DNA from: Nocardia sp. BMG111209
Lineage (GTDB): Bacteria; Actinomycetota; Actinomycetes; Mycobacteriales; Mycobacteriaceae
Length of the DNA: 64,000 nucleotides
Assembly: GCF_000381925.1 (NCBI RefSeq)
Contig: NZ_KB907307.1
Span: 4,464,001-4,528,000 of the forward strand
Reading direction: 5' to 3'
In this document: positions 1 through 64,000 of the stretch, one piece after another
Position numbering within the stretch: the stretch's first letter is position 1
Layout: each line of letters opens with the position of its first letter
Notes under the pieces: model-generated
Seen by the model: only the letters and a program-made list of their open reading frames with translations
Database searches by the model: none
Told to the model about the DNA's origin: nothing
Program-made: the position numbers and the translations under genes

Positions 1-27
1 CTTTCCGATGCGGTTGACGGACACTCT

Positions 28-65
28 ACTTGGTTTTTCCAAGTTCGTGCTTGGAATTTCCAAGC
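28..65. promoter_or_regulatory. Two tandem palindromic operators upstream of the HxlR gene
   Basis: Two near-identical palindromes lie head to tail: ACTTGGTTTTTCCAAGT at 28-44 and GCTTGGAATTTCCAAGC at 49-65. Their centres are 21 bp apart, about two helical turns, so two dimers could bind the same DNA face. They end 20 bp before the preferred GTG start of the HxlR-family gene, and a possible -35 element (TTGACG) lies at 14-19. HxlR-type regulators bind DNA as dimers and often control their own gene, so autoregulation is the natural reading. No binding data exist here; the assignment rests on symmetry and position. Confidence 0.65.
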
Positions 66-84
66 GTTGGCCTACAGTGGGCGT

Positions 85-669
85 GTGCCCCGCCGAAGCT
101 ACAGCCACTACTGCGCCGCCAGCCGCGCCCTCGACGTCGTCGGCGACCGCTGGAGTCTGCTGGTGATCCGCGAACTCTGCGCCGGCCCGCGCCGCTACAG
201 CGATCTGTTCGCCGATCTGCCCGGCATCAGTACCGATGTGCTCGCGGCCCGGCTGAAGGACCTCGAAGGCGACGGCATCCTGACCCGGCACCGGGTCGGT
301 CCGCGCGCGACGACCGCGGTCTACGAGCTGACCGCCGAGGGCGCGGCGCTGCGCCCGGTGCTCGACGCGTTGTCCGCCTGGGGCACAACGCTTCTCGGCG
401 AGCGCCGGCCCACCGACGCGGTGCGCGCACACTGGTTCGCGCTGCCGCTGGGCCGGGCCGTCGCCGAGCGGATCACCGCCGGTACGGTGACCGTCCACAT
501 CGGCGACACCACATTCCACATCGTCGTCGGCGCGGACGGGATCACCCATCACGACGGACCCGCGCCGGAACCGGACGCGGAACTGCGCCTGGACTGGGAG
601 ACGGCGACCGCCGTGGCCGCCGGCGAACTGTCCCTCGCCGACGCGGGCACCTGGGCGCCGGCGCCCTGA
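85..669 (+). CDS. HxlR-family winged-helix regulator with C-terminal SCP2-like domain
   Basis: The N-terminal ~100 residues have the HxlR (PF01638) pattern. There is a conserved Cys near residue 10, then ALDVVGDRWSLLVIREL, a GISTDVLAARLKDLEGDGI recognition region and a beta-wing ending in YELTAEG. The C-terminal ~80 residues (HIGDTTFHIVVGADG onward) resemble the small sterol-carrier-like domain seen fused to some actinobacterial HxlR proteins, possibly for a hydrophobic ligand. GTG at 85 gives MPRRSYSHYC, the usual family start; an in-frame TTG at 67 would overlap the promoter palindromes less comfortably. The next gene, a methyltransferase, starts 51 bp downstream and may be co-transcribed. 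The ligand is unknown. Confidence 0.85.
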   Translation: MPRRSYSHYCAASRALDVVGDRWSLLVIRELCAGPRRYSDLFADLPGISTDVLAARLKDLEGDGILTRHRVGPRATTAVYELTAEGAALRPVLDALSAWGTTLLGERRPTDAVRAHWFALPLGRAVAERITAGTVTVHIGDTTFHIVVGADGITHHDGPAPEPDAELRLDWETATAVAAGELSLADAGTWAPAP

Positions 670-720
670 TCGAGCGGTTCGTTCAAGACCGCGGCCGCAC
701 CGGCCTTCGAGACTGTGGGC

Positions 721-1374
721 ATGACCGAGCAGACCTTCACCCCGGCCCTGGGCCGGTTCGCACCCACCCGGTTCTACGATGCCGTGATCACGCTGACCCG
801 CGAACGACTGTGGCGGGCACTGACCGTCGCCCATATCGCCCCGCGACCGGACGATCTGATCGTCGACGTGGGGTGTGGCACCGGATCGCTGTCCCTGCTG
901 CTGGCCCGGGTGGAGCCGCGGGCCCGGATCGTGGGCGTCGATCCGGATGCCGAGGTGCTGGCGACCGCGCAGCGCAAGGCGGCCGCGGCCGGTGCGCCGG
1001 TGCGGTGGCTCACCGGCATGGGTGACGCACTGCCGGAACTGGTGGGCACCGGCGCGGCCGACACCGTGGTGTCCAGTCTCGTGCTGCACCAATGCCCGAT
1101 GGCGGTGAAGCGATCTGTCCTCGCCGCGATGTACGAGGCGCTGCGGCCCGGCGGCAAGGTGGTCGTCGCCGACTACGGACTACAGCGAACCGCGTTGATG
1201 CGCTTCGGTTTCCGGGGTGTCCAGCTGGCCGACGGCAGGGCCGACACCCAGCCCAATGCGGACGGGGTGCTGCCGGAACTGCTGTCGGCCGGCGGTTTTC
1301 GCGAGGTCCGGGAGGCCGAGGTGATCGCCACGGTGACCGGATCGATCTCGATCTATGTCGCGCGCCGGGACTGA
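721..1374 (+). CDS. Class I SAM-dependent methyltransferase
   Basis: The protein is 217 residues with a class I methyltransferase fold. Motif I is VDVGCGTGSLSLLLARVEP, followed by an acidic residue at the end of strand 2 (VGVDPDAEVL) that should bind the SAM ribose. A post-motif region (VVSSLVLHQ) and LRPGGKVVVADYG complete the Methyltransf_11/25 pattern. ATG at 721 is preferred over an in-frame GTG at 715. It follows the HxlR gene on the same strand, so the regulator may control it. Its 3' end overlaps the convergent AraC gene by 22 bp. The substrate cannot be read from the sequence. Confidence 0.85.
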   Translation: MTEQTFTPALGRFAPTRFYDAVITLTRERLWRALTVAHIAPRPDDLIVDVGCGTGSLSLLLARVEPRARIVGVDPDAEVLATAQRKAAAAGAPVRWLTGMGDALPELVGTGAADTVVSSLVLHQCPMAVKRSVLAAMYEALRPGGKVVVADYGLQRTALMRFGFRGVQLADGRADTQPNADGVLPELLSAGGFREVREAEVIATVTGSISIYVARRD

Positions 1375-2072
1375 TCGGTCAGCGCCGCCAGCACCATCGC
1401 CGGTGTGAGGCCCATCATTTCGCGCATCCGGCGGGTGAAGTGCGCCTGATCGGCGAAGCCGGCCGTGATCGCGGCCGTCGCGAGCGGCTCCCCCGCACCC
1501 AGCGCCTCGGTGGCCCGGCGCAGCTGTGCCCAGATGCGCCACCGGGCCAGCGGCATACCGACCTGCTCGCGGGCGAGCGTGCGCAGCCGCTGTGGCGAAA
1601 GCCCCACCAGCACAGGCAGTTCGGGCAGCGTGACTGCGCCGTCCCGCAACAGGTTCAAGGCGGTGACGAGCCGGGGATCGAGCTCGCCGGACGGACCCGC
1701 ACCGGCGATGTCCTCCGCGCGGAAACCCTCGAGTTCGGGGACAGCGACGATACCGCTACCGCCGCGTCCGGCGGGGTCCGCCCGCTCGGCGAGTGCGCGC
1801 AACCGGTCGGCCGGCGCGGACTGCGGCTCGATGTAGCACGTGCGCAGGTGCTCGGCGGCGAGCATGCGATGCCTCATCATCGGCAGGACCAGCAGTGCCT
1901 TCCCATGGTGGACGGTCCCGGCCGGGTCGATCATGGTGATCTCGCCGCGCTCGGCGACGGCGATCTGGAAGGCGGCGTGCCGGTGGAAGGCGGAATCCCC
2001 CGCCGGGCCACGGTAGACGGCATAGCCGTCGCCGATGGCGAAGCGGTGCACCTGCGCCGGGTCGATCACCAC
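1353..2072 (-). CDS. AraC-family transcriptional regulator
   Basis: About 239 residues. The N-terminal half is a cupin-like ligand-binding domain (FHRHAAFQIAVAERGEI, VHHGKALLVLP). The C-terminal ~90 residues carry two helix-turn-helix motifs: LPELPVLVGLSPQRLRTLARE, then ATAAITAGFADQAHFTRRMRE with the AraC signature and GLTPAMVL. Two adjacent GTG codons (2072 and 2069) are candidate starts and a GAGGG lies just before them. The frame stays open much farther upstream, but that part runs through a repeat-bearing non-coding stretch and shows no domain. The MFS gene upstream on the same strand is a possible target. Confidence 0.82.
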   Translation of the reverse strand: MVIDPAQVHRFAIGDGYAVYRGPAGDSAFHRHAAFQIAVAERGEITMIDPAGTVHHGKALLVLPMMRHRMLAAEHLRTCYIEPQSAPADRLRALAERADPAGRGGSGIVAVPELEGFRAEDIAGAGPSGELDPRLVTALNLLRDGAVTLPELPVLVGLSPQRLRTLAREQVGMPLARWRIWAQLRRATEALGAGEPLATAAITAGFADQAHFTRRMREMMGLTPAMVLAALTDQSRRAT

Positions 2073-2154
2073 ACCCTCGATCGTGCCGCACGTGACCGAC
2101 CGGTGTGGGACCCGGGCACCGACCGTTCGAGGCGGTTCGCACCGGCGCCGGTCC

Positions 2155-2406
2155 CGAGATCCACGGGCCCGGTGACGCACTCGCACCGGCGATGGCCAGG
2201 CGCATGGCGGTGCCACGACGAGCTCGACGGCGACGATGTCGGGCAACTCCGGGAACGGTTGTCCTGAAACACCTTCCGCTACAGCACGGGCTCTCGAGAT
2301 CCACGGGTTCGGTGCGGCACTCGCACTGGCGACGGCCGGGCACAGCCGCACTCGGCGACGAGACAGCGCCGGTGTCGGGCAGCTCTGTGAACGTTTGTCC
2401 TGAAAT
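2155..2406. repeat. Degenerate tandem duplication, ~136-140 bp period, in the araC-MFS gap
   Basis: The 416-bp gap between the AraC and MFS genes has no convincing gene. It contains two imperfect direct copies. CGAGATCCACGGG at 2155 recurs at 2295 (offset 140). The following 40 bp differ at about 7 positions. The copy then resumes as TGTCGGGCA-CTC-G-GAACG-TTGTCCTGAAA at 2237 and again at 2373 (offset 136). A weaker third echo (CGACTCTGGGAATGGTTGCATCGGAA) lies near 2413-2440. Such blocks in actinomycete intergenic DNA may be dispersed repeats, but no second locus is visible here. Confidence 0.7.
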
Positions 2407-2488
2407 TTGCCCGGCGACTCTGGGAATGGTTGCATCGGAACAACTTCCGGTTCGAACCGCGACGGCGAGTGCCCGTCGACCAGGGTGA

Positions 2489-3673
2489 TCACGCCGCGCT
2501 GCCCACCGGTTCGGGGGTGCCGAGGCGATGTGGGTAGCCGATGCGCAGTAGCGCCGCCGCGGCCGCCGCGGCGAGGACCGTCAGTGCGCCGAGCAGCAGT
2601 GCCTGCCGATAGCCGTGGTGCAGGAGTGGGGTGACGACCAGCGGGCCGAGGATCTGGCCGACCGAATAGCCGACGGTCAGCAGGGCCACCGAACGCGGGA
2701 AGTTCAGGTGGGTGCCGACCGCCAGCGACAGGGTGGCGACACCGAGGAAGGTGGCGCCGAACAGGATCGACGCGATCGCCGCGGCGGCGGTGCCGTCGAT
2801 CACGGCCGGCAGGGCGATACCCACCGCCTGCAACACCAGTGCGGCCAGGAGCAGCGACGGCCGCGACCAGTAGTGGACGAGCCACGTCCACAGGGCCGCC
2901 GACGGTGCGGCCGCCACGCCGACCAGCACCCAGGCCGCGGTGCCGAGCGGGCCGTGTGCGCCCTGGTCGATGGCGGCGACCAGGAAGGTGCCCGCGATGA
3001 CGTACCCGATGCCCTCGAGGGTGTAACTGGTGAACAGGGCCGCGAACCAGCGATGCGACGACGGCCGGTGTGTGGCGGGTTGTGCGGCGTCGCCGCGATC
3101 GAGCGGCAACGACCAGCCCGCCACCGTGAACAGCGCGGTCAGCGCCGCTGCCGCCCACCATGCGGCCCGCCAGTCACCGATCTCGCGCACCAGCAGCACC
3201 AACAGGCCCGAGCCGGCGATTCCGGCCCCGACCCCGCCGATCCCCCAACCGGCCAGATGGGCGTGCCGGTCACGCAGCCGATCCAGCAACACTCCGGCGG
3301 CGACGACGAAGATAACGGCGCTGGCGGCCCCGGCGAGCAGGCGCAGCGCCAGCCACACCGCGGTGGTCCGGGTCAGCGGCATCGCCGCGACGGTGCCGAC
3401 CAGCAGGACCAGCGCACCCCGGAACATCGGGCACGAACGGGTCCGGGCGGGGGCCGCCACACCGATCAGGGCGCCGAGCAGGTAGCCGAGGTAGTTGGCG
3501 GTGGCCAGTCCCGCGCTCGCCGCCGGGCTCAGATCGGCCTGCGCGGTCATCAGCGGCAGGATGGGGGTGTAGACGAAACGGCCGACGCCCATCCCGGCGG
3601 CGAGGGCGGCGCCGGCGCGGCCGACCAGCCCCCACGGACGCGAGCGCTCGATCGGGGAATTCACGAAGGTCAC
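2489..3673 (-). CDS. YbfB/YjiJ-type MFS transporter
   Basis: The protein is 394 residues and almost entirely hydrophobic, with about 12 predicted membrane spans separated by short Arg-rich loops. The N-terminal segment (GMGVGRFVYTPILPLM, then AGLATANYLGYLLGALIG) is the signature of the YbfB/YjiJ branch of the major facilitator superfamily. A central cytoplasmic loop (GWSLPLDRGDAAQPATHR) separates two six-helix halves. It is divergently transcribed from a LysR gene 93 bp away, the standard arrangement for a regulator controlling an efflux gene. The substrate is unknown; small-molecule export is likely from the family. Confidence 0.85.
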   Translation of the reverse strand: MTFVNSPIERSRPWGLVGRAGAALAAGMGVGRFVYTPILPLMTAQADLSPAASAGLATANYLGYLLGALIGVAAPARTRSCPMFRGALVLLVGTVAAMPLTRTTAVWLALRLLAGAASAVIFVVAAGVLLDRLRDRHAHLAGWGIGGVGAGIAGSGLLVLLVREIGDWRAAWWAAAALTALFTVAGWSLPLDRGDAAQPATHRPSSHRWFAALFTSYTLEGIGYVIAGTFLVAAIDQGAHGPLGTAAWVLVGVAAAPSAALWTWLVHYWSRPSLLLAALVLQAVGIALPAVIDGTAAAAIASILFGATFLGVATLSLAVGTHLNFPRSVALLTVGYSVGQILGPLVVTPLLHHGYRQALLLGALTVLAAAAAAALLRIGYPHRLGTPEPVGSAA

Positions 3674-3766
3674 GCCTCATGGTGGGATTTCCCGGCGGCC
3701 GGCCGCCACGACCGGCTTGCTCCCGTCTGATAGGCGCAACCTCCCACCGCACGTAGCATCGGGTGT
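3674..3766. promoter_or_regulatory. Divergent promoter region, MFS gene / lysR
   Basis: This 93-bp gap separates the MFS and LysR genes. A -10-like TAGCAT at 3754-3759 sits seven bases before the lysR ATG, so that transcript is probably leaderless. A GC-rich palindrome GGCGGCCGGCCGCC spans 3694-3707. LysR sites (T-N11-A) usually lie in such gaps, but I could not fix one with confidence. Confidence 0.4.
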
Positions 3767-4696
3767 ATGGAGCTGCGCCAGCTCGGTTACTTCGTGGCCG
3801 TCGCCGAGGAACTGAACTTCGGCCGCGCGGCGAAGCGGCTGCTGATCGCGGGGCCCTCGCTGTCGCAGCAGATCAAGGCGCTGGAGCGGGATCTCGGCGT
3901 GGCGCTGTTCGTCCGCGATCGGCGCAGTGTCGCGCTCACCCCGGCCGGAACCGCGCTGCTCCCGCACGTGCGCGTGCTGCTGGACCGGGCCGACGATCTG
4001 CGCCGCCGCGCCGCGGGATTCGCGGGTTCGGAATCGGTGCGGCTCGGCTATGTCAACTGGCTGCCCGCCGAGCTGAGCGAACGGGTGGCCGGGATCGCCC
4101 GGCTGCATCTCGACACCTGGGTCGCGCCGTCCCACACCCAGGCGGCGCGGGTCGGCGACGGCAGTCTGGACCTCGCGGTGTGCTGGGTCCGGACCGGCGA
4201 CCTCACCCGCTATCGGCTGCGAGCGCGGCTGCTCGGCGCCGACCGGCTCTACGCCGTATCGACCGCCCGCGACGGGAATCCGATCCGGGCCCGGGACGTC
4301 GCGGTGCCGGTCGACGACGACGATACGGCCTGGCTGTCGTGGAATGTGTTCGCGGAGCAGTTCGCTCACGACACCGGTGCGCCGATCGTCCGCATCCACG
4401 ACGGCGGCATCACCGGTCCGGCCTTCTTCGATCACGTACGGGCCCTGCGCCGCCCGGTCCTGAACTGCCCGAAGGGCCAAACCGCCACGCTGCCGGCGGA
4501 TCTCGTGCGGCATCCGATCGTCGCGCCGGAGCCGGTGTGGACCTGGTCGCTGGTCACGCGCCGGGACGGGAACCGGCCCGCCGTCGTGGCCGCCGCGGAC
4601 GCCGCGGACGCGATCTGCCGGCAGGCAGGCGATCCGGGGCTCGGGACCGCCGGGATCTGGCTGCCCGCCGACGATCCGCACCGATCGACCGGGTGA
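3767..4696 (+). CDS. LysR-family transcriptional regulator
   Basis: The protein is 309 residues, the normal LysR length. It begins MELRQLGYFVAVAEELNFGRAAKRL; the winged helix-turn-helix covers about residues 3-62, with SLSQQIKALERDLGVALFVRD as the recognition and wing region and LTPAGTALLPH after it. The remaining ~220 residues form the periplasmic-binding-like effector domain (SVRLGYVNWLPAEL at its start). It is divergent from the MFS transporter and probably controls it. The 3' end faces the SDR gene with a 30-bp gap. Confidence 0.9.
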   Translation: MELRQLGYFVAVAEELNFGRAAKRLLIAGPSLSQQIKALERDLGVALFVRDRRSVALTPAGTALLPHVRVLLDRADDLRRRAAGFAGSESVRLGYVNWLPAELSERVAGIARLHLDTWVAPSHTQAARVGDGSLDLAVCWVRTGDLTRYRLRARLLGADRLYAVSTARDGNPIRARDVAVPVDDDDTAWLSWNVFAEQFAHDTGAPIVRIHDGGITGPAFFDHVRALRRPVLNCPKGQTATLPADLVRHPIVAPEPVWTWSLVTRRDGNRPAVVAAADAADAICRQAGDPGLGTAGIWLPADDPHRSTG

Positions 4697-4726
4697 CACC
4701 GTGCGCGGCAACGGTTTCCGGTGAGA

Positions 4727-5641
4727 TCAGCCGAGCTGTTCGGCCACCGCCGGATCCGGGTAGCGGACGCCGGTGAGCTCCTCCGAGACCTCCCACAGCC
4801 GGTCCTGGCGCTCCCGATCACGAGCGCGTTCGGCCGGCTCTACCACCACCGGATAGCCACGGACCTCCAGAAGTCCTGCGGGACCGTAGAATTCGCTGCC
4901 GGACGCGCCGGGATCGGTGGCCGCGCGCAGGGTGGGCAGCGCACCCATCGCGGGTGTGCGGCCCAGCAGGACGGTCAGCCCGCGGTTGAGCGCGCGCACG
5001 GGTGCGGGCGCATACCGGGCGACCTCGGTGTTCGCCCCGCCCGGATGAGCGGCGAGCGACCGCGCGGCGGTGGCGGACAGCCGGCGGTCCAGCGCGTAGG
5101 TGAACAGCAGATTCGCGAGTTTCGACTTGCCGTAGGTGTTTCCGCCCGGGGCGGCCGGATCGGTGGCCTCGATGCGCCCGGCGCGGTGGCCGAGGCTGCT
5201 CACGGTGACGACCCGGCCCGCGGGGGCCGCGATCACCCGGTCGAGCAACAGGCCGGTCAGCGCGAAATGGCCGAGATGATTGATGCCGAACTGATTCTCG
5301 AATCCGTCGGCGGTGACACCGCGCAGGCCGGTGACGCCGGCATTGTTGATCAGCAGATCGATGTGGTCGTAGCGATCGCGCAGCGCGGCGGCGGCGGTGC
5401 GTACCGAGTCGAGGGAGGCCAGATCCAGCGATTCGGTGTCAACCCGCACTGACGGAGCGGTTTCCGCGATGCGCGCGGCCGCGGCGCGGGCCCGATCCGC
5501 GTTCCGGCAGGCCAGCACGACGGTGGCGCCGTGTTCGGCCAGCGCCCGCGCCGTCTCGAATCCGAGCCCGGTGTTCGCACCGGTGACGACCGCGACACGG
5601 CCGTGCTGATCGGGAATATGGGTCTCGGTCCAGGTGCTCAT
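4727..5641 (-). CDS. Short-chain dehydrogenase/reductase (retinol-dehydrogenase-like)
   Basis: The protein is 304 residues. It has the Rossmann cofactor motif TGANTGLG near residue 20, an acidic/Arg segment (LACRNADRARA) favouring NADP(H), NNAG, a catalytic serine in VTVSSLGHRAG and the YGKSK catalytic pair. An unusually long C-terminal tail (GASGSEFYGPAGLLEVRGYPV onward) is typical of the actinobacterial RDH-like SDRs. ATG 5641 follows an AGGAGGG ribosome site; an in-frame upstream ATG would cross the operator. It is divergent from a TetR gene across nested inverted repeats and is the likely target. The substrate is unknown. Confidence 0.88.
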   Translation of the reverse strand: MSTWTETHIPDQHGRVAVVTGANTGLGFETARALAEHGATVVLACRNADRARAAAARIAETAPSVRVDTESLDLASLDSVRTAAAALRDRYDHIDLLINNAGVTGLRGVTADGFENQFGINHLGHFALTGLLLDRVIAAPAGRVVTVSSLGHRAGRIEATDPAAPGGNTYGKSKLANLLFTYALDRRLSATAARSLAAHPGGANTEVARYAPAPVRALNRGLTVLLGRTPAMGALPTLRAATDPGASGSEFYGPAGLLEVRGYPVVVEPAERARDRERQDRLWEVSEELTGVRYPDPAVAEQLG

Positions 5642-5654
5642 CGTGCGCCCTCCT

Positions 5655-5701
5655 AACATGAACCCCAAGTTCACCTTAAAAGTGAACCAGCCGTTCATGT
5701 T
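5655..5701. promoter_or_regulatory. Nested inverted repeats between SDR and tetR genes
   Basis: Two inverted repeats lie in the 81-bp divergent gap. The outer one has 9-bp arms, AACATGAAC (5655-5663) and GTTCATGTT (5693-5701). The inner one has 6-bp arms, GTTCAC (5669-5674) and GTGAAC (5682-5687). GTTCA half-sites therefore occur four times. This fits a TetR operator controlling both genes. A -10-like TATGGT at 5711-5716 lies six bases before the tetR ATG, suggesting a leaderless message. Confidence 0.6.
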
Positions 5702-5722
5702 CTAGGCAAGTATGGTGACCGG

Positions 5723-6307
5723 ATGACCGACAGGCGCCGTCGCGCGGACGCGCAGCGCAATCGAACAGCGATCGTCGAGGCGGCGCGTGATCTGGTGATC
5801 ACCACCGGCCCCGAGGTCGGGATGGACGAGATCGCCGCCGCAGCCGGGGTCGCCGTCGGTACGCTCTACCGCCACTTCCCCTCGAAAGCCGTTCTGCTGG
5901 AAGCGATCGTCGACGACCTGTCCACCTCGATCGACGAATCCCTCACCGCCGCAGCCGATCGCGTCGAGGACGGGGCGACCCGGCCCGAGGACGAGATCAC
6001 CGGGCTGCTGGCCAATATCGTGTTGGAGGTACGGCAGGAGCGGTTGCTGCGCTTCACCGCCGCGGACCCGGCCGCCGATTCGCTGCGCCGGGTCCAGGAG
6101 CGGGGCCGCACCGTGGTCGAACGGCTGGTGGCCGCCGCGCATCGCAACGGCGCGCTGTACGCCGACGTCACCGTGGACGACGTGATCCTGCTGCTGACCA
6201 CCGCCCCCAGCGACAGTGTCCCGGAATCGGAGCAGTTGCGCTGGCTGGACCTCGCCCGGCGGGCGCTCGGCCCGCTCCCCCGCGATGTCTCGGAATCCGT
6301 CTCATAA
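5723..6307 (+). CDS. TetR-family regulator (SDR-associated)
   Basis: The protein is 194 residues. The N-terminal ~60 residues are a TetR_N domain: RTAIVEAARDLVITTGPEVG, MDEIAAAAGVAVGTLYRHFPSK, with the YRHFPSK recognition helix. The C-terminal domain is all-helical and ligand binding is presumed. It begins with an Arg-rich MTDRRRRADAQRN. It is divergent from the SDR gene across nested GTTCA inverted repeats, so it most likely represses the dehydrogenase and itself. It converges on the next regulator gene with a 22-bp gap. Confidence 0.9.
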   Translation: MTDRRRRADAQRNRTAIVEAARDLVITTGPEVGMDEIAAAAGVAVGTLYRHFPSKAVLLEAIVDDLSTSIDESLTAAADRVEDGATRPEDEITGLLANIVLEVRQERLLRFTAADPAADSLRRVQERGRTVVERLVAAAHRNGALYADVTVDDVILLLTTAPSDSVPESEQLRWLDLARRALGPLPRDVSESVS

Positions 6308-6329
6308 ATAGGCCGTCATCGCGACGCGG

Positions 6330-7067
6330 CTATCGAGATTCGGTGAGATGCCGATAGAGCGTGGCGCGCGAGACCCCGAGCCGGGCCGCGATCTCGTCGA
6401 CGGAACCCTCGCCGGCGTCGCGCATCCGGCGGGCGGTCTCGATCATCTCGGCGGACATCACACCGGGACGGCCGCGGCGCGCGGGTCGAGCGGGGGCGGC
6501 CGCGGCGACCGGACGCGCCGCCGGCACCGGCCCGGACCTGCCGAGCAGCCGCGCGACACCGGCCAGGATCGCGGTGCGCAGCGGGCCGGCGGGCTCGTCG
6601 CCGAACAGGACCACCGGATCGCTGAGCATCGCGTAGACCTGCGCCGCCCGGACCCGGTCGGTGAGATCGGCGTCCGGCCCGGCGATCGACTCGTGCACCG
6701 CCACCGCGAAATCCCGCAGGCGCTCGAAGGTCCGCTCGTCGGCGGCCAGTGACTGGTCCTGCATCTGGATCCGCAACAGCGTGCGGTAGGTCAGCCACAC
6801 GTCCAGCAGGCCCACCACCACCGCCCAGGCCCGGTCCCCCGGATCGCCGAGGGCCGTCGCGGCCGCCACCACTGCCTCGCTCTCGGTCAGCAACGGCTCG
6901 ACCAGCGCGGCGACGATATCGCCTTTACTCGGAAAGTGGTAGAGCACAGCGGTTTTGGTGAGCCCGACCCGGTCGGCGATCTCCCGGACGGTGACGGCGT
7001 GATGGCCGCGCTCGGCGAACAGCTCGAGCGACACCGCCAGGATGCGCGCACGGGAATCGTCGATCAC
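6330..7067 (-). CDS. TetR-family regulator with an additional C-terminal Hin-type HTH
   Basis: The protein is 245 residues from GTG 7067. The N-terminus is a standard TetR domain (ARILAVSLELFAERGHHAVT, VREIADRVGLTKTAVLYHFPSK). After the ligand-binding region comes a Pro/Ala/Arg linker (AAPARPARRGRPGVMS), then a second DNA-binding motif, AEMIETARRMRDAGEGSV and DEIAARLGVSRATLYRHL. This resembles the C-terminal helix-turn-helix of Hin-type resolvases. Two DNA-binding modules in one TetR chain are uncommon. It is divergent from an FAD monooxygenase across two TGACC-N3-GGTCA palindromes, its likely operators. An in-frame ATG at 7106 would overlap one palindrome and is less likely to be the start. 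Confidence 0.85.
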   Translation of the reverse strand: MIDDSRARILAVSLELFAERGHHAVTVREIADRVGLTKTAVLYHFPSKGDIVAALVEPLLTESEAVVAAATALGDPGDRAWAVVVGLLDVWLTYRTLLRIQMQDQSLAADERTFERLRDFAVAVHESIAGPDADLTDRVRAAQVYAMLSDPVVLFGDEPAGPLRTAILAGVARLLGRSGPVPAARPVAAAAPARPARRGRPGVMSAEMIETARRMRDAGEGSVDEIAARLGVSRATLYRHLTESR

Positions 7068-7084
7068 GGGCCCGATCCTACGCC

Positions 7085-7135
7085 TTGACTGACCAGCGGT
7101 CAGCATCCTATGGTGGCATCACTGACCAATGGTCA
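7085..7135. promoter_or_regulatory. Twin TGACC-N3-GGTCA operators and promoter for the FAD monooxygenase
   Basis: CTGACCAGCGGTCAG (7089-7103) and TGACCAATGGTCA (7123-7135) are two palindromes with centres 33 bp apart, about three helical turns. A promoter for the + strand gene fits between and over them: TTGACT at 7085-7090, an 18-bp spacer, then TATGGT at 7109-7114. A TetR dimer on either site would block this promoter and the divergent regulator promoter. Confidence 0.7.
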
Positions 7136-7159
7136 ATATTTTTGAGACAGGATGCGATT

Positions 7160-8362
7160 ATGAGAAATTCACGGGTACTCATCTCGGGTGCGGGTATCGC
7201 CGGCGAGACGCTCGCGTATTGGCTTGCGCGCCATGGCTTCCGGCCCACGATCGTGGAACGCGCGGCGGGGCTGCGGCGCGGCGGCCAGGGTGTGGACGTG
7301 CGCGAGCGGGCCATCGAGGTCATCGAACGGATGGGGCTGACGGCGCAGGTGCGATCCGCGGCCGCCGATGTGCTCGGGATGCGGTTCGTCGACGCGGACG
7401 GCCGCCGCCGCGGGGAGGTGGACATGGCGAGGATCAAGGAGCGGATCGGCAGCGACGAGGTCGAGATCATGCGCGGCGATCTGGTCCGGCTGCTGCACGA
7501 CGCCAACGGCGGCACGGTGGAATACCTGTTCGGCGAGTCGATCTCGGCGCTCGAACCGGACAGCGACGGGGTCACGGCCGAATTCGAGCGCGCCGGGCGG
7601 CGGAGATTCGATCTGGTCGTCGGCGCCGACGGACTGCATTCGACGGTGCGCCGTCTGGTCTTCGGTCCGGAACAGCGCTTCGTGCGTCATCTGGACCATT
7701 ACTTCGCCTTCGGCGACGCGGATCCGGCGCTGGGCCCGGACCGCTGGGTCACGGTGTACAACACCCCGGGCGCGATGGCCGGGGTCTATCGATCGGGCAG
7801 CCATCCACAGGCCAAGGCCTACCTCGCATTCCGCAGTCCGCGAAGGGAATTCGACCCGCGCGAGCCCGCGGCCGCACGCCGCGCGCTGACCGAGCGGTTC
7901 GGGAAGGATCCGGCGTGGCACGTCGCGCAACTGCTCGAATCCGTGCTCGCGGACGACGAGATGTACTTCGACGCGCTCGCGCAGGTCCACCTGCCGAGCT
8001 GGGCCAGCGGGCGGGTGGTGCTGATCGGTGACGCCGCCCATTGCGCCTCACCGGTTTCCGGCGGCGGCGCCGAACTCGCGCTGACCGGCGCCTATCGGCT
8101 CGCCGACGAACTCGCCGCGGCCGACGGCGATCACGAGCAGGCGTTCCCGCGCTACGAGCGCGCGCACCGGCCGTCGGTCGGCCGCAGGCAGCGGATCGGG
8201 CCGAATCTGCGCCTGCTCGTGCCGAAGACTCGCGCGGGCATCGCGATTCGCAACACCCTCACGCGGCTGCCGGTGCTGGAGTCGATGGCGGGGATGGAGC
8301 GAATCATGGCCCCCCGCAACACCGAACCGCTGACTACGGCACGTACAGATACCACTCCGTGA
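7160..8362 (+). CDS. FAD-dependent monooxygenase (PHBH/TetX-like class A)
   Basis: The protein is 400 residues. It shows an N-terminal FAD-binding GxGxxG (VLISGAGIAGETLAYWLARHG), the ERAAGLRRGGQGVDV segment, a DG-type motif (DLVVGADGLHSTVR) and the second FAD motif VVLIGDAAHCASPVSGGGAELAL. This is the class A flavoprotein hydroxylase pattern, which uses NAD(P)H and O2 to hydroxylate an aromatic or polyketide-like substrate; TetX-type antibiotic inactivation is one family role. ATG 7160 is the first start after the promoter and follows AGACAGGA. It is controlled by the divergent double-HTH TetR. The last 29 bp overlap the convergent secreted-protein gene. Confidence 0.88.
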   Translation: MRNSRVLISGAGIAGETLAYWLARHGFRPTIVERAAGLRRGGQGVDVRERAIEVIERMGLTAQVRSAAADVLGMRFVDADGRRRGEVDMARIKERIGSDEVEIMRGDLVRLLHDANGGTVEYLFGESISALEPDSDGVTAEFERAGRRRFDLVVGADGLHSTVRRLVFGPEQRFVRHLDHYFAFGDADPALGPDRWVTVYNTPGAMAGVYRSGSHPQAKAYLAFRSPRREFDPREPAAARRALTERFGKDPAWHVAQLLESVLADDEMYFDALAQVHLPSWASGRVVLIGDAAHCASPVSGGGAELALTGAYRLADELAAADGDHEQAFPRYERAHRPSVGRRQRIGPNLRLLVPKTRAGIAIRNTLTRLPVLESMAGMERIMAPRNTEPLTTARTDTTP

Positions 8363-8771
8363 AGTTGCCCTGCATCGGCCAGCTGGCGGCCATGATCTTG
8401 GCGACGCCCATGCCGACCCACAGGTCCGTGGTGACGGTCTGTCCGGGCTGCCCGTTGGAGTGCACGTAGACATCCGCGGAACGCAGCCCCTGCGAACCGA
8501 GCCAGCCCAGCGAGACGTGATTACCGCAGGGGCCGTGCAGATATCCCGACGGCGTCACGTGCGCGAGCACGTGACCGGGGGCGTGCGGCGCGGCCTCCAG
8601 CGCCACATTGATCGCTCCCGCACAGAAATTCGCGTCTCCGAAGGTGAACAGGGTGGTGCCGAAGGGCGGCAATTGCGGCAGCGGATCGGCCTGCGCCGGC
8701 CCCGTGCCACATACCGCCGCGGCGATCCCCGCCGCTGCCGCAACCCCCGCTGCCATGCGCCGCACCGTCAT
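8334..8771 (-). CDS. Small secreted protein of unknown function
   Basis: About 145 residues. The start MTVRRMAAGVAAAAGIAAAVCG is a Sec signal peptide, with cleavage expected near AQA-DPLPQL. The mature ~110 residues contain two cysteines (NFCAGAIN and HGPCGNH) that may form a disulfide, plus VSLGWLG and VTTDLWVGMGV segments; the C-terminus is aromatic (EWYLYVP). I do not recognise the family with certainty; similar small secreted proteins occur in Nocardia. ATG 8771 puts the signal peptide at the N-terminus, while the longer reading frame prefixes it with Arg/Gly-rich residues. The 3' end overlaps the monooxygenase by 29 bp. Confidence 0.7.
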   Translation of the reverse strand: MTVRRMAAGVAAAAGIAAAVCGTGPAQADPLPQLPPFGTTLFTFGDANFCAGAINVALEAAPHAPGHVLAHVTPSGYLHGPCGNHVSLGWLGSQGLRSADVYVHSNGQPGQTVTTDLWVGMGVAKIMAASWPMQGNFTEWYLYVP

Positions 8772-8905
8772 CAGTCGATGTCCTTCCCGCGTAACGAATC
8801 TCGTCGCCGGACTACCCGATCCAGCCGTACCCACCCGGGCGGACCCCCCACGACATCGCAACGGTGCGTCAGCGGGAGTCGTTCCGGCCCTTACTTTATC
8901 GGAGG

Positions 8906-9325
8906 TTATCCAACGGAGTCGACTATCCGGGGATTCGGGCTTCCCACCGGCGGATGGACACCGCAGGTACAGGCCTCGAGCGAGGGGCAGGTGCAGCGCA
9001 GGCCCCCCTCGATGAGGGCCCGCGCCTGCGCGAGGACGGCCATGCGCGCATCGATGTCGGCCAGCTTCGCCACCGCCAGGGCCCGGCTCGCGGGACGACC
9101 CGGGGCCTCGTCCGCGAGCAGCGCGGCGATCTCGTCGAGCCCGAAGCCGGACGCCTTGCAGATCTCGATGGCCCGCAGCCGGATCAGCACGGATTCGTCG
9201 TAGCGCCGGCGCCCGCCGACCCGCTCCGGCGGCCGCAGCAGCCCGCGATCCTCGTAGTAGCGCAGTGTCGTCGCCGCGACACCGGAGCGCCGGGCGACCT
9301 CACCGATGGACAGCGCTGCGGTCAT
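8906..9325 (-). CDS. MerR-family regulator with C-terminal cysteine cluster
   Basis: About 139 residues. The MerR winged helix is clear: SIGEVARRSGVAATTLRYYEDRGLL, then RPPERVGGRRRYDESVLIRLRAIEICKASGFGLDEI. A coiled-coil dimerisation helix follows. The C-terminal LRCTCPSLEACTCGVH has four cysteines in a C-x-C-x5-C-x-C pattern plus His. This could bind a metal or an Fe-S cluster; SoxR has a related but differently spaced four-Cys motif. It is divergent from an F420-type oxidoreductase, with a MerR-style promoter between them. Another in-frame ATG lies at 9337. Confidence 0.85.
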   Translation of the reverse strand: MTAALSIGEVARRSGVAATTLRYYEDRGLLRPPERVGGRRRYDESVLIRLRAIEICKASGFGLDEIAALLADEAPGRPASRALAVAKLADIDARMAVLAQARALIEGGLRCTCPSLEACTCGVHPPVGSPNPRIVDSVG

Positions 9326-9352
9326 GCCTCCGATCATGGCCCGATACCGGGC

Positions 9353-9383
9353 TTGACTTCCAGTCGACTCGAAGTCGTTGAAT
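9353..9383 (+). promoter_or_regulatory. MerR-type promoter with 19-bp spacer and central dyad
   Basis: TTGACT (9353-9358) and TTGAAT (9378-9383) are separated by 19 bp, the overlong spacer typical of MerR-activated promoters. The spacer is covered by a dyad with GACTTC at 9355-9360 and GAAGTC at 9371-9376, symmetric almost throughout with one mismatched pair. The -10 ends six bases before the ATG at 9390, so the message is probably leaderless. Confidence 0.65.
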
Positions 9384-9389
9384 ACCGGC

Positions 9390-9854
9390 ATGTCGAACCC
9401 GTACCCCGAGCTGGCCCGGTCCCGTTACGCCCTGCTGCGCAGTCATCGGCGCGACGGCACCGCGGTCGACACCCCGATCTGGTTCCGGCTGGACGGCACC
9501 ACCCTGGTGTTCCGTACCAAGATCGGCCCGAAGACCCGGCGGCTCGCGGTGACCCCGGCCGTGGAGTTACGCCCGTGCGATCACCGCGGCCGGATCACCG
9601 GCGATACCGCGCCGGTCACCGGACAGGCCACGATCCTCGCCGGCGAGGAGGCCGAGGCCGCGAACCGAGCGCTGCACGAGCGTTACGGCTGGCAGTGGAA
9701 CGTCGTCCCGATGATCCGCATCCCCGGCGTGGTGAACGTCCACCGGACGCTGAGCCTGGCCGAGAAGGTGCGCCGGACCCGGACCGGGACGTTGTGGACG
9801 GACAGCGCGATCGTGCGGGTCGAGTTGGATCCGGTACCGCCACAATTCCGTTGA
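9390..9854 (+). CDS. PPOX-class F420-dependent oxidoreductase
   Basis: The protein is 154 residues of the pyridoxamine-phosphate-oxidase-like split-barrel fold. It begins with SRYALLRSHRRDGTAVDTPIWF, followed by LVFRTKIGPKTRRLAVTPAVELRPCDHRGR and TGQATILAGEEAEAANRALHERYGW. This is the arrangement of actinobacterial F420-binding PPOX enzymes, which reduce or oxidise substrates with the deazaflavin cofactor. It is transcribed divergently from the MerR gene and has a MerR-type promoter directly upstream. A GC hairpin 10 bases after the stop probably ends the transcript. The substrate is unknown. Confidence 0.85.
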   Translation: MSNPYPELARSRYALLRSHRRDGTAVDTPIWFRLDGTTLVFRTKIGPKTRRLAVTPAVELRPCDHRGRITGDTAPVTGQATILAGEEAEAANRALHERYGWQWNVVPMIRIPGVVNVHRTLSLAEKVRRTRTGTLWTDSAIVRVELDPVPPQFR

Positions 9855-9863
9855 TCGGGCAAG

Positions 9864-9881
9864 GCCGGTCGCGCGACCGGC
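9864..9881 (+). terminator. Hairpin after the F420 oxidoreductase gene
   Basis: GCCGGTC-GCGC-GACCGGC is a 7-bp perfect stem with a four-base loop, starting 10 bases after the stop codon. There is no T-tract, as is common for actinobacterial terminators. The 157-bp gap up to the next start holds no gene that I can support. Confidence 0.5.
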
Positions 9882-10011
9882 GGCACCGGCGGGGCATCGG
9901 CCCGAACTGCTCGCGAGAATCGCGGAACTGGCAGACAATCTGAAGGTCATCGGACGGAAGATCGACAGCTGTCGCGGTCGGGTGGCGGACGGATCGCTCG
10001 GAGGGAAAGTC

Positions 10012-11502
10012 ATGACGGTGCCGGGAAGCGGCGATGCGGGATCGCGGCGACGGGTCGGTGTCGTCGGCGCGGGCATCGCGGGGCTGGTGACCGCGAAGGT
10101 GTTGCGCGAGGACGGGTTCGAGGTGATCGTCTTCGAACGAGCGGAGACGATCGGCGGCGTGTGGGCCGCATCGCGCACCTATCCGGGCCTGCGCGCCAAC
10201 AACTCCCGGGAGACGTACGCATTCTCCGACCACCCGTACGAGGCCGCGGCGAACCACTATCCGGATGCGGAACAGATTCGCGGCTACCTGGATTCGTATG
10301 CCCGCCGCTTCGAGCTGGAGTCGGCCGTCCGGTTGTCGACCGAGGTGGTGCGGGTCGCGCGCGCGGGTTCCGGATTCGCGGTGGAGACCCGCGGCCCGGA
10401 CGGGAACGACACCGTGGCTTGCGATTTCGTCGTGATCTGCGCGGGTACCTTCTCCGCACCGCATATCCCGGAGATCGCCGGGGCCGAGCGGTTCGAGGGG
10501 ACGGCCGTGCACTCGAGTGCCGCGACCGCACCCGAGCTGTTCACCGGACAGCGGGTCGTGGTGGTCGGCGCCGGGAAGTCGGCCCTGGACTGCGCCGCCT
10601 GGGCCGCCGAGCGGGCCCGGGACTGCACACTGGTGTTCCGGCAACCACATTGGATGGCGCCGCGATTCCTGCCCGGTGGCGTTCCCAGCGATCGGGTGCT
10701 GATCAATCGGCCGACCGAACTGCTGTTCCGGTATCACCACCTCTCGGCGGCCGAGAAGGTGCTGCACGGGCCCGGCCGATGGCTGCCCGCGGCGTTGATG
10801 TGGGCCATGGGACAGCTCTTCCGCATCACCCAGCGGATGCCCGCGATCATGGTTCCGGCGCAGCCACTGCCGGCCGGATTCGAGAACATCGGGATGGCCT
10901 CGGAATTCTTCGCGGCGGTCCGGACCGGCCGGATCACGTTGCGGCGGGACGTGATCGCGGAATTCACCGGCCCGCACGAGATCCGGCTCGGCAGCGGCGA
11001 GCGGATCGGCGCGGATGTGGTGGTGTTCGGCACGGGCTGGCGGACGCAACTGCCGTTCCTGGCGCAGGAGCTGACGGCGGAGGTGTTGCGCGACGGTCGT
11101 TTCCACCTCTATCGGCACATTCTGCCGCCGGAGGTGCCGGGGCTCGGGTTCGTGGGCTACGCGTCGTCGGTCGCGTGCCAGCTGAGTTCGGAGATCTCGG
11201 CGCACTGGCTGTCCCAGCACTTCCGCGGGGAGCTGGACCTGCCGGCGGCCGAGGCGATGCACGCGGAGATCGCGCGGGTGCACGACTGGATCGCGGCCGA
11301 GCTCCCGGCGCGCAGGGAGGGGTTCTTCGTCGGACCACATCTGCTGCACCACATCGATGAGCTGATGACCGATATGCGGTTGCCGGTGCGCCGCAGCCGG
11401 AACGCGTTCGCCGAATACGCCGGGACGTTCTCGCCGGCCCGCTACCGGGGTGTCGCCGCCGAGCGGGCGCGGGCCCGGACCGGGGGCCCGGCCGCGGGCT
11501 GA
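10012..11502 (+). CDS. FMO-type flavin-containing monooxygenase
   Basis: The protein is 496 residues. The FAD site is VGVVGAGIAGLVTAKVL near residue 17, followed by FERAETIGGVWAASRTYPGLRANNSRETYAFSD. The NADPH site is VVVVGAGKSALDCAAWAAE. The FMO linker resembles HSSAATAPELF rather than the strict Baeyer-Villiger fingerprint. An ATG-type motif, VVVFGTGWRTQLPFL, lies near the C-terminus. These enzymes oxygenate soft nucleophiles or ketones. ATG 10012 follows GGAGGGA; a GTG at 9982 is less likely. An F420 LLM-class oxidoreductase starts 33 bp downstream and may be co-transcribed. Confidence 0.87.
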   Translation: MTVPGSGDAGSRRRVGVVGAGIAGLVTAKVLREDGFEVIVFERAETIGGVWAASRTYPGLRANNSRETYAFSDHPYEAAANHYPDAEQIRGYLDSYARRFELESAVRLSTEVVRVARAGSGFAVETRGPDGNDTVACDFVVICAGTFSAPHIPEIAGAERFEGTAVHSSAATAPELFTGQRVVVVGAGKSALDCAAWAAERARDCTLVFRQPHWMAPRFLPGGVPSDRVLINRPTELLFRYHHLSAAEKVLHGPGRWLPAALMWAMGQLFRITQRMPAIMVPAQPLPAGFENIGMASEFFAAVRTGRITLRRDVIAEFTGPHEIRLGSGERIGADVVVFGTGWRTQLPFLAQELTAEVLRDGRFHLYRHILPPEVPGLGFVGYASSVACQLSSEISAHWLSQHFRGELDLPAAEAMHAEIARVHDWIAAELPARREGFFVGPHLLHHIDELMTDMRLPVRRSRNAFAEYAGTFSPARYRGVAAERARARTGGPAAG

Positions 11503-11534
11503 CGACGCCGCGCCGGACATGGTAGGCAGGAGCC

Positions 11535-12410
11535 ATGGGTGACTTCAGGTTCGGCGTCAACATGCTCTCCCTCGGCTCCCGGTCGGAATGGATCGAAAAG
11601 TGCCGCCGGGCAGAGGAACTCGGATTCGATGTGATCGGCGTGCCCGACCATCTCGGGCTGCCCGCGCCGTTCCCGGCGATGGTGCTGGCCGCGGAGGCCA
11701 CCGAGCGGATCCGCGTGAATTCCTTCGTCCTCAACGTGCCGTTCTACAACCCGGTGCTGCTGGCGCGCGAGGTGGCCACGGTCGATCGGCTCACCGACGG
11801 ACGGGCCGAGATCGGGCTCGGCGCGGGGTATGTGAAGGCCGAGTTCGAGGCGGCGGGAATCCCCTTCCCGACCGGCCGACAACGGGTCGAGCAGCTGGCG
11901 GAAACCGTATCGACGTTCCGGAAGTTGTTCGGCGACAGCGACTACCAGCCGCAGCCGGCCCGGCCGGGCGGGCCGCCGCTGCTCATCGCGGGCTGGGGTG
12001 ACCGGTTGCTGCGGGTGGCCGCCGAACACGCGGACGTGATCGCGTTCACCGGCGCCGGCACCGACGACAGCGGGCATCTCACCGGCGCCGGCCCCGAGGC
12101 CCTGGACCGGCGGGTGGCGTACGTGCGTGAGCTGCTGGGCCCGCGGCAGGACAAGGTCGAGTTCAATCTGCTGTTGCAGGCGCTGGCGACCCCGGACGAG
12201 CGGCCGGAGCTGGTCGAGCGGATGGCCGCGCACCTGCCGCCGGAGCTGCTCGAGCGCGTCGAGGAGGTGCCGATGGTGCTGGTCGGCGACCACACCGAGA
12301 TGGCCGATCGGCTGCGGGAGCGGCGGGAGCGATTCGGGATCAATTACCTGACCGTGCTGGAACCGAACATGGCGAAATTCGCACCGCTGATCGCGGCATT
12401 GCGGTCCTGA
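11535..12410 (+). CDS. LLM-class F420-dependent oxidoreductase
   Basis: The protein is 291 residues of the luciferase-like monooxygenase TIM barrel. Diagnostic pieces are FRFGVNMLSLGSRSEWIEKCRRAEELGFDVIGVPDHLG, the ATVDRLTDGRAEIGLGAGYVKAEFEAAG block and PLLIAGWGDRLLRVAAEHAD. The closest named group I recall is the probable F420-dependent oxidoreductase family TIGR03621. It probably uses reduced or oxidised F420 for hydride transfer. It follows the FMO gene at 33 bp; the pair could act on one substrate, but that is inference. Confidence 0.87.
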   Translation: MGDFRFGVNMLSLGSRSEWIEKCRRAEELGFDVIGVPDHLGLPAPFPAMVLAAEATERIRVNSFVLNVPFYNPVLLAREVATVDRLTDGRAEIGLGAGYVKAEFEAAGIPFPTGRQRVEQLAETVSTFRKLFGDSDYQPQPARPGGPPLLIAGWGDRLLRVAAEHADVIAFTGAGTDDSGHLTGAGPEALDRRVAYVRELLGPRQDKVEFNLLLQALATPDERPELVERMAAHLPPELLERVEEVPMVLVGDHTEMADRLRERRERFGINYLTVLEPNMAKFAPLIAALRS

Positions 12411-12427
12411 CCGAACCCGTAACTTTT

Positions 12428-12442
12428 TTGCCGATTCGGCAA
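12428..12442. promoter_or_regulatory. Perfect 15-bp palindrome upstream of His-rich methyltransferase
   Basis: TTGCCGATTCGGCAA is a perfect palindrome 42 bp upstream of the methyltransferase ATG, preceded by a run of six T. An AGAATA at 12454-12459 could be the -10. It reads as an operator rather than a terminator because the T-run precedes the dyad. No local regulator is obviously paired with it. Confidence 0.4.
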
Positions 12443-12483
12443 CGAAATTTGCCAGAATAGACGGCGTCACGCACAGTCGTGGC

Positions 12484-13365
12484 ATGACGCACAGCCATGG
12501 CACCCAGCAGCATCAGCACCATCACACCGCCGTCGGCGACTTCGACTGGGCCGGGATGGCCGAGGTCCTGGTGGGCGAGGCGGAGGCATTCCAGCCGTTC
12601 CTGGACGGCGCCTTCGCCGACCTCGCCGACCTCGAGCCGGAGCGCGTCCTCGACATCGGCAGTGGACCCGGTGTCGCGGCGTGCCTGCTCGCGCAGCGAT
12701 TCCCGCGAGCGGAGGTCGTGGCCGTGGACGGCACTCCCGAACTGCTCGAGCACGCGCGGCGCCGGGCGCAGCGGCTGGGGGTGCGGCTGCTGACCCGGCA
12801 GGGGAATTTCCCGGCGGCGCTGGCCGACCTGCCGGAGGCGGATCTGATCTGGACCTCGCATGTGATGCATCACGTCGGCGATCAGGTGGGCGCGCTGGCG
12901 GCCCTGGCGGCGCGGCTGCGGCCCGGCGGCGTGCTGGCCGTCGCCGAGGGCGGGCTGCCCCGGCGCACCCTGCCACGCGATATCGGCTTCGGGCGGCCGG
13001 GACTGCAGGTGCGCCTGGACGCGCTGGTCGGGGAGCGATTCGAGCGGATGCGCGCGGAACTGCCGGGATCGGTTGCGGTGGTGGAGGATTGGCCGGAGAT
13101 GCTGCGCACCGCGGGCCTGATCGACGCACACAGCCGCAGCTATCTGGTGGACCGCCCGGCGCCGCTGACCGGGACGCCGCGGCACTGGGTGCGCCAGGAT
13201 CTGCAACGCCACCGCGACTCCCTCGGCGATCTGCTCGAGGCCGACGACCTGGCCGCGCTGGACCGGCTGCTCGATCCCGCCGATCCGGCCGGTGTCGACC
13301 AGCGGCCGGACGTCTATCTGCTCACCGCCAAGACCGTGCACTTCGCTCGCCGGCCGGAGAACTGA
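12484..13365 (+). CDS. Class I SAM-dependent methyltransferase with His-rich N-terminus
   Basis: The protein is 293 residues. It starts MTHSHGTQQHQHHH, with six His in 14 residues, a possible metal-binding tail. Motif I is VLDIGSGPGVAACLLAQRFP, the acidic strand end is VVAVDGTPELLEHARRRAQ, and the motif region WTSHVMHHVGDQ plus LRPGGVLAVAEGG completes the fold. The C-terminal 100 residues are helical and carry VVEDWPEMLRTAGLID. It precedes the RHH/VOC pair but has its own promoter region. The substrate is unknown, and the His tail may be only a local low-complexity feature. Confidence 0.82.
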   Translation: MTHSHGTQQHQHHHTAVGDFDWAGMAEVLVGEAEAFQPFLDGAFADLADLEPERVLDIGSGPGVAACLLAQRFPRAEVVAVDGTPELLEHARRRAQRLGVRLLTRQGNFPAALADLPEADLIWTSHVMHHVGDQVGALAALAARLRPGGVLAVAEGGLPRRTLPRDIGFGRPGLQVRLDALVGERFERMRAELPGSVAVVEDWPEMLRTAGLIDAHSRSYLVDRPAPLTGTPRHWVRQDLQRHRDSLGDLLEADDLAALDRLLDPADPAGVDQRPDVYLLTAKTVHFARRPEN

Positions 13366-13368
13366 GCC

Positions 13369-13397
13369 TTGTTGCTAGATTGCTAGCATGCTAGCAT
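13369..13397 (+). promoter_or_regulatory. Promoter with three tandem 8-bp repeats, RHH/VOC operon
   Basis: Three consecutive 8-bp units, TTGCTAGA, TTGCTAGC and ATGCTAGC, occupy 13372-13395, and TGCTAGCATGCTAGCA (13381-13396) is a perfect palindrome. A promoter is interleaved: TTGTTG at 13369-13374, a 17-bp spacer, then TAGCAT at 13392-13397. The RHH start GTG follows six bases later (13404), so the mRNA is probably leaderless. Tandem 8-bp boxes are how MetJ/Arc-type ribbon-helix-helix dimers bind cooperatively, so self-control by the first gene is likely. Confidence 0.72.
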
Positions 13398-13403
13398 CGG
13401 TGC

Positions 13404-13568
13404 GTGGGCGAGAACGTCAAACAGTTCAACGTGTACCTGCCGGTCGAGCTGATCAAGCAGGTCAAGCTGCACGCCATCGAGTCGGGCTCGTCGCTGTCGG
13501 CGCTGGTCGCCGCGGCGCTGCGGGACTATCTCGAGGCCCACGGACAGCCATCGACGCAAGAGGAGTGA
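13404..13568 (+). CDS. Small ribbon-helix-helix DNA-binding protein
   Basis: The product is 54 residues from a GTG start. [20 protein letters not shown] matches the RHH pattern: a short beta strand (QFNVYLP) for the DNA groove, helix A ([15 protein letters not shown]), a turn (SGSSLS) and helix B ([14 protein letters not shown]). It ends with a Ser/Glu tail. The VOC gene begins four bases after its stop, so the two form an operon. Its promoter carries three tandem 8-bp repeats that look like its own operator. It could alternatively be an antitoxin, but the partner gene does not look like a toxin. Confidence 0.85.
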
Positions 13569-13572
13569 ACGG

Positions 13573-13917
13573 ATGACCACCGACGGGATCGAGGCGGTGT
13601 TCCTCACCACGCACAATTGGGGGAAGGCCGCGAAGTTCTTCCAGGCCTTGGGTTTCCGGCTCGATTTCGACACCGGCCACAACTCCGGGCAGTTGCGGGC
13701 GGCGCAGGGGCCGTACGTGTTCGTCGCCGAGGTGCCCGAGGATCGGCCGGCCGAGGCACAGCTGGTGCTGAAGGTGGCCGACGCGGACGCCTTCCGGCCC
13801 GATCCGGCGGTCGAGGTGGTCACCGAATTCGCGGACACCCATTTCGGCACGCGGGAGATGACCGTCCGCGACCCCGACGGCCGGCTGTGGAGCATCCAGG
13901 CTCCGGGAAAGAACTGA
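13573..13917 (+). CDS. VOC-family (glyoxalase/bleomycin-resistance-like) protein
   Basis: The protein is 114 residues with the paired beta-alpha-beta-beta-beta modules of the vicinal oxygen chelate fold. It begins GIEAVFLTTHNWGKAAKFFQALGF, has GPYVFVAEVPED in the middle and ends REMTVRDPDGRLWSIQAPG, the typical RDPDGxxW C-terminal strand. The usual metal-binding His/Glu pairs are not all evident, so a binding or resistance role is as likely as catalysis. It is translated directly after the RHH gene (4-bp gap) and a methyltransferase follows, suggesting one transcript. Confidence 0.85.
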   Translation: MTTDGIEAVFLTTHNWGKAAKFFQALGFRLDFDTGHNSGQLRAAQGPYVFVAEVPEDRPAEAQLVLKVADADAFRPDPAVEVVTEFADTHFGTREMTVRDPDGRLWSIQAPGKN

Positions 13918-13927
13918 GGTGGGGACC

Positions 13928-14785
13928 GTGCCGGACGACCGTCTCGAACCGCCGGACAACACCGCTGTCCGGGTCGCGCTGTGGCGCGCGCGGCATCTGG
14001 AGGTCGACGCCGCGCCGCCCGTCCTGGCGGACGACGTGGGCCTGCGGCTGGTCGATCCCGAGCCGGGCTGGCGCGAGCGGGGCGATATGCATCCGCAGGG
14101 CACCGCCGGATTCCGGGCATCGATCGTGGCGCGGGCCCGGTTCATCGAGGATCTGGTGACCGAGCAGGTGGACGCGGGTGTCGGCCAATATCTGTTGCTC
14201 GGTGCGGGTTTGGACACCTTCGCGCAGCGGCGGGCCGATCTCGGTTCCCGGCTACGGGTTTTCGAGGTCGAGCGGCCCGGCACCCAGGCCTGGAAGCGGC
14301 ATCGGCTGATCGAGCTGGGCTACGGCGTCCCGGAGTGGTTGCGGTTGGTGCCGGTCGATTTCGAGGCCGGTGAGGATTGGTGGGAGAAGGTGCGCGCCGG
14401 CGGTTTCGACGCGGCGCGTCCCGCCGTGGTGGCCTCGGCCGGGGTCTCGATGTATCTCACCCGCGAGGCCACCGCCGCCACTCTGCGCCGATCGGCCGGT
14501 CTCGCACCGGGTTCCACGGTGGTGATGACCTTCCTGCTGCCCGCCGAACTGGTGGACGAGGCCGATCGCACGGGCCTCGAGATGTCGCAGCGCGGCGCGC
14601 AGGCCGCGGGTACGCCGTTCCTCAGCTTCTACGCCCCCGACGACATGCTGGCGCTGGCCCGGTCGGCAGGCTTCGCGGAGGTCCGGCACGTCTCCGGAAA
14701 GGCGCTGGGCGACCGCTATTTCGCGGATCGCACCGACGGGCTGCGCCCGTCCAGCGGTGAGGATCTGCTCGTCGCCCGCACCTGA
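13928..14785 (+). CDS. SAM-dependent methyltransferase, LCM/TIGR00027 family
   Basis: About 285 residues, the size of the mycobacterial/nocardial putative methyltransferases related to leucine carboxyl methyltransferase (PF04072). The hallmarks are a long N-terminal segment (RARFIEDLVTEQVDAG), the SAM site QYLLLGAGLDTFAQR, FEVERPGTQAWKRHRL and a VVASAGVSMYLTREAT motif. GTG 13928 is preceded by GAGGTGGGG at good spacing; a GTG at 13919 would also be in frame. It begins directly after the VOC gene and probably shares the RHH-controlled transcript. The function of this family is unknown. Confidence 0.85.
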   Translation: MPDDRLEPPDNTAVRVALWRARHLEVDAAPPVLADDVGLRLVDPEPGWRERGDMHPQGTAGFRASIVARARFIEDLVTEQVDAGVGQYLLLGAGLDTFAQRRADLGSRLRVFEVERPGTQAWKRHRLIELGYGVPEWLRLVPVDFEAGEDWWEKVRAGGFDAARPAVVASAGVSMYLTREATAATLRRSAGLAPGSTVVMTFLLPAELVDEADRTGLEMSQRGAQAAGTPFLSFYAPDDMLALARSAGFAEVRHVSGKALGDRYFADRTDGLRPSSGEDLLVART

Positions 14786-14786
14786 G

Positions 14787-15851
14787 TCAGGCGCTCGGCC
14801 GCATCGCGTGGATCGGGTCGTCGGTCGCGGACAGCGGGCGGGTGGTGCCGCCGCGGCGGTGCGCGACGATCTCGGCGGCGATCGCGACCGCGGTCTCCGC
14901 CGGGGTCCGGCCGCCGAGATTCAGGCCGATCGGCGAATGCAGCCGCGCCAGTTCGGTTTCGGTGAGGCCCGCCGCGCGCAGATGGTCGCGGCGGTCCCGG
15001 TCGGCGCGGCGGGAACCGAGCGCGCCGACGTAGGCGATCGGCAGCCGCAGCACCAGTTCCAGCACCGGGATGTCGAATTTCGGGTCGTGCGTGAGCACGC
15101 AGACGACGGTGCGGGAATCGATGCGGGCCCGCGCCAGATAGCGGTTCGGCCATTCGACGACCACCTCGTCGGCGTCCGGGAACCGCGCGGCGGTGGCGAA
15201 CACCGGCCGGGCGTCGCAGACCGTCACGTGGTAGCCGAGGAAGCGGCCGATGCTCGCGACCGCGGCGGCGAAGTCGATCGCGCCGACGATGATCATTCGC
15301 GGTGGCGGAGTGAAGGATTCGACGAAGACGGTCACCTCGGCCGGTTCGCAGCCGACCACGCGCAGGCCGGTGGCGCCGGTGTCCAGCATGGCCGACGCCT
15401 CGGCGACCACCTCGGCGGGCAGCGGGCCGCCGACGACCTCGTCACCGGCCAGCGCCAGCAGCGTGCCGGTGCGCAGATCCCGCACCAGCGCAACGGGTTC
15501 CGGGCCGTACAGGACCGCGTCCAGGACGGCGTGGTCGGCCGCGGTGACGCGGTGCACGAACACGTCCAGCGCACCGCCGCAGGTCAGACCGGCCGCGAAC
15601 GGGTCGGATTCGCTGTAGCCGAACGTCTCTCGCACGGGCCGTCCGGATTCCAGTACCTCGCGGCACAACTCGTACACCGCGCCCTCGACACAGCCGCCGG
15701 ACAAGCTGCCGAGTACCGCGCCGTCGGCGCCGACGGCCATGGTGGCGCCGGCGGGCCGCGGTGCGCTGCCGGTGACGTCCACGATCGTCGCCACGGCGAA
15801 GCTGCGTCCCGCCGCATGCCACGCCGACAGTTCGGCGGCCAGTTCGCGCAT
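14787..15851 (-). CDS. XdhC/CoxI-family protein
   Basis: About 354 residues with both XdhC domains. The N-terminal one (SFAVATIVDVTGSAPRPAGATMAV, LSGGCVEGAV with the conserved Cys, LTCGGALDVFV) is the molybdopterin-binding/insertion part. The C-terminal one is a Rossmann-like domain (MIIVGAIDFAAAVASIGRFLGYHVTVCDARP, then VGALGSRRADRDR). XdhC proteins mature molybdenum hydroxylases such as xanthine or CO dehydrogenase. No such oxidase is in this window, so its client is elsewhere. Two in-frame ATGs lie at 15860 and 15851; the second has better spacing to GAGAGG. A TetR gene lies 25 bp upstream on the same strand. Confidence 0.88.
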   Translation of the reverse strand: MRELAAELSAWHAAGRSFAVATIVDVTGSAPRPAGATMAVGADGAVLGSLSGGCVEGAVYELCREVLESGRPVRETFGYSESDPFAAGLTCGGALDVFVHRVTAADHAVLDAVLYGPEPVALVRDLRTGTLLALAGDEVVGGPLPAEVVAEASAMLDTGATGLRVVGCEPAEVTVFVESFTPPPRMIIVGAIDFAAAVASIGRFLGYHVTVCDARPVFATAARFPDADEVVVEWPNRYLARARIDSRTVVCVLTHDPKFDIPVLELVLRLPIAYVGALGSRRADRDRRDHLRAAGLTETELARLHSPIGLNLGGRTPAETAVAIAAEIVAHRRGGTTRPLSATDDPIHAMRPSA

Positions 15852-15876
15852 CGCACACATCCTCTCGGCAGGCGGG

Positions 15877-16503
15877 TCAGCCGTCCGCGCCGGCGGCCGG
15901 TGCGGTGGCGGTCGCGGGGTCGTCGCCCTCGAGCCGCGCGATGAATTGATCGACGAGGGCGAGCGCCTCGGCGTGGCCGGTGGTCATGCCCAGCGACTCC
16001 TCGCGGATGCGGACCTGGCAGATCGCGGTCATCAGGAAGATCGCGGCCTCGGGCGCGATGCCGTACATGCTGTGGCCGCGCTGTTCCAGGTACCGGGTCA
16101 GCACCGACAGCTGCAGCGTGCGATAGCGCTGCGCGTAGTCGGCCAGATGCGAGCGGATCTTCTTGCGGTGCGCGGCCAGTGCGGCGAACTCGTTGGTGAG
16201 CGTGGTGCCGGCGGGCTGATTGGCCAGCTCCCACATCACCCGCAGCGGATGTTCCGCCGATTCCAGGATCTGCGCCTGGCGGACCTGCAACTGCTCGGCC
16301 CGGCGGTCCAGCGCCGCGATGAACATGTCGTCCAGGGTCTGGAAGTAGTAGTGCACCAACGGCGGGGTGACCCCCGCCTCCCGCGCCACCCGGCGGATAC
16401 CGACGGCGGCGTAGCCCTCCTCCAGCATCAGCCGCTCCACGATGTCGAGCAGCTGGTGACGGGTCTTGGAGTGCTCGGTACCCATACGGCGCGTCGAGGT
16501 CAT
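15877..16503 (-). CDS. TetR-family regulator upstream of xdhC
   Basis: About 208 residues. The TetR_N domain is RHQLLDIVERLMLEEGYAAVGIRRVAREAGVTPPLVHYYFQTLDDMF, with HYYF as the recognition-helix end. The C-terminal domain has the AALAAHRKKIRSHLADYAQRYRTLQLSVL helices seen in mycobacterial lipid-related TetR proteins. ATG 16503 is chosen; alternative in-frame ATGs lie at 16485 and 16545. Only 25 bp separate it from the XdhC gene, so they probably share a transcript. A partial dyad upstream may be its operator. Confidence 0.85.
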   Translation of the reverse strand: MTSTRRMGTEHSKTRHQLLDIVERLMLEEGYAAVGIRRVAREAGVTPPLVHYYFQTLDDMFIAALDRRAEQLQVRQAQILESAEHPLRVMWELANQPAGTTLTNEFAALAAHRKKIRSHLADYAQRYRTLQLSVLTRYLEQRGHSMYGIAPEAAIFLMTAICQVRIREESLGMTTGHAEALALVDQFIARLEGDDPATATAPAAGADG

Positions 16504-16536
16504 GCGAACATTCTGCTCGACTGTCCCGTTCGGCGC

Positions 16537-16554
16537 GCTTAACACCTGTTCAGC
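16537..16554. promoter_or_regulatory. Partial dyad upstream of tetR
   Basis: GCTTAA-CACCTG-TTCAGC matches in five of six arm positions and lies 34 bp upstream of the TetR start. It is a candidate autoregulatory operator, with low confidence because short imperfect dyads are frequent. Confidence 0.3.
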
Positions 16555-16636
16555 TTACCGGTTTCCGCGCCCGATTTCACGGACTACGCGCAGGTGGGGA
16601 CGTCCTCCGGAATATCGCACCGGGTGTGCGACACGA

Positions 16637-16678
16637 ACGGACCGGCGCCACCCGCGGTGTGCGGGAGCGCCGGTCCGT
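16637..16678 (-). terminator. Strong hairpin after the ferredoxin gene
   Basis: ACGGACCGGCGC (16637-16648) and GCGCCGGTCCGT (16667-16678) are perfect 12-bp arms. The 18-base loop contains a second small stem, CCCGC/GCGGG. It lies 11 bases after the ferredoxin stop on the minus strand and separates that operon from the next tetR. No T-tract is present. Confidence 0.7.
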
Positions 16679-16689
16679 CCGGTGTCGAA

Positions 16690-16899
16690 TTACTTTGTGC
16701 CGTTCTTCATTTCGATGATGGCGTGCACCGGGCAGTCCAGCAGGGCGCGCTGCACGGCGCCGTGGTCGGCCGCGGGGACGTCGTCACCGTTGCGTTCCAT
16801 CGAGGCATAACCCCAGTCGTCGAGCGGGAAATACTCGGGGGCGTGCTTGGCGCAGATCCCGAACCCGTCGCAGAGGGTGCGATCCAGACGGACTTTCAT
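16690..16899 (-). CDS. [3Fe-4S] ferredoxin
   Basis: The protein is 69 residues. The cluster pattern is CDGFGICAKHAPEYF near the N-terminus and CPVHAI near the C-terminus. This gives the C-x5-C plus distant CP arrangement of the small ferredoxins that donate electrons to cytochromes P450 in actinomycetes. Its ATG overlaps the stop of the NuoF-like gene as ATGA, so the two are translationally coupled. That makes the flavoprotein its probable reductase. No P450 is in the window, so the final acceptor is not known. A strong hairpin follows the stop. Confidence 0.9.
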   Translation of the reverse strand: MKVRLDRTLCDGFGICAKHAPEYFPLDDWGYASMERNGDDVPAADHGAVQRALLDCPVHAIIEMKNGTK

Positions 16900-18185
16900 A
16901 CCAGCTCCCCAGCTTCCACTTCGAACGGGCGGACGGCGGTGTACGGATGCGCGGCGCAGGTAGGGCACGCGCCGCCGAGATGCGCGGACACCTCGTCCGG
17001 GAATTCGGCGAACAGGCTCGCCGCGACATTCGTCGCCGCATCCAGTGTGCCGCAGGCGCCGCGGCCGCGGAGCACCGTCGACCAGCGGCGCAGCCGGTCG
17101 AGATCCTCGCCGGTGGCCAGGCCGTCGCGCAGCGCCTCGGCGGCGGCGGCCATGGCGGCGGTGCCGTTGAAGCACGAGCCGCACTGCCCGGCGTTCTCCC
17201 GATCGAAGTACCGCAGCACCGCCGCGGCCACCGCGACCGCGCAGGTCTGCTCGGTGAGCACCGCGATGGCGCCACAGCCGAGGCCCGCGCCGAGACCGCG
17301 CAGCGTCTCGTGATCCATGCTCGCGTCCAGTACGCGCCGGTTGATCAGGCCGTTGAAGTAGCCGCCGAGCAGCAGACCGGTCACCCGGTCGGGCGAAACA
17401 CCGTGCCGGGCGAGCAGTTCCGGCACGGGGGTGCCGTGCGGGAGCTCGTAGGTCACCGGTGCGCCGGCGCCGGTGACGGTGGACAGGAAGGTGCCCGGCG
17501 ACCCGGGGGTGCCCACCGACCGGAACTCCGCGGCGCCGTGCGCCAGCAGATACGGCAGGTGCGCCAGCGTCTCCACATTGCTCACCAGGGTCGGCCGGCC
17601 GTCGACGCCCTCCTGGAACGGCCGCGGCGGCTTGTCGGTCGGCTTCGCCGGACCGCCGTTGACCGCGCGCACCGCCGCGGTCTCCTCCCCCGCCACATAG
17701 CCGGGGTCCACGGTGACCAGATCCAGTGCGGCGCCGCCCAATACGCCGTCGAAGTCGGCGATCGCGGCGGCCACCGCGCGGGCTGCGGCGGGATCGGACA
17801 CGTAGAGCACGGCCCGATCGGCGCCGACGGTGTGCGCGGCCAGCCGCAGGCCGTCCAGCACCAGATGCGGCCGGTAGCGCAGCAACCAGCGATCCTTCAC
17901 CGAAGCCGGTTCGCCCTCTTCACCATTGGCGAGCACCACGGGCCGTACCCCGGCATTGCGCACGGTGGACAGCTTGCGGCCCAACGGGAATGCGGCACCG
18001 CCGCGGCCGAGCAGGCCGCCGTCGGTGACGGTGGTCACGAACGTCTCGGGATCGGGCAGCGCGGCGTAACCGCCGGTGTCCCGGTAGGCGCCGAGCGATT
18101 CGGTATCGGTGAGGTCACGCAGCAGCCTCGGCGTACAGCCTTCGGCCACACCGACATTCAATTGTCCGGTCATCAGGTCTTCCAT
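16896..18185 (-). CDS. NuoF-like FMN/Fe-S NADH-binding flavoprotein
   Basis: The protein is 429 residues and resembles the NuoF (51-kDa) subunit of complex I. It has GGLLGRGGAAFPLGRK and VLANGEEGEPASVKDR for FMN and NADH binding, VDGRPTLVSNVETLAHLP, and a Cys-containing C-terminal region (AGQCGSCFNGTAAMAAAAEAL, RGACGTLDAA, GGACPTCAAHPY) for an Fe-S cluster. No other complex I subunit is nearby. It is coupled by an ATGA overlap to a 3Fe-4S ferredoxin, so it probably acts as an NAD(P)H:ferredoxin reductase. The amidohydrolase gene ends 15 bp upstream on the same strand. Confidence 0.85.
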   Translation of the reverse strand: MEDLMTGQLNVGVAEGCTPRLLRDLTDTESLGAYRDTGGYAALPDPETFVTTVTDGGLLGRGGAAFPLGRKLSTVRNAGVRPVVLANGEEGEPASVKDRWLLRYRPHLVLDGLRLAAHTVGADRAVLYVSDPAAARAVAAAIADFDGVLGGAALDLVTVDPGYVAGEETAAVRAVNGGPAKPTDKPPRPFQEGVDGRPTLVSNVETLAHLPYLLAHGAAEFRSVGTPGSPGTFLSTVTGAGAPVTYELPHGTPVPELLARHGVSPDRVTGLLLGGYFNGLINRRVLDASMDHETLRGLGAGLGCGAIAVLTEQTCAVAVAAAVLRYFDRENAGQCGSCFNGTAAMAAAAEALRDGLATGEDLDRLRRWSTVLRGRGACGTLDAATNVAASLFAEFPDEVSAHLGGACPTCAAHPYTAVRPFEVEAGELV

Positions 18186-18200
18186 CTCGCGGGGACGGGA

Positions 18201-19454
18201 TCAGGCGACGCGCTGGGCGTACAGGCGCGCGTACTCCGCGCGGGTGCGGGTCGAGGTGTCCACGTCGGTGGCCTGCGCACGCAGCGCGCCGACGGTGGCC
18301 TGCGCACGCGCGGTGCGGGCGAACGGATCCCAGCCGAAGAACGTGCACGCGTTCTGCCAGGTGATCTTGTCGATCTCGGTGTCGTCGGCGCCGACGGCCT
18401 GCAGCTCGGACAGCACCAGCTCCGGCGCGTCCGGCCAGTACGAATCCGAGTGCGGGTAGTCGCATTCCCACGCGATGTTCTCGATGCCGATCTCGCGCCG
18501 CAACTTCAGCGACGTCTTGTCGGTGACGTAGCAGGCCAGCACATGCTCGCGGAACACGTCGCTGGGCAGCTTGCCGCCGAAATCGCGGCGCAGCCACTTC
18601 TGGTTGGTGTAGTGGCGATCGGAGCGATCCAGGTAGAACGGGATCCAGCCGATGCCACCCTCGGACAGCGCGATCTTCAGGCCCGGATAGCTGCGCAGCG
18701 CCGGACCCCACAGCAGATCCTGGATGGCCAACTGGGACACGCTGGGGGCCAGCACCATCAGGTTGTCGATCGGGGCGTCGGGGGCCAGCTTCAGCGCGCC
18801 GAAGCCCTGGCCGATGTGCAGGCACATCACCACGTCGTGGTCCTGCAGCGCCTGGAACACCGGGCCCCAGTACTCGATGTCGAAATAGCTGGGCAGGCCG
18901 TCGATGTGCGGCAGCTCGGGCATGGTCACCGCGCGCACCCCGCGCGCGGCGACCCGCTCGATCTCGGCCACGGCCAGCTGCGGATCCCACATCGGCAGGA
19001 TCGCGATCGAGATGAACCGGTCCGGATAGGCGCCGGCCCACTCGTCGATGTGCCAGTCGTTGTAGATGGAGATCATGCCGACGGTGATCTCGTCCTTGAG
19101 GTGGGACAGGTGCCCGGCCGAGAATCCGGTGAAGGTCGGGAAGCACATGGACCCGAACACACCGTTGACGTTCATGTCCCGCACCCGCTCGTGGATGTCG
19201 TAGACCGCCGGCCGCATCTCGGCGTAGCCCGCCGGGTCGCGGTCCCACTCCTCGGCCGGCCAGGTGACGACCGCGTTCAGGCCCGCGACGCCGGTGGGGC
19301 GGCCCCGGTAGACCCAGCGGTCGATGCCCTTGTCGTCGACGACCACCTTGGGAGCCAGGTCCACCCACTTCGCCGGGACGCGGCCTTCGAACATGTCGAT
19401 CGGCTCGACCACATGGTCATCGATGCTCACCAAGATCATGTCGTCGATGTTCAC
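18201..19454 (-). CDS. Amidohydrolase family protein (Amidohydro_2)
   Basis: The protein is 417 residues of the metal-dependent TIM-barrel hydrolase family. It opens MILVSIDDHVVEP, with the DxH-type first metal motif, followed by MCFPTFTGFSAGHL, an internal His (VVMCLHIGQGFG), ALSEGGIGWIPFYLDR and the late Asp/His motif IAWECDYPHSDSYWP. Relatives with this D-H/ECDYPHSD pattern are common in mycobacteria and rhodococci near P450 and sterol genes, and the decarboxylase-like ACMSD branch shares the fold. It is first in a probable operon with the NuoF-like protein and ferredoxin. The substrate is unknown. Confidence 0.85.
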   Translation of the reverse strand: MNIDDMILVSIDDHVVEPIDMFEGRVPAKWVDLAPKVVVDDKGIDRWVYRGRPTGVAGLNAVVTWPAEEWDRDPAGYAEMRPAVYDIHERVRDMNVNGVFGSMCFPTFTGFSAGHLSHLKDEITVGMISIYNDWHIDEWAGAYPDRFISIAILPMWDPQLAVAEIERVAARGVRAVTMPELPHIDGLPSYFDIEYWGPVFQALQDHDVVMCLHIGQGFGALKLAPDAPIDNLMVLAPSVSQLAIQDLLWGPALRSYPGLKIALSEGGIGWIPFYLDRSDRHYTNQKWLRRDFGGKLPSDVFREHVLACYVTDKTSLKLRREIGIENIAWECDYPHSDSYWPDAPELVLSELQAVGADDTEIDKITWQNACTFFGWDPFARTARAQATVGALRAQATDVDTSTRTRAEYARLYAQRVA

Positions 19455-19526
19455 CCTGACACCTCACTGCTCCCGGGACCACCACACTCGACCCCGACTA
19501 CATTCTGGAGATTGGTCATCTCTTTA

Positions 19527-19547
19527 TCGGAGAATATCACTCTCCGA
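19527..19547. promoter_or_regulatory. Inverted repeat upstream of the amidohydrolase operon
   Basis: TCGGAGA (19527-19533) and TCTCCGA (19541-19547) are perfect 7-bp arms with a 7-base spacer, in the 123-bp gap between the amidohydrolase start and the downstream end of the phosphoesterase gene. Its position about 70 bp upstream of the start suits an operator or activator site for the amidohydrolase operon. Confidence 0.5.
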
Positions 19548-19577
19548 CGGGAGTGGAAGCGGCGAATTCCCCCGCGA

Positions 19578-20504
19578 TCAGGGCAGCGGCGTATCGGTGA
19601 CCGCCAGGGCCTGCTGTCCCTTCCGATAGCTGACCTCGCGGACGCCGAGTGCCGCGTGCAGTTGCCCCGGTGGGAGCGTCACCGGTTTCGGGGCCGGACC
19701 GTCGCCGGGATGCGGCAGCGGATACGCGGTGGTCGTGGCGCTGTGGAAGGTGACCTTGTCCTCGGTCTTGCTGAACAGCTGATGCACGTGGCCGTTGAGG
19801 CAGGTCACCGAATCGAAGCGGCTCAGCAGGCTCAGCACCTGCATGGCGTCGTCGGTCCCCCATCCCCACTGGGGATACATCGCGAACAGCGGGATATGGC
19901 TGAACACCACGATCGGGGTGTCCGGTCGCAGGCCCGCGACATCCTTGCGGACGAAGTCCACCTGATCGGTGCCCAGATGGCCGAGGCTCTGCAGATTCAG
20001 CGTGTTCACCAGGGCGATCACGTGCACGCCGGCGATGTCGAAGCTGTACCAGCCGTCGCCGCGGGTGCCCCGGCCGAACACCGACCGATATTTCTGGCCT
20101 GCGTCGTCGACCGAATCGTGTTCGCCCGGCACGGTGAACACGTGCGGGGTGTTCAGGCCGAGCAGCATCTGCTTCACCTGGTCGAACTGCTCCGGGGTGG
20201 ACAGATGGGTGAGATCGCCGGTGTGGATCACGAAATCCGGCGCGTACCCGAGCGAGTTCACCCGGCCGATCGCCTCCCCGAAACTGGCCGCGACATCGGC
20301 ATTGGCCGGCCCCTGGAAGCCGATATGACTGTCGGACAGCTGCACGAAGCGCAGATCCGGGCGCGCGGCGTCGGCGCGCGCGATCGGCGCGCCGGCGACC
20401 TGCGAGATCACCTCGCCGCCGGCCACCGCCAGGCCGACCGCCGCCCCGAACCAGGCGGAGTGCCGCAGCAGTTCCCGGCGGTTCATCCCCTCCGGCCCGT
20501 TCAC
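19578..20504 (-). CDS. Tat-exported metallophosphoesterase
   Basis: About 308 residues. The N-terminus (MNRRELLRHSAWFGAAVGLAVAGG) is a Tat-like twin-arginine signal, so the enzyme should be exported folded. The calcineurin-type metal motifs are present in order: FVQLSDSHIG, IHTGDLTH, VPGEHD (Glu where most members have Asn of GNHD), VFSHIP and NGHVH. It should hydrolyse a phosphomono- or diester outside the cytoplasm. GTG 20504 overlaps the cupredoxin stop as GTGA, giving coupling; an ATG at 20486 with GGAGGGG directly before it is the alternative. It is the last gene of the sigma/Rieske/cupredoxin operon. Confidence 0.85.
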   Translation of the reverse strand: MNGPEGMNRRELLRHSAWFGAAVGLAVAGGEVISQVAGAPIARADAARPDLRFVQLSDSHIGFQGPANADVAASFGEAIGRVNSLGYAPDFVIHTGDLTHLSTPEQFDQVKQMLLGLNTPHVFTVPGEHDSVDDAGQKYRSVFGRGTRGDGWYSFDIAGVHVIALVNTLNLQSLGHLGTDQVDFVRKDVAGLRPDTPIVVFSHIPLFAMYPQWGWGTDDAMQVLSLLSRFDSVTCLNGHVHQLFSKTEDKVTFHSATTTAYPLPHPGDGPAPKPVTLPPGQLHAALGVREVSYRKGQQALAVTDTPLP

Positions 20505-21001
20505 GGCGTCACCACCACGGTGCCGTGCATGAACGGATGGATCGAGCACACGTAGTCCACCGTGCCCGCCTTGGTGAAGGTGAAGGAATACGTTGCGCCG
20601 GTACCCATTCCGGGCGAGTGCAGGGTGCCGTCGCCACTGACCACGGTGTGCGGCTCCTCGTCGTGGTTGGTCCAGGTGACCGTGCTGCCGACCCGGACCG
20701 TGAGGGTGGCCGGGGCGAAGGCGAAGTTGTCGATGGTGACCGCCGGGCCACCGGGGGCCGGGGCCGACGCCGGGGCCGACGCCGCCGCGGTGGCGGGCGG
20801 CATCGACATCCCGGGCATGTTCGGCATCGCGGTGCCGTGTGCGGGGAAGCCCGGGGTTTCCGAACCGGATGCGAACACCGGCGTCGGGGCCGCCGGTGTC
20901 GTCGTCGAAGTCGTTGTGCCGCAGGCTGTCACGGCGACGGCACAGGCGGCCGCGGCCAGCGCGCCGCTCAGGGCGCGCCACGGTGCGGTAGCGGGTCTCA
21001 T
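20501..21001 (-). CDS. Blue-copper (cupredoxin) lipoprotein
   Basis: The protein is 166 residues. A signal peptide ends in a lipobox, VTAC, with the modified Cys at residue 27. An unstructured Met/Pro/Ala-rich linker (MPNMPGMSMPP) follows, which could itself bind copper. The last ~85 residues are a cupredoxin: a first His in EEPHTVV and the Cys-x2-His-x2-Met ligand loop YVCSIHPFMHG, the amicyanin-like form. It should shuttle electrons or bind copper at the outer membrane face. It lies in an operon with the Rieske protein and the phosphoesterase; with the Rieske neighbour, a redox relay is plausible. Confidence 0.88.
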   Translation of the reverse strand: MRPATAPWRALSGALAAAACAVAVTACGTTTSTTTPAAPTPVFASGSETPGFPAHGTAMPNMPGMSMPPATAAASAPASAPAPGGPAVTIDNFAFAPATLTVRVGSTVTWTNHDEEPHTVVSGDGTLHSPGMGTGATYSFTFTKAGTVDYVCSIHPFMHGTVVVTP

Positions 21002-21091
21002 TCGCTCTCCTTGATGGGCAACGGCATTCGATGATCACCGGGTGGTGCGCTGCCGTCGTGAGGAGATAGCGGATGGGGTTACACGATCGGT

Positions 21092-21790
21092 TCAGGCCGG
21101 CCGGGCCGGTACGAAAACCGCTATCGTGCCGTCCTTCTCGCGCACCTGCAGCCGGGGCAGCGGGGCCGGCTGCTGCGGCAGCTGATGGGTGACCACCTGC
21201 CCCGCCGTATCGAAGGCGGTGCGGTGGCAGGGGCAGCGCAACAGCGGTGCGTCCAGCCACAGGGCACAACCCTGGTGGGTGCAGATACCGGACAGGGCGT
21301 ACACGATATCGCCACGGCGGCAGACGAATCCGCGCACCGAGCCGGTGTCGAAGGAGATCGTGCCGCCGTCGGTCAGATCCGCCGATGCGGCCACGGTGTG
21401 CCATTCGCCCTCGGTCGGCACGAGGGCCGGCTCGGGCTGTGCCGCGGGCGCGCCACCGCCGGTGACGGCGTGCTCGGCGACCGCGCCGACCCCCGCGGCC
21501 GCGGCGGCGACCGCAGCGGCCGAGGTGCCGATCAACCACCGGCGGCGAGTCGGGTTGTCGCCCTTGGCCACCGGTGGCGCGTCGGCGCCGGGCTCGCCCA
21601 GTTCGGCGGCCAGCCGGCGGCGCAGATCGGTGCGGAACTCCTCGGTGGGCACATCGCCGCCGGGACGCCCCGCGCGCATCGTGATCGCGGTGCGCAACTG
21701 CTCCGCCTCGTCGTCGGTCGGCTGCCACGGCCGCGGCCGACGGCCCGCGAGCAGATCCTCGACGTACCGCTCGACATCCTTGTCGCTCAC
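21092..21790 (-). CDS. Membrane-anchored Rieske [2Fe-2S] protein with cytoplasmic N-terminal domain
   Basis: The protein is 232 residues. Residues 1-80 are hydrophilic and helical (DVERYVEDLLAGRRPRPW, EEFRTDLRRRLAAELG). Residues 81-88, TRRRWLIG, give a twin-Arg stretch before one membrane segment (~85-106). The rest is a Rieske domain with CTHQGC (Cys170, His172, disulfide Cys175) and CPCH (Cys186, disulfide Cys188, His189). The usual GS after CPCH is replaced by RT. The layout of cytoplasmic domain, one span and extracytoplasmic redox domain resembles a membrane anti-sigma factor. The sigma gene lies upstream in the same operon. The GTG start overlaps the preceding small ORF as GTGA. Confidence 0.87.
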   Translation of the reverse strand: MSDKDVERYVEDLLAGRRPRPWQPTDDEAEQLRTAITMRAGRPGGDVPTEEFRTDLRRRLAAELGEPGADAPPVAKGDNPTRRRWLIGTSAAAVAAAAAGVGAVAEHAVTGGGAPAAQPEPALVPTEGEWHTVAASADLTDGGTISFDTGSVRGFVCRRGDIVYALSGICTHQGCALWLDAPLLRCPCHRTAFDTAGQVVTHQLPQQPAPLPRLQVREKDGTIAVFVPARPA

Positions 21791-21873
21791 GACATCACCC
21801 CGTCCCGGATCGCGCCGGGGAGAGTCGGCACCCGCGCGGGCGCCGCGATGCGTTCGGGAGATGCCGTGATCAT
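21787..21873 (-). CDS. 28-codon linker ORF between sigma factor and Rieske genes
   Basis: This short frame starts with an ATG that overlaps the sigma-factor stop (ATGA) and ends with a TGA that overlaps the Rieske start (GTGA). The peptide begins MITASPERIAAPARVPTLPG and shows no domain. It fills the entire gap with a four-base overlap at both ends, which is unlikely unless it is translated. Its role may be to pass ribosomes from the sigma gene to the Rieske gene, or it may be a functional micropeptide. No homology is claimed. Confidence 0.5.
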   Translation of the reverse strand: MITASPERIAAPARVPTLPGAIRDGVMS

Positions 21874-22463
21874 GTCGGGTCCTCCTCGTCCGCTCGGGCC
21901 GCCATCTGTAGTGCCCGGTGTTGCAACACCTTCGCGTTGGCGACCGTGACCTCCAGTTCCGCCGCGGCGTCGCGTACCGACAGGCCCTGGAGGAAACGGA
22001 GTTCCAGTATGCGCCGGTATCTCGGTGGTAGCCGGTCGAGCACCGCGCGGGCCCGGCGTTCCGCGACGCCGCTCTCGGGTTCCGGCAGCGGTTCGGCCGC
22101 GTGTGTGCCGGAACCCAGTGCGCCGGAATCGATGTCGTCGGGATCGATCGTGGTGATCTCGCGGCCCAGCCGGATCTTCCAGTAGGTCGCGAGCACGGTC
22201 CGGGCGGTCGCCCGGAGATAGGCGCGTACCTCCGGGACCGTCGCGTCGAGCCGCAGGGGCGGCAGGGCCGTGGTGAACACCTCGGCGGTCAGGTCCTCGG
22301 CGTCCGGCCGGTTGCCGACCTTGCCGAACAGGAGGCCGTAGACCCAGGACACGTTGTCCCGGTAGACCGAATCCCAGTCGGCATAGCCGTCGGCGGGTAC
22401 CAGTCGCAGTTCGGGCGCGCGCGGCCGCGCGGCCCGATGTCCGGGGCCAGGTAGTCCGGCCAT
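21870..22463 (-). CDS. ECF-type RNA polymerase sigma factor
   Basis: About 197 residues. Region 2 is VYRDNVSWVYGLLFGKVGNRPDAEDLTAEVFTTAL, including the DAEDLTAEVF -10 recognition helix. Region 4 is LDRLPPRYRRILELRFLQGLSVRDAAAELEVTVANAKVLQHRAL, the -35 helix-turn-helix. ATG 22463 is favoured because GGAGGGG lies six bases before it; an ATG at 22508 is in frame. It heads an operon with a linker ORF, a Rieske membrane protein, a cupredoxin and a phosphoesterase. No classical zinc anti-sigma gene is present, so the Rieske protein is the candidate partner. Confidence 0.88.
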   Translation of the reverse strand: MAGLPGPGHRAARPRAPELRLVPADGYADWDSVYRDNVSWVYGLLFGKVGNRPDAEDLTAEVFTTALPPLRLDATVPEVRAYLRATARTVLATYWKIRLGREITTIDPDDIDSGALGSGTHAAEPLPEPESGVAERRARAVLDRLPPRYRRILELRFLQGLSVRDAAAELEVTVANAKVLQHRALQMAARADEEDPT

Positions 22464-22546
22464 GTGCCGCCCCTCCACTGCGGTCAGCGGGCGCCTCGGT
22501 ACGCCCATGAGTAGATAGTGCGGAGGGTTACGCGGGGCGGAGCGGT

Positions 22547-22921
22547 TCAGTTCACCCAGCGTGGGGTGATCGGGGTTCCGTCCGCCAGTTCGGCACTGAA
22601 CCCGACCGGCACCACCACCGCGAACGCCGCCGGCGTCGTACCCGGATTATCGATGCGCAGCAGCGATCCCGCGGGCACAACGGCCGCATCTCCCCCGATC
22701 AGCGTGGTGGTCTCGTCGCCGACGGTGAGTTCGGCGGCGCCGGACAGCATCAGGAACACCTCCTCCCGCAGGATGCGGTGGCCCTGGCCGGTGGTGCCGG
22801 GCCCGACCTCCAACCGCCACAGGCAGATCTCCGTGCTTCCGGTACTCGGGCGGACATAGGAAGTGAAGGTGGCGTTGTGCATGGTGTGGACCTCGGCGTC
22901 GGCGGCACGGACGACGGGCAT
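22547..22921 (-). CDS. Small cupin-domain protein
   Basis: The protein is 124 residues forming a single beta-barrel cupin. The first conserved motif reads GQGHRILREEVFLMLSGAAELTVGDE, with one His and the two Glu, weaker than the usual H-x-H. The second is GDAAVVPAGSLLRIDNPGTTPA. It lacks any extra domain, so it may bind a small ligand rather than catalyse. It is divergent from a MarR gene across two palindromes and is probably its target. Confidence 0.82.
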   Translation of the reverse strand: MPVVRAADAEVHTMHNATFTSYVRPSTGSTEICLWRLEVGPGTTGQGHRILREEVFLMLSGAAELTVGDETTTLIGGDAAVVPAGSLLRIDNPGTTPAAFAVVVPVGFSAELADGTPITPRWVN

Positions 22922-22934
22922 CGGGACTCCTCAG

Positions 22935-22987
22935 ATAGACAAGTAGCTTGTCTATATAGTCAATCCACTTGACCAACCTGTCAAGTG
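22935..22987. promoter_or_regulatory. Two MarR-type palindromes between cupin and marR
   Basis: The first palindrome has 9-bp arms, ATAGACAAG (22935-22943) and CTTGTCTAT (22947-22955), around TAG. The second has 8-bp arms, CACTTGAC (22966-22973) and GTCAAGTG (22980-22987), around six bases. Both contain CTTG(A/T)C half-sites. A TTGACC at 22969-22974 could serve as the marR -35. The sites fill the divergent gap, as expected for a MarR repressor controlling both genes. Confidence 0.7.
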
Positions 22988-23000
22988 CCACCATATATCC

Positions 23001-23447
23001 ATGCCCGCACCCGCCTCCGACCTCCCGTTGATCCTGCTGGCGGCGGCCGCGGAGGTCACCGACGCCATCCATGCCGGGGTGACGGCGGCCGGGTTCACCG
23101 ACCTGCGGCCCACCCACGGATTCGTCTTCGTGCGGATGGCCCCCGACGGCGCGACCGTCGGCGAGATCGCCGACCACCTCGGCGTCACCAAACAGGCGGC
23201 CAGCCAGCTGGTCGAGGAACTCGTGACCAAGGGCTACGCGACGCGCAACCCGCATCCGCGCGATGCCCGCGCCCGGCTGATCACCCTGACCGACCGCGGC
23301 TGGGCCGTCACGCGCGCGGCCGAGGCCGCCGCGGACGCCTTCGCGGCCCGCTGGGCGGCCGTCCTCGGCGGACCCGCCGTCGCCGAGACCCGCGACCGGC
23401 TGGCCCGGGTGGTCCGGCCGGGCCGGGTCCGGCCGGCCGCCTGGTGA
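23001..23447 (+). CDS. MarR-family transcriptional regulator
   Basis: The protein is 148 residues. The winged helix-turn-helix reads LRPTHGFVFVRMAPDGATVGEIADHLGVTKQAASQLVEELVTKGYATRNPHPRDARARLITLTDRG, the full MarR signature with the DxRxR wing. Helices at both ends should form the dimer. It is divergent from the small cupin gene with two strong palindromes in the gap. The ligand is not predictable. Confidence 0.9.
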   Translation: MPAPASDLPLILLAAAAEVTDAIHAGVTAAGFTDLRPTHGFVFVRMAPDGATVGEIADHLGVTKQAASQLVEELVTKGYATRNPHPRDARARLITLTDRGWAVTRAAEAAADAFAARWAAVLGGPAVAETRDRLARVVRPGRVRPAAW

Positions 23448-23505
23448 GCGGACCACTACGCTCGAGCCCACCGGCCTCGCCGATCCCCCGCACCCGCCGC
23501 CCAGG

Positions 23506-23856
23506 ATGACCTTCGCCATGACCGACCGGGACAACACCGACTGGGCCCACACCGGGCACGCCTCGAAGGAACGGGCCGAGAAGGCGCGCCGGCTGGCCGG
23601 TTACGTCTGGCAGCGCGACATCTCCGGCGTCGAACTGCTCGAACTGCCCGACCCCGCCCGCCGCAAACTCGCCCGCGCCGCCGGGATCAACCCGCCCAGC
23701 ACCGACGAAACCTGGACCCTGGTCGCCGACCTGCTGAACGAGAAGGACGCCTGGGCCGCCCGCAATCCGCAGCATCCCGCCGCCCGGCGCGAGCACTCCG
23801 ACGAGAAGATCCTCTGGGTGAAACCACCGGTCCGCCCGTGGACCGCCGAATCCTGA
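23506..23856 (+). CDS. Conserved hypothetical protein
   Basis: About 116 residues (112 if ATG 23518 is used). It is hydrophilic and without a signal or membrane segment: NTDWAHTGHASKERAEKARRLAGYVW, then LLELPDPARRKLARAAGINPPSTDETWTLVADLLNEKDAWA, and a basic tail LWVKPPVRPW. The W/R/H content and the central LPDPARRKLARAAG suggest a small helical domain. I do not recognise it. Codon third positions are strongly G/C as in neighbouring genes, supporting coding status. It lies between two MarR genes. Confidence 0.65.
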   Translation: MTFAMTDRDNTDWAHTGHASKERAEKARRLAGYVWQRDISGVELLELPDPARRKLARAAGINPPSTDETWTLVADLLNEKDAWAARNPQHPAARREHSDEKILWVKPPVRPWTAES

Positions 23857-23926
23857 CCGGCGGCAGCCATGATCGCGCCACCGGGCGCCGGGCCGACTGC
23901 CGCCGGGGCACCGGCGGCCCGCGGGC

Positions 23927-24397
23927 TCAGTCCAGGTCGGCCAGTTCCTCCGCGGCGGTGGCGACCCGGTCGGACAGGGTGCGCAACAGCGTCGACTCGT
24001 CGGCGGTCAGGTCGTCCACGAACAGCTGCCGGACCAGTTCGACATGGTTGGGGGCGGCCCGCTGCAACGCCTCGCGCCCGCGCTCGGTGAGGCAGACCGA
24101 GATGCCGCGCGCGTCGTCGTCGGCGGGGGCACGCTCGATCAGGCCGCGAGTGTCCATGCGGGCCAGGTGTTTCGACAACCGGCTCTTGTCCCAGCAGATC
24201 TCCGCGGCCAGGTCGCGGGCCCGCATCCGGCCGTCGGGAGCCAGCGCTCGGTCGGACAGCGCGACCATGATCTCGTAGTCCGGCATCGACAGGCCGTCCC
24301 GAGCGAGACCGGCCGCCATCGCGGCCTCCAGCCGCTGCCGCATCCGGATGTACGCCGACCAGGTCGTCTGTTCCGCCGCGGTCAGCCATCGCACCAT
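23927..24397 (-). CDS. MarR-family transcriptional regulator (pirin-associated)
   Basis: The protein is 156 residues: LSMPDYEIMVALSDRALAPDGRMRARDLAAEICWDKSRLSKHLARMDTRGLIERAPADDDARGISVCLTERGREAL. This is the complete MarR winged-helix region with a D-DARG wing. The CWDKSRLSKHLARM recognition helix contains a cysteine that might sense thiol oxidation, but that is speculation. It is divergent from a pirin-family gene 59 bp away, an arrangement common for MarR control of pirin or oxidoreductase genes. Confidence 0.9.
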   Translation of the reverse strand: MVRWLTAAEQTTWSAYIRMRQRLEAAMAAGLARDGLSMPDYEIMVALSDRALAPDGRMRARDLAAEICWDKSRLSKHLARMDTRGLIERAPADDDARGISVCLTERGREALQRAAPNHVELVRQLFVDDLTADESTLLRTLSDRVATAAEELADLD

Positions 24398-24418
24398 GGG
24401 AATGATCCTAATCAGCTT

Positions 24419-24438
24419 TTGGTTGACATGGACACCAA
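24419..24438. promoter_or_regulatory. Weak dyad between marR and pirin genes
   Basis: TTGGT (24419-24423) and ACCAA (24434-24438) are symmetric arms in the 59-bp divergent gap, with GTTGAC/CACCAAC overlapping. This fits a MarR-type operator in size and position, but the arms are short. Confidence 0.35.
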
Positions 24439-24456
24439 CTGTTCGAGGAGGTTCAC

Positions 24457-25434
24457 ATGCCCGCTGTCACCGTCGACGACATCCTGGTGCTGCCGCGGCT
24501 GTCCCGTCCCGCCGAAACCCAGCGGCAGCGGCCGGTGCGTGCCGTGGTCACCGGGCACACCCAGCGCGAGGGGGCCGGATTCCGGGTCACCCGGCCGTTC
24601 CCCGGCCCGGAACTGCGCTCGGCCGATCCGTTCATCCTGCTCGACCAGATGGGCCCGGTCGCCTATCAGCCCTACGAGGCCAAGGGGGCACCCTGGCATC
24701 CGCACCGCGGCTTCGAGACCGTCACCTACATGCTCGACGGGACGATGGTCCATCACGACTCCAACGGCGGCGGTGGCGTCATCGGCGAGGGCGACACCCA
24801 GTGGATGACCGCCGGATCCGGCATCCTGCACGACGAACTGCCGGACGAGCCGCTGGTGATCTCCGGCGGCACCTTCCACGGCATCCAGCTGTGGGTGAAC
24901 CTGCCGCGCGCGCTCAAGATGGCCCCGCCGCGCTACCAGGACCTGCGCGCGAGCGAACTCACCCTGGTCAGCTCGCACGACGGCGGCGCGCTGGTCCGCG
25001 TCATCGCGGGCACCGTCGACGGATTCGAGGGACCGGGGTCGACCTACACGCCGATCGCCTACGCACACGCCTCGATCGGCCCGGGTGCGCGACTGGAAAT
25101 GCTCTGGCCGCAGCACTTCTCGGCGATGGTCTACGTATTGTCCGGCAGCGGCACGGCCGGGGCCGAGGGCCGGCCGATCACCGCCGGGCAACTGGCCGTC
25201 CTCGGCCACGGTGACGCGCTCACGGTGACCGCGGACGCGCGGCAGGACACCCCGACCGGCAACTTCGAGGTGCTGCTGCTCGGCGGCGAGCCGATCCGGG
25301 AACCGGTGGTGCAGTACGGGCCGTTCGTGATGAACACGCGGCAGGAGATCATCGAGGCCGTAGCCGATTTCGAGGCCGGGCGGATGGGTACGATCCCCGC
25401 CGAGCACCTCGCGACCCACCGCCTCGGCGAGTGA
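24457..25434 (+). CDS. Pirin-family protein
   Basis: The protein is 325 residues with two cupin barrels. The metal-binding motif of the N-terminal barrel is HPHRGFETVTYMLDG, with a further His/Glu in SGILHDELPDEP. The upstream FRVTRPFPGPELRSADPFILLDQMGPV is the usual pirin N-terminus. The C-terminal barrel includes VYVLSGSGTAGAEG and PTGNFEVLLLGGEPIREPVVQYGPFVMNT, the conserved pirin C-terminal block. Pirins bind Fe or another metal, and some act as quercetinases or redox cofactors. Controlled by the divergent MarR is the likely arrangement. Confidence 0.9.
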   Translation: MPAVTVDDILVLPRLSRPAETQRQRPVRAVVTGHTQREGAGFRVTRPFPGPELRSADPFILLDQMGPVAYQPYEAKGAPWHPHRGFETVTYMLDGTMVHHDSNGGGGVIGEGDTQWMTAGSGILHDELPDEPLVISGGTFHGIQLWVNLPRALKMAPPRYQDLRASELTLVSSHDGGALVRVIAGTVDGFEGPGSTYTPIAYAHASIGPGARLEMLWPQHFSAMVYVLSGSGTAGAEGRPITAGQLAVLGHGDALTVTADARQDTPTGNFEVLLLGGEPIREPVVQYGPFVMNTRQEIIEAVADFEAGRMGTIPAEHLATHRLGE

Positions 25435-25619
25435 CCCGCCGGTAAGCGCCTTCCGGACGCCGAGTTGACAACGACGCGGCCCATCAGAAGGGTGGACTCG
25501 GCGGCTCGCGGCCGGGCCGCTGTCCAGCAGTCACCGGACCCAGTCAGCTCCGAGGCGGCGGGCGCAACGGGGAGCGCCGGTCGACTCGCCCGTACCTACC
25601 GCACCACATCGAGGAATAC

Positions 25620-25931
25620 ATGAACGTTCGCAGGCTCATCGTGACCGGCGCGGGACTGATCACCCTCGCAGCCCCGCTCGCATTCACCGCCCCGACCGCC
25701 CTGGCGGATGACATCATCACCGGGTCCGCGGGCACCGGCTCGTCCGGCATCGATGATCTCATCGGTTCGACCGGCTCGTCCGGTCTCACCCAGACCGGCT
25801 CGGCGGGTGGCACGTTCAAGAATTGCGACGAGGCCCGCGCGGCCGGGCGGGCGCCGCTGTTCCGCGGCGAGCCCGGGTACTCCCCGCACCTGGACCCCGA
25901 CGGTACCGGAATGGCCTGCCCGACCGCCTGA
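25620..25931 (+). CDS. Secreted excalibur-domain protein
   Basis: The protein is 103 residues. The signal peptide MNVRRLIVTGAGLITLAAPLAFTAPTALA should be cleaved before DDIITG. A Gly/Ser/Thr-rich linker (GSAGTGSSGIDD repeated as GSTGSSGLTQTGSAGG) follows. The last ~37 residues are an excalibur domain: KNCDEARAAGRAPLFRGEPGYSPHLDPDGTGMACP. This has two Cys and the DxDGxGxxC calcium-binding-like loop. It is probably surface-associated. The 185-bp gap upstream shows no gene. A strong hairpin follows. Confidence 0.88.
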   Translation: MNVRRLIVTGAGLITLAAPLAFTAPTALADDIITGSAGTGSSGIDDLIGSTGSSGLTQTGSAGGTFKNCDEARAAGRAPLFRGEPGYSPHLDPDGTGMACPTA

Positions 25932-25956
25932 TTCATCGCACGGCCGCCGGAACGAG

Positions 25957-25988
25957 AACACCCGGTGCGGATTTCCGCACCGGGTGTT
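25957..25988. terminator. Bidirectional hairpin terminator, excalibur / DUF3618 genes
   Basis: AACACCCGGTGCGG (25957-25970) pairs perfectly with CCGCACCGGGTGTT (25975-25988) across an ATTT loop, a 14-bp stem. It lies between two convergent genes and can end transcription from either side. Confidence 0.75.
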
Positions 25989-26010
25989 CCGTCTTTCGCG
26001 ACGGCTGCGG

Positions 26011-26235
26011 TCAGCGCCGGAAGATCCGAACCGCGGTCACCAGCACGACCAGCGCGCCGGCGCCGATCAGGCTGTACTTCACCTGCGGCTGGTTCAGTTT
26101 CGCGAAGATCGCCTTCTTGGTGTTGTCGGCGATCCGCTGCGGGTCGGCGCGCACCGCGAGCTCGTCGAGTGTGTTCGCCAGCCGGTTGCGTGCGGCTTCG
26201 ATCTCCCGCTCGATACTCTCGGTATCCCTCGCCAC
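26011..26235 (-). CDS. DUF3618 small membrane protein
   Basis: The protein is 74 residues from GTG 26235, which has AGGAGA before it. It begins ARDTESIEREIEAARNRLANTLDELAVRADPQ, the amphipathic DUF3618 helix, then NTKKAIFAKLN and one C-terminal membrane segment (YSLIGAGALVVLVTAVRIF). DUF3618 proteins occur with phage-holin-like and stress membrane proteins in actinomycetes, and the function is unknown. A longer in-frame extension to 26298 adds a basic, unconserved N-terminus. Confidence 0.82.
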   Translation of the reverse strand: MARDTESIEREIEAARNRLANTLDELAVRADPQRIADNTKKAIFAKLNQPQVKYSLIGAGALVVLVTAVRIFRR

Positions 26236-26357
26236 GTCGTCTCCTGTTGTACTCGTTTGCTGCCGTCGACACGCGAGTCTAACCGCGCGCATCCGCACCC
26301 CGGGGTGTCGTGGCGGGCCTGCGTGGATGTCACAGCCGTCGGCTACCGTGCTCAGGC

Positions 26358-26831
26358 ATGACCGAGAACCACCGCCTGACTACCGGTGACACCGCCCCCG
26401 CGTTCACCCTGCCCGACGCCGACGGGAAACCGGTGTCGCTGGCCGATTATCGCGGCCGCAAGGTGATCGTGTATTTCTACCCGGCCGCGAGCACCCCCGG
26501 CTGCACCAAGCAGGCCTGCGACTTCCGCGACAGTCTCGCCGAACTCGAGGGCGCGGGTATCGATGTCGTCGGCATCTCGCCCGACAAGCCCGCCAAGCTC
26601 GCCAAATTCCGTGACGCGGAACAACTCACGTTCCCGCTGCTGTCGGATCCGGATCGCGCGGTGCTCACCGCGTGGGGCGCCTTCGGTGAGAAGACCATGT
26701 ACGGCAAGACCGTCACCGGCGTGATCCGCTCCACCTTCCTCGTCGACGAGGAGGGCAAGATCGCCCTGGCCCAGTACAACGTGCGGGCCACCGGACACGT
26801 CGCGAAGCTGCGCCGCGACCTGTCGGTGTAG
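26358..26831 (+). CDS. bcp: Thioredoxin-dependent thiol peroxidase (peroxiredoxin BCP/PrxQ)
   Basis: The protein is 157 residues. After FTLPDADGKPVSLADYRGRKVIVYFYP comes the peroxidatic motif AASTPGCTKQACDFRD: peroxidatic Cys49 and a resolving Cys54 five residues later, the atypical 2-Cys PrxQ arrangement. GVIRSTFLVDEEGKI is the conserved C-terminal core. It reduces hydroperoxides in the cytoplasm with electrons from thioredoxin. ATG 26358 is chosen over an in-frame upstream ATG whose extra residues are unconserved. A hairpin follows the stop. Confidence 0.92.
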   Translation: MTENHRLTTGDTAPAFTLPDADGKPVSLADYRGRKVIVYFYPAASTPGCTKQACDFRDSLAELEGAGIDVVGISPDKPAKLAKFRDAEQLTFPLLSDPDRAVLTAWGAFGEKTMYGKTVTGVIRSTFLVDEEGKIALAQYNVRATGHVAKLRRDLSV

Positions 26832-26846
26832 GAAGCGCGCACGGAA

Positions 26847-26874
26847 AGGCCCGCAGCCGTATGACTGCGGGCCT
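26847..26874. terminator. Hairpin between bcp and the convergent membrane-protein gene
   Basis: AGGCCCGCAG (26847-26856) and CTGCGGGCCT (26865-26874) form a perfect 10-bp stem with an eight-base loop, 15 bases after the bcp stop and 17 before the end of the next minus-strand gene. It probably serves both. Confidence 0.65.
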
Positions 26875-26891
26875 GGTGTTCCGGGCGGGTG

Positions 26892-28256
26892 TCAGGTGCG
26901 CGGCATCGAGGCGATCACCGACTGCATCGTCAACCGCCAGTGGTTGTCCAGCCAGTGGCCGAATTCCGGGTCGTCCACCGTCGGGGGCGGGGCCTCGCCG
27001 GGGAACAGCAGCGCGTGCGACGAGCCGACGGGGGCGTCGGGGACATCGCCGACGTCGGGGGCATCGGCCTCGATCGTGGGGATCGGGACCATCGCGTCCG
27101 CGGTGTTCGCGCCGCCCGGAGCGCTCGTGACGGCGTCCGCGCCGACCGGATCCCGCTGCAGCCGTTTCGGCCATCCGGCGGCCGGGGCGGCGGTGGTGCC
27201 GTGGCCCGCGGTCCAGGTCAGCGCCGAGGTGTCCACGGTGATCGTTCCGGTGTCGCCGGCGCCGATCGCCGGGTCGGTGGCCGCGCCGGGTGCCGGAACC
27301 GCCGTAGGGGCGTTCTGATCGCCGTCCTGGCGCATCTCCGGCGGCTGTTCCGGTTCCGGTGCCTGATGCGGTACGTGATGCGTCTCCGCGGCCACCTGGG
27401 GATCGGCCGAGGACGGTTTCGCGGTCCCGTGCGTCGTCGCGGACATCTCGTAGACGCCGCCGGCGACCAGACCACCGGCCAGCACGCTGGCCGCCGCGAA
27501 CAACATCGTGCTGCCGCGCGACATCCGGCCGCGCTCGCCCGGCTCGGCCGTCGCGACCGGTTCCGGTTCCACCACCAGCGCGGCGCCGATCGCCGCCGCG
27601 CTCGCGGCCATCCGGGACCGGATCACGGGAGCGGAGAATCCGGCGTTCAGCGCCGCCGCGACCTCCGGTTCGGGCGCGGCCGACCCGACCAGCATCACCA
27701 CGTCCGGCCACAGGCCCGCTTCCTCCAGCTGATCGCGGGCCGCGATCACCACCGGCCGCAGCGCCGCCTCGGTCACCACCGGGCAGGCGGCGCCGATCGT
27801 CGCCAGGACCCGGTCGCGATCCGGCGAGGCGACGGTGAACACCTGATAGCCCGGCGACATCTCGCAGATCATCAGATGCTCGAAATCGCCGGCCCAGACC
27901 AGCGCGCGGGCCAGTCCCAGATGCGCGGACTTGGTCGACACCAGGGACGCGTCGCGCCACGGTCCGTCCGCAAGGCCGGTGACGATCGCGCGCCGCTGCG
28001 CGGGATCGCGGTAGGCGACGGCCGTACCGGCGATCCGCGGGCCGGGGCCCACGTCGGCGGCCAGTTCGTCCAGTAGCTCCGAGACCAGCGGGCCGAGCTC
28101 CGCGGGCTCGTCGAAGGTCCGGGTGCGATGCACCACCACCCGGTCGGGCAATTTGCCCGGCCCGTCACCGTCGCGGCCGACCGGGCAGGTCAGGGCCACC
28201 GCGTGGACGGTGCCGCGTTCGGTGGAAACGCCGAATGTCAACACGGATACAGCCAC
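26892..28256 (-). CDS. Single-pass membrane protein, actinobacterial, function unknown
   Basis: About 454 residues. The cytoplasmic N-terminal ~240 residues form a folded domain: VSVLTFGVSTERGTVHAVAL, then LARALVWAGDFEHLMICEM and VVMLVGSAAPEPEVAAALN. The strand-rich start with internal GVS/GTV pattern loosely resembles actin/Hsp70-like folds, but I cannot assign it. A single membrane helix (about residues 250-270) is followed by a long Pro/Ala/Asp-rich extracytoplasmic tail ending in DNHWRLTMQSVIASMPRT. GTG 28256 has GGAAGG eight bases upstream; a TTG at 28274 is the longer alternative. It is divergent from a TetR gene. Confidence 0.7.
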   Translation of the reverse strand: MAVSVLTFGVSTERGTVHAVALTCPVGRDGDGPGKLPDRVVVHRTRTFDEPAELGPLVSELLDELAADVGPGPRIAGTAVAYRDPAQRRAIVTGLADGPWRDASLVSTKSAHLGLARALVWAGDFEHLMICEMSPGYQVFTVASPDRDRVLATIGAACPVVTEAALRPVVIAARDQLEEAGLWPDVVMLVGSAAPEPEVAAALNAGFSAPVIRSRMAASAAAIGAALVVEPEPVATAEPGERGRMSRGSTMLFAAASVLAGGLVAGGVYEMSATTHGTAKPSSADPQVAAETHHVPHQAPEPEQPPEMRQDGDQNAPTAVPAPGAATDPAIGAGDTGTITVDTSALTWTAGHGTTAAPAAGWPKRLQRDPVGADAVTSAPGGANTADAMVPIPTIEADAPDVGDVPDAPVGSSHALLFPGEAPPPTVDDPEFGHWLDNHWRLTMQSVIASMPRT

Positions 28257-28372
28257 AACAAATGCCTTCCGCAAGGTGGATTCCGAGGAAAATTCGCTAG
28301 GGGTTCGTCACCGAGAACGGTCCGGATGGGCTATGAGCGGGCACGAAACGGAATAGCACCGGCACCGGCGCG

Positions 28373-28401
28373 TGTCATCCGTGTGTCGCTACCGCTAGCC
28401 T
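28373..28401 (+). promoter_or_regulatory. Possible leaderless promoter for tetR
   Basis: TGTCAT (28373-28378) and TAGCCT (28396-28401) are 17 bp apart. The first base of the transcript would fall at about 28408, so translation would begin at GTG 28409 rather than 28403, a difference of two codons. The 146-bp divergent gap shows no other clear signal. Confidence 0.35.
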
Positions 28402-28402
28402 G

Positions 28403-29116
28403 GTGAATGTGGTGGAAGTGCACGCGGCGACGAAGCAGAAAAGGCGTCCGGACCCCGCAGTGGAGTTGCAGGACGATCCGCAGGAGTTGATGCCGCGTCG
28501 CCGTCCCACCCAGGAACGCAGCAAGCGCAAGTTCGACGCCCTGCTCCAGGCGTCCCGGGAATTGCTGGTCGAGGTCGGATTCGAGTCGTTCACCTGCGAG
28601 GAAGTCGCCGCCCGTGCCGAAGTGCCGATCGGCACGCTGTATCAGTTCTTCGCCAACAAGTACGTGATCGTCTGCGAACTCAACCGCCAGGATCTGGTGG
28701 CCGTCACCCAGGAGTTGTCGGAATTCCACGGTGAAGTGCCGTCCATGGACTGGCTGCGGCACATGAACAAACTCGTGGATCATCTCGCCGGGCTGTGGCT
28801 GACCGATCCGTCGCGGCGCGAGGTGTGGCTGGCCATGCAGTCCACCCCGTCGACCCGGGCCACGGGCGCACTGCATCTGAACGAGTTCGCCGAAGTGGTG
28901 GCGCAGATGCTGCGCCCGCTGATGCCGCGCACCCCCCGCGGCCGGCGCTCGATGATGGCGCAGGTGCTGGTGCACGTGGTCTATTCGATGCTGAACTTCT
29001 CGGTGCAGGACGGCCAGAGCCACGAGGACGCCGTCGCCGAGCTCAAGCGGCTGATGGTCGCGTATCTGCTGGTCGCGGAGAAGGAATCGCGCATGGGCGG
29101 CCAGCGCCAGGACTGA
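28403..29116 (+). CDS. TetR-family regulator adjacent to acpS-fas
   Basis: The protein is 237 residues. A ~35-residue basic N-terminal extension (VHAATKQKRRPDPAVELQDDPQEL) precedes the TetR domain: RRRPTQERSKRKFDALLQASRELLVEVGFESFTCEEVAARAEVPIGTLYQFFANKYVIV. The C-terminal domain is helical with GRRSMMAQVLVHVVYSMLNF. It converges on acpS. It does not read like mycobacterial FasR, so control of fas by it is only a positional suggestion. Start choice between GTG 28403 and GTG 28409 is open. Confidence 0.88.
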   Translation: MNVVEVHAATKQKRRPDPAVELQDDPQELMPRRRPTQERSKRKFDALLQASRELLVEVGFESFTCEEVAARAEVPIGTLYQFFANKYVIVCELNRQDLVAVTQELSEFHGEVPSMDWLRHMNKLVDHLAGLWLTDPSRREVWLAMQSTPSTRATGALHLNEFAEVVAQMLRPLMPRTPRGRRSMMAQVLVHVVYSMLNFSVQDGQSHEDAVAELKRLMVAYLLVAEKESRMGGQRQD

Positions 29117-29126
29117 GCACGCGAAT

Positions 29127-29150
29127 TCGGTTGCCGCCGCGGGCAACCGA
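29127..29150. terminator. Hairpin between tetR and acpS
   Basis: TCGGTTGCC (29127-29135) and GGCAACCGA (29142-29150) form a 9-bp stem; the flanks CGCGA and TCGCG extend the symmetry outward. It lies between convergent gene ends and probably terminates both. Confidence 0.6.
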
Positions 29151-29163
29151 ATCGCGCCGGCCG

Positions 29164-29586
29164 TCAGCCCTCGATGAGGTCGGCGAGTTCGCCCGGATCC
29201 TCCAGCACCACCATCGCGGCGGCGGTGTCCCCATCGTGGGTGAGCGACAGGTGAACTCGGACGCGCGGCAGGAATTCCGCGGCGAGACCGTGCAATTTGA
29301 TACTGGGCCGGCCCCAGGCGTCGTTGACGACCTCGATCAGCGGATACGGATTGTCGCCGATCTGCGGGCTGCGGGCGAAACGCGAAGAGGCCCAGGCCTT
29401 CAGCACCGCCTCCTTGGCGGCCCAGCGAGCGGCGTAGCTGCGGGCGCGGTCGGTGGCCCGGCCCTCGCAGTAGCGACGCTCACCGGCGGTGAAACTCTCC
29501 CGCAGCATGGTGGTTCCGGTGCGTTCGATCTGTTCGGTGAACTCGGAGATGGTCACCAGGTCCAGGCCGATACCGAGAATGGTCAC
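29164..29586 (-). CDS. acpS: Holo-[acyl-carrier-protein] synthase
   Basis: The protein is 140 residues. The AcpS signatures are ILGIGLDLVTISEF with the metal-binding Asp9 and RWAAKEAVLKAW with the catalytic Glu. VHLSLTHDGDTAAAMVVLE near the end is also typical. It transfers phosphopantetheine from CoA to the ACP domain of the type I fatty acid synthase encoded directly upstream, as in mycobacterial fas-acpS. The GTG start at 29586 gives VTILGIG; upstream in-frame residues are not conserved. A 138-bp gap with a strong hairpin separates it from fas, so its expression may be partly uncoupled. Confidence 0.95.
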   Translation of the reverse strand: MTILGIGLDLVTISEFTEQIERTGTTMLRESFTAGERRYCEGRATDRARSYAARWAAKEAVLKAWASSRFARSPQIGDNPYPLIEVVNDAWGRPSIKLHGLAAEFLPRVRVHLSLTHDGDTAAAMVVLEDPGELADLIEG

Positions 29587-29659
29587 AGCGGTGGATGCTC
29601 CTCGTCGTTCGGGCGGCGAACTTGATTCGCGCACTTGGGCATACCAGGCAGCAACATAC

Positions 29660-29693
29660 CAGCGCGACCGGTGCGGGGGCACCGGTCGCGCTG
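29660..29693 (-). terminator. 15-bp perfect hairpin between fas and acpS
   Basis: CAGCGCGACCGGTGC (29660-29674) pairs without mismatch with GCACCGGTCGCGCTG (29679-29693) around a GGGG loop (CCCC in the transcript). It lies 31 bases after the fas stop and 73 before the acpS start on the minus strand. It could be a terminator, a partial attenuator or an mRNA 3' stabiliser. No T-tract follows. Confidence 0.7.
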
Positions 29694-29724
29694 TCGCGAC
29701 GATTTCGCTTGTCGCAGTACGGAG

Positions 29725-32700
29725 TTACTTCGCGGACGGCGTGGTGGTGCACCCGGTCGGAATGTACACCCCGTCGCTGCTCAGCCGTGCCTGGTCGGAC
29801 AGCAGCACATCGGCCTCCAGCTGGCGCATCTTCGCCGACGGGGTGCCGTCGCCACCGAAGCGGCGATCGGCCGGCCGCTCGTACAGCGGGGCGCCGCCGC
29901 ACATGGCCTCGGCGAACCGCTGCCGTCCGCTCAGCTGCCGCTGTTCGGCGCGGCGCAGGTACTCCTCGCGCTGCTCCGGGGCGATGGCCTCGATGAACGC
30001 CTGCGGGTGCACGACCGCCAGCAGGCCGGACACGTGCCCGAAGCCGAGCGAGGTGACCAGACCGGCCTTGAGCGCGAACCGATCCCCGAACCGCAGCGGC
30101 TGCCGCGGCCACACCAGATGCGGGTACTGCTGCATCTTCTCGTCGACGCAGTCCAGGCTGCGGTTGGGCGGGACGACGCCCTGTTCCAGCACCTGGCACA
30201 GGCCGATCAGCTGGAAGGCCGCCGCACCACCCTTGGCATGCCCGGTCAGCGACTTCTGCGAGATCACGAACAGCGGGGCGCCTTCCGACCGGCCCAGCAC
30301 GCCGGCCAGCCGCTCGTGCAGCTCCGACTCGTTGGGATCGTTGGCCGCCGTGGAGGTGTCGTGCTTGGACACCACCGCGATCTCGTCGGGCGACACACCC
30401 AGCTTCCGCAGCGCGGCCGCCAGGCGGGACTCCGCACCACCGCGCCCGGCGCTCAGCGCGCCGAGGCCCGGAGCCGGGATCGAGGTGTGCACGCCGTCGG
30501 CGAAGGACTGCGCGTAGGCCACCACACCGAGCACCGGCAGCCCGGCCGCCACCGCCACGTCGCCGCGGGCCAGCAGAATCGTTCCGCCGCCCTGGGATTC
30601 GACGAAGCCGCCACGACGGCGGTCGTTGGCCCGGGAGAAGTACCGGTCGCTGATGCCCTTGGCGCTCATCACCGCCGAGTCGGCGGTCGCGGACATGTCA
30701 CCGAAGCCGACGATGCCCTCGATGCCGAGGTCGTCGTAGCCGCCGGCCACCACCACATCGGCCTTGCCGAGGCGGATCTTGTCCACACCCTCCTCGACCG
30801 ACACCGCCGCGGTCGCGCAGGCCGCGACCGGGTGGATCATGCCGCCGTAGCTGCCCACATAGGACTGCACCACGTGCGCCAGCGCCACGTTCGGCAGCGC
30901 CTCCTGCAGGATGTCGTTCGCCCGCGGCTCACCGAGCAGGTTGTCGATGTACAGCGAGCGCATCGAGGACATACCGCCCATGCCGGTGCCCTGGGTGTTG
31001 GCGACCAGCGCCGGATGCACCCAGCTCATCAGCTCGGCCGGGGTGAAGCCCGAGGAGAGGAACGCGTCCACGGTGCAGACGATGTTCCACAGCGCGACCC
31101 GGTCGATCGAGCCCGCCATATCGGCGGAGATGCCGTACTTGGTCGGATCCCAGCCGGTGGGGATCTGGCCGCCGACGGTCCGAGACAGCTTCGCCCGGCG
31201 CGGCACCCGGATCTCGGTGCCCGCCTTGCGGGTCACCTGCCAGTCGCCCGAATCGGCGACCGGCGCGACCACGGTGTGCTCCGGATCGGCGGCCTCGAAG
31301 GACCGCGCCTCCGCCTCGCTGGTGACCACGAAGGACAGGTCCTTGTCGAGGAATACCGAGGTGAGCAGCGGAGCCGCGTTCTCGATCATGGCGCCGTCGT
31401 TCACGTAGCGGCGCACGCCGCACCGCTCGACCACGATGTCGTGGTAGCGGTCCACGAGCTCGGACTCGTCGACGTAATCGCCGGAGGCGACGTCGTACCA
31501 GCCGGCCTTGGGCTCGTTCTCCCAGACGACCAGGCCGGTGGTCCAGGCCAGTTCGAGCACACCCGCGGCGGTCAGCCGGTCCTCGACCTCGAATTCGAAG
31601 CGGGTACGCGCCGAACCCCACGGGCCCAGCTCGCCGGCGCCGACGATCACGACCATATCGGTGAGATCGGCGGTGACCGAACCCCATTGCGGCACCGGCA
31701 GAGCCGACGACTGGGTCGGCGGGGCCGGCAGCGCCGGGATGGTCCGGTTCTCCTGCACCACGAGTTCGTCCTCGCCGGACTCGGTCTCGCGCTGCTTGGC
31801 CAGTTCGGGCAGATCCAGCTTGACGTTGGCGAGGCCGCCGGTGAGGTCGATGGTCTGCGGTCCGTCGGCGGTGACCCGCCGGGCCCGCTCGCCGGCCCAC
31901 TTCAGCAGCTCGTCGGCCATCTCGCCGGTCGACCAGGTGTGCACGCCGGCCTTCTCGACCGCGCCGACCAGCGGGTCGTTACCGCCCATCAGATGGGTGC
32001 CGCGCACCCAGCCGATCAGCGCGTGTACCAACGTGACCCGCTGCGACCAGGCCCGCTCGACCCGCCACTTGCCGACCACCGCGTCCAGCGCGGCCTTGGC
32101 CTCGCCGTAGGCGCCGTCGCCGCCGAACATGCCGCGGTTCGGCGAACCCGGAAGCACCACATGCAGTTTCGCGTCGACATCGTGGTCGGCGCCGATCTTC
32201 GACAGGCCGCCGATCAGGCGCTCCACCGACCACAGCAGCACCCGCATCTCCATCTCGGCGCGAGCGCCGGCGTCGGAGAGGTCGCCCGCCACCCGAGGGG
32301 CGGCGAACGGGAGCAGCAGCGTCGGCTGCAGCGCGGACTTCACCAGCACCTTCGCGCCACCGGCATTGTCGGACTGCTCGCTGCCGACCCAGTCGATCAG
32401 CGTGTCGATGTCCTGATAGGAGGCCATGTTCGCGGGCAGCACCCACAGCGCCGCGCCGTGGCGGGCGTAGTCGCGGTACAGCTGCTTGTAGAAGGCCAGC
32501 CGCGCGTCGTCCAGCTTGGAGGTGGTGACCACCACGGTGGCGCCGCCGCCGAGCAGCCGCCCGGTGACCGCCGCCGCGATGGAACCCTTGCTGGCGCCGG
32601 TGACCACGGCCACCTCGGACGACCAGACACCGGGCTGCGCGGTCTCGACCGCCGCCGCGGCGATCCGCTCGTAGGTGCCGGCGAGGACCGAACGGGCCTC

Positions 32701-35700
32701 GCCCATCGCGCGCTCACGCCACCAACTCGCCTGTGCCGCAACGGCTTCACCCGAGCCGAGGAAGCCGTCCACGGCGGCGTCGGAGATCTCCGCGTCGTCG
32801 CCGAGCCACAGCCGGGCCAGATCCTCGCGGGCGGTGGCCCAACGATCGTCGATCAGCACGGCCTTCTTGGCGTCGAAGACGGGGGCGACCAGTCGCGGCC
32901 AGTCGCTGCCGAGTTCGGCCGAGACCAGATCGACCAGCGAGTCTTCGGTGGCCTCCGGCGCGGAGACCTGATCGGTCAGGCCGAGCTGCTCGAGCACCAC
33001 CCGGGCCGCGGTGGCGAGCACGCCGTCCCGGCCGGTGATCTGCTCGGTGAACTCGCCCAGCGCCGCGGCGTCCACGGTGGCGCCGCCGCCACCGCCGGCC
33101 GCGGGCAGCGCCACGCTGATGCCGCGCCGCGCGGCGACCGCCTGCACGGCGGCGTCGATCGCGGCGTCGACGGCCCCGCCGTCGCCCAGCGCACCGGACA
33201 CCAGGCCGCCCAGATCGCCGCCGCGGACGCTGGCGCCCTCGCGGGTGCCGAGCGAGACCTCGGCGGTCACGTGGTGGGCCCAGCCGTCGCCGAGCTGCCA
33301 GACCTTCTTGACCCGATCGGTGATCGCGGCCGGCCGCTTACCGGACGGACCGAACACCTTGCGCAGGTGGTCGCCGATCGCGTCGGACAGCACCGAGCCG
33401 AACGGCTTGTAGGTGCGGGCCAGGCGCTGCACGGTGGCCGCCAGTGCACCCATATCGGCGTCGGCGGCGCCGTCGATGGCACCCAGCGACAGTTCGGAAC
33501 CGAGGTCGACCAGCAGCTGGTTGCGGCGCGAGGAGACGCCGTCGCACAGGCCCTCGATGGTGTCCACCGGGCCGATCTGATCCGGCCGCAGCTTCGTCCA
33601 CAGCGCGATCAGCACCCGGGTAGCATCGGCCGCGGTGAACGGGATGTCGTCGGGACGCGGGCCGCCGGAGGCGACCGGGGCCGGGGCGGCGACCGGTGCA
33701 GCGGTGGCGGCCGGCGCCGAAGCAGCCTCGGCCACAACCTCTTCCGGCTCGTCGACCGGCGCGGGATCGGTGTCGGTGGAGAACACCACACCGGCCTCGC
33801 GCTCGATGTTGAGCACCTCGACGCGGGCGGTCGCGAACTGCGGCAGCTTCAGCGTGTTGGAGGCCAGGTTCGCCACGGTCGGCGTTGCGGCCAAACCGAT
33901 TTCGACGAACCGCTCGACACCGAGGTCACCGAACAGCAGGTCCTGGGTCTCGATCCAGCGCACCGGGCTGGCGAACTGCCAGGCCAGCAGCTCGATCAGC
34001 ACCACGCGGCACAGCTCGGTCGGGCGCGCGGTCCAGGAGTCCCAGTCGGCCAGCACATCGCGCAGCGGCTGCGACGGCACGTAATCGGCGATCTCCGAGA
34101 TGAATTCGCGCTCCAGCGAGAACGGCCGCGGCACCAGGTTCGGAATGTAGCGTCCGGCAAGGATTTCCGGATGCACGTCCTGCGGCAGCAGCTCCTCGAG
34201 CTTGGTCCGGAACTCCGGCACGCCCTCGCGCAGCACGGTCGAGTGGAACGGCACGTCGATGCCGGGCACCAGGACGAAGGCCCGCTTACCGCCGAATTCC
34301 GCACGGCGACGCTCGATCTCGTCCTCCAGCGCCTCGAGCCCGGCGACCGTGCCGGCGATCGCGTACTGCGAGCCGCGCAGGTTCAGGTTCACGACCTCGA
34401 GGAATTCGCCGGCCGCGGCGCCGACACCGGCGACGAAGTCCACGACCTCGGCGTCGGGCAGGCCGACCTGCGACGGGCGGATGGCGGCCATCCGATAGTC
34501 GCTGCGGCCCTGGGCATCCCGCGGCACCAGCTCGTGCATCGCGGATCCGCGCTGGAACACCACCTCCAGCACCGCCTCCAGCGGCAGCACTCCGGCGACG
34601 GCGGCCAGCGCGTTGTACTCGCCGACCGAGTGGCCGGCCAGCATCGCGCCCTCGACGAAGGCGCCCGCCTCGCGCAGCTCGGCGACCTGGGCGACGCCCA
34701 GGGTGGCCATCGCGACCTGGGTGAACTGGGTCAGGTGCAGGACGCCCTGCGGGTGGCGGTACTCGACGCCGCGGGCCCGCAGATAGGTCGGGTTGTCGCG
34801 CACCACGGCGAGGATGGAGAAGCCCAGCGCCTCGCGGGTGTGCTTGTCGGCGCGGTCCCAGACCTCCTTGGCGGCCTTGGACCGGGAGCGGGCGTCGAGG
34901 CCCATGCCCTTGGTCTGGATGCCCTGGCCCGGGAAGGCGTAGACGGTCTTCGGCGCGGCCAGTCGCCCGGTCGCGGTCATCACCAGATCACCGCCGGTGC
35001 GGCAGGACACCTCGACGATCTCGGTGCCGGTGTCGACGGCGACGCGCTCGACGCGGACGTCGATCTGCGCACCCGGCCGGACCATGCCGAGGAAGCGGGT
35101 GGTCCAGGCGGTCACGGTGCGCGGCGGCAGCGCGGCCGAGGGATCCACCGCCGAGACCGCGTGCTGCGCGGCGGCCGACAGCCACATGCCGTGCACGATC
35201 GGGCTGCCCAGACCGGCCAGCTTGGCGGCGGAATCGCTGGTGTGGATGGGGTTGTGGTCACCGGAGACCGCGGCGAAGGCGGCCATCGCCCGCGGCGCGG
35301 ACAGCACCACGTCGCGGCGGCGCCGGCGCGGGGTGTCGACGGCGGCCTCGGACACGGTCCCGGCGGCCCGCGCCGGATCGGCCAGCTCGCCCGCGCCGTT
35401 GCGACCACGAATGGCGAAGCGCTCCACCAGGTTCGCGACCGGCGTGGCCTCCAGGCCCTGATCGCGCAGCGCGCCGACGCTGACCCGCACCTCGACGACC
35501 CGGCCCAGATCGGTGTCGGTGGCCCCGGCCGATTCGGCGCGGACCGCGAGAACCGCGGGCTCGGAAGGCAATTCGGCGAGCAGCTCGATGCGGTGGTCCA
35601 GGTGGACCAGGTCCAGCATGCCCTCGATGACGCTGTGGTCACCGTCGGTGCGGGTCGCGCCGAGCACCGCGAACACGGCGGGCCAGCAGGCGCCGACCAG

Positions 35701-38700
35701 CACGTCCGGCACGGTCCGGCCGATGGTGCTGAGCCCGGCGGGCAGACCCGAACCGGTGACACCGGCGTGGTCGGCGATCAGATCCGGGGTCCAGGCCAGG
35801 TTGACGTGCGCGACCGGAGTCCCGTTGACGTCCTTGATCTCCGGCAGTTCGCGGCCGGCCGCGACGGCCAGCAGCGCCGACATCGCGGCGTCGGCGTCGG
35901 CCTCGGTGATCACCGGGGCGCCGCCGTTGTACACCGAGGCGGGCACGGTGATCCGGATCCGCACCGCGTCGCGGGCGGCCAGCGGCACGGTCAGCTCGAC
36001 GTAGGCGTTGTCGGTGTCGGGACCGGTGGTCGGCGCCAGGGTGGCGCCGGTCGGCGGGTGGATCGCGCCCTTCTCGTCGGTGATCCAGCGATCCAGGTCG
36101 CCGAGGCGGTGGATCGGGTTGAGGGTGGTGCGCCCGGCCCACTGCACGTCCGGGGCGGCCAGCACGACATCCAGCGCGCCGTGGGTGACCTCGGCGCGGC
36201 GACGGCCGTCGACGGCGGTCGGGGTGACCCCGCCGCGGATCAGCGTGTAGGCGGTGCTCTGCTCGAACCGGTCCAGCAGCTCGCCGACCGGCTCGTCGAC
36301 GCGGGTGATCCCGGCGACCGCGACGGTGCCCGGGATGATGCACACCCCGTCGGCGGCGTAGCGCGGATCGTGCGCCTGCCACAGCGAATCCGACCGCCAC
36401 CAGCGGCGGACGTCGCCGTCGACGACCGGCACGAAGTTGACCGGCTTGCCCGGGATCTTGCACAGCGAGACGAAGAACGGCACATCGGCCGGGTGCAGCA
36501 CGGTGTCGGCGACACTCGGGTAGCGCTCGGCCAGCGTGGCGAGCACCTCGACCGGCTCCTCGAAGGAGCCGTCCTCGGTGAACAGGCTGGCGATCTCGCC
36601 GTGGTCGGCCGGGTTCAGACGGGATTCGGTGCGCCGCACCATCTCCGCGAACCGGTCCCGCCAGGTGATGTCGAGCCATACCGAGCGGGTGGCGTCGGCG
36701 ATGGCCTCGCCGATGTCGCTGCCGAAGTCCGCGCTGCGCGGCTGCTGATGCGGCAGGTAGGCGGCCAGTTCCACGTAGCGGTCCAGCCACTGCCGGTAGG
36801 TCATGGTGGCGACATCGCCGAAGTACGGCTTGGCCGTGCCGTTCAGCGCCGCGATGATCTCGTCGCGACGGGCGGCGACCGCCTCACCGTCGCCCGCGAC
36901 CTCGTCCAGCAGCCGGCCGGTCCGCGAGGCGGCGTTGTCGATCTCGTGGATGTCGGCGCCGAGCTGGCTGCGTCCGGAGGCCATACCCGCCGAGGCGGTG
37001 CCCGCACCGACCCAGTCCGGGGTGCCGGGCGTGTCGACCAGCAGCTGCTTGACCTCGGGAGCGGTGGTGGCCTCCAGGGTCGCCATCGCCGCGGTGCCGA
37101 CGAGTACGCCGTCCAGCGGCATCTCCGGATATCCGTGCACGGTGGACCAGGTACCGGTCAGGTAGTCGGTCGCGCGCTCCGGCGTACCGATACCGCCGCC
37201 GACGCAGACCACCACGTTGCCGCGGTTGCGCAGCTCGGCGTAGGTCTCGAGCAGCAGGTCGTCCAGGTCTTCCCAGGAGTGGTGCCCGCCGGCCCGGCCG
37301 CCCTCGATGTGCATGATCACCGGGTAGTCCGGCACCGCGTCCGCGATGCGCAGCACGGCCCGGATCTGGGCGACGGTGCCCGGCTTGAACGCCACGTGCG
37401 CGATGCCGACCTCGGACAGCTCCTCGATCAGCGCGACGGCCTCGTCCAGCTCCGGGATACCGGCGGTGACGATGACGCCGTCCAGCGGCGCACCCGCGGC
37501 GCGGGCCTTCTGCACCAGCCGCTTCCCGCCCAGCTGCAACTTCCACAGGTAGGGATCGAGGAACAGCGAGTTGAACTGCACCGCGCGACCCGGGTGCAGC
37601 AGCGTCTTCAGCTCGGCGACCCGATCGGCGAAGATCGGCTCGGTCACCTGACCGCCACCGGCGAGCTCGGCCCAGTGGCCCGCATTCGCCGCGGCGGCAA
37701 CGATTTTCGCGTCGACGGTGGTCGGGGTCATACCCGCCAGCAGGATCGGGGAACGTCCGGTGAGCCGGGTGAACGCGGTCTCGACGACCACCCGTCCGTT
37801 CGGCAGCCGGATCGGCTGCGGCGCGAACGACGCCCAGGGCGCGGCCACCTCGGGCGCGGCGCCCGGCGTGAACAGGCTGCGCTGCCCCGGCCGGGTCGCG
37901 GCCGCGACCACACCCACGCCCGAGCCCTTCAGCGAGCCGGAGGTGAGCCGGCTCAGCAGATCGCTGGGACCGAGGTCCAGGATCCAGTGCGCCCCCGAGG
38001 CGATGGTCTCCTCGACGATGGCGACCCAGTCGACCGGATCCACCAGAATCGCCTTGGCCAGCGCCGCCGCGAGCTCCTCGTCCAGTCCGCACTGCCGGGC
38101 CCAGCCGGCGACCAGGTCCACGGTCTCCGCGAGCGCGGGGTGATGGAAGGCGACCTCGACCTCGACGTCCTCGAACACCGGCGCGAAGACCGCGCCACCG
38201 CGCTTCTTGGCCTCACGGTCCCGGGTCTGCTCGGCGTTGATCTCGGCGCACCGCTGCCGCACCCGCTCCAGCTGAGCGACCGTGCCGGACAACACGACCC
38301 GCCGCCGCCCGTTGCGGATCGACACCACCGCGGCGGCCTGCGGATCGGCACCCGCGGACACCTCGGCGACGACCGCGCGCAACTGCTCGGGATCGACATT
38401 GGACACCGCCACCATCGACGACTTGTCCCCGACGGGGATCAGCCCCCGCCGGCGCGCCACCAGCGAGGCGGAGGCGCCGACCAGCTGGGCCAGCGCGAGC
38501 ATCTCGACATCGCGCTCCCCGTTGGCCTCGGCGGCCGCGGCGGCCAGCAGACCCTGCGAATGCCCGATGATGGCGACCGGCGCGTGCTGCGCCGGATCCA
38601 GCCCCTGCAGGCGCAGCGCCCGCAGCGCGGCGACCTGGGTCAGGAAGACACCCGGCATGGAGATAGCGGCCGACCGCAGCACCTGCTCGGAGGGGGCGGC

Positions 38701-39039
38701 GGACACCTCACCGGCGTCCGTGTCCGCGATCTCGTCCTCCAGCATCCAGGCCACCGGGTCGAACCCCACGGGCCGGACCACCAGCAACTGGTCGGCGACC
38801 GGCTCCAGCAGGGCCGCGGCGTCGTTCACCAGTGCGGTCAGCTCGGGTTCCAGCGCGCTGTCGCGCCCGATCTCCTCGAGTTCCCGCAGCCACTGCGCCC
38901 CCTGCCCACCGAAGGCGAGAGCATAGGTCTCGCCGGCCAGCAGGCGGTCCAGCAATGACGACTTGATTCCCGAGTTCGAGCTCTGCCCGGCTCCCCGGGC
39001 CACCTTCGCGTTCGTTCCGGCGCTCTCGTTGATCGTCAA
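29725..39039 (-). CDS. fas: Type I fatty acid synthase (FAS-I)
   Basis: A single chain of about 3,104 residues makes acyl-CoA by all FAS steps in the cytoplasm. Domains in order: acetyltransferase (GHSQG near residue 161); enoyl reductase (LLAGMTPTTVDAKIVAAAANAG near 440, CVGGGIG); dehydratase (SGDHNPIHTSD near 1,270); malonyl/palmitoyl transferase (GHSVGEYNALA near 1,470); ACP (LLVDLGSELSLGAIDG near 1,850, Ser as phosphopantetheine site); ketoreductase (VVTGASKGSIAAAV near 2,145); ketosynthase (ACATAAVSVEEGVDKI near 2,740). TTG 39039 gives MTINESAG, matching the mycobacterial MTIHE start, with AAGGA upstream. It is closely related to mycobacterial Fas. acpS follows. Confidence 0.97.
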   Translation of the reverse strand: MTINESAGTNAKVARGAGQSSNSGIKSSLLDRLLAGETYALAFGGQGAQWLRELEEIGRDSALEPELTALVNDAAALLEPVADQLLVVRPVGFDPVAWMLEDEIADTDAGEVSAAPSEQVLRSAAISMPGVFLTQVAALRALRLQGLDPAQHAPVAIIGHSQGLLAAAAAEANGERDVEMLALAQLVGASASLVARRRGLIPVGDKSSMVAVSNVDPEQLRAVVAEVSAGADPQAAAVVSIRNGRRRVVLSGTVAQLERVRQRCAEINAEQTRDREAKKRGGAVFAPVFEDVEVEVAFHHPALAETVDLVAGWARQCGLDEELAAALAKAILVDPVDWVAIVEETIASGAHWILDLGPSDLLSRLTSGSLKGSGVGVVAAATRPGQRSLFTPGAAPEVAAPWASFAPQPIRLPNGRVVVETAFTRLTGRSPILLAGMTPTTVDAKIVAAAANAGHWAELAGGGQVTEPIFADRVAELKTLLHPGRAVQFNSLFLDPYLWKLQLGGKRLVQKARAAGAPLDGVIVTAGIPELDEAVALIEELSEVGIAHVAFKPGTVAQIRAVLRIADAVPDYPVIMHIEGGRAGGHHSWEDLDDLLLETYAELRNRGNVVVCVGGGIGTPERATDYLTGTWSTVHGYPEMPLDGVLVGTAAMATLEATTAPEVKQLLVDTPGTPDWVGAGTASAGMASGRSQLGADIHEIDNAASRTGRLLDEVAGDGEAVAARRDEIIAALNGTAKPYFGDVATMTYRQWLDRYVELAAYLPHQQPRSADFGSDIGEAIADATRSVWLDITWRDRFAEMVRRTESRLNPADHGEIASLFTEDGSFEEPVEVLATLAERYPSVADTVLHPADVPFFVSLCKIPGKPVNFVPVVDGDVRRWWRSDSLWQAHDPRYAADGVCIIPGTVAVAGITRVDEPVGELLDRFEQSTAYTLIRGGVTPTAVDGRRRAEVTHGALDVVLAAPDVQWAGRTTLNPIHRLGDLDRWITDEKGAIHPPTGATLAPTTGPDTDNAYVELTVPLAARDAVRIRITVPASVYNGGAPVITEADADAAMSALLAVAAGRELPEIKDVNGTPVAHVNLAWTPDLIADHAGVTGSGLPAGLSTIGRTVPDVLVGACWPAVFAVLGATRTDGDHSVIEGMLDLVHLDHRIELLAELPSEPAVLAVRAESAGATDTDLGRVVEVRVSVGALRDQGLEATPVANLVERFAIRGRNGAGELADPARAAGTVSEAAVDTPRRRRRDVVLSAPRAMAAFAAVSGDHNPIHTSDSAAKLAGLGSPIVHGMWLSAAAQHAVSAVDPSAALPPRTVTAWTTRFLGMVRPGAQIDVRVERVAVDTGTEIVEVSCRTGGDLVMTATGRLAAPKTVYAFPGQGIQTKGMGLDARSRSKAAKEVWDRADKHTREALGFSILAVVRDNPTYLRARGVEYRHPQGVLHLTQFTQVAMATLGVAQVAELREAGAFVEGAMLAGHSVGEYNALAAVAGVLPLEAVLEVVFQRGSAMHELVPRDAQGRSDYRMAAIRPSQVGLPDAEVVDFVAGVGAAAGEFLEVVNLNLRGSQYAIAGTVAGLEALEDEIERRRAEFGGKRAFVLVPGIDVPFHSTVLREGVPEFRTKLEELLPQDVHPEILAGRYIPNLVPRPFSLEREFISEIADYVPSQPLRDVLADWDSWTARPTELCRVVLIELLAWQFASPVRWIETQDLLFGDLGVERFVEIGLAATPTVANLASNTLKLPQFATARVEVLNIEREAGVVFSTDTDPAPVDEPEEVVAEAASAPAATAAPVAAPAPVASGGPRPDDIPFTAADATRVLIALWTKLRPDQIGPVDTIEGLCDGVSSRRNQLLVDLGSELSLGAIDGAADADMGALAATVQRLARTYKPFGSVLSDAIGDHLRKVFGPSGKRPAAITDRVKKVWQLGDGWAHHVTAEVSLGTREGASVRGGDLGGLVSGALGDGGAVDAAIDAAVQAVAARRGISVALPAAGGGGGATVDAAALGEFTEQITGRDGVLATAARVVLEQLGLTDQVSAPEATEDSLVDLVSAELGSDWPRLVAPVFDAKKAVLIDDRWATAREDLARLWLGDDAEISDAAVDGFLGSGEAVAAQASWWRERAMGEARSVLAGTYERIAAAAVETAQPGVWSSEVAVVTGASKGSIAAAVTGRLLGGGATVVVTTSKLDDARLAFYKQLYRDYARHGAALWVLPANMASYQDIDTLIDWVGSEQSDNAGGAKVLVKSALQPTLLLPFAAPRVAGDLSDAGARAEMEMRVLLWSVERLIGGLSKIGADHDVDAKLHVVLPGSPNRGMFGGDGAYGEAKAALDAVVGKWRVERAWSQRVTLVHALIGWVRGTHLMGGNDPLVGAVEKAGVHTWSTGEMADELLKWAGERARRVTADGPQTIDLTGGLANVKLDLPELAKQRETESGEDELVVQENRTIPALPAPPTQSSALPVPQWGSVTADLTDMVVIVGAGELGPWGSARTRFEFEVEDRLTAAGVLELAWTTGLVVWENEPKAGWYDVASGDYVDESELVDRYHDIVVERCGVRRYVNDGAMIENAAPLLTSVFLDKDLSFVVTSEAEARSFEAADPEHTVVAPVADSGDWQVTRKAGTEIRVPRRAKLSRTVGGQIPTGWDPTKYGISADMAGSIDRVALWNIVCTVDAFLSSGFTPAELMSWVHPALVANTQGTGMGGMSSMRSLYIDNLLGEPRANDILQEALPNVALAHVVQSYVGSYGGMIHPVAACATAAVSVEEGVDKIRLGKADVVVAGGYDDLGIEGIVGFGDMSATADSAVMSAKGISDRYFSRANDRRRGGFVESQGGGTILLARGDVAVAAGLPVLGVVAYAQSFADGVHTSIPAPGLGALSAGRGGAESRLAAALRKLGVSPDEIAVVSKHDTSTAANDPNESELHERLAGVLGRSEGAPLFVISQKSLTGHAKGGAAAFQLIGLCQVLEQGVVPPNRSLDCVDEKMQQYPHLVWPRQPLRFGDRFALKAGLVTSLGFGHVSGLLAVVHPQAFIEAIAPEQREEYLRRAEQRQLSGRQRFAEAMCGGAPLYERPADRRFGGDGTPSAKMRQLEADVLLSDQARLSSDGVYIPTGCTTTPSAK

Positions 39040-39227
39040 GACGTTCGACTTCCTTCTCTGGCGGCTCGTCCCTGGTCCGGGCGGCCACGACAACGTGGAC
39101 TACCCGCGGCCTCGCGGACCCGATACCTGGCCAGGGTGGCACAGAATCATGAGGAAAGCCTCACGTTTGTCCGGAGCGCCTCCGGCTACCGCCGAGTATT
39201 TCGGTACGTTCGTCCAAGAACGACCCC

Positions 39228-39250
39228 AAACATGACCCTCCCTCATGTTT
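39228..39250. promoter_or_regulatory. Inverted repeat upstream of fas
   Basis: AAACATGA (39228-39235) and TCATGTTT (39243-39250) are perfect 8-bp arms with a 7-base spacer, about 190 bp upstream of the fas start. A second short dyad (TGAGG-AAAG-CCTCA, 39150-39163) lies nearer. Mycobacterial fas is controlled by the TetR-type protein FasR through inverted repeats, so this is a candidate site. The 384-bp gap from fas to the tRNA contains no gene that I can support. Confidence 0.5.
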
Positions 39251-39423
39251 GAACCCGCTGGTCCACCCCGGTTACACCCGCGAAGGAAAGCTGAGGGTCC
39301 CTCATATTGCCGGTTATCGAATTGTTATAAATCCAGGTAGACCTACTCGCGAGTATGAAACACTCGTGGCGAGCTTCGCGATCTCGGTCAAGGCCGGTAG
39401 AGTTTGGACGGTCGTACCAGCAC

Positions 39424-39508
39424 GCGCGAGTGGCGAAATAGGCAGACGCGCTGGATTTAGGTTCCAGTGTCTTCGGACGTGGGGGTTCAAGTCCCCCCTC
39501 GCGCACCA
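39424..39508 (+). tRNA. tRNA-Leu (anticodon TAG)
   Basis: The 85-base gene folds as a class II tRNA. The acceptor arms are GCGCGAG (39424-39430) and CTCGCGC (39498-39504), followed by A and an encoded CCA. The anticodon stem CTGGA/TCCAG holds the loop TTTAGGT with anticodon TAG, which reads CUA and related Leu codons. The long variable arm (TGTCTTCGGACG) and TTCAAGT T-loop fit tRNA-Leu. No integrase or second copy of the tRNA 3' end was seen nearby. Confidence 0.95.
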
Positions 39509-39702
39509 GGTTTCGTCGTTCGTGAGGTTTCCGGACGGGCGTGTTCGAGGGGGCTCGGACACTGCGGGAAGACCCGGATGCAGTGCTTCTACCTGCGAAA
39601 TTTTCCGGCATTCGTACCGATCCTGGCCTGCTGTTGGTCATCGAGCGGATCGCGGCGAACTCCCTGCCGATCGCAGCCGTCGTGCGCGAGGCATGAGGTC
39701 TG

Positions 39703-40077
39703 ATGCTGACCCGGCACATACGCGTGGAACGCGTACTTCGCCGACGACTATTGCGTGGCTACCCGGACGGCCGGGGTGACGACCGAGGCATCGTCGACGG
39801 CTGGCTGCGCACCCGTGATGCGGGCCGGATCGACGAATACGGCTACCCGATCCTGGTCGAGACGGACGTCGTGGCTGACGAACTCGCCATGCGGAATTCG
39901 TTGGCCGGGTTCGAGATTCCCGTCGAATTCGGCGCTGTAGACCGGCGGCCGCACAGCCCGGCCGGCACGATCGACCGGCCCGTGCTGCGCACCTGCCTGG
40001 CCGAACTTAGGCTGCGGCCGTGGGATTTCTGGCTCCGGACCTTCCGGACATCGACGAAACACGCTGGCAGTCGCTAA
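39703..40077 (+). CDS. Hypothetical protein
   Basis: The frame of 124 codons has mostly G/C third positions until its last dozen codons, like real genes here. The product is Arg/Asp-rich (RRRLLRGYPDGRGDDRGIVDGWLRTRDAGRIDEYGYPILVETD), with no membrane segment or recognised domain. It overlaps the next gene start by 58 bp. It could be a small accessory gene or a chance open frame. The 194 bp between the tRNA and it show nothing. Confidence 0.4.
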   Translation: MLTRHIRVERVLRRRLLRGYPDGRGDDRGIVDGWLRTRDAGRIDEYGYPILVETDVVADELAMRNSLAGFEIPVEFGAVDRRPHSPAGTIDRPVLRTCLAELRLRPWDFWLRTFRTSTKHAGSR

Positions 40078-41735
40078 CGCGCAGCGAGCGTATGCGCATC
40101 ATGTCGGTGCACTGGGCCGAGTACGGGTTCGGCACTCCGTGGGGTGTGCTTCCGTTGTATCTGCTCAAATGCGTTGTCTACGTGGCCGGGGCCGCGGCGG
40201 TCATCGGGCTGACGGCCGGGTTCGGCGGGATCGGCCACCTCACCGAGTGGTGGACCCAGCCGGTGGCCTACCAGAAGCTGATCGTCTGGACCCTGTTGTG
40301 GGAGCTGGTCGGACTCGGTTGCGGCTCTGGGCCGCTCACCATGCGATTCCTGCCGCCGATCGGCGGCATCCTGTACTTCCTGCGTCCCGGCACCGTGCGG
40401 CTGCCACCGTGGCCGCGCCGCGTGCCGTTCACCCGAGGCGATCGCCGTACCGCGGCCGACATGGCCCTGTACGCGGTCGTGCTGGTGTCGGCGATCTGGA
40501 CGCTCATGGGCCGGGCGACCGCGGCCGGCGTCCTCGACGCGCGGACGGTGATCCCGCTACTGGTTGCGCTGGCGCTGCTCGGGTTGCGCGACAAGACAGT
40601 GTTTCTCGCGGCACGCGCCGAGCATTACGGCCTGGCGGTGCTGGTGTTCTTCTTCTCCCCCACCGAGCAGATCATCGGCTGGAAGCTGATCATGCTGGCG
40701 CTGTGGTGGGGTGCGGCCACGTCCAAACTCAACCACCATTTCCCGTTCGTGGTCTCGGTGATGATGAGCAACAGTCCGGTGATGCGGCTGCGGTGGCTCA
40801 AACGCAAGATGTACCGCGACTTTCCGCGGGACCTGCGGGCCTCCCGGATACCGTTCGGGCTGGCGCACTTCGGCACGGTGGTCGAGTACACGATTCCGGC
40901 GTGTCTCGTATTCTTCTGCCACGGCGGTACTTTCACGGTGATCGCGGTCGGCGCGATGATGGTCTTCCACCTGCACATCCTGTCGACGATGCCGGTCGGG
41001 GTGCCGCTGGAGTGGAATGTCTTCTTCGTCATCAGCATTCCGTGGTTGTTCGGGCACTACGCCGATGTCGATGTCCTCGATCTGCGGTCGCCGGTGCTCG
41101 GGATCGTGCTGCTGCTCGCGCTTCTGGTGGTCCCGGCGGTGGGTAACCTGAAGCCGGAATGGATCTCGTTCCTTCCGTCGATGCGGTACTACGCGGGTAA
41201 TTGGGCCACCAGCGTCTGGCTGTTCCGCGGTAACGCCGAGGAGCGGATCGAGGCCGCGCTCACGGCGAGTTCCGGCTCGGCGACCACGCAGCTCACGGCG
41301 CTGTACGGAGCGCACGAGATGGACATGATCATCGCCAAGGGCATGGCCTGGCGGGCGATGCACCCGCACGGCCGCGCGCTCAACACACTCATCGAGCGCG
41401 CCGTCGACAACCTCGACGACTATGCCGTGCGGGACGGGGAAACCGTCGCCGGTCATGCCGTGGGCTGGAATTTCGGCGAGGGCCACCTGCACAACGAGCA
41501 ACTGCTCGCCGCCCTGCAACGCCGTTGTGCATTCGAACCCGGCGATGTGCGCGTGGTCATCCTCGAGGCGCAATCCATCCACCGGCAGCGCCAGCACTAC
41601 CGGATCGTCGACGCGGCAACAGGTCTCGTCGAGGAAGGCTTTGTGCGCGTGGCGGACATGATCGCCCGCCAACCCTGGCCCGATCCGGCCGATCCGGTCC
41701 CGGTGCAGCCGCTCGAAAGGGTTGCGGCACAGTGA
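40020..41735 (+). CDS. DUF3556-family membrane protein
   Basis: The protein is 571 residues. It begins MGFLAPDLPDIDETRWQSLTRSERM and has about eight to ten membrane segments, including LYLLKCVVYVAGAAAVIGL, IVWTLLWELVGLGCGSGP and LIMLALWWGAATSKLNHHFPFVVSVMMSNS. A ~150-residue cytoplasmic C-terminal domain follows (HEMDMIIAKGMAWRAMHPHGRALNTLIERAV, HAVGWNFGEGHLHNEQLL). The pattern and length match DUF3556, an actinobacterial family of unknown function. The His-rich loops (SKLNHHFP, FHLHILST) could coordinate metal or be catalytic. It starts with GTG 40020, inside the preceding frame. Confidence 0.8.
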   Translation: MGFLAPDLPDIDETRWQSLTRSERMRIMSVHWAEYGFGTPWGVLPLYLLKCVVYVAGAAAVIGLTAGFGGIGHLTEWWTQPVAYQKLIVWTLLWELVGLGCGSGPLTMRFLPPIGGILYFLRPGTVRLPPWPRRVPFTRGDRRTAADMALYAVVLVSAIWTLMGRATAAGVLDARTVIPLLVALALLGLRDKTVFLAARAEHYGLAVLVFFFSPTEQIIGWKLIMLALWWGAATSKLNHHFPFVVSVMMSNSPVMRLRWLKRKMYRDFPRDLRASRIPFGLAHFGTVVEYTIPACLVFFCHGGTFTVIAVGAMMVFHLHILSTMPVGVPLEWNVFFVISIPWLFGHYADVDVLDLRSPVLGIVLLLALLVVPAVGNLKPEWISFLPSMRYYAGNWATSVWLFRGNAEERIEAALTASSGSATTQLTALYGAHEMDMIIAKGMAWRAMHPHGRALNTLIERAVDNLDDYAVRDGETVAGHAVGWNFGEGHLHNEQLLAALQRRCAFEPGDVRVVILEAQSIHRQRQHYRIVDAATGLVEEGFVRVADMIARQPWPDPADPVPVQPLERVAAQ

Positions 41736-41741
41736 CTTCTG

Positions 41742-41916
41742 TCACCGTGGCACACCACCCGCGCGCTCGACCTGCTCGGCGAGGGCGGCACAGTCGATCG
41801 TCCGGGTCGTGTCGACGAACAGGGTGGCAGCGAGACCGAGCGGTGCAGCCTGCTCGGCCCAGTGTCGTCTTGCCCGAGCCCGGTAATCCGTTGATCAGCA
41901 CGAGGAGCTTGTTCAT
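41742..41916 (-). pseudogene. Remnant of a P-loop kinase (frameshifted, internally deleted)
   Basis: The frame from ATG 41916 starts MNKLLVLINGLPGSGKTTLGRA, a textbook Walker A. It then changes to Arg-rich nonsense. In the frame shifted by one, AAPLGLAATLFVDTTRTIDCAALAEQVERAGG continues to TGA at 41742-41744. The latter half resembles the C-terminal end of such kinases (V-D-T-T-R). The parts abut within a few bases near 41,850, so both an internal deletion and a frame change have occurred. It lies seven bases after the convergent DUF3556 gene stop. Confidence 0.7.
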
Positions 41917-41964
41917 CAGGTCATCATGGACAACTGTGTTGGGTGTCAAGCACAATCGGCGCGG

Positions 41965-42348
41965 TCAGAGGCCATAGGTGGCGTCGATGACGTGCAGGAG
42001 GGTCGTGACGGCGGCGAACAAGCCGAACACGAAGACCGTCGCTCCGCTCAGCAGCGCCGGCACCGAGCCCGAGCGCATGCCTCGGGATGTGGTGAACCGG
42101 CCGACCAGCCAGGTGACCACGCCTGCGGCACACCAGAATCCCCACAGGCAGCAGAGCGGGACGGCGCCATTCGACAGGAGCGTGCCCGTCGAGCAGGGTG
42201 ATTGGTAATCACAGTGGGTGGGCTCGTCCAAAGCCTCCCACACCGCCCACGAGACGAACCCCGCCACCAATAGGCCCGAGACGCCGGCCCGCCACCATGC
42301 TGTGAAGAAGCGCTCGGTAGGTGTCTTGTGCCCGATCCGATCGATCAT
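41965..42348 (-). CDS. Small hypothetical membrane protein
   Basis: About 127 residues with three likely membrane segments: WRAGVSGLLVAGFVSWAVWEAL, AVPLCCLWGFWCAAGVVTWLVG and ALLSGATVFVFGLFAAVTTLLHVI. Two Cys (HCDYQSPCS) lie in the loop after the first segment and three more (CC, WC) in the second segment. No family is recognised. ATG 42348 begins MIDRIGHKTPTERFF; an ATG at 42357 adds three residues. The G/C-third-position bias is weaker here than in core genes, suggesting an accessory gene. Confidence 0.6.
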   Translation of the reverse strand: MIDRIGHKTPTERFFTAWWRAGVSGLLVAGFVSWAVWEALDEPTHCDYQSPCSTGTLLSNGAVPLCCLWGFWCAAGVVTWLVGRFTTSRGMRSGSVPALLSGATVFVFGLFAAVTTLLHVIDATYGL

Positions 42349-42895
42349 GCACCGCAAGTCCTTTCGCTCACCGGCTCGCGACGTACGCTGCCCCTCAGGT
42401 CAATCGTAGAATCACGGCCCGCAATGTCACGGCGCGGAGACGACCCGCTTCGTCCGGGACGACGCACGCCTATGCGATCGAGTTCGGCAGAGTGTCCTAC
42501 TGACCCATCGACTGCCGGCCGAGCTGCTCGCCGCTTCGGCCGACTGCGTCGATACCCGGCACAACCGTCTCTGCGCTCTGGCAGGGCAACATCTGAGCTA
42601 ACGGCAGCCCGCTCGATCGAGCGCCGGCACGATGACAGTAAACTTCGACCTGACCGAGTCCCTTGCCGCATGCGCGAAATGGGGGGACGCCGAGGTCGCG
42701 ACCCAACTCGATGCGGTGTTCGACGCCGGGATCGCCCGAGTCCTTGCGTGTCCGGACGTCGACATCTCTAGTTCGATCCTGTTCGAATCGTGCCCATCGC
42801 CGGAGCCGGAACTTGTCGGCGGTGTCGTGGGATGGGTGCGAAGTACTGAAACGGACCACAGCGAGAACCAGACAGGCAGCGAGGGGGAACACGGT
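42349..42895. other. 547-bp stretch without a supportable gene
   Basis: Several short frames cross this stretch on both strands but none has a recognisable domain or a consistent codon bias. A palindrome GCTCGATCGAGC lies at about 42,610. The frame of the first WXG100 gene is open upstream to 42632, but those residues (e.g. AACAKWGDAEVATQLDAVF) precede the natural N-terminus. I expect the type VII cassette promoter here but could not place it. Confidence 0.5.
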
Positions 42896-43225
42896 ATGAC
42901 CGGTCAACTCGAAGCGAATCCGGAGACGCTTCATGCCACCGCCGGCGGGTTGGAGGCCACTGCGCAGCAACTCGCCGACACGATCGACATCCACATGCGC
43001 GCGGTCGCGGCGTTCATCGGAAGCGAATGGCGAGGTGTGGCAGCGGGTTCCCACGAAGAACCCTGGGCACAGTGGGAGGACAGCGCGCGGCGTGTTGTCG
43101 GGTCGTTGCTCACCGACGCGGCCGCCCTGCACAGTACCGCCGAAAGCTACCTCACCGTAGACACGCGATCAGCGGAAACGATTGCCGCAGTAAGCTTCAG
43201 CCTCGATCTGCCGGGAGCACTGTGA
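42896..43225 (+). CDS. WXG100/EspC-like type VII secretion substrate
   Basis: The protein is 109 residues. It is a helical hairpin with ATAGGLEATAQQLADTI in the first helix, the W-x-G turn in SEWRGVAAG and a second helix through SARRVVGSLLTDAAALHSTAE. The C-terminal YLTVD is a YxxxD secretion signal recognised by ESX systems. The start at ATG 42896 gives the normal size. Its stop overlaps the next ATG (TGATG), so it is translated with the second WXG100 protein. The two likely form a secreted heterodimer with or ahead of the large protein downstream. Confidence 0.85.
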   Translation: MTGQLEANPETLHATAGGLEATAQQLADTIDIHMRAVAAFIGSEWRGVAAGSHEEPWAQWEDSARRVVGSLLTDAAALHSTAESYLTVDTRSAETIAAVSFSLDLPGAL

Positions 43226-43515
43226 TGTCGGCCGATTACCGGGTGGACCTCGACCGCCTGCAGCAATTGATCGACGACACCGCGAAACTGGAGTCCGCGA
43301 TCGAGAGCACCGCGGCAGACCTCGACGACCGGATCGACCGGCTGCACGTGCAGTGGACCGGTGCCGGCGCCGCCGCACACCGTGCCGCTCACAATGACCA
43401 GATCGCCTCGATCACCGCTATGCAGCAAGCGCTTTCGGCGCTGCGGCAGGAACTCACGGTGGCTCGCAACGCCTATCACCGCGTCGGCACCGTCAACCTG
43501 CAGATGTGGCCGTAG
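43225..43515 (+). CDS. WXG100-family protein
   Basis: The protein is 96 residues, close to the canonical 100. Helix 1 is RVDLDRLQQLIDDTAKLESAIESTAADLDDRID, the turn is VQWTGAGAAAH (W-x-G), and helix 2 is QIASITAMQQALSALRQELTVARNAYHRV. No clear YxxxD motif is present, so it may depend on its partner for export, as is usual in Esx pairs. It is fused translationally to the upstream gene (TGATG) and the effector gene follows directly without a gap. Confidence 0.88.
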   Translation: MSADYRVDLDRLQQLIDDTAKLESAIESTAADLDDRIDRLHVQWTGAGAAAHRAAHNDQIASITAMQQALSALRQELTVARNAYHRVGTVNLQMWP

Positions 43516-44931
43516 ATGGCGACACCGACCGTGCCGGTGATCGTGCACCGGGCCGACGAATATCACAGTGCCGGAGAGATTTTCGGGCAGATAGCCACCG
43601 ACGCGACAATCACCCACTCGTCACTGGCGGCCGTCCTCACCAACTATGCGGGCATGGCCGGCGACGACAGCGTCGGCCGGCAGTGGGCCACCTCCTACGA
43701 CGAGACCGCCGATCTGGCGATCTCGACCTCCGCCGCACTTGCCATCGCGTGCGGGCAGATCCGCGACCTGATCATCGTCGGCGCCCACAACCACCACGTC
43801 ACCGAAACCACCGCCGACCACCGCGATCTCCCGGCCCCGGCCGCCCCGGCCCTGACACCGGAACCCTGTCTGCCCCAATCCGTGCCGTCCGCTGCCGGCC
43901 ACGGCATCCCCGAACCGTTCGGATGGTCGATCATCAGAGACGCCGTCGGCCTCACCTGGCCCGACGGCCACCAGGACCAACTGCACTCCGCCGCGACCGC
44001 GTGGCACACCGCCTCGTCCGACTACCGGACCCTCGCCGGTGAAATACCCAGCGCTGTCGCACTACTCGGCAATCAACAGTCCCCCGAGATCGACACCGCG
44101 GTCACCACCTGCCGGGACCGGCAGACCGACCTCACCGCCCTCGCCGACGCCTGTCGAGCCCTCGGCGACGGCTGCAACACCTATGCCCAGCACCTCGATG
44201 ATGCCCATCGGAAGATCCTCGACGAACTGAGTGAGTTTGCCGCCGAAACCGTAGCCGCCGAAACAGTTTTCGCCGTGCTCACCCCCTTCACCGCTTCGGT
44301 GTCGGAATGGGTCGGCAACACCGCCATGGCGGCACGAGTCGCCGTCAAGGCCCGCCGCATCGCCACGGTCATCACCGAACTCGCCACCAAAGCCGCCGAG
44401 ATCGTCACCGACGTCATCAAACCCCTCGCCGAACGACTGAAACCACTGCTGGAGAAGGTTCGACGCTGGGTCGACGCGGTCAAGACCAAATTCAACCCGT
44501 TCGCCCGGCGCGCGGCAGTCATGGCGGACGGACGTCTCTTCTCCCGGATGGGATCCAGGACGAACAGGGAGATCCTGGACAGCGGCGACCATCTCCCGAT
44601 GACCCAGCAGACCATCGAGGAGTACGCGCGCAGAGCCGGAGTGGACCTGCGAGGCGTCCGTGTGGATGTCGCCGGTTCCGCCGACGACGTTCGCTACTTC
44701 GACACGATGCAGGCCAGCGCCAGCACCGCTCCGGGGCATATCGCGTTGGCTCCCAGCGCTTTCGCCGATGAAGAGACGTTGATGCGGAATCTGGTCCACG
44801 AGCGAGTTCACATCGATCAGTACGCGGACGGACGAGTAGGCTCGAGCGTCACTCGGCAACTGGAGGACGAAGCGTACACAGCCGATGAGGAATTCTGGAA
44901 CAGATACACTGCGGGAAGTCAGGGAGGCTGA
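43516..44931 (+). CDS. Type VII-linked effector-like protein with C-terminal HExxH domain
   Basis: The protein is 471 residues. Residues 1-100 (VPVIVHRADEYHSAGEIFGQI, AVLTNYAGMAGDDSVGRQWATSYDETADLAI) form an Esx-like helical leader. A second helical block with W-x-G-less hairpins spans about 150-230 (LTALADACRALGDGCNTYAQHLDDAHRKIL). A long helical stretch (AETVFAVLTPFTASVSEWVG, VITELATKAAEIVTDV) leads to a C-terminal domain of ~130 residues with LVHERVH at 426-432 (HExxH) and Glu-rich LEDEAYTADEEFW after it. That is the layout of a zincin-type peptidase and of polymorphic toxins. It starts directly after the second WXG100 stop. The peptidase call is inference. Confidence 0.72.
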   Translation: MATPTVPVIVHRADEYHSAGEIFGQIATDATITHSSLAAVLTNYAGMAGDDSVGRQWATSYDETADLAISTSAALAIACGQIRDLIIVGAHNHHVTETTADHRDLPAPAAPALTPEPCLPQSVPSAAGHGIPEPFGWSIIRDAVGLTWPDGHQDQLHSAATAWHTASSDYRTLAGEIPSAVALLGNQQSPEIDTAVTTCRDRQTDLTALADACRALGDGCNTYAQHLDDAHRKILDELSEFAAETVAAETVFAVLTPFTASVSEWVGNTAMAARVAVKARRIATVITELATKAAEIVTDVIKPLAERLKPLLEKVRRWVDAVKTKFNPFARRAAVMADGRLFSRMGSRTNREILDSGDHLPMTQQTIEEYARRAGVDLRGVRVDVAGSADDVRYFDTMQASASTAPGHIALAPSAFADEETLMRNLVHERVHIDQYADGRVGSSVTRQLEDEAYTADEEFWNRYTAGSQGG

Positions 44932-44935
44932 ATCC

Positions 44936-45223
44936 GTGAGCGAATTCTATGTGGAAGATATTTTCCCGGTCAGCTTCCGGCCCACCCCCTTCGTTGTCGG
45001 CAGTGCAACCGGGGATTTCACCGTCGGCCAGCACGTCGAGCTGCGAAAGAAGAACGGATCGGTGTTTCGAGGAGTCCTCGAATCCCTCGACTTCCACCAG
45101 CCCGAGCCGGGAAAGTTCTCACTGGTCTTCTCCGAGGAAATCTCGTCCCACCTGGAGCCCGGCGATATCGTCCATTCCCTCTCAGCCGGTGATTCCGCAG
45201 CGGCAGAGAATGGTACGGCATAA
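44936..45223 (+). CDS. Small beta-rich protein, candidate immunity protein
   Basis: The protein is 95 residues from GTG 44936, four bases after the effector stop. The sequence SEFYVEDIFPVSFRPTPFVVGSATGDFTVGQHVELRKKNGSVFRGVLESLDFHQPEPGKF alternates as a small beta barrel, resembling the EF-Tu domain-2 fold. The tail is Ala/Glu-rich. Small genes directly after a polymorphic toxin usually encode the immunity protein; no homology supports it further. Its third-position G/C bias is lower than that of core genes. Confidence 0.6.
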   Translation: MSEFYVEDIFPVSFRPTPFVVGSATGDFTVGQHVELRKKNGSVFRGVLESLDFHQPEPGKFSLVFSEEISSHLEPGDIVHSLSAGDSAAAENGTA

Positions 45224-45350
45224 GAGCGGGACGCCGGAAAAAACGACCATCGTGCTCGATTCCGGCCTTCGCCCTCTGATCATGACAGGCACGGGTCATC
45301 AGCCGCCGAGTGTGAGCACGGAAGCGGGCTGGTACGCCACAACTATCAGC

Positions 45351-45932
45351 TCATGCCCGCACGGTCGCCATCACCAAATCCCGATACGGCAACCGCACCA
45401 CCGGATAACCCTCGATCCCGAGTTCGTGTTCGATCCGTTCCAGATCGACGATCGCCGCATCGCGGTCGCCCGCGGTGATCTCGGTTTCGACGAAAACCCC
45501 TGCCCCGGTGACGATATCGACAGCGATTACCACATTGTCACGCTCGGGGTGCCGGTACTGAGTGCGCGCCTTCTCGACCGTCGCGAGTTCGACCATGCCG
45601 AGCGCATCCAGCAGCGCCCGCGCCGCATCGGACTGTTCCGGTGTAGCGAGGCGAACGTTGGTCTCCTGCTTCGCGATCACATCGCCGACACGGTGGGTGT
45701 CAGCGCCGGACGGCGGCTTGTAGGTGACCTCCGCGAATCCGTTCCGACGCCGGACACGCAGGCACTCAACGGTTTCCATGAAGTCCACGTCGGGCCTGCT
45801 GTAGTAGACGTCGGTCTCGTTCAGACAACCGATGTCGCGGTAACCGAGTTCGGCCAGCCGGTCACGCAGGCTGTTGCTGTCGGGCAGTTCGCGTTTGCGT
45901 TCGACCTCGATCAGAGTCATATCGGGAATCAT
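45351..45932 (-). CDS. CYTH-domain protein (class IV adenylate cyclase / triphosphatase-like)
   Basis: The protein is 193 residues. The N-terminus (MIPDMTLIEVERKREL) holds the ExExK signature (E9, E11, K13). Further CYTH features are DVYYSRPDVDFMETVECLRVRRRNG, VTYKPP, and paired basic/acidic strands near VDIVTGAGVFVETEI. CYTH enzymes hydrolyse triphosphates or make cAMP in a tunnel fold. Its ATG at 45932 overlaps the methyltransferase stop as ATGA, so they are coupled; ATG 45920 is a shorter option. The substrate is unknown. Confidence 0.85.
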   Translation of the reverse strand: MIPDMTLIEVERKRELPDSNSLRDRLAELGYRDIGCLNETDVYYSRPDVDFMETVECLRVRRRNGFAEVTYKPPSGADTHRVGDVIAKQETNVRLATPEQSDAARALLDALGMVELATVEKARTQYRHPERDNVVIAVDIVTGAGVFVETEITAGDRDAAIVDLERIEHELGIEGYPVVRLPYRDLVMATVRA

Positions 45933-47308
45933 CCTCTCCACTGGACAGCGGTCTGCAGGCGGGCGAGATCGGGCTTCGTGCAGATCGTGCGCAGCGTGCC
46001 CAACGCCTGTGCGATGGTGTCGGTATCGCGCACGGGAATGTTCTGGAACAGGCACAGCTGCTTGGCATCGACCAGCGGGTTCGACAGCCGTTTGGTCAGA
46101 AACCTGTTGTAGTACAGACGATCTCGGGTAAACACGTCATCGGCGCGGACCGGCATCAGGACGGTCCCCTGCTCGGCAGTCGCTTCGATCGACTGCACCG
46201 CGACCGTGGTAACCAGATCACCAGTGGTCAAGTAGGCGTAGGTTTCACGGCCCTCCCGCGCCAGCCACGCCTGCCAGATCCGGGCACAGTCCTCGTCGCC
46301 GCGTTCGGCCGCAGCCATGAATGCCATCAACGCGACATCGGACACCGCGTCGAACAGATCACCGTCCATAACGTGATGGTCGCCGAACGGCTCGCTGACC
46401 GCGAGGAGATTCGCCTGCTGCGCGGTCGGCATCCACTGCGATCCGGTCACCGCATAGTGCACACGTTTGTGCCCGGACCGGAAGTCGATCCAGTCGCCGG
46501 CCAGCGGCCCGTCCAGCACCGGCCGGAATCCGGCCGTCCCGGACCGCCAGACATGATCACGGAAGGTGAGGTAATGCAGTTGCACCTCACGGAAGATCCC
46601 CACCGGGGCTTCGATCGTCGCGCAGACCCTGGTGTCCAGCTCACTCACCGGCACGATCCGCGAGTCCTGTCGTGCGACCACCTCGTCGTCGTGATGGTGA
46701 TACGGATGTATCCCCTCGGCGAGATAGTGCGGCAGGAACATACGCAGGAACTGCAACCACGCCCGGGTGCCGTAGGAGTGGACCACTCGCTCGTGCAGGC
46801 TCGCAGCGGCGACCGCATACACATCGCGATAGACGAAATACCCGTACTCACGGATGACCGTCGGCAGAGTCCGCAGCATGGCATGCAGGCCTGTATATGC
46901 CCCACTGTAGGAATAGATTTCGTGCAACACCGCCGACGCGCTGACCACATCGACCTGCTCCGCGAGCAGATCCGCGATGTCGTGTGCCCAGCCACGGACC
47001 AATTCGCAGGAGCCGATCGTATTGAACCGATCCACCGCCATGGCCAGCGATTCCGACATCACTCCCGGTGCTTCCACCAGTGTCAACTGCACCGGCCGGG
47101 GTCGCTCGGTCAATTGCGCGGCGAGGAACTCGACCGCCGCGCCACCGCCGGGCCCGATCTCGACGACGTGCGGCCGGTTCGCAGCGACACGCTCCAGGGC
47201 ACGGTGCACCAAAGATCCTTTCTCGTCATCGTGGTAATTCGTGGCCTGGTCCAGGTACGTCGCAGCCGACTTGTGTTCGCGCGCAAAGCGTTCAGCGATT
47301 CCGATCAT
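45929..47308 (-). CDS. SAM-dependent methyltransferase-like protein
   Basis: The protein is 459 residues from ATG 47308, which follows AGGAGAGG. The SAM domain is within the first ~220 residues: HVVEIGPGGGAAVEFLAAQL, VQLTLVEAPGVMSESLAMAV and the VVSASAVLHEIYSYSG motif region. The C-terminal half is family-specific, with HPYHHHDDEVV, VWRSGTAGFRPVLDG and a helical end (YYNRFLTKRLSNPLVDAKQL). It is coupled to the CYTH gene and divergent from the XRE regulator. The four-gene set looks like one functional unit of unknown substrate. Confidence 0.75.
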   Translation of the reverse strand: MIGIAERFAREHKSAATYLDQATNYHDDEKGSLVHRALERVAANRPHVVEIGPGGGAAVEFLAAQLTERPRPVQLTLVEAPGVMSESLAMAVDRFNTIGSCELVRGWAHDIADLLAEQVDVVSASAVLHEIYSYSGAYTGLHAMLRTLPTVIREYGYFVYRDVYAVAAASLHERVVHSYGTRAWLQFLRMFLPHYLAEGIHPYHHHDDEVVARQDSRIVPVSELDTRVCATIEAPVGIFREVQLHYLTFRDHVWRSGTAGFRPVLDGPLAGDWIDFRSGHKRVHYAVTGSQWMPTAQQANLLAVSEPFGDHHVMDGDLFDAVSDVALMAFMAAAERGDEDCARIWQAWLAREGRETYAYLTTGDLVTTVAVQSIEATAEQGTVLMPVRADDVFTRDRLYYNRFLTKRLSNPLVDAKQLCLFQNIPVRDTDTIAQALGTLRTICTKPDLARLQTAVQWRG

Positions 47309-47561
47309 CGAGCCTCTCCTGATTCCGATCGGCCGCTGATCGGCCCTGCCGGGATCGAACTTCGGTGTGCCATCCCCGGACTCGGTGACGCCGTGGATGG
47401 TCGGGCGTCGTGCAAGGTGTCTCACGCAGCCGCCGCCGGAGATCCGAGTGACCCGGATGGGTAGGGCGGCGCGGCACTGTCGAGCTTCGAGGACACCGCT
47501 CTCGGGGAGGGCCAGCGAAGGGACAGAAGCGCACCGGCGGTGATCGATCTACGCTCGACCC

Positions 47562-48734
47562 ATGCACATCGGGCAGCGGCTTGCCGCCGAGCGCAAACTC
47601 GCCGGGCTGAGCCAACAGCGTTTGGCGGCGCGCGCCTCCTACAGCCTGAGTATGGTCAAAGCGGTCGAACAGGGCCGAGAGGTCGCATCACCCGGATTCA
47701 TCGCCGCAATGGCGAAAGCGCTGGGGATCGAACCGGACCGACTGCAAGGAACGCCGTTCGTCGATACGTTGAAAGAGGACGGACCGGTCGAGGGACTCTC
47801 CGAACTTCGCGCGATTCTTTCCGAAGGCGCATACATATCGGCGGGGCAACCTTCATCACCGGCGACAATGTCCGCTGAACTGTCCAGGGTCGAAAAGGCA
47901 TTGCGGGAAGACCGGACACGCCACGCCGTGATCATGCTGCCCGGACTGATTCGGCAGCTGCACGGCGCCGCCGAGGTCTCACAAGGTGATCTGGAAAGTA
48001 CCGAGGCGTACGAGATGCTGTGTGCGGCATACATCGCCGCCGAAGGTGCCTGCTGCCGCCTCGGATACTCGTCACTGGCAGCCTTGGCACTGGATCGCCT
48101 CGACTGGGCAGCCGGGCACGTCGAAGATCCCGGGTACGCGGTCCGCAGCCTGATGAAACGCGCTCGATTGCTGATGTCGTACGGCTCAACCGACATCGCG
48201 ATGTCGCTGGTACATCGAGGCCTGAAGCTGGTACCCGAAGACAACGAGCGACAACGTGTTCTACGCGGATACGGGCATCTCCGCGCCGCCATCGTCGCCG
48301 CGCGTGGTTTGCAGCTGAAGGCCGCGCGAGATCATATCGATGAAGCACGCCTGATCGCGCGCCCGATGCACCGGGAAAGCAATCTCTATACGACCGACTT
48401 CGGTCCGGGCAATGTCGAAATACATTCTTGCGCTGTCGAGTTGGAAGCCGGTGACCCCGGCAAGGCCGCCGACGACGGAGCACTGCTGACGTTGCCGCCG
48501 GACGTTGCGGCTCCGCGAGCAGGTCACCATTGGCAGGACAACGCACGCGCATGGCTGATGGCGGGCAAGCCGGACAAGGCGCTGGTGGCGCTCACCAAGG
48601 CGCGTGCCACCGCGCCACAGCAGACGCGCCTGCATCCATCGGTCCGCGAAACCATCCATGGCATCGCCGCAGTTCAGCGCCGCCAGTCGGACAGTCTGCT
48701 GGGATTCGCGTCGTGGCTGGGTACGCCGCTGTAA
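47562..48734 (+). CDS. XRE-family regulator with TPR-like C-terminal domain
   Basis: The protein is 390 residues. The N-terminus is an XRE helix-turn-helix: HIGQRLAAERKLAGLSQQRLAARASYSLSMVKAVEQGREVASPGF. The remaining ~310 residues are an all-helical repeat domain (MLCAAYIAAEGACCRLGYSSLAALALDRLDWAA, RGYGHLRAAIVAARGLQLKAARDHIDEARLI) resembling TPR units, typical of actinobacterial XRE regulators that sense peptides or small molecules. It is divergent from the methyltransferase/CYTH pair and upstream of the flavoprotein. The 253-bp gap to the methyltransferase should hold both promoters. Confidence 0.85.
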   Translation: MHIGQRLAAERKLAGLSQQRLAARASYSLSMVKAVEQGREVASPGFIAAMAKALGIEPDRLQGTPFVDTLKEDGPVEGLSELRAILSEGAYISAGQPSSPATMSAELSRVEKALREDRTRHAVIMLPGLIRQLHGAAEVSQGDLESTEAYEMLCAAYIAAEGACCRLGYSSLAALALDRLDWAAGHVEDPGYAVRSLMKRARLLMSYGSTDIAMSLVHRGLKLVPEDNERQRVLRGYGHLRAAIVAARGLQLKAARDHIDEARLIARPMHRESNLYTTDFGPGNVEIHSCAVELEAGDPGKAADDGALLTLPPDVAAPRAGHHWQDNARAWLMAGKPDKALVALTKARATAPQQTRLHPSVRETIHGIAAVQRRQSDSLLGFASWLGTPL

Positions 48735-48761
48735 CCAACGGCGACCGGCCGGGCTGGCACG

Positions 48762-49355
48762 ATGACATGCATGAACGAGCACGGGATTCCGGTTCTCTAC
48801 GCCATCGTCACCGGCGCGAGCGTCGCCCGAGACATCGGCAAACTGGTGGACCTCGCCCAGAGCGACGGATGGGATGTGTGCGTCATCTCGTCGCCGGCGG
48901 GCCGACGGTTCATCGATGTCGACGAATTGGTCACCAGGACAGGCCATCCGGTGCGCAGCCAGTACAAGGACCCGGGCACACGAGATGTACTGCCGCCGGC
49001 CGATGGGATGATCGCCGCACCCCTCACCTCGAACTCGCTGGCGAAGTGGGCCGTCGGGATCTCCGACACGCTGCCGCTGGGCCTACTGATCGAGGGGATC
49101 GGACTCGGGATTCCCGTAGTGGCCGTACCGTTCGTGAACCGGGCATTGATGAGCTTCCCGCCAATCGGTGATGCGGTTGGCAAACTCTCACAGTGGGGTG
49201 TCACTGTGCTGGCAGAAGACCCACCACACGAGCCGAAGACCGGCGCGGCCGCCGCCGAGCGTTTCCCGTGGGAAAATGCTTGGCACACACTGCACAACCA
49301 TCCCAAGCTCACGGTCGGAAAACCATCGGATCGCACCGAGAAATATCCGGGATGA
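48762..49355 (+). CDS. Flavoprotein (HFCD/PPCDC-like)
   Basis: The protein is 197 residues. VLYAIVTGASVARDIGKLVDLAQSDGWDVCVISSPAGRRFIDVDEL is the opening of the flavin-binding cysteine-decarboxylase-like fold. APLTSNSLAKWAVGISDTLP is the conserved N/S-containing motif, with PADGMIAAP before it. The HFCD group includes PPC decarboxylase and the EpiD/LanD lantibiotic decarboxylases. ATG 48771 (MNEHGIP) is an alternative start. It follows the XRE gene at 27 bp and is likely co-expressed. In this setting an oxidative decarboxylase in a small-molecule pathway is possible but unproven. Confidence 0.82.
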   Translation: MTCMNEHGIPVLYAIVTGASVARDIGKLVDLAQSDGWDVCVISSPAGRRFIDVDELVTRTGHPVRSQYKDPGTRDVLPPADGMIAAPLTSNSLAKWAVGISDTLPLGLLIEGIGLGIPVVAVPFVNRALMSFPPIGDAVGKLSQWGVTVLAEDPPHEPKTGAAAAERFPWENAWHTLHNHPKLTVGKPSDRTEKYPG

Positions 49356-49575
49356 GACGAGCAGGTAGCGATCATGGCGCAGGCAGTGACTTCTGTCCGC
49401 CAGAAGGGCACCCGGCGGTTACGGATCGTTCGTCACCCGAATTCCGGTCGGTCGCTTTGCCGAGGCGTTCCGCCACTGTTACACAACCCCAAATTCCGAC
49501 CGGTGTCCCCATAACGCCCGAAGTGCCCGGTTCCGCGGATTCCGTTGCGCCATAACGCAATCACGATCGGGCGGG

Positions 49576-51411
49576 ATGGGTGAGAATCGTGCCGTGTTCG
49601 GGTGGGCGCGCACGAGGATCGCGCGATTACGTGAAGTACCGCAAAAGGTTTCGCGGTGGTCGGATCGGATGCGGCTGTCTACCGCAGTGTTGCTGGCCAT
49701 CGTGATCGGTGCCGGCATCGCCACACTGGCGGAGTGGATTCTGTTCGCGGCGTTCCATCCTCAGCACGGCGGCACCTCGGTCGATGTCACGAAGTTGGCG
49801 TTGACCGTGGCCGGTGGGGTCGGGGGTGTGGTCGCGCTGGTGGTTGCCTACCGGCGGCAGCGTGATGTGGAGCAGGGGCGGTTCGTCGAACGGTTCAGCG
49901 CCGCGGCCGCGCAACTCGGCAATGCCGATGTGGCGGTGCGGATCGCGGGGGTGTACGCGATGGCCGGTGTCGCCGACGAGTCCGAGGGTCTGCGCCGCCA
50001 GCAGTGCATCGACGTGCTCTGCGGGTATCTGCGCCTGCCCTACGATCCTGGGCTCGGCACCAATCATCAGAGCAAGCTCGTCCTCAAAGAACCCGTCACC
50101 GACACCGACGGGGAACGCCGCGGCGATCAGGAACGGCAGTTCGACTATCGGCAGAACGACAGTGAGGTCCGTAAGACCATCGTCCGTGTCATCGCGGCCC
50201 ATCTGCGTCTCGATGCCGCATATTCGTGGTCCGCCAACGATTTCGACTTCCGCACCGCGCATCTCGAGAACCCGGATCTCTCGACGACCGCTTTCTCCGG
50301 CATCACCCGATTCGACGGCGCCACTTTCTCCGGACCGACCCGGTTCGACCGCACGGCCTTCTCCGGGACCACCCGGTTCGACGAAGCGACCTTCGCCGAC
50401 GATGCCCGATTCGACCGCACGGCCTTCTCCCGTGACGCCTGGTTCGACGGCGCAACCTTCTCCCGCGACGCGCGATTCGGTGGCGCTGTCTTCTCCGGTG
50501 ACGCTCGGTTCGGCGGTGCGACCTTCTCCGGTCCCACCAGGTTCACCGGCGCGATGTTCTCCGGGCACGCCGGGTTCGAGAATGCGACCTTCTTCGGCGA
50601 TGCCGGGTTCGACGGCGCAATCTTCTCCCACACCACCAGATTCGACGGCGCGACCTTTTCCGGTGACACCAAGTTCGACGGCGCGGCCTTCGCCGGCACC
50701 GCTTGGTTCGATGCCGCGACCTTTTTCGACACCGGCTGGTTCGGCGGCGCGACCTTCTCCGGCGACTCGAAATTCGACAGCGCGACCTTTCTCGGCGCCG
50801 CCCGATTCGACGAAGCCACCTTTTCCGGCAATGCCTGGTTCGGGGGCGCGGCCTTCTCTCGCGACGCCTGGTTCGGCGGTACGGCCTTCGCCCGCGACGC
50901 CTGGTTCGGCGGTGCGATCTTCTCCGGCGATGCTCGATTCGGCAGTGCGGGCTTCTCCGGCGACGCCTGGTTCGGTGGCGCGGCCATCTCCGGCACGGCC
51001 TGGTTCGACGGCGCTGCCTTCTGCGGCGACACTCGGTTCGGCGGCGCGACCTTCTACGGCACCACCTGGTTCGGCGATACGGCCTTCTTCGGCGACACGA
51101 GATTCAACGGCGCGACCTTCTGCGGCATCGCGCGCTTCGACCGTGCGACCTTCTCCAGCGACACCAAGTTCGACCGCACGACCTTCTCCGGCACCACCCG
51201 GTTCGACGGTGCGATGTTCGCGGGTGAGAAACCGGCCGACTTCAGCGCCACCGACTTCGGCCACGGCCGGGTGTCGTTCGCCGATCCGGTGAGATGGGGT
51301 CCACCAGCACCGATATTCGCCTGGGACAACGATGTGCGGCGAAAGCCCGCCAACGTACTCCCGGATTCGTGGCCGCCGGTCACATCCGGCAGCGCGGGAA
51401 AGATCGGCTGA
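49576..51411 (+). CDS. Membrane-anchored pentapeptide-repeat-type protein
   Basis: The protein is 611 residues. Two N-terminal membrane segments (LSTAVLLAIVIGAGIATLAEWILF, then LTVAGGVGGVVALVVAY) are followed by VEQGRFVERFSAAAAQLGNADVAVRIAGVYAMAGVADES, the conserved helical leader of actinobacterial pentapeptide-repeat membrane proteins. Residues ~235-555 are about 28 tandem 11-residue repeats of the form a-[RW]-F-[DG]-g-A-t-F-S-g-d. Phe recurs twice per unit and would stack inside a right-handed beta helix. A Pro/Trp tail (PVRWGPPAPIF) follows. Such a solenoid may mediate protein contact or DNA mimicry. The function is unknown. Confidence 0.82.
   Translation: MGENRAVFGWARTRIARLREVPQKVSRWSDRMRLSTAVLLAIVIGAGIATLAEWILFAAFHPQHGGTSVDVTKLALTVAGGVGGVVALVVAYRRQRDVEQGRFVERFSAAAAQLGNADVAVRIAGVYAMAGVADESEGLRRQQCIDVLCGYLRLPYDPGLGTNHQSKLVLKEPVTDTDGERRGDQERQFDYRQNDSEVRKTIVRVIAAHLRLDAAYSWSANDFDFRTAHLENPDLSTTAFSGITRFDGATFSGPTRFDRTAFSGTTRFDEATFADDARFDRTAFSRDAWFDGATFSRDARFGGAVFSGDARFGGATFSGPTRFTGAMFSGHAGFENATFFGDAGFDGAIFSHTTRFDGATFSGDTKFDGAAFAGTAWFDAATFFDTGWFGGATFSGDSKFDSATFLGAARFDEATFSGNAWFGGAAFSRDAWFGGTAFARDAWFGGAIFSGDARFGSAGFSGDAWFGGAAISGTAWFDGAAFCGDTRFGGATFYGTTWFGDTAFFGDTRFNGATFCGIARFDRATFSSDTKFDRTTFSGTTRFDGAMFAGEKPADFSATDFGHGRVSFADPVRWGPPAPIFAWDNDVRRKPANVLPDSWPPVTSGSAGKIG
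50285..51229 (+). repeat. Tandem 33-bp coding repeat array (about 28 units)
   Basis: The repeat domain of the membrane protein is encoded by roughly 28 consecutive 33-bp units, each containing TTCGACGGCGCGACCTTCTC-like sequence. Units differ mainly at the first and last codons, so the array is degenerate, not fresh. Because 33 is a multiple of three, all other frames also read as periodic and open through it. The array could change length by recombination. Confidence 0.8.
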
Positions 51412-51458
51412 CCGAGCGAACCGTCCGGCCCGCGCTGCTGTCGGCAAGTGGCGGATCT

Positions 51459-52103
51459 CTACCCGGCGCTCACCGGGGCCGACTCCGTACCGTGCCGCTC
51501 ACTCAACAACCCGTGCGCAATGACATCCGCTGCGGCAGCGAGCAATTCGCGCAGCTCGGCCTCGTTGCGCCGGAGGCTGTCCGGCCGCCAGTGGAGGCTG
51601 ATGATCCCGTTCCACGCGGCCAATAGGACAGCGGCGACCTTTTCGGCGTCCACCGAGCGGGCGACGCCTGCTTCGATGCCTTGGCGGATGGCGGCGGCGA
51701 GGCGGTCGTTCTGTTGTTTGATCTGGTCGGCCATGCGTTCGGCGAGGTCTCGGCCGGCGGCGTATTGGCCGGGGTCGGTGGGGGCGGCGAGCATACGGAA
51801 GTACTCGGGGTACTGGAGATAGAACTGGAGGTATTGCTCGGCTACCGCATAGACCTGTTCGGCGGGGGTGCGGTCGGGGGTGAAGGCCAGGTCCATGAAC
51901 TGGCGGTCCACCGCGAGGGCTCGTTCCACCACGGCGGCCAGGAGGCCGGCCTTGGAGCCGAAGTGGTTGTAGATGGAGCCGACTGCGACGCCGGCTCGTT
52001 CGGCGACCTCGTCGAGGGTCCAGGTGTCCATGGGCCGGCCCTGGAGTGTTTCCTCCGCGGCGCGCAGCAATGCGTCGATCGTGCGCTTCTTCCGAACGTC
52101 CAC
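51459..52103 (-). CDS. TetR-family regulator (TTGCAA-palindrome type)
   Basis: The protein is 214 residues from GTG 52103. The TetR domain is RTIDALLRAAEETLQGRPMDTWTLDEVAERAGVAVGSIYNHFGSKAGLLAAVVERAL. The C-terminal domain contains YLQFYLQYPEYFRMLAAPTDPGQ and VLLAAWNGIISLHW, typical of TetR ligand-binding regions. Two TTGYAA-type palindromes lie directly upstream, and a third lies upstream of the alpha/beta hydrolase at 55.2 kb. It probably represses itself, the USP/amidase pair and the hydrolase. The ligand is unknown; the nearby biosynthetic locus suggests a hydrophobic molecule. Confidence 0.9.
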   Translation of the reverse strand: MDVRKKRTIDALLRAAEETLQGRPMDTWTLDEVAERAGVAVGSIYNHFGSKAGLLAAVVERALAVDRQFMDLAFTPDRTPAEQVYAVAEQYLQFYLQYPEYFRMLAAPTDPGQYAAGRDLAERMADQIKQQNDRLAAAIRQGIEAGVARSVDAEKVAAVLLAAWNGIISLHWRPDSLRRNEAELRELLAAAADVIAHGLLSERHGTESAPVSAG

Positions 52104-52114
52104 TGAGCACCCTT

Positions 52115-52180
52115 TTGCATCGCTTGCAAGAACTCGGCTGGATTGTTAGTCTACCTCTCGGGATCTTGTAATGGTTACAA
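52115..52180. promoter_or_regulatory. Two TTGYAA-N3-TTRCAA operators upstream of tetR
   Basis: TTGCATCGCTTGCAA (52115-52129) and TTGTAATGGTTACAA (52166-52180, perfect 6-bp arms) are 15-bp dyads with centres 51 bp apart, in the divergent gap between tetR and the USP gene. The same architecture, TTGCAA-N3-TTGCAA, occurs at 55254-55268 before the hydrolase. Confidence 0.72.
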
Positions 52181-52286
52181 TAACCGATCACCTTGCGACA
52201 CAGTGGGTTTGATCTCGATCGTCGGTCTCGTACCCTGCGGTCCGGTGGCTCGATTTCCCCGTCGCACGGCACCAGGAGCGACCCGA

Positions 52287-52856
52287 ATGAACCGATATCG
52301 GACGATCGTCGTCGACGCGGACGGCTCCGAGACTTCCCGCATCGCAGTGCACGCGGCAGCGACTATCGCCGGGGCCGCCGGTGCGCGGCTGATTCTCGTG
52401 TGTGCTTATGGGCGGGTGCGTGCGGCCGATGTGGCCGCGGCGGCCGATGTGCTCAAGGGTGAGGCGCATCTGGTTCGGCGGGCGGCGCCGGCCGAGGACA
52501 CGCTGACCTCGGCGGTGCGAGAAGCGCTCGGCTGGGGGGCAACCGAGGTGGTCGGGCGGGCGGTGCCGGGGTCCCGGGTCGATGCGCTGTTGTCGGCGGT
52601 GGCCGAGGATCGGGCCGATCTCGTCGTGGTCAGCGGCGATGGTGCGCGTACGCCGGTGGGGCGGTTGCTGGGAACGTTGTCCGACGAGATCTCGCGGCGG
52701 TCTCGGGCCACGGTGTTGTCGGTCAGTCCGATGTCGGCGCGTACAGTGTCGCCTCCTGGCGGTGCAGCTCGACGAAAGGCGTTGGGGGCCGGTCGGGTTC
52801 GGTCGTTCATCCGATTGCACGGGCCGGTCGAGGTGTCGTCTCGGGCCGCGCTGTGA
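52287..52856 (+). CDS. Universal stress protein-like
   Basis: The protein is 189 residues. It has the USP opening YRTIVVDADGSETSRIAVHAAATIAGAAGARLILVCAYG and the ATP-binding-like segment LVVVSGDGARTPVGRLLGTLSDEISRRSRATVLSV, although the G-x2-G-x9-G(S/T) motif is less canonical than usual (GDGARTPVG then G-TLSDE). The C-terminal ~35 residues are Arg-rich and unconserved. ATG 52287 follows CAGGAG. It is divergent from the TetR and overlaps the amidase start (GTGA), so the pair forms an operon. Confidence 0.78.
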   Translation: MNRYRTIVVDADGSETSRIAVHAAATIAGAAGARLILVCAYGRVRAADVAAAADVLKGEAHLVRRAAPAEDTLTSAVREALGWGATEVVGRAVPGSRVDALLSAVAEDRADLVVVSGDGARTPVGRLLGTLSDEISRRSRATVLSVSPMSARTVSPPGGAARRKALGAGRVRSFIRLHGPVEVSSRAAL

Positions 52857-54247
52857 ACGATCGGGCCGGGGTGCGCGGGCTGGCCGCCGGGCTGGCGGCC
52901 GAGGCCGGTGGTTCTCGTGTCGCGGTCGGGGAGGCGCTCGCGCGGATCTCGGGTAGTCAGGACGGTCTGAACGCGTTCCGGGTGGTTCGTGGCGAGCAGG
53001 CGCCGGCCGAAGCGGAGGAGGCGGATCGGCGACTGGCGGCGGGGGAACGGCTGCCGTTGCTCGGTGTGCCGATCGCGGTGAAGGACGATATGGATGTCGC
53101 GGGGCTGCCCACCTCGTTCGGGTGCGGGGGTGTGTTTCCGCCCAGAACCCTGGATTCCGAGGTGGTTCGGCGGTTGCGGGACGCCGGTGCGGTGATCGTC
53201 GGCAAGACCAATACGCCGGAGCTCGGGCAATGGCCGTTCACCAGTGCGCCGGCGTTCGGGTATACCCGCAATCCGTGGAATTCGGCGCGGACGCCGGGTG
53301 GGTCGTCGGGGGGTAGTGCGGTCGCGGTGGCGGCAGGGCTGGTGCCGGGAGCGGTCGGCTCGGACGGTGGTGGCTCGATCCGGATTCCGGCGTCGTGGAC
53401 GAATCTGGTCGGGATCAAACCGCAGCGCGGGCGCGTGCCCACCGATCCTGCGCGGGAGCCGTTCAACGGGTTGACGGTGTACGGGCCACTCGCGCGGACG
53501 GTGGCGGATGCGGCGTTGTTGTTCGATGTGATCGCGGATCCGAAGACGGAAACCCTTGGGGCACCGCGGGTTACGTTGTCCGATGCGGTCGGCGCGGATC
53601 CCGGGCGGTTGCGGATCGCGCTCGCGCTGCGGCCCGCGTTCACCGGTGCGTCAGTGCCGTTGCACCCGGAGGTCGAGGCCGGTGTGCGGCGGGTGGCCGC
53701 GCAGTTGCGGGCGCTGGGCCATGATGTCGAGGTTGCCGAGCCGGGTTTCGGGCCGGCGCTGACGTTGTCGATGATCTCGCGCATCGTTCCGGCCGTGCGG
53801 CAACGGCTTCGGGATCTCCCTACGGCGGAGGTGGATCCGCGGACGACGACCAAGGCACGGCTGGGCAGGCTGCTGACCGGTCCGGCGTGCCGGTCGGCTC
53901 GCGCGGTGGAACCCTTGTTGCGGCGGCGGGTGGGGCGGTTGTTCGCGGATTTCGATCTGGTGCTCGCGCCGGTGACCGCGATGCCGCCGCCGACGGTCGA
54001 GGTCGTGGACGGGTTGGGCTCGTTCGCCACCGACCGGGTCGTGCTGGGCACGATCCAGTACACCTTTCCCTGGAACGTACTCGGCTGGCCCGCAGTGGGT
54101 TTCCCGGCCGGCTTCACCGACGACGGGTTGCCCTTCGGAGCCCAACTGCTCGGACCCGCCGACTCGGAACGAAGGCTGGTCGGTGTCGTCGCGCAGCTCG
54201 AGCGGCAATTGCGCTGGGACGCACACCTTCCCACTCCGTGGTGGTGA
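52853..54247 (+). CDS. Amidase-signature family hydrolase
   Basis: The protein is 464 residues. The Ser-cisSer-Lys triad is visible: Lys in GVPIAVKDDMDVAG, cis-Ser in the Gly/Ser loop TPGGSSGGSAVAVAAG and nucleophilic Ser in VGSDGGGSIRIPAS. It hydrolyses an amide, usually to carboxylate and ammonia. The substrate cannot be told from the signature. Its GTG start overlaps the USP stop. It converges on the hydrolase gene with a 9-bp gap. Confidence 0.9.
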   Translation: MNDRAGVRGLAAGLAAEAGGSRVAVGEALARISGSQDGLNAFRVVRGEQAPAEAEEADRRLAAGERLPLLGVPIAVKDDMDVAGLPTSFGCGGVFPPRTLDSEVVRRLRDAGAVIVGKTNTPELGQWPFTSAPAFGYTRNPWNSARTPGGSSGGSAVAVAAGLVPGAVGSDGGGSIRIPASWTNLVGIKPQRGRVPTDPAREPFNGLTVYGPLARTVADAALLFDVIADPKTETLGAPRVTLSDAVGADPGRLRIALALRPAFTGASVPLHPEVEAGVRRVAAQLRALGHDVEVAEPGFGPALTLSMISRIVPAVRQRLRDLPTAEVDPRTTTKARLGRLLTGPACRSARAVEPLLRRRVGRLFADFDLVLAPVTAMPPPTVEVVDGLGSFATDRVVLGTIQYTFPWNVLGWPAVGFPAGFTDDGLPFGAQLLGPADSERRLVGVVAQLERQLRWDAHLPTPWW

Positions 54248-54256
54248 ACGGGAAAC

Positions 54257-55231
54257 TCAGTGCGGCAGATCGGGTTCCAGGAATCGGCGGACACACGAGG
54301 TGACCTCGCCGGGGCTGTCGACCTGGACGAAGTGGGAGGAGCGGTCCACCCGATCCAGCCGCGCGCCCGGAATGAGCGCGACCAGGCGATCCCCGACCGC
54401 CGGATTCACCATCGGATCCTTCCGGGAATACAGCAGTTGCACCGGGACCGGGAACGGTTCTCCCGCATTGCCGCGCCGGATCAGCTCCGCCTCGAATTCG
54501 GCGAAATCGCGGGGGCGCATGACATCTCGCAGATAACCCGCGAACGCGCGGGTGCCCTGGACCGACTTCAACGGGTCGCCGTACTCCCGCATCTCCTCCA
54601 GGGATTTGAGGGTGTCATCGTAGTAGTGCACGGTCCGGTGGGCCCAGCGAGCGGTGTCGCGGCGGACCCACAGTCCGAACAGGTCCTCGGCGCGCGGGAT
54701 GGACAAAGCGGTATGCAGCGCATGCAATCTCGGCTCGGAGAACGCCGGGGGGTGGATCGCGACGATCCGGGAGTAGGCGGTCGGCTGGGCCAGAGCGTGC
54801 CGGAGCACCAGGTAGCCACCGAGCGAATTGCCCACCACCGGACCGCCGGTCAGGCCGAGCGCGGTCTGGAATTCGCCGAGCCAGGTGACCAGGCCCGCGA
54901 CCGACAACCGCTGCGCCGGCGCCGAACTGCGGCCGCTGCCGGGCAGATCGGGGACGATCAGGCGGTAGTGCTCGCCGAGTCCGTCGAGGACGTAGCGCCA
55001 CGAGTAGCCGCTGGTCATCAGGCCGTGGACGAGCAGCAGCGGCTCACCGGCGCCGTAGGTCCGGTAGTGGACGCGCAGCGTGCCGAGGCTCTCGGACTCC
55101 ATCGCCAAGTCGTGCGCCTCGGAGCGGAAGTACGGGTGCGGCCGGGTCGGCTGTTCCGGGAGGCGGGAGAAGGGCTGCCGGTGGAACGGCCGGTCCGGCC
55201 CGGCGGGCTTCTCGCTGACCTGACTTGGCAT
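54257..55231 (-). CDS. Alpha/beta hydrolase (TTGCAA-regulated)
   Basis: The protein is 324 residues. The oxyanion strand is LLLVHGLMTSGYSWRYVLDGLG; the nucleophile elbow is VVGNSLGGYLV (G-N-S-L-G); a later SSHFVQVDSPGEV supplies the catalytic His; an Asp lies near RKDPMVNPAVGD. Relatives include epoxide hydrolases and C-C hydrolases. ATG 55231 follows GGGGAG. Its promoter region holds the TTGCAA palindrome and so seems separate from MMPL transcription (57-bp gap). It may hydrolyse a precursor or product of the adjacent NRPS locus; inference only. Confidence 0.85.
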   Translation of the reverse strand: MPSQVSEKPAGPDRPFHRQPFSRLPEQPTRPHPYFRSEAHDLAMESESLGTLRVHYRTYGAGEPLLLVHGLMTSGYSWRYVLDGLGEHYRLIVPDLPGSGRSSAPAQRLSVAGLVTWLGEFQTALGLTGGPVVGNSLGGYLVLRHALAQPTAYSRIVAIHPPAFSEPRLHALHTALSIPRAEDLFGLWVRRDTARWAHRTVHYYDDTLKSLEEMREYGDPLKSVQGTRAFAGYLRDVMRPRDFAEFEAELIRRGNAGEPFPVPVQLLYSRKDPMVNPAVGDRLVALIPGARLDRVDRSSHFVQVDSPGEVTSCVRRFLEPDLPH

Positions 55232-55253
55232 CGACGCTCCCCTGTCGGACTTT

Positions 55254-55268
55254 TTGCAACCATTGCAA
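55254..55268. promoter_or_regulatory. TTGCAA palindrome in the hydrolase promoter
   Basis: TTGCAACCATTGCAA has the same TTGYAA-N3-TTRCAA form as the two sites upstream of tetR at 52.1 kb. It lies 22 bp before the hydrolase ATG, over the expected promoter, with AT-rich TATATC beside it. This links the TetR with the hydrolase. Confidence 0.7.
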
Positions 55269-55288
55269 TATATCACAGTGGGCCCGCG

Positions 55289-57448
55289 TCAGGACGAGCC
55301 GCTGGGCACCTTCACCGCATCGTCGTCGAGCTCGCCGGGATCGGCCGGTGATCGAGTGTGCTTGCGGCGGAACGGAGTCCACCAATTCGCCGAACCCATC
55401 AACGCCATGATGGCGGGCACCAGCAGCATCCGGACCAGGGTGGCGTCGATCAGGATCGCCAGGGCCATCCCGAGCGCCGCGACCTTGATCAGCGCGACCT
55501 GGGACAACGCCGCCGCGCCGGTGACGATGATGAACAGCGAGGCCGCCGCCGTGATGATCCGGCCGGTACGGGCGACCCCGGCCTCGATGGCCGCCGGGGT
55601 GTCGGCGCCGCGGTCGTGCGCCTCGACCATGCGCGACATCAGGAAAACCTCGTAGTCCGTGGACAATCCGAAGACGGCCATCGTGATGACCACGAGCGCC
55701 GGCAGCGGGAGCGGACCGGGTTCCACACCCAGCACCCCGGCGCCGTAACCGTCGACGAAGATCAGGGTGAGCACGCCGAAGGTGGCGCCCAGACTGAGCG
55801 CGGCCATCGCAACGGCCTTGAGCGGCAGCACGATCGACCGGAATCCGAGGCACATCAGCAGCAGGGTCGCGGCGAGGATCACGAGCACGGCGTCCGGTAT
55901 CGACCGCACGATGGCCGAATAGCTGTCCACCCGTTCGGCATTCATCCCGCCCACCAGCACCGTGGTGCCCGGTGGTGCGGGCAGTTGCCGCAGTGCCCGC
56001 ACGGTGTCCTCGGCCGCGGGCGAGAAGTCCGGATGGGTGAGCAGGGTGCGCACCAGGACCCGATCCCCGGCCGCGGTCAGCTGCACGGCCAGCCGGACCC
56101 CGTTCACCTTCCCGGCCTGGACGATCAATTGTTGCACCGCGATGTCGGGAGGCGCCTGGCCGTCGCGGCCGCGAACGACGAGGGTGGCGCCGTCGGTGGC
56201 GTTGGGGAAGTCCCCGGCGAGCGTCTCCTGGGCCACCCGGGCCGGATCGTGGGCGGGCAGGCCGTTGGGATCTATTCCGCCGGTGCGCATTCCGGCCAGC
56301 GGCAGGCTCAGCGCGACCAGGACGAGCACGATCGCCCCGGCGACCGCGACCGGACGGCCCATGATCCACCTGGCCAGACCGCTCCAGAACCGGCGGGCCC
56401 TGGCCTCGCCGCGCTGGACCGCGCCCCGGCGCCAGGGCACCGCGTCGATACGCGTGCCGAGCAGGGCGAGCGCGGCGGGCAACGCGGTCAGGGCGAGGAT
56501 CGCGGCGATCGCGATCGCCGCGATCGCCCCGTAGCCGAGGGATCGCAGCATGGAGATCGGGAAGACCAGCGAACCGGCGAACGCGCCGATCAGCAGCAGG
56601 GCCGAGAAGACGATCGTGCGTCCCGCGGTCTCGACGGTGCGCGCGGCCGCCGCGGCCGGATCCCGGCCCGCGGCGAGTTCCTCCCGGAACCGGCTCACGA
56701 CGAACAGGCTGTAGTCGATCGCCAGGCCCAGCCCGATGATCGAGGCGATATTCATCGAGAACGCACTGACGTCGCTGACCGTACTGATCGCCCGCAGCGC
56801 CCCCAGCGAGCCGAAGACCGCGAGCCCGCCCACGAGCACCGGCGCCGCCGCGGCCACCAGCCCGCCGAAGATCACCACCAGCAGGATCAGCATCACCGGG
56901 ATCGCCACGGATTCGGCGAGGACGACATCGGTTTTGGATTTGGTGTTGTAGGCGTCGGTGAGTGCGGTGTATCCGGCGAACCGGGCCGAGACGCCGTCGA
57001 CGGCGAGGTGGTCGGCCAGCGCCGGATAGTTGCGCAGTTTGGCGCCGTCGTCGCCGGCGAGCACCACCGTCGCCAGGGCCTCGCGCTGATCGGTGGAGCG
57101 CAACGCGCCCCGCCGGATTCCCGTTGCGGTCCAATATGATTCGATCGGTTCGGCCAGCGCGCCGGCGTCGACGGACCGGATCCGGTCCAGCACCTGGGGT
57201 CCGATGTCGTCGAGGGTCCGGCCGGGTGGGGCGGTGTAGATCACCACGACGTCCGGCCGCCGGCCGCCGGGGGTGTCGTCCATCAACCGCCCGGCCGCCG
57301 TGGAGGAGCTCGCGGGGTCGGCGTATCCGGCGAGGTTCAGGTCGCCGAGTACGCCGAGACCCCAGATCCCGCTGAGGATGAACAGCGAAACCGCCAGCGC
57401 GACAACCCATCGCGCTCGGCTCGTGACGATTCGTCCCCATGTGGTCAT
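55289..57448 (-). CDS. MMPL-family (RND-like) transporter
   Basis: The protein is 719 residues. Start: MTTWGRIVTSRARWVVALAVSLFILSGIWG (first membrane segment), then an extracytoplasmic loop with DPASSSTAAGRLMDDTP. Two membrane blocks follow, each of five to six helices. The first has ASIIGLGLAIDYSLFVVSRFREEL and the second has VFGLSTDYEVFLMSRMVEAHDRGADT, the paired Asp-Tyr proton-relay motifs of MMPL transporters. The C-terminus is short and hydrophilic. MMPL proteins export lipidic or peptidic metabolites with the proton gradient. Its ATG overlaps the monooxygenase stop (ATGA). It is the likely exporter of the locus product. Confidence 0.88.
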   Translation of the reverse strand: MTTWGRIVTSRARWVVALAVSLFILSGIWGLGVLGDLNLAGYADPASSSTAAGRLMDDTPGGRRPDVVVIYTAPPGRTLDDIGPQVLDRIRSVDAGALAEPIESYWTATGIRRGALRSTDQREALATVVLAGDDGAKLRNYPALADHLAVDGVSARFAGYTALTDAYNTKSKTDVVLAESVAIPVMLILLVVIFGGLVAAAAPVLVGGLAVFGSLGALRAISTVSDVSAFSMNIASIIGLGLAIDYSLFVVSRFREELAAGRDPAAAAARTVETAGRTIVFSALLLIGAFAGSLVFPISMLRSLGYGAIAAIAIAAILALTALPAALALLGTRIDAVPWRRGAVQRGEARARRFWSGLARWIMGRPVAVAGAIVLVLVALSLPLAGMRTGGIDPNGLPAHDPARVAQETLAGDFPNATDGATLVVRGRDGQAPPDIAVQQLIVQAGKVNGVRLAVQLTAAGDRVLVRTLLTHPDFSPAAEDTVRALRQLPAPPGTTVLVGGMNAERVDSYSAIVRSIPDAVLVILAATLLLMCLGFRSIVLPLKAVAMAALSLGATFGVLTLIFVDGYGAGVLGVEPGPLPLPALVVITMAVFGLSTDYEVFLMSRMVEAHDRGADTPAAIEAGVARTGRIITAAASLFIIVTGAAALSQVALIKVAALGMALAILIDATLVRMLLVPAIMALMGSANWWTPFRRKHTRSPADPGELDDDAVKVPSGSS

Positions 57449-58665
57449 CGGCCCACCCGTGTCCCGGTCGATGTGACGGTGGCAGCGCCGGCCGTCCGCG
57501 CGGTGAGCGCTCCCACGATGAATTGTGCCTCGGTCTCGACCGTTTCGTGGCGGGAGCCGCCCCACGAGGACGGGCCCGCGAGGGTGAAGTAGCCGGGCCG
57601 CGGCGATCCGGACCCGGGTTCGCCGGTCGCGGGCTCGAAACCCGTTGCCAGGACCAGGAGGTCGATCTCGCGCAACCGGCCGTCGATGGTGCGGACCCCC
57701 GCCGGGCCGAGGCGGTCGATCGCGGTGGTGACGAGTTCGACCTCGGGCCGGGTGAAGCACCGGTGGTAGCGATTCGACAGGGTGGGACGCCTTCGGCCCA
57801 TGGGTTCGGCGGGCGTCAGCGCGCGGCGCAACTCGCGGTCGCGCACCCGGCTCCACAGGTAGGCGCGGCCCAGCGCGGTCGCGATCGGGCCGAGGACGAC
57901 GGCGCTGCGGTGCCGGAACCCGGCGCTCAGCAGGGCGAGCAGGGCGGCGACGACCCGGAACAGCATGACCCCCATACCGGGAACCCGCACCAGCGCCGTC
58001 CGCCACCACATCGGCACGATATGGGTGGGTTTGGGCAGCACCCAGATCGGGCTGCGCTGGAAGACGTACAGCCGCGCGGCCGTCCCGGCGAGCTCCGGAA
58101 TCAGTTGCACCGCCGCCGGTCCGGTCCCGATCACCGCGACCCGCTGCCCGGTCACGTCGCGATCCCGGGACCAGTCGCGGGTGTGCACCGTCTCCCCGCG
58201 GAACGCGGCCGGATCCGCGAACGCCGGAATCCGCGGCGGCCCGCAGGATCCGCGCGCGTCGATGACGTACCGCGTTGTCACCGTGGACTTTCCGCCGTCG
58301 AGCTCCAGCCGCCAGCAGTCGTCGCGCTCGTCGCGCCGGACGCCGGTCACCTCGGTGCGCAGCCGCAGCGCGGAACGCAGCCGGTAACTTTCGGCGCAGT
58401 GGTGCAGATAGGCCAGTACCTCGTCACGCGCGGGGAAGATCGCGGTCCAGTCCGGATTCCGCGCGAACGAGAACTGGTAGTTCATACTCGGCCGATCGGT
58501 CACCATGCCCGGATAGTCGTTCGCGTGCCACACACCGCCGAGGCCGCCGGACCGCTCGATGATCGTGAATCCGCCGATTCCGGCCCGCCGCAGGGCCATC
58601 GCGACCCCGAGGCCCGCGATACCGGCCCCGATGATCACGATCTCCTCGTGCTCGTGTGCGCCCAT
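57445..58665 (-). CDS. Baeyer-Villiger-type flavin monooxygenase (short)
   Basis: The protein is 406 residues. It starts EIVIIGAGIAGLGVAMALRRAG (FAD), has HANDYPGMVTDRPSMNYQFSF, the BVMO fingerprint FRGETVHTRDW (F-x-G-x3-H-x3-W) and a second nucleotide site VAVIGTGPAAVQLIPELAG for NADPH. It is shorter than the ~490-540 residues usual for these enzymes and ends with a low-complexity Ala/Thr tail, so the C-terminal lobe is reduced. Its ATG lies 13 bp after the NRPS stop and its stop overlaps the MMPL start. It probably oxygenates the NRPS-derived product. Confidence 0.85.
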   Translation of the reverse strand: MGAHEHEEIVIIGAGIAGLGVAMALRRAGIGGFTIIERSGGLGGVWHANDYPGMVTDRPSMNYQFSFARNPDWTAIFPARDEVLAYLHHCAESYRLRSALRLRTEVTGVRRDERDDCWRLELDGGKSTVTTRYVIDARGSCGPPRIPAFADPAAFRGETVHTRDWSRDRDVTGQRVAVIGTGPAAVQLIPELAGTAARLYVFQRSPIWVLPKPTHIVPMWWRTALVRVPGMGVMLFRVVAALLALLSAGFRHRSAVVLGPIATALGRAYLWSRVRDRELRRALTPAEPMGRRRPTLSNRYHRCFTRPEVELVTTAIDRLGPAGVRTIDGRLREIDLLVLATGFEPATGEPGSGSPRPGYFTLAGPSSWGGSRHETVETEAQFIVGALTARTAGAATVTSTGTRVGR

Positions 58666-58678
58666 CGCGCCTCCGTCC

Positions 58679-61600
58679 TCAGAAGTGGTAGAGCGCACAA
58701 CCGACCTGCACCCCGGCCCCGGCCGCGACGATGAGCCCGAGATCGCCGGTCCGGGTGCGGCCGGTATCGAAGCAGTGCCGCAGCGCCGCCGGGATCGACG
58801 ACGTGTACAGGTCACCGCCGGTGCCCACCTCGTCCACCACATCCACGACGCGGTCGCGCGGGATGTCCAGGCGGGCGGCCAGCGCGGTGAGGAAATCGGA
58901 CGAGATCTGCGGTGCGAGAACGACATCGAGTTCACCCACGCCGCGGTCGGCGGTCCGCAGCAGCGCGGCGATCGCCTCGTGCACGGTGTCGAGATAGATC
59001 TCCTCGAGGCCCGGCTGCTGCCGCACCTCGAGTCCGTCCGCGCCGTGCATCCGGGTGAAGGTGGTCAGCCGGTCGAGATGTTCGGGGTGACTGGCGAAGT
59101 GGAACAATCCGAATCCGGTGTCCGCCCCCGCCGACGCGGTCAGCAGCGCGGCCGAGCCGAGATGTTCGATGCCGCGCCGCTTCCGCAGCGTGCTCGGCAC
59201 ATCGGGGTCGGCCTCGGCGGCGACGACCAGAGCGGTTGCCGTGGCGCCGGTCTCGATCATCGCGGTCGCGGCGTAGCAGGCCTTCAGGAATCCGGTGCCG
59301 GAGTCGGACAGGTCGAAGGCCAGCGTCCCGCCGGTCAGCGGATCGTCGGGATCGTGGTTGATCGCCAGGCGGTCGGCGACGAAGGTGGCCGTGGCCGGTT
59401 CGACGATGTAGTCGTCCCGGAACACCCCGGTGTACAACACCAATCCCGGCGCCGCGGCTCCCGTGACGAGTTCCCGGCCCGCGCGTACGGCGAGATCGAC
59501 CGCCTTGTCCTCCCCGTCGGGCCGCGCCACCGCGACACCGGCGATCCGCACGGTGGGTGCGGCGGGCACGGGCAGCGGCGGTCGGTCGGCGGCGGCGCGG
59601 GTCTCGACGACACCGCGCAGCCGGTCCGGGAGATCGTCGAAGGTGTACAGGGCGGCGCCGATCGTCTGCCCGGAACCGGTGATCCCGAACAGGATTCGAT
59701 CGCCGGACTGCACGTCGCCCTTCTCGACCAGATCGTGGATCGCGACCATGTGCGTGGTGGAGGCGGTATTGCCCCGATGCTCCAGATTCGACACGGTATT
59801 GGCCGGATGGGCCGCCGTCCGCCCGATCAGCTGATTGATCGTCGTCATCGCGTCCTGGATCGACGCCTGCGAAGTCTGGTGCACCACAATGCGATCCACG
59901 GCCTCGGGTTGCCAGCCGTGGCGGTCCAGCAGTCGCAGCGCGAACGGCACCGACTTCCGGACGGCCAGGGCCGTCTGTTCCACCGCCTGGGTGTGCATGA
60001 TCGCGCCGCCGTGCGCTTCGCCGGTCCGCTTGCCGATGCACAGCTCGCTGTACCGGCTCAGGGTCCGTAACTCGATGTCGTGGAAGCCGATTCCCGGCGT
60101 GGCCGCCCGCTCCAGGATCACCGCGGCGCCGGCATCGCCGACGGTGAGGCACGCCAGCCGGTCGTCGAGGAAGTCGACGATCTCGCGCTGCGCGGTATCG
60201 ATGATGTGCGAGACGTATTCACCGCTGACCACCAGCGCGTTGCGCACCCGGCCCGCGCGCAGCAGGCGATCCGCGACCGCGATCCCGGTGAACAGGCCGG
60301 CACAGGCGTTGGAGATGTCGAAACCGATCGCACCCGTGAGCCCCAGCCGCGCGCGGACCCGCTGCGAGGTACCCGGCTCGGACACCAGACGACGGTCGGG
60401 CCCTTCGGTATTGGAGATGTTCGTACAGATCAGCAGGTCGATCGAGTCGGGCGGATACGACGACGCGTCCAGGCACCGCTGCGCCGCCCGCACGGCCAGA
60501 TCGGTGGTGAATTCGCCGTCCGCGACGACCCGCCGGGTCCGGATTCCGGTGAGCTGCTCCAGCGGGATCTGTACCGGCCGTTCACAACCCGCGAGCACCT
60601 CCCCGGTGGTCACGACCGTCTCGGGCAGATAGACGCCGAGACTTTCGATGATCGTGTTGCCCGGCTCGATCTCCTTGGGCGCCAGTGGTTTCGGCGCAGG
60701 AAGATCGGCGGTGACCTCGGGCCGGACCGGCGCCGCTGTCCCGGTCGTCTCCGTGACGTCGACGGCGTCGGCCAGGGCGGCGACGGTCCGGTGCCGGAAC
60801 ATCAGTTCCGGGGTGAGCGGGATACCCGCGGCGGTGGCGCGGGTACAGATGTCCATGGTCTGGGTCGACGCGCCACCGAGTTCGAAGAAATCGTCGGCGA
60901 TGCCCACGGTGTCGATGCCCAGAACCTGTTGCCACAGTTCACACAACACCTGCTGCGACGCGGTGCGCGGCGCCTCGTAACCGGCCGAGATCTCCGGCCG
61001 CCGGCTGTCGGGGTCGGGCAGCGCGCGGGTGTCGCGCTTACCGGTGGGCGTGGTCGGGATCGCCTCGACCGGGACGAACTGCGCCGGAATCATGGCGTCC
61101 GGCAAGATGTTTCGCAGATGTGCCCGCAGATCGGCGGTGCTCGGCGCCGCGGCGGGCGCCGCCGCGACCAGATAGGCCACCAGCCGCGGCTCGCCGCGGT
61201 GATCGTCGCGGACCACCACCGCCGCCTCGCGCACCTGCGCGTGCCCGGTCAGTGCGCCCTCGATCTCGCCCAATTCGATACGGACACCACGGATCTTGAC
61301 CTGGTTGTCGGTGCGGCCGAGATATTCGATCTCGCCGTCGGGCCGATACCTGGCGAGATCGCCGGTGCGATACAGCATTCCGCCGGGACGGGCCGGGTCC
61401 GAGGGCGCGCCGGCGTCGACGAACCGTTCCGCGGTCAGCTCGGGCCGGTTGAGATAACCGCGTCCCACACCGTCACCGCCGATGTACAGCTCACCGGCGA
61501 CACCGACCGGAACCGGATTCAGGTAGCGGTCGACGACGTGGATCGCGGTATTCGCGATCGGCCGGCCGATCGGCACCGACCGGCCGTGATCGGCGCGATC

Positions 61601-63946
61601 GACATCGAAGTAGGTGACGTCGATCGCGGCCTCGGTCGGCCCGTACAGATTGTGCAGGCGCGCGGGTAAGGCGGCGAAGAACTCGTCCCGCAGATCGGCG
61701 GTGAGCGCCTCGCCGCTGGTGATCACCTCGCGCAGCCCGGTGCAGCGGCGGACCTCGGGGTCGGCGAGGAACATCCGCAGCATCGACGGCACGAAATGCG
61801 TGACGGTCACACCCTTTTCGACGATCGTGCGGACCAGGTAGCCGCTGTCACGGTGCCGCTCCGGTTCCGCCACGACGATGCGGGCCCCGGCCAGCAACGC
61901 CCAGAACAGTTCCCACACCGACACATCGAAGTTGGCGGGGGTCTTGTGCAGGACGACATCGTCCGGGCGCAACGGATAGGCCCGCTGCATCCACAGCAGC
62001 CGGTTGCCGATGCCGCGATGGGTGTTCAGCGCGCCCTTCGGCCGGCCGGTGGTGCCGGAGGTGAACAGGATGTAGGCCACGTCGTCGGGAGTGATCGCCA
62101 CCGCGGGCAGTTCGGGTGCGGGCCCCGCCGGATCCGGATCGTCCACGCAGACCGCCGGGACATCGCCGGGCAGGCGATATCGGATGCGGCGGTCGGTGAT
62201 CCACGCGGCGGGCCCGGCCTCCGCGCTGATGCCGCGCAGGCGCTGGGCCGGATGTGCGGGATCCACCGGCAGGAACGCACAGCCCACCAGCAGTACCGCC
62301 AGCACCGAAACCACCGACATCTCCGAACGTTCCACCGCGATACCCACCACACCTCCCGGCCGCGCACCGGCTTCCAGCAGCCGGCCGCCGAGCCGCTGGG
62401 CCCGGTCGAGCAGTTCCCGGTAGGTGAGGTCCCGATCGCGGAAGCTGACCGCGACCGCCGCAGGAGTCCGGTCGGCCTGATCGCGGATCAGGCCGGGCAG
62501 CAACCGATCTCGCAACTCCGGCGCCGCGGTGTCGTTCCAGGCGGCCCGCTGCCGGAGTTCGGCGGCGGTGAGCAGCGGCAGGGCTCCGACGGGCCGGTGC
62601 GGATCGACGGCCGCGCCGGTGAGGATCTCGCCGAGGTGCCCGGCCATCCGCGCGATGACCTCGGGGTCGAACAGGTCGCGGTTGTACTGGAGTACGGCCG
62701 AGAGCGTGTCGCCGTGTTCGGCGACCATCAGCATCAGATCGACGGGTGCGCCGCCCTGCCGCAGCGCGACCGGCTCGAACAGCTGCGCGGGACCGCCGGT
62801 GGCCTGCGACATCCGGGTGCTCTCCCAGGCGAAGAAGACCTGGAAGATGGGCGGATACGCCGGATCCCGCACCGGAACCAGCCGCTGCGCCAGCTCGGTG
62901 AACGGCAGGTCCTGATGGGCCACCGCGTCCAGGACGGTGCGGCGGGTCCGCTCGAGCAGGGTGGCGAAGGCCGGGTTGTCGCCGAGATCCGAGCGCAGCG
63001 CCACCGAATTCACGAAGTAGCCGACGATGTTCTCCGCGCCGGGCATCCCGCGACCGGCGATCGGCGATCCCACGATGATGTCGTCGACTCCCGAATAACG
63101 GTGCAGCAGAGCGATATACGCCGAGAGCACGACCACCTGGAGCGTAACCCCGTGCGCACGAGCGAGTTCCCGCGCGGCGCGGGTCCGGTCCGCGCCGAGG
63201 TCGAAGTAGTTGGTGGCGCCGGCGAAGGTCTGCGTCGCCGGGCGGGGTCCGCGGCCGGGCAGGTCCAGGCGCGGGAGGTCACCGGCGAGCTGCCGCTCCC
63301 AATATGCCCACAGCTCGGCGCCGCGCGCGCTGCCGACCAGTTCGCGCTGCCACTGCACATGGTCGGCGTATCGCGCGGGCAGGGCGGGCAATTCGGCGTC
63401 CGGGTCGCGGTACAGCTCGGACAGTTCGGCCAATACCAGATCCAGCGACCAGAAGTCGACGACGATATGCGGAATGGTCAGTGCGAGAAGGTGTTCCGCC
63501 GGTCCGCGCCGCAACAGGGTCAGCCGCCACAGCGGTCCCGCGGCCAGCTCGATCGGCGCCTCGAGCAGGTCGTCCAGCAGCTCGTCCACCCGCTGTTGCG
63601 GCCAGTCACCCGCCTCGACGATCCGGATCGGCGGCAGCGTGTTCGGATCGCGGACGGCCACGACGCGCTCACCCGTGCGCCGGAAGGTCGTGCCGAGCAG
63701 ATCGTGCCTGCGCACGAGGCCGCGCAGGGCCGCCTCGAGCCGCGGCAGTTCGAGCTCGCCGTGGCGGCGGCCCACGTACAGCAGGTTGTAGGAGGAACTG
63801 GCCGGCGCGAGGGCGGCGTGGAACCACAGCCCGCGTTCCCCGAACGACAGTTCGCGCTCGAACCGCTCGCGCAGCAGACGTTCCAGCAGTTCGCGTTTGC
63901 GGTCGGCGTCGAGGCCGCGCACGGCGTCGTCCTGATTGATCATCAC
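58679..63946 (-). CDS. Hybrid NRPS (C-A-PCP) fused to two KAS III domains
   Basis: The protein is 1,755 residues. Residues 30-450 form a condensation domain with IPHIVVDFWSLD (HxxxD at 160-164; first His of HHxxxD is Pro). The adenylation domain spans 480-980, with FTSGTTGRPKGA and YGPTEAAIDVTYF; the pocket residues read D-V-W-H-I-S-L-I-D, matching serine codes. A PCP follows (FELGGAS, Ser near 1,024). Residues 1,090-1,430 form a KAS III (FabH-like) with NACAGLFTGI Cys, HQTSQAS His and RGNTAS Asn. Residues 1,465-1,755 form a second KAS III with Cys replaced by Gly (SDSGTGF), His by Pro and Asn lost. The GTG start overlaps the previous stop. Confidence 0.88.
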   Translation of the reverse strand: MMINQDDAVRGLDADRKRELLERLLRERFERELSFGERGLWFHAALAPASSSYNLLYVGRRHGELELPRLEAALRGLVRRHDLLGTTFRRTGERVVAVRDPNTLPPIRIVEAGDWPQQRVDELLDDLLEAPIELAAGPLWRLTLLRRGPAEHLLALTIPHIVVDFWSLDLVLAELSELYRDPDAELPALPARYADHVQWQRELVGSARGAELWAYWERQLAGDLPRLDLPGRGPRPATQTFAGATNYFDLGADRTRAARELARAHGVTLQVVVLSAYIALLHRYSGVDDIIVGSPIAGRGMPGAENIVGYFVNSVALRSDLGDNPAFATLLERTRRTVLDAVAHQDLPFTELAQRLVPVRDPAYPPIFQVFFAWESTRMSQATGGPAQLFEPVALRQGGAPVDLMLMVAEHGDTLSAVLQYNRDLFDPEVIARMAGHLGEILTGAAVDPHRPVGALPLLTAAELRQRAAWNDTAAPELRDRLLPGLIRDQADRTPAAVAVSFRDRDLTYRELLDRAQRLGGRLLEAGARPGGVVGIAVERSEMSVVSVLAVLLVGCAFLPVDPAHPAQRLRGISAEAGPAAWITDRRIRYRLPGDVPAVCVDDPDPAGPAPELPAVAITPDDVAYILFTSGTTGRPKGALNTHRGIGNRLLWMQRAYPLRPDDVVLHKTPANFDVSVWELFWALLAGARIVVAEPERHRDSGYLVRTIVEKGVTVTHFVPSMLRMFLADPEVRRCTGLREVITSGEALTADLRDEFFAALPARLHNLYGPTEAAIDVTYFDVDRADHGRSVPIGRPIANTAIHVVDRYLNPVPVGVAGELYIGGDGVGRGYLNRPELTAERFVDAGAPSDPARPGGMLYRTGDLARYRPDGEIEYLGRTDNQVKIRGVRIELGEIEGALTGHAQVREAAVVVRDDHRGEPRLVAYLVAAAPAAAPSTADLRAHLRNILPDAMIPAQFVPVEAIPTTPTGKRDTRALPDPDSRRPEISAGYEAPRTASQQVLCELWQQVLGIDTVGIADDFFELGGASTQTMDICTRATAAGIPLTPELMFRHRTVAALADAVDVTETTGTAAPVRPEVTADLPAPKPLAPKEIEPGNTIIESLGVYLPETVVTTGEVLAGCERPVQIPLEQLTGIRTRRVVADGEFTTDLAVRAAQRCLDASSYPPDSIDLLICTNISNTEGPDRRLVSEPGTSQRVRARLGLTGAIGFDISNACAGLFTGIAVADRLLRAGRVRNALVVSGEYVSHIIDTAQREIVDFLDDRLACLTVGDAGAAVILERAATPGIGFHDIELRTLSRYSELCIGKRTGEAHGGAIMHTQAVEQTALAVRKSVPFALRLLDRHGWQPEAVDRIVVHQTSQASIQDAMTTINQLIGRTAAHPANTVSNLEHRGNTASTTHMVAIHDLVEKGDVQSGDRILFGITGSGQTIGAALYTFDDLPDRLRGVVETRAAADRPPLPVPAAPTVRIAGVAVARPDGEDKAVDLAVRAGRELVTGAAAPGLVLYTGVFRDDYIVEPATATFVADRLAINHDPDDPLTGGTLAFDLSDSGTGFLKACYAATAMIETGATATALVVAAEADPDVPSTLRKRRGIEHLGSAALLTASAGADTGFGLFHFASHPEHLDRLTTFTRMHGADGLEVRQQPGLEEIYLDTVHEAIAALLRTADRGVGELDVVLAPQISSDFLTALAARLDIPRDRVVDVVDEVGTGGDLYTSSIPAALRHCFDTGRTRTGDLGLIVAAGAGVQVGCALYHF

Positions 63947-64000
63947 GCTTCCCCTTCGGCGGAGAGCAGTTCGGACAGCAGGTCCTCGACGGCCTGGTCC
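63943..64000 (-). CDS. 3' end of an upstream gene (cut by window edge)
   Basis: The last 18 codons, ending LLSELLSAEGEA and TGA, are visible. The stop overlaps the NRPS GTG as GTGA, so the two are translationally coupled. The Leu/Glu-rich helical tail resembles C-termini of NRPS or PKS proteins that act as docking segments, but too little is present to name the enzyme. Confidence 0.6.
   Translation of the reverse strand, partial: DQAVEDLLSELLSAEGEA

What the first reader, a model, noticed from the sequence alone, without database searches (positions are those of the whole stretch)
58679..63946. NRPS module fused to a catalytic and a dead KAS III domain
One chain carries C-A-PCP followed by two FabH-like domains. 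Seen: KS1 keeps Cys (NACAGLF), His (HQTSQ) and Asn (GNTAS); at the matching places KS2 has Gly (DSGTGF), Pro (LAPQIS) and no Asn. Known: KAS III enzymes are homodimers; some act as acyltransferases, others form C-C bonds, and in type II PKS a dead ketosynthase (CLF) pairs with a live one. Inference: KS1 and KS2 fold as an intramolecular pseudo-heterodimer acting on a seryl-S-PCP intermediate, condensing or transferring an acyl group. I know of no described enzyme with C-A-PCP-KAS III-KAS III* order, so this is the best candidate for an undescribed system in the window.
Basis: partly seen in the sequence, partly recalled or inferred. Interest (0 to 1): 0.78.

Follow-up and report, generated by a model that had tools for sequence, protein, structure and literature searches.

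The report
NRPS fused to lipstatin-type ketosynthase pair
A bacterial enzyme, probably from Nocardia, joins a serine-loading peptide-synthesis module to a built-in pair of carbon-carbon bond-forming domains like those that make lipstatin; the predicted product is an uncharacterised exported lipid with a ceramide-like core.

Summary
ORF 58679-63946(-) encodes C-A-PCP-KS1-KS2 (1755 aa). KS1 keeps Cys/His/Asn in 120 of 120 listed homologs. KS2 has a KAS III fold but lost the triad. It aligns with OleA Glu117, the base that acts in the neighbouring subunit, and probably with LstB Glu60, whose mutation kills lipstatin synthase LstAB. Two-gene pairs with the same residue pattern (6 of 6 read) occur in related genomes, several beside OleC/OleD-like genes, and KS1 and KS2 group with their first and second partners. 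So KS1-KS2 is most likely a fused LstA-LstB pair: a non-decarboxylative Claisen condensing enzyme, not an acyltransferase or CLF. The overlapping upstream gene, outside the window, is FAAL-ACP-KS-AT-DH-ER-KR-ACP. Downstream lie a Baeyer-Villiger-type monooxygenase, an MMPL transporter and a hydrolase. Predicted chemistry: N-acyl-seryl-PCP plus a second acyl thioester gives a beta-ketoacid, then an N-acyl-amino ketone (3-ketoceramide-like) that is exported. The fusion occurs in 6 of 150 genomes of the genus and in probable mycobacteria. My searches of an open-licence library found no description. The product is inferred, not shown.

The parts
58679..63946 (-). NRPS-KAS III-KAS III gene, 1755 aa (GTG at 63946 or ATG at 63943)
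   Evidence: single open frame through KS1-KS2 also in 5 other genomes of the genus
62558..63847 (-). Condensation domain (residues 34-463); second His of HHxxxDG kept (PHIVVDFWS)
61019..62485 (-). Adenylation domain (residues 488-976), specificity code DVWHISLIDK, serine-like
   Evidence: code extracted against E. coli EntF
60761..60952 (-). PCP/thiolation domain (residues 999-1062); phosphopantetheine Ser in 114 of 115 homologs (1 gap)
59633..60658 (-). KS1, LstA-like live KAS III domain (about residues 1097-1438); C1215, H1356, N1393, E1190
60302..60304 (-). KS1 nucleophile Cys1215
58682..59548 (-). KS2, LstB-like KAS III domain (residues 1467-1755) without Cys/His/Asn
59399..59401 (-). KS2 Glu1516 (EP motif), aligned with OleA Glu117; proposed base for the KS1 active site
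   Evidence: alignment; conserved 120 of 120
57445..58665 (-). FAD monooxygenase, 406 aa, with Baeyer-Villiger fingerprint FRGETVHTRDW; starts 13 bases after the KS2 stop codon
55289..57448 (-). MMPL-family exporter (ATG at 57448 read from the ORF translation; the scanned piece began at 57457)
   Evidence: MMPL gene near the NRPS gene in 6 of 6 genus loci
54257..55276 (-). alpha/beta hydrolase; homolog in 3 of 5 other genus loci
52853..54247 (+). amidase, other strand; homolog in 2 of 5 other genus loci and in 4 of 4 probable mycobacterial loci (one a partial ORF at the edge of the fetched stretch)
63943..64000 (-). 3' end of the upstream PKS gene (FAAL-ACP-KS-AT-DH-ER-KR-ACP, 2791 aa), which runs on to genome C1:4536318; 4-base overlap with the NRPS gene

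Best explanation
KS1-KS2 is a naturally fused LstA-LstB (OleA-heterodimer) condensing enzyme at the end of a lipid assembly line. Shown by sequence or model: the domain order, the live/dead residue pattern, the KAS III fold of both halves, the invariant KS2 Glu at the OleA Glu117 place, and the gene order. Inferred: (1) FAAL activates a long fatty acid and loads it on the first ACP. (2) The PKS module adds one C3 unit (AT motif VASH, read as methylmalonyl-like from recalled rules) and reduces it fully. (3) The C domain passes this chain to serine on the PCP, giving N-acyl-seryl-S-PCP. (4) The chain, or a second fatty acyl group, moves to Cys1215 of KS1. KS2 Glu1516 reaches into the KS1 site as base, and a non-decarboxylative Claisen condensation joins N-acyl-serine to the second acyl thioester. 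(5) The released beta-ketoacid loses CO2 to give an N-acyl-amino ketone. Whichever partner is the nucleophile, the core is R-CO-NH-CH(CH2OH)-CO-R', the skeleton of 3-ketoceramide. (6) The ketone is oxidised by the adjacent Baeyer-Villiger-type enzyme here, or reduced by an SDR in 3 of 4 mycobacterial loci read, and MMPL exports the lipid.
For: The KS2 Glu aligns with OleA Glu117 and is invariant, with KS1 C/H/N, in 120 of 120 listed homologs, while the KS2 Cys/His/Asn places are lost. E. coli FabH has Phe there. A paper on OleA enzymes says all but two of its OleA proteins have Glu117 followed by Pro and that the cross-subunit Glu base is unique to OleA homologs among characterised thiolase-superfamily proteins (PMC7064751, passages). 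PpyS E105A makes no product (PMC4578411, passages). LstA C128A or H271A and LstB E60A abolish LstAB activity (PMC12141560, section 5). Six of 6 two-gene pairs read show the same pattern: partner A with C/H/N and Glu, partner B without C/H/N but with Glu-Pro. In the tree KS1 joins the A partners (98/94) and KS2 the B partners (100/99). The tandem model has pTM 0.93. Beside the pairs stand ligases matching the olefin beta-lactone synthetase (OleC) models at 499-523 bits in 3 of 4 scanned (G026, G135, G195; best model is a general ligase family, OleC cut-off 900) and SDRs whose best NCBIfam model is OleD in the 2 scanned (198 and 200 bits, cut-off 580). Ketone-processing enzymes follow the fused gene: BVMO fingerprint in the window, best NCBIfam model pentalenolactone D synthase, far below cut-off; SDR in 3 of 4 mycobacterial loci. 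EntF-like serine code.
Confidence: 0.6

Rival explanations
1. KS1 is an acyltransferase release domain (in the manner of the cervimycin or nonactin KAS III enzymes): it moves the N-acyl-seryl chain, or a second acyl chain, on to a hydroxyl or amine, and KS2 is only a scaffold as PqsB is thought to be.
For: KAS III enzymes with acylating activity exist (named in PMC4578411). PqsBC shows a live/dead KAS III pair in which the dead half has no catalytic residues (PMC4807248, passages). KS1 resembles PqsD/FabH slightly more than OleA by structure. The C-terminal position suits chain release.
Against: Such a role needs no OleA-type Glu, yet E1516 is invariant in 120 of 120 although KS2 as a whole is less conserved than KS1 in 120 of 120 (mean identity 40% against 58%). 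The nearest two-gene relatives lie, in several loci, beside OleC/OleD-like genes.
Confidence: 0.15
2. KS1-KS2 extends the N-acyl-seryl chain decarboxylatively with malonyl- or methylmalonyl thioester as FabH does, giving a 3-keto-4-acylamino acid or a tetramic or tetronic ring.
For: KS1 keeps the FabH triad and scores best against FabH-type models.
Against: No extra carrier protein or AT follows KS2 in the protein. The OleA-type Glu in both halves is Phe in E. coli FabH. No cyclase-type gene was recognised between 54257 and 58665.
Confidence: 0.1
3. The KS pair works as in lipstatin on two free acyl-CoA chains, and the NRPS part attaches N-acyl-serine to the hydroxyl of the resulting 2-alkyl-3-hydroxyacid; the fusion only couples expression.
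For: In one genome (G195) an NRPS gene lies next to a two-gene KS pair with OleC- and OleD-like genes; that lst clusters also hold an NRPS is recalled. LstAB uses acyl-CoAs.
Against: No OleC-type ligase was recognised near the fused genes: none in the window-locus genes scanned, and the two ligase-like ORFs near the fused gene of G496 match ordinary acyl-CoA ligase models; not every neighbour in the other loci was scanned. The reductase was not found in the genus loci. The FAAL-PKS gene overlaps the NRPS gene and would already supply the acyl chain.
Confidence: 0.13

Closest known systems
LstA-LstB, lipstatin synthase heterodimer (Streptomyces toxytricini)
   Same: One KAS III subunit with Cys/His/Asn and a second, more divergent KAS III-like subunit with an essential Glu; condensation of two acyl-CoAs to an alpha-branched beta-ketoacid (PMC12141560 section 5; the original 2019 paper was not seen).
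   Different: Two separate proteins acting on acyl-CoAs; not fused to an NRPS; its cluster makes a beta-lactone.
OleA (Xanthomonas campestris) and PpyS
   Same: KAS III fold; Glu base contributed to the neighbouring active site; KS2 aligns over that stretch with E1516 on Glu117.
   Different: Homodimers with two live sites; stand-alone.
Nocardiolactone (nlt) type clusters of Nocardia
   Same: Same probable genus; KAS III pair, OleC-like ligase and OleD-like SDR seen here in two-gene loci. The name nlt and its gene content are recalled; PMC7413640 passages only mention the cluster and its beta-lactone synthetase.
   Different: No NRPS fusion; beta-lactone product.
PqsBC (Pseudomonas aeruginosa)
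   Same: Live/dead KAS III pseudo-2-fold heterodimer that mimics the FabH homodimer (PMC4807248, passages).
   Different: PqsC lacks Asn and PqsB has no catalytic residue; small aromatic substrate; no NRPS.
Serine palmitoyltransferase ceramide pathway of bacteria
   Same: Would yield the same ketone skeleton from serine and acyl thioesters; FAAL, ACP and an epimerase-type SDR also stand in the E. coli BL21 spt gene group.
   Different: SPT is a PLP enzyme (recalled); here a thiolase-fold pair and an NRPS.

Membership tests
LstAB-type heterodimeric KAS III (OleA heterodimer) | Partner A with Cys-His-Asn triad | tested here: met
   KS1 C1215/H1356/N1393, 120 of 120 listed homologs
LstAB-type heterodimeric KAS III (OleA heterodimer) | Partner B with the catalytic Glu (LstB E60) and without a working triad | tested here: met
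   KS2 G/P/D and E1516-P1517; Glu and Pro 120 of 120; same in 6 of 6 two-gene pairs. The match to LstB Glu60 itself is by position only; no LstB sequence was available, and the review does not list LstB's triad places
LstAB-type heterodimeric KAS III (OleA heterodimer) | The two partners pack as a FabH-like dimer | tested here: inconclusive
   Tandem model pTM 0.93 shows a confident fixed arrangement, but the interface was not inspected
LstAB-type heterodimeric KAS III (OleA heterodimer) | Non-decarboxylative Claisen condensation of two acyl thioesters | not testable with these tools
   needs an assay
LstAB-type heterodimeric KAS III (OleA heterodimer) | Grouping with characterised LstA and LstB lineages | tested here: inconclusive
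   KS1 groups with A partners 98/94 and KS2 with B partners 100/99 of 6 uncharacterised pairs; characterised LstA/LstB were not in the tree, and long branches are flagged
beta-lactone (lst/nlt) cluster | OleC-type ligase and OleD-type reductase next to the pair | tested here: not met
   None among the genes scanned beside the window gene; 3 of 4 mycobacterial loci have an HpnA-like SDR; the two ligase-like ORFs of G496 are not OleC-like
canonical FabH | Homodimer of live domains, no Glu base | tested here: not met
   KS2 dead; Glu where E. coli FabH has Phe
PqsBC | PqsC without Asn, PqsB without catalytic residues | tested here: not met
   KS1 has Asn, KS2 has Glu
Baeyer-Villiger monooxygenase (57445-58665) | FxGxxxHxxxW fingerprint between two nucleotide-binding motifs | tested here: met
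   FRGETVHTRDW at 155, GAGIAG at 13, GTGPAA at 180; the fingerprint rule itself is recalled
ceramide/sphingolipid pathway | Serine palmitoyltransferase | tested here: inconclusive
   No match over cut-off for NF047600 in 10 of 10 genomes, but sub-threshold matches in 10 of 10; the model (SerpalmtaseCFB) is by its name specific to one group and also rings below cut-off in most of the 14 control genomes

The most novel reading that the evidence does not exclude
An assembly-line, PLP-free route to ceramide-like lipids in mycomembrane bacteria: an NRPS makes N-acyl-seryl-S-PCP and a built-in LstAB-type pair condenses it with a second acyl chain to 3-ketoceramide or a close analogue, which is tailored and exported by MMPL. 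Members with other A-domain codes would make the same kind of N-acyl-amino ketone lipid from other amino acids.
Probability: 0.3. Interest if true: 0.87.

Novelty: new variant of a known kind. Interest (0 to 1): 0.64.

Why it matters
It puts a heterodimeric OleA/LstAB-type condensing enzyme on the end of an NRPS module, an architecture for which my searches found no description, in Nocardia and Mycobacterium (400 related proteins found). If right, it defines a family of exported amino-ketone lipids in bacteria whose outer lipids shape host contact and drug entry. It would also give a convergent route to the ceramide core. The fixed 1:1 fusion makes the base-in-trans mechanism of LstAB easy to test in one polypeptide.

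Tried and rejected
CLF-type chain-length-factor reading: set aside because KS2 keeps an invariant Glu and groups with stand-alone B partners. Uniqueness: set aside, 400 proteins at E <= 0.001, 120 listed. The search for related loci in genome contigs found no relative, so the genome search was used. CerR orthology of the mycobacterial SDR: compared with the epimerase of the spt gene group of E. coli BL21(DE3); 31% over 174 aa, weaker than to the lst-type SDRs (58.9 against 62.8-82 bits), so not supported. Absence of SPT: not decidable with the model used. Dedicated FAS-I: only G010 and G103 of the 10 genomes have two FAS-I genes, and the window's own FAS-I is the only copy in its genome, so not part of the claim. 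Gene calls in the fetched loci came from my own GC-frame script, so gene starts there are approximate and some genes may be missed. The structure alignments used 46 of the 120 listed homologs plus the query, chosen by hand for spread. VIA rows for the tandem model covered only KS1, hence the separate KS2 model. Literature: 10 searches in an open-licence library; the original LstAB and nocardiolactone cluster papers were not seen.

Full report
What is there. ORF 58679-63946(-) codes for 1755 aa with C, A, PCP and two KAS III domains. The window is C1:4464001-4528000 of a 9.14-Mb genome. The closest named homologs are Nocardia proteins, at 58-69% identity over the KS1-KS2 part for the best eight hits (seven named).

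Operon. Beyond the window edge, overlapping by four bases, lies a 2791-aa gene (C1:4527943-4536318, -) with FAAL, ACP, KS, AT, DH, ER, KR and ACP; its nearest NCBIfam models include Pks2, the phthioceranic acid synthase, and fatty-acid-AMP ligases, all below cut-off. Its AT carries GHSMGEVAAA and DVASHGPHM, which I read from recalled motif rules as methylmalonyl-type. Downstream of the NRPS gene are an FAD monooxygenase (ATG at 58665, 406 aa, fingerprint FRGETVHTRDW), MMPL and an alpha/beta hydrolase.

Residues. In the 120 listed homologs (of 400 hits) KS1 has Glu, Cys, His and Asn in 120 of 120. KS2 has Glu-Pro in 120 of 120, no Cys in any, Pro at the His place in 119, and Asp at the Asn place in 117. 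In 120 of 120 KS1 is more like the window's KS1 than KS2 is like the window's KS2 (mean 58% against 40%), yet the KS2 Glu never changes. In the PDB alignment this Glu falls on OleA Glu117 (residue 117 by counting from the printed start). E. coli FabH has Phe there.

Relatives. Of 150 genomes of the genus, 32 match at E <= 1e-60. Six, the window's genome included, have one open frame through KS1-KS2 at 60% identity or more; the other 26 match only as two frames with a stop between, at 30-35% identity. In a sample of 401 genomes of the family 17 match, among them 8 of genus g29 with the fused form at 46-49%; named homologs at that identity are Mycobacterium or Mycolicibacterium. Six two-gene pairs were read: all 6 A partners have C/H/N and Glu, all 6 B partners lack C/H/N and have Glu-Pro. 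In the tree of 33 rows KS1 joins the A partners and KS2 the B partners; the program flags long branches (FabH 2.05, sB_G030 1.11) and warns that their joins may be false. Neighbours of the pairs: AMP-binding genes in 3 of the 4 two-gene loci scanned by Pfam (G026, G030, G135; the two genes scanned in G080 were a glycosyltransferase and a hydrolase). Of four such ligases scanned against NCBIfam, three (G026, G135, G195) match olefin beta-lactone synthetase models at 499-523 bits (cut-off 900; best model a general ligase family), the one of G030 does not. SDRs similar to the mycobacterial one lie in 5 of 7 two-gene loci, with OleD as the best NCBIfam model in the two scanned (198 and 200 bits, cut-off 580). 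This is lst/nlt-like gene content.

Neighbourhood of the fused gene. A PKS gene is adjacent in 10 of 10 loci read (6 genus, 4 g29), and MMPL is near in 6 of 6 genus loci and 1 of 4 g29 loci. The FAD monooxygenase is in 2 of 6 genus loci and the SDR in 3 of 4 g29 loci; similar FAD monooxygenases (34-36%) also lie near two of the two-gene pairs (G026, G030). Both enzyme types commonly act on ketones, which fits a ketone product, but neither is universal.

Amino acid. The A-domain code is DVWHISLIDK; EntF, aligned in the same run, gives DVWHFSLVDK. P0002-P0010 (8 named Nocardia, 1 unnamed) have xWHxSL in 9 of 9. Of the 115 listed homologs longer than 1600 aa, 60 are of this type among the 20 commonest codes printed (one further code was not printed, one row was a gap); the rest carry codes such as DAAHTGEITK whose amino acid I cannot name.

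Mechanism. LstAB loses activity in LstA C128A or H271A and in LstB E60A, and LstB counterparts are said to be always clustered with LstA genes (PMC12141560 section 5). KS2 is N-terminally short like the B partners (288-334 aa), and its Glu is residue 50 of the 289-residue KS2 piece, close to 60 in LstB. OleA and PpyS use the Glu of the other subunit as base (PMC4578411 passages; PMC7064751 passages). The parsimonious reading is a fused LstA-LstB condensing N-acyl-seryl-PCP with a second acyl thioester. By textbook chemistry, loss of CO2 from either beta-ketoacid regiochemistry gives an N-acyl-amino ketone with a CH2OH group, the core of 3-ketoceramide. Bacterial ceramide synthesis by SPT, acyltransferase and CerR is proposed to go through an oxidised ceramide (PMC11087976 passages), so such an intermediate is biologically plausible; CerR orthology of the mycobacterial SDR was not supported.

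Novelty. Ten literature searches (listed under Tried and rejected) found no description of the C-A-PCP-KAS III-KAS III order; most subscription papers are not in that library. The parts are known kinds; the fusion and its proposed product are not described in what I could search. Hence a new variant of a known kind, with a bolder product reading at probability 0.3.

Noticed in passing
window 60377-60379 (KS1 Glu1190): KS1 also keeps the OleA-type Glu in 120 of 120, although by analogy it should point at the dead KS2 site. Its role is unexplained.
   Followed up: partly
window 58811-58813 (KS2 Asp1712): The catalytic Asn place in KS2 is Asp in 117 of 120 homologs and in 6 of 6 stand-alone B partners, so the dead site may have its own function.
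   Followed up: partly
L066:7316-10294: In genome G195 an NRPS gene (992 aa, A domain 38% identical) lies before a two-gene LstA/LstB-like pair, an OleC-like ligase and an OleD-like SDR; such neighbourhoods may be how the fusion arose.
   Followed up: partly
window 29725-39093 (-): FAS-I, 3122 aa, the only copy in this genome, about 15 kb from the cluster. In G010 and G016 FAS-I sits right beside the PKS gene, in G010 as a second copy.
   Followed up: partly
window 43516-44931 (+): 471-aa protein with a WXG100-like domain and an eCIS-core domain, followed by a 387-aa ORF without Pfam match.
   Followed up: no
window 49576-51411 (+): 611-aa protein with 14 matched stretches of pentapeptide repeats.
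   Followed up: no
L010:1166-2815 (+): GMC-type oxidoreductase (549 aa) on the other strand beyond the PKS gene, 72-80% identical in G010 and G074; may belong to the pathway.
   Followed up: partly
L058/L059, L060/L061, L062/L063, L064/L065 (probable mycobacterial loci): Berberine-bridge-type FAD enzyme near the fused gene in 3 of 4 loci read, and a similar FtsX-type permease in 3 of 4.
   Followed up: partly
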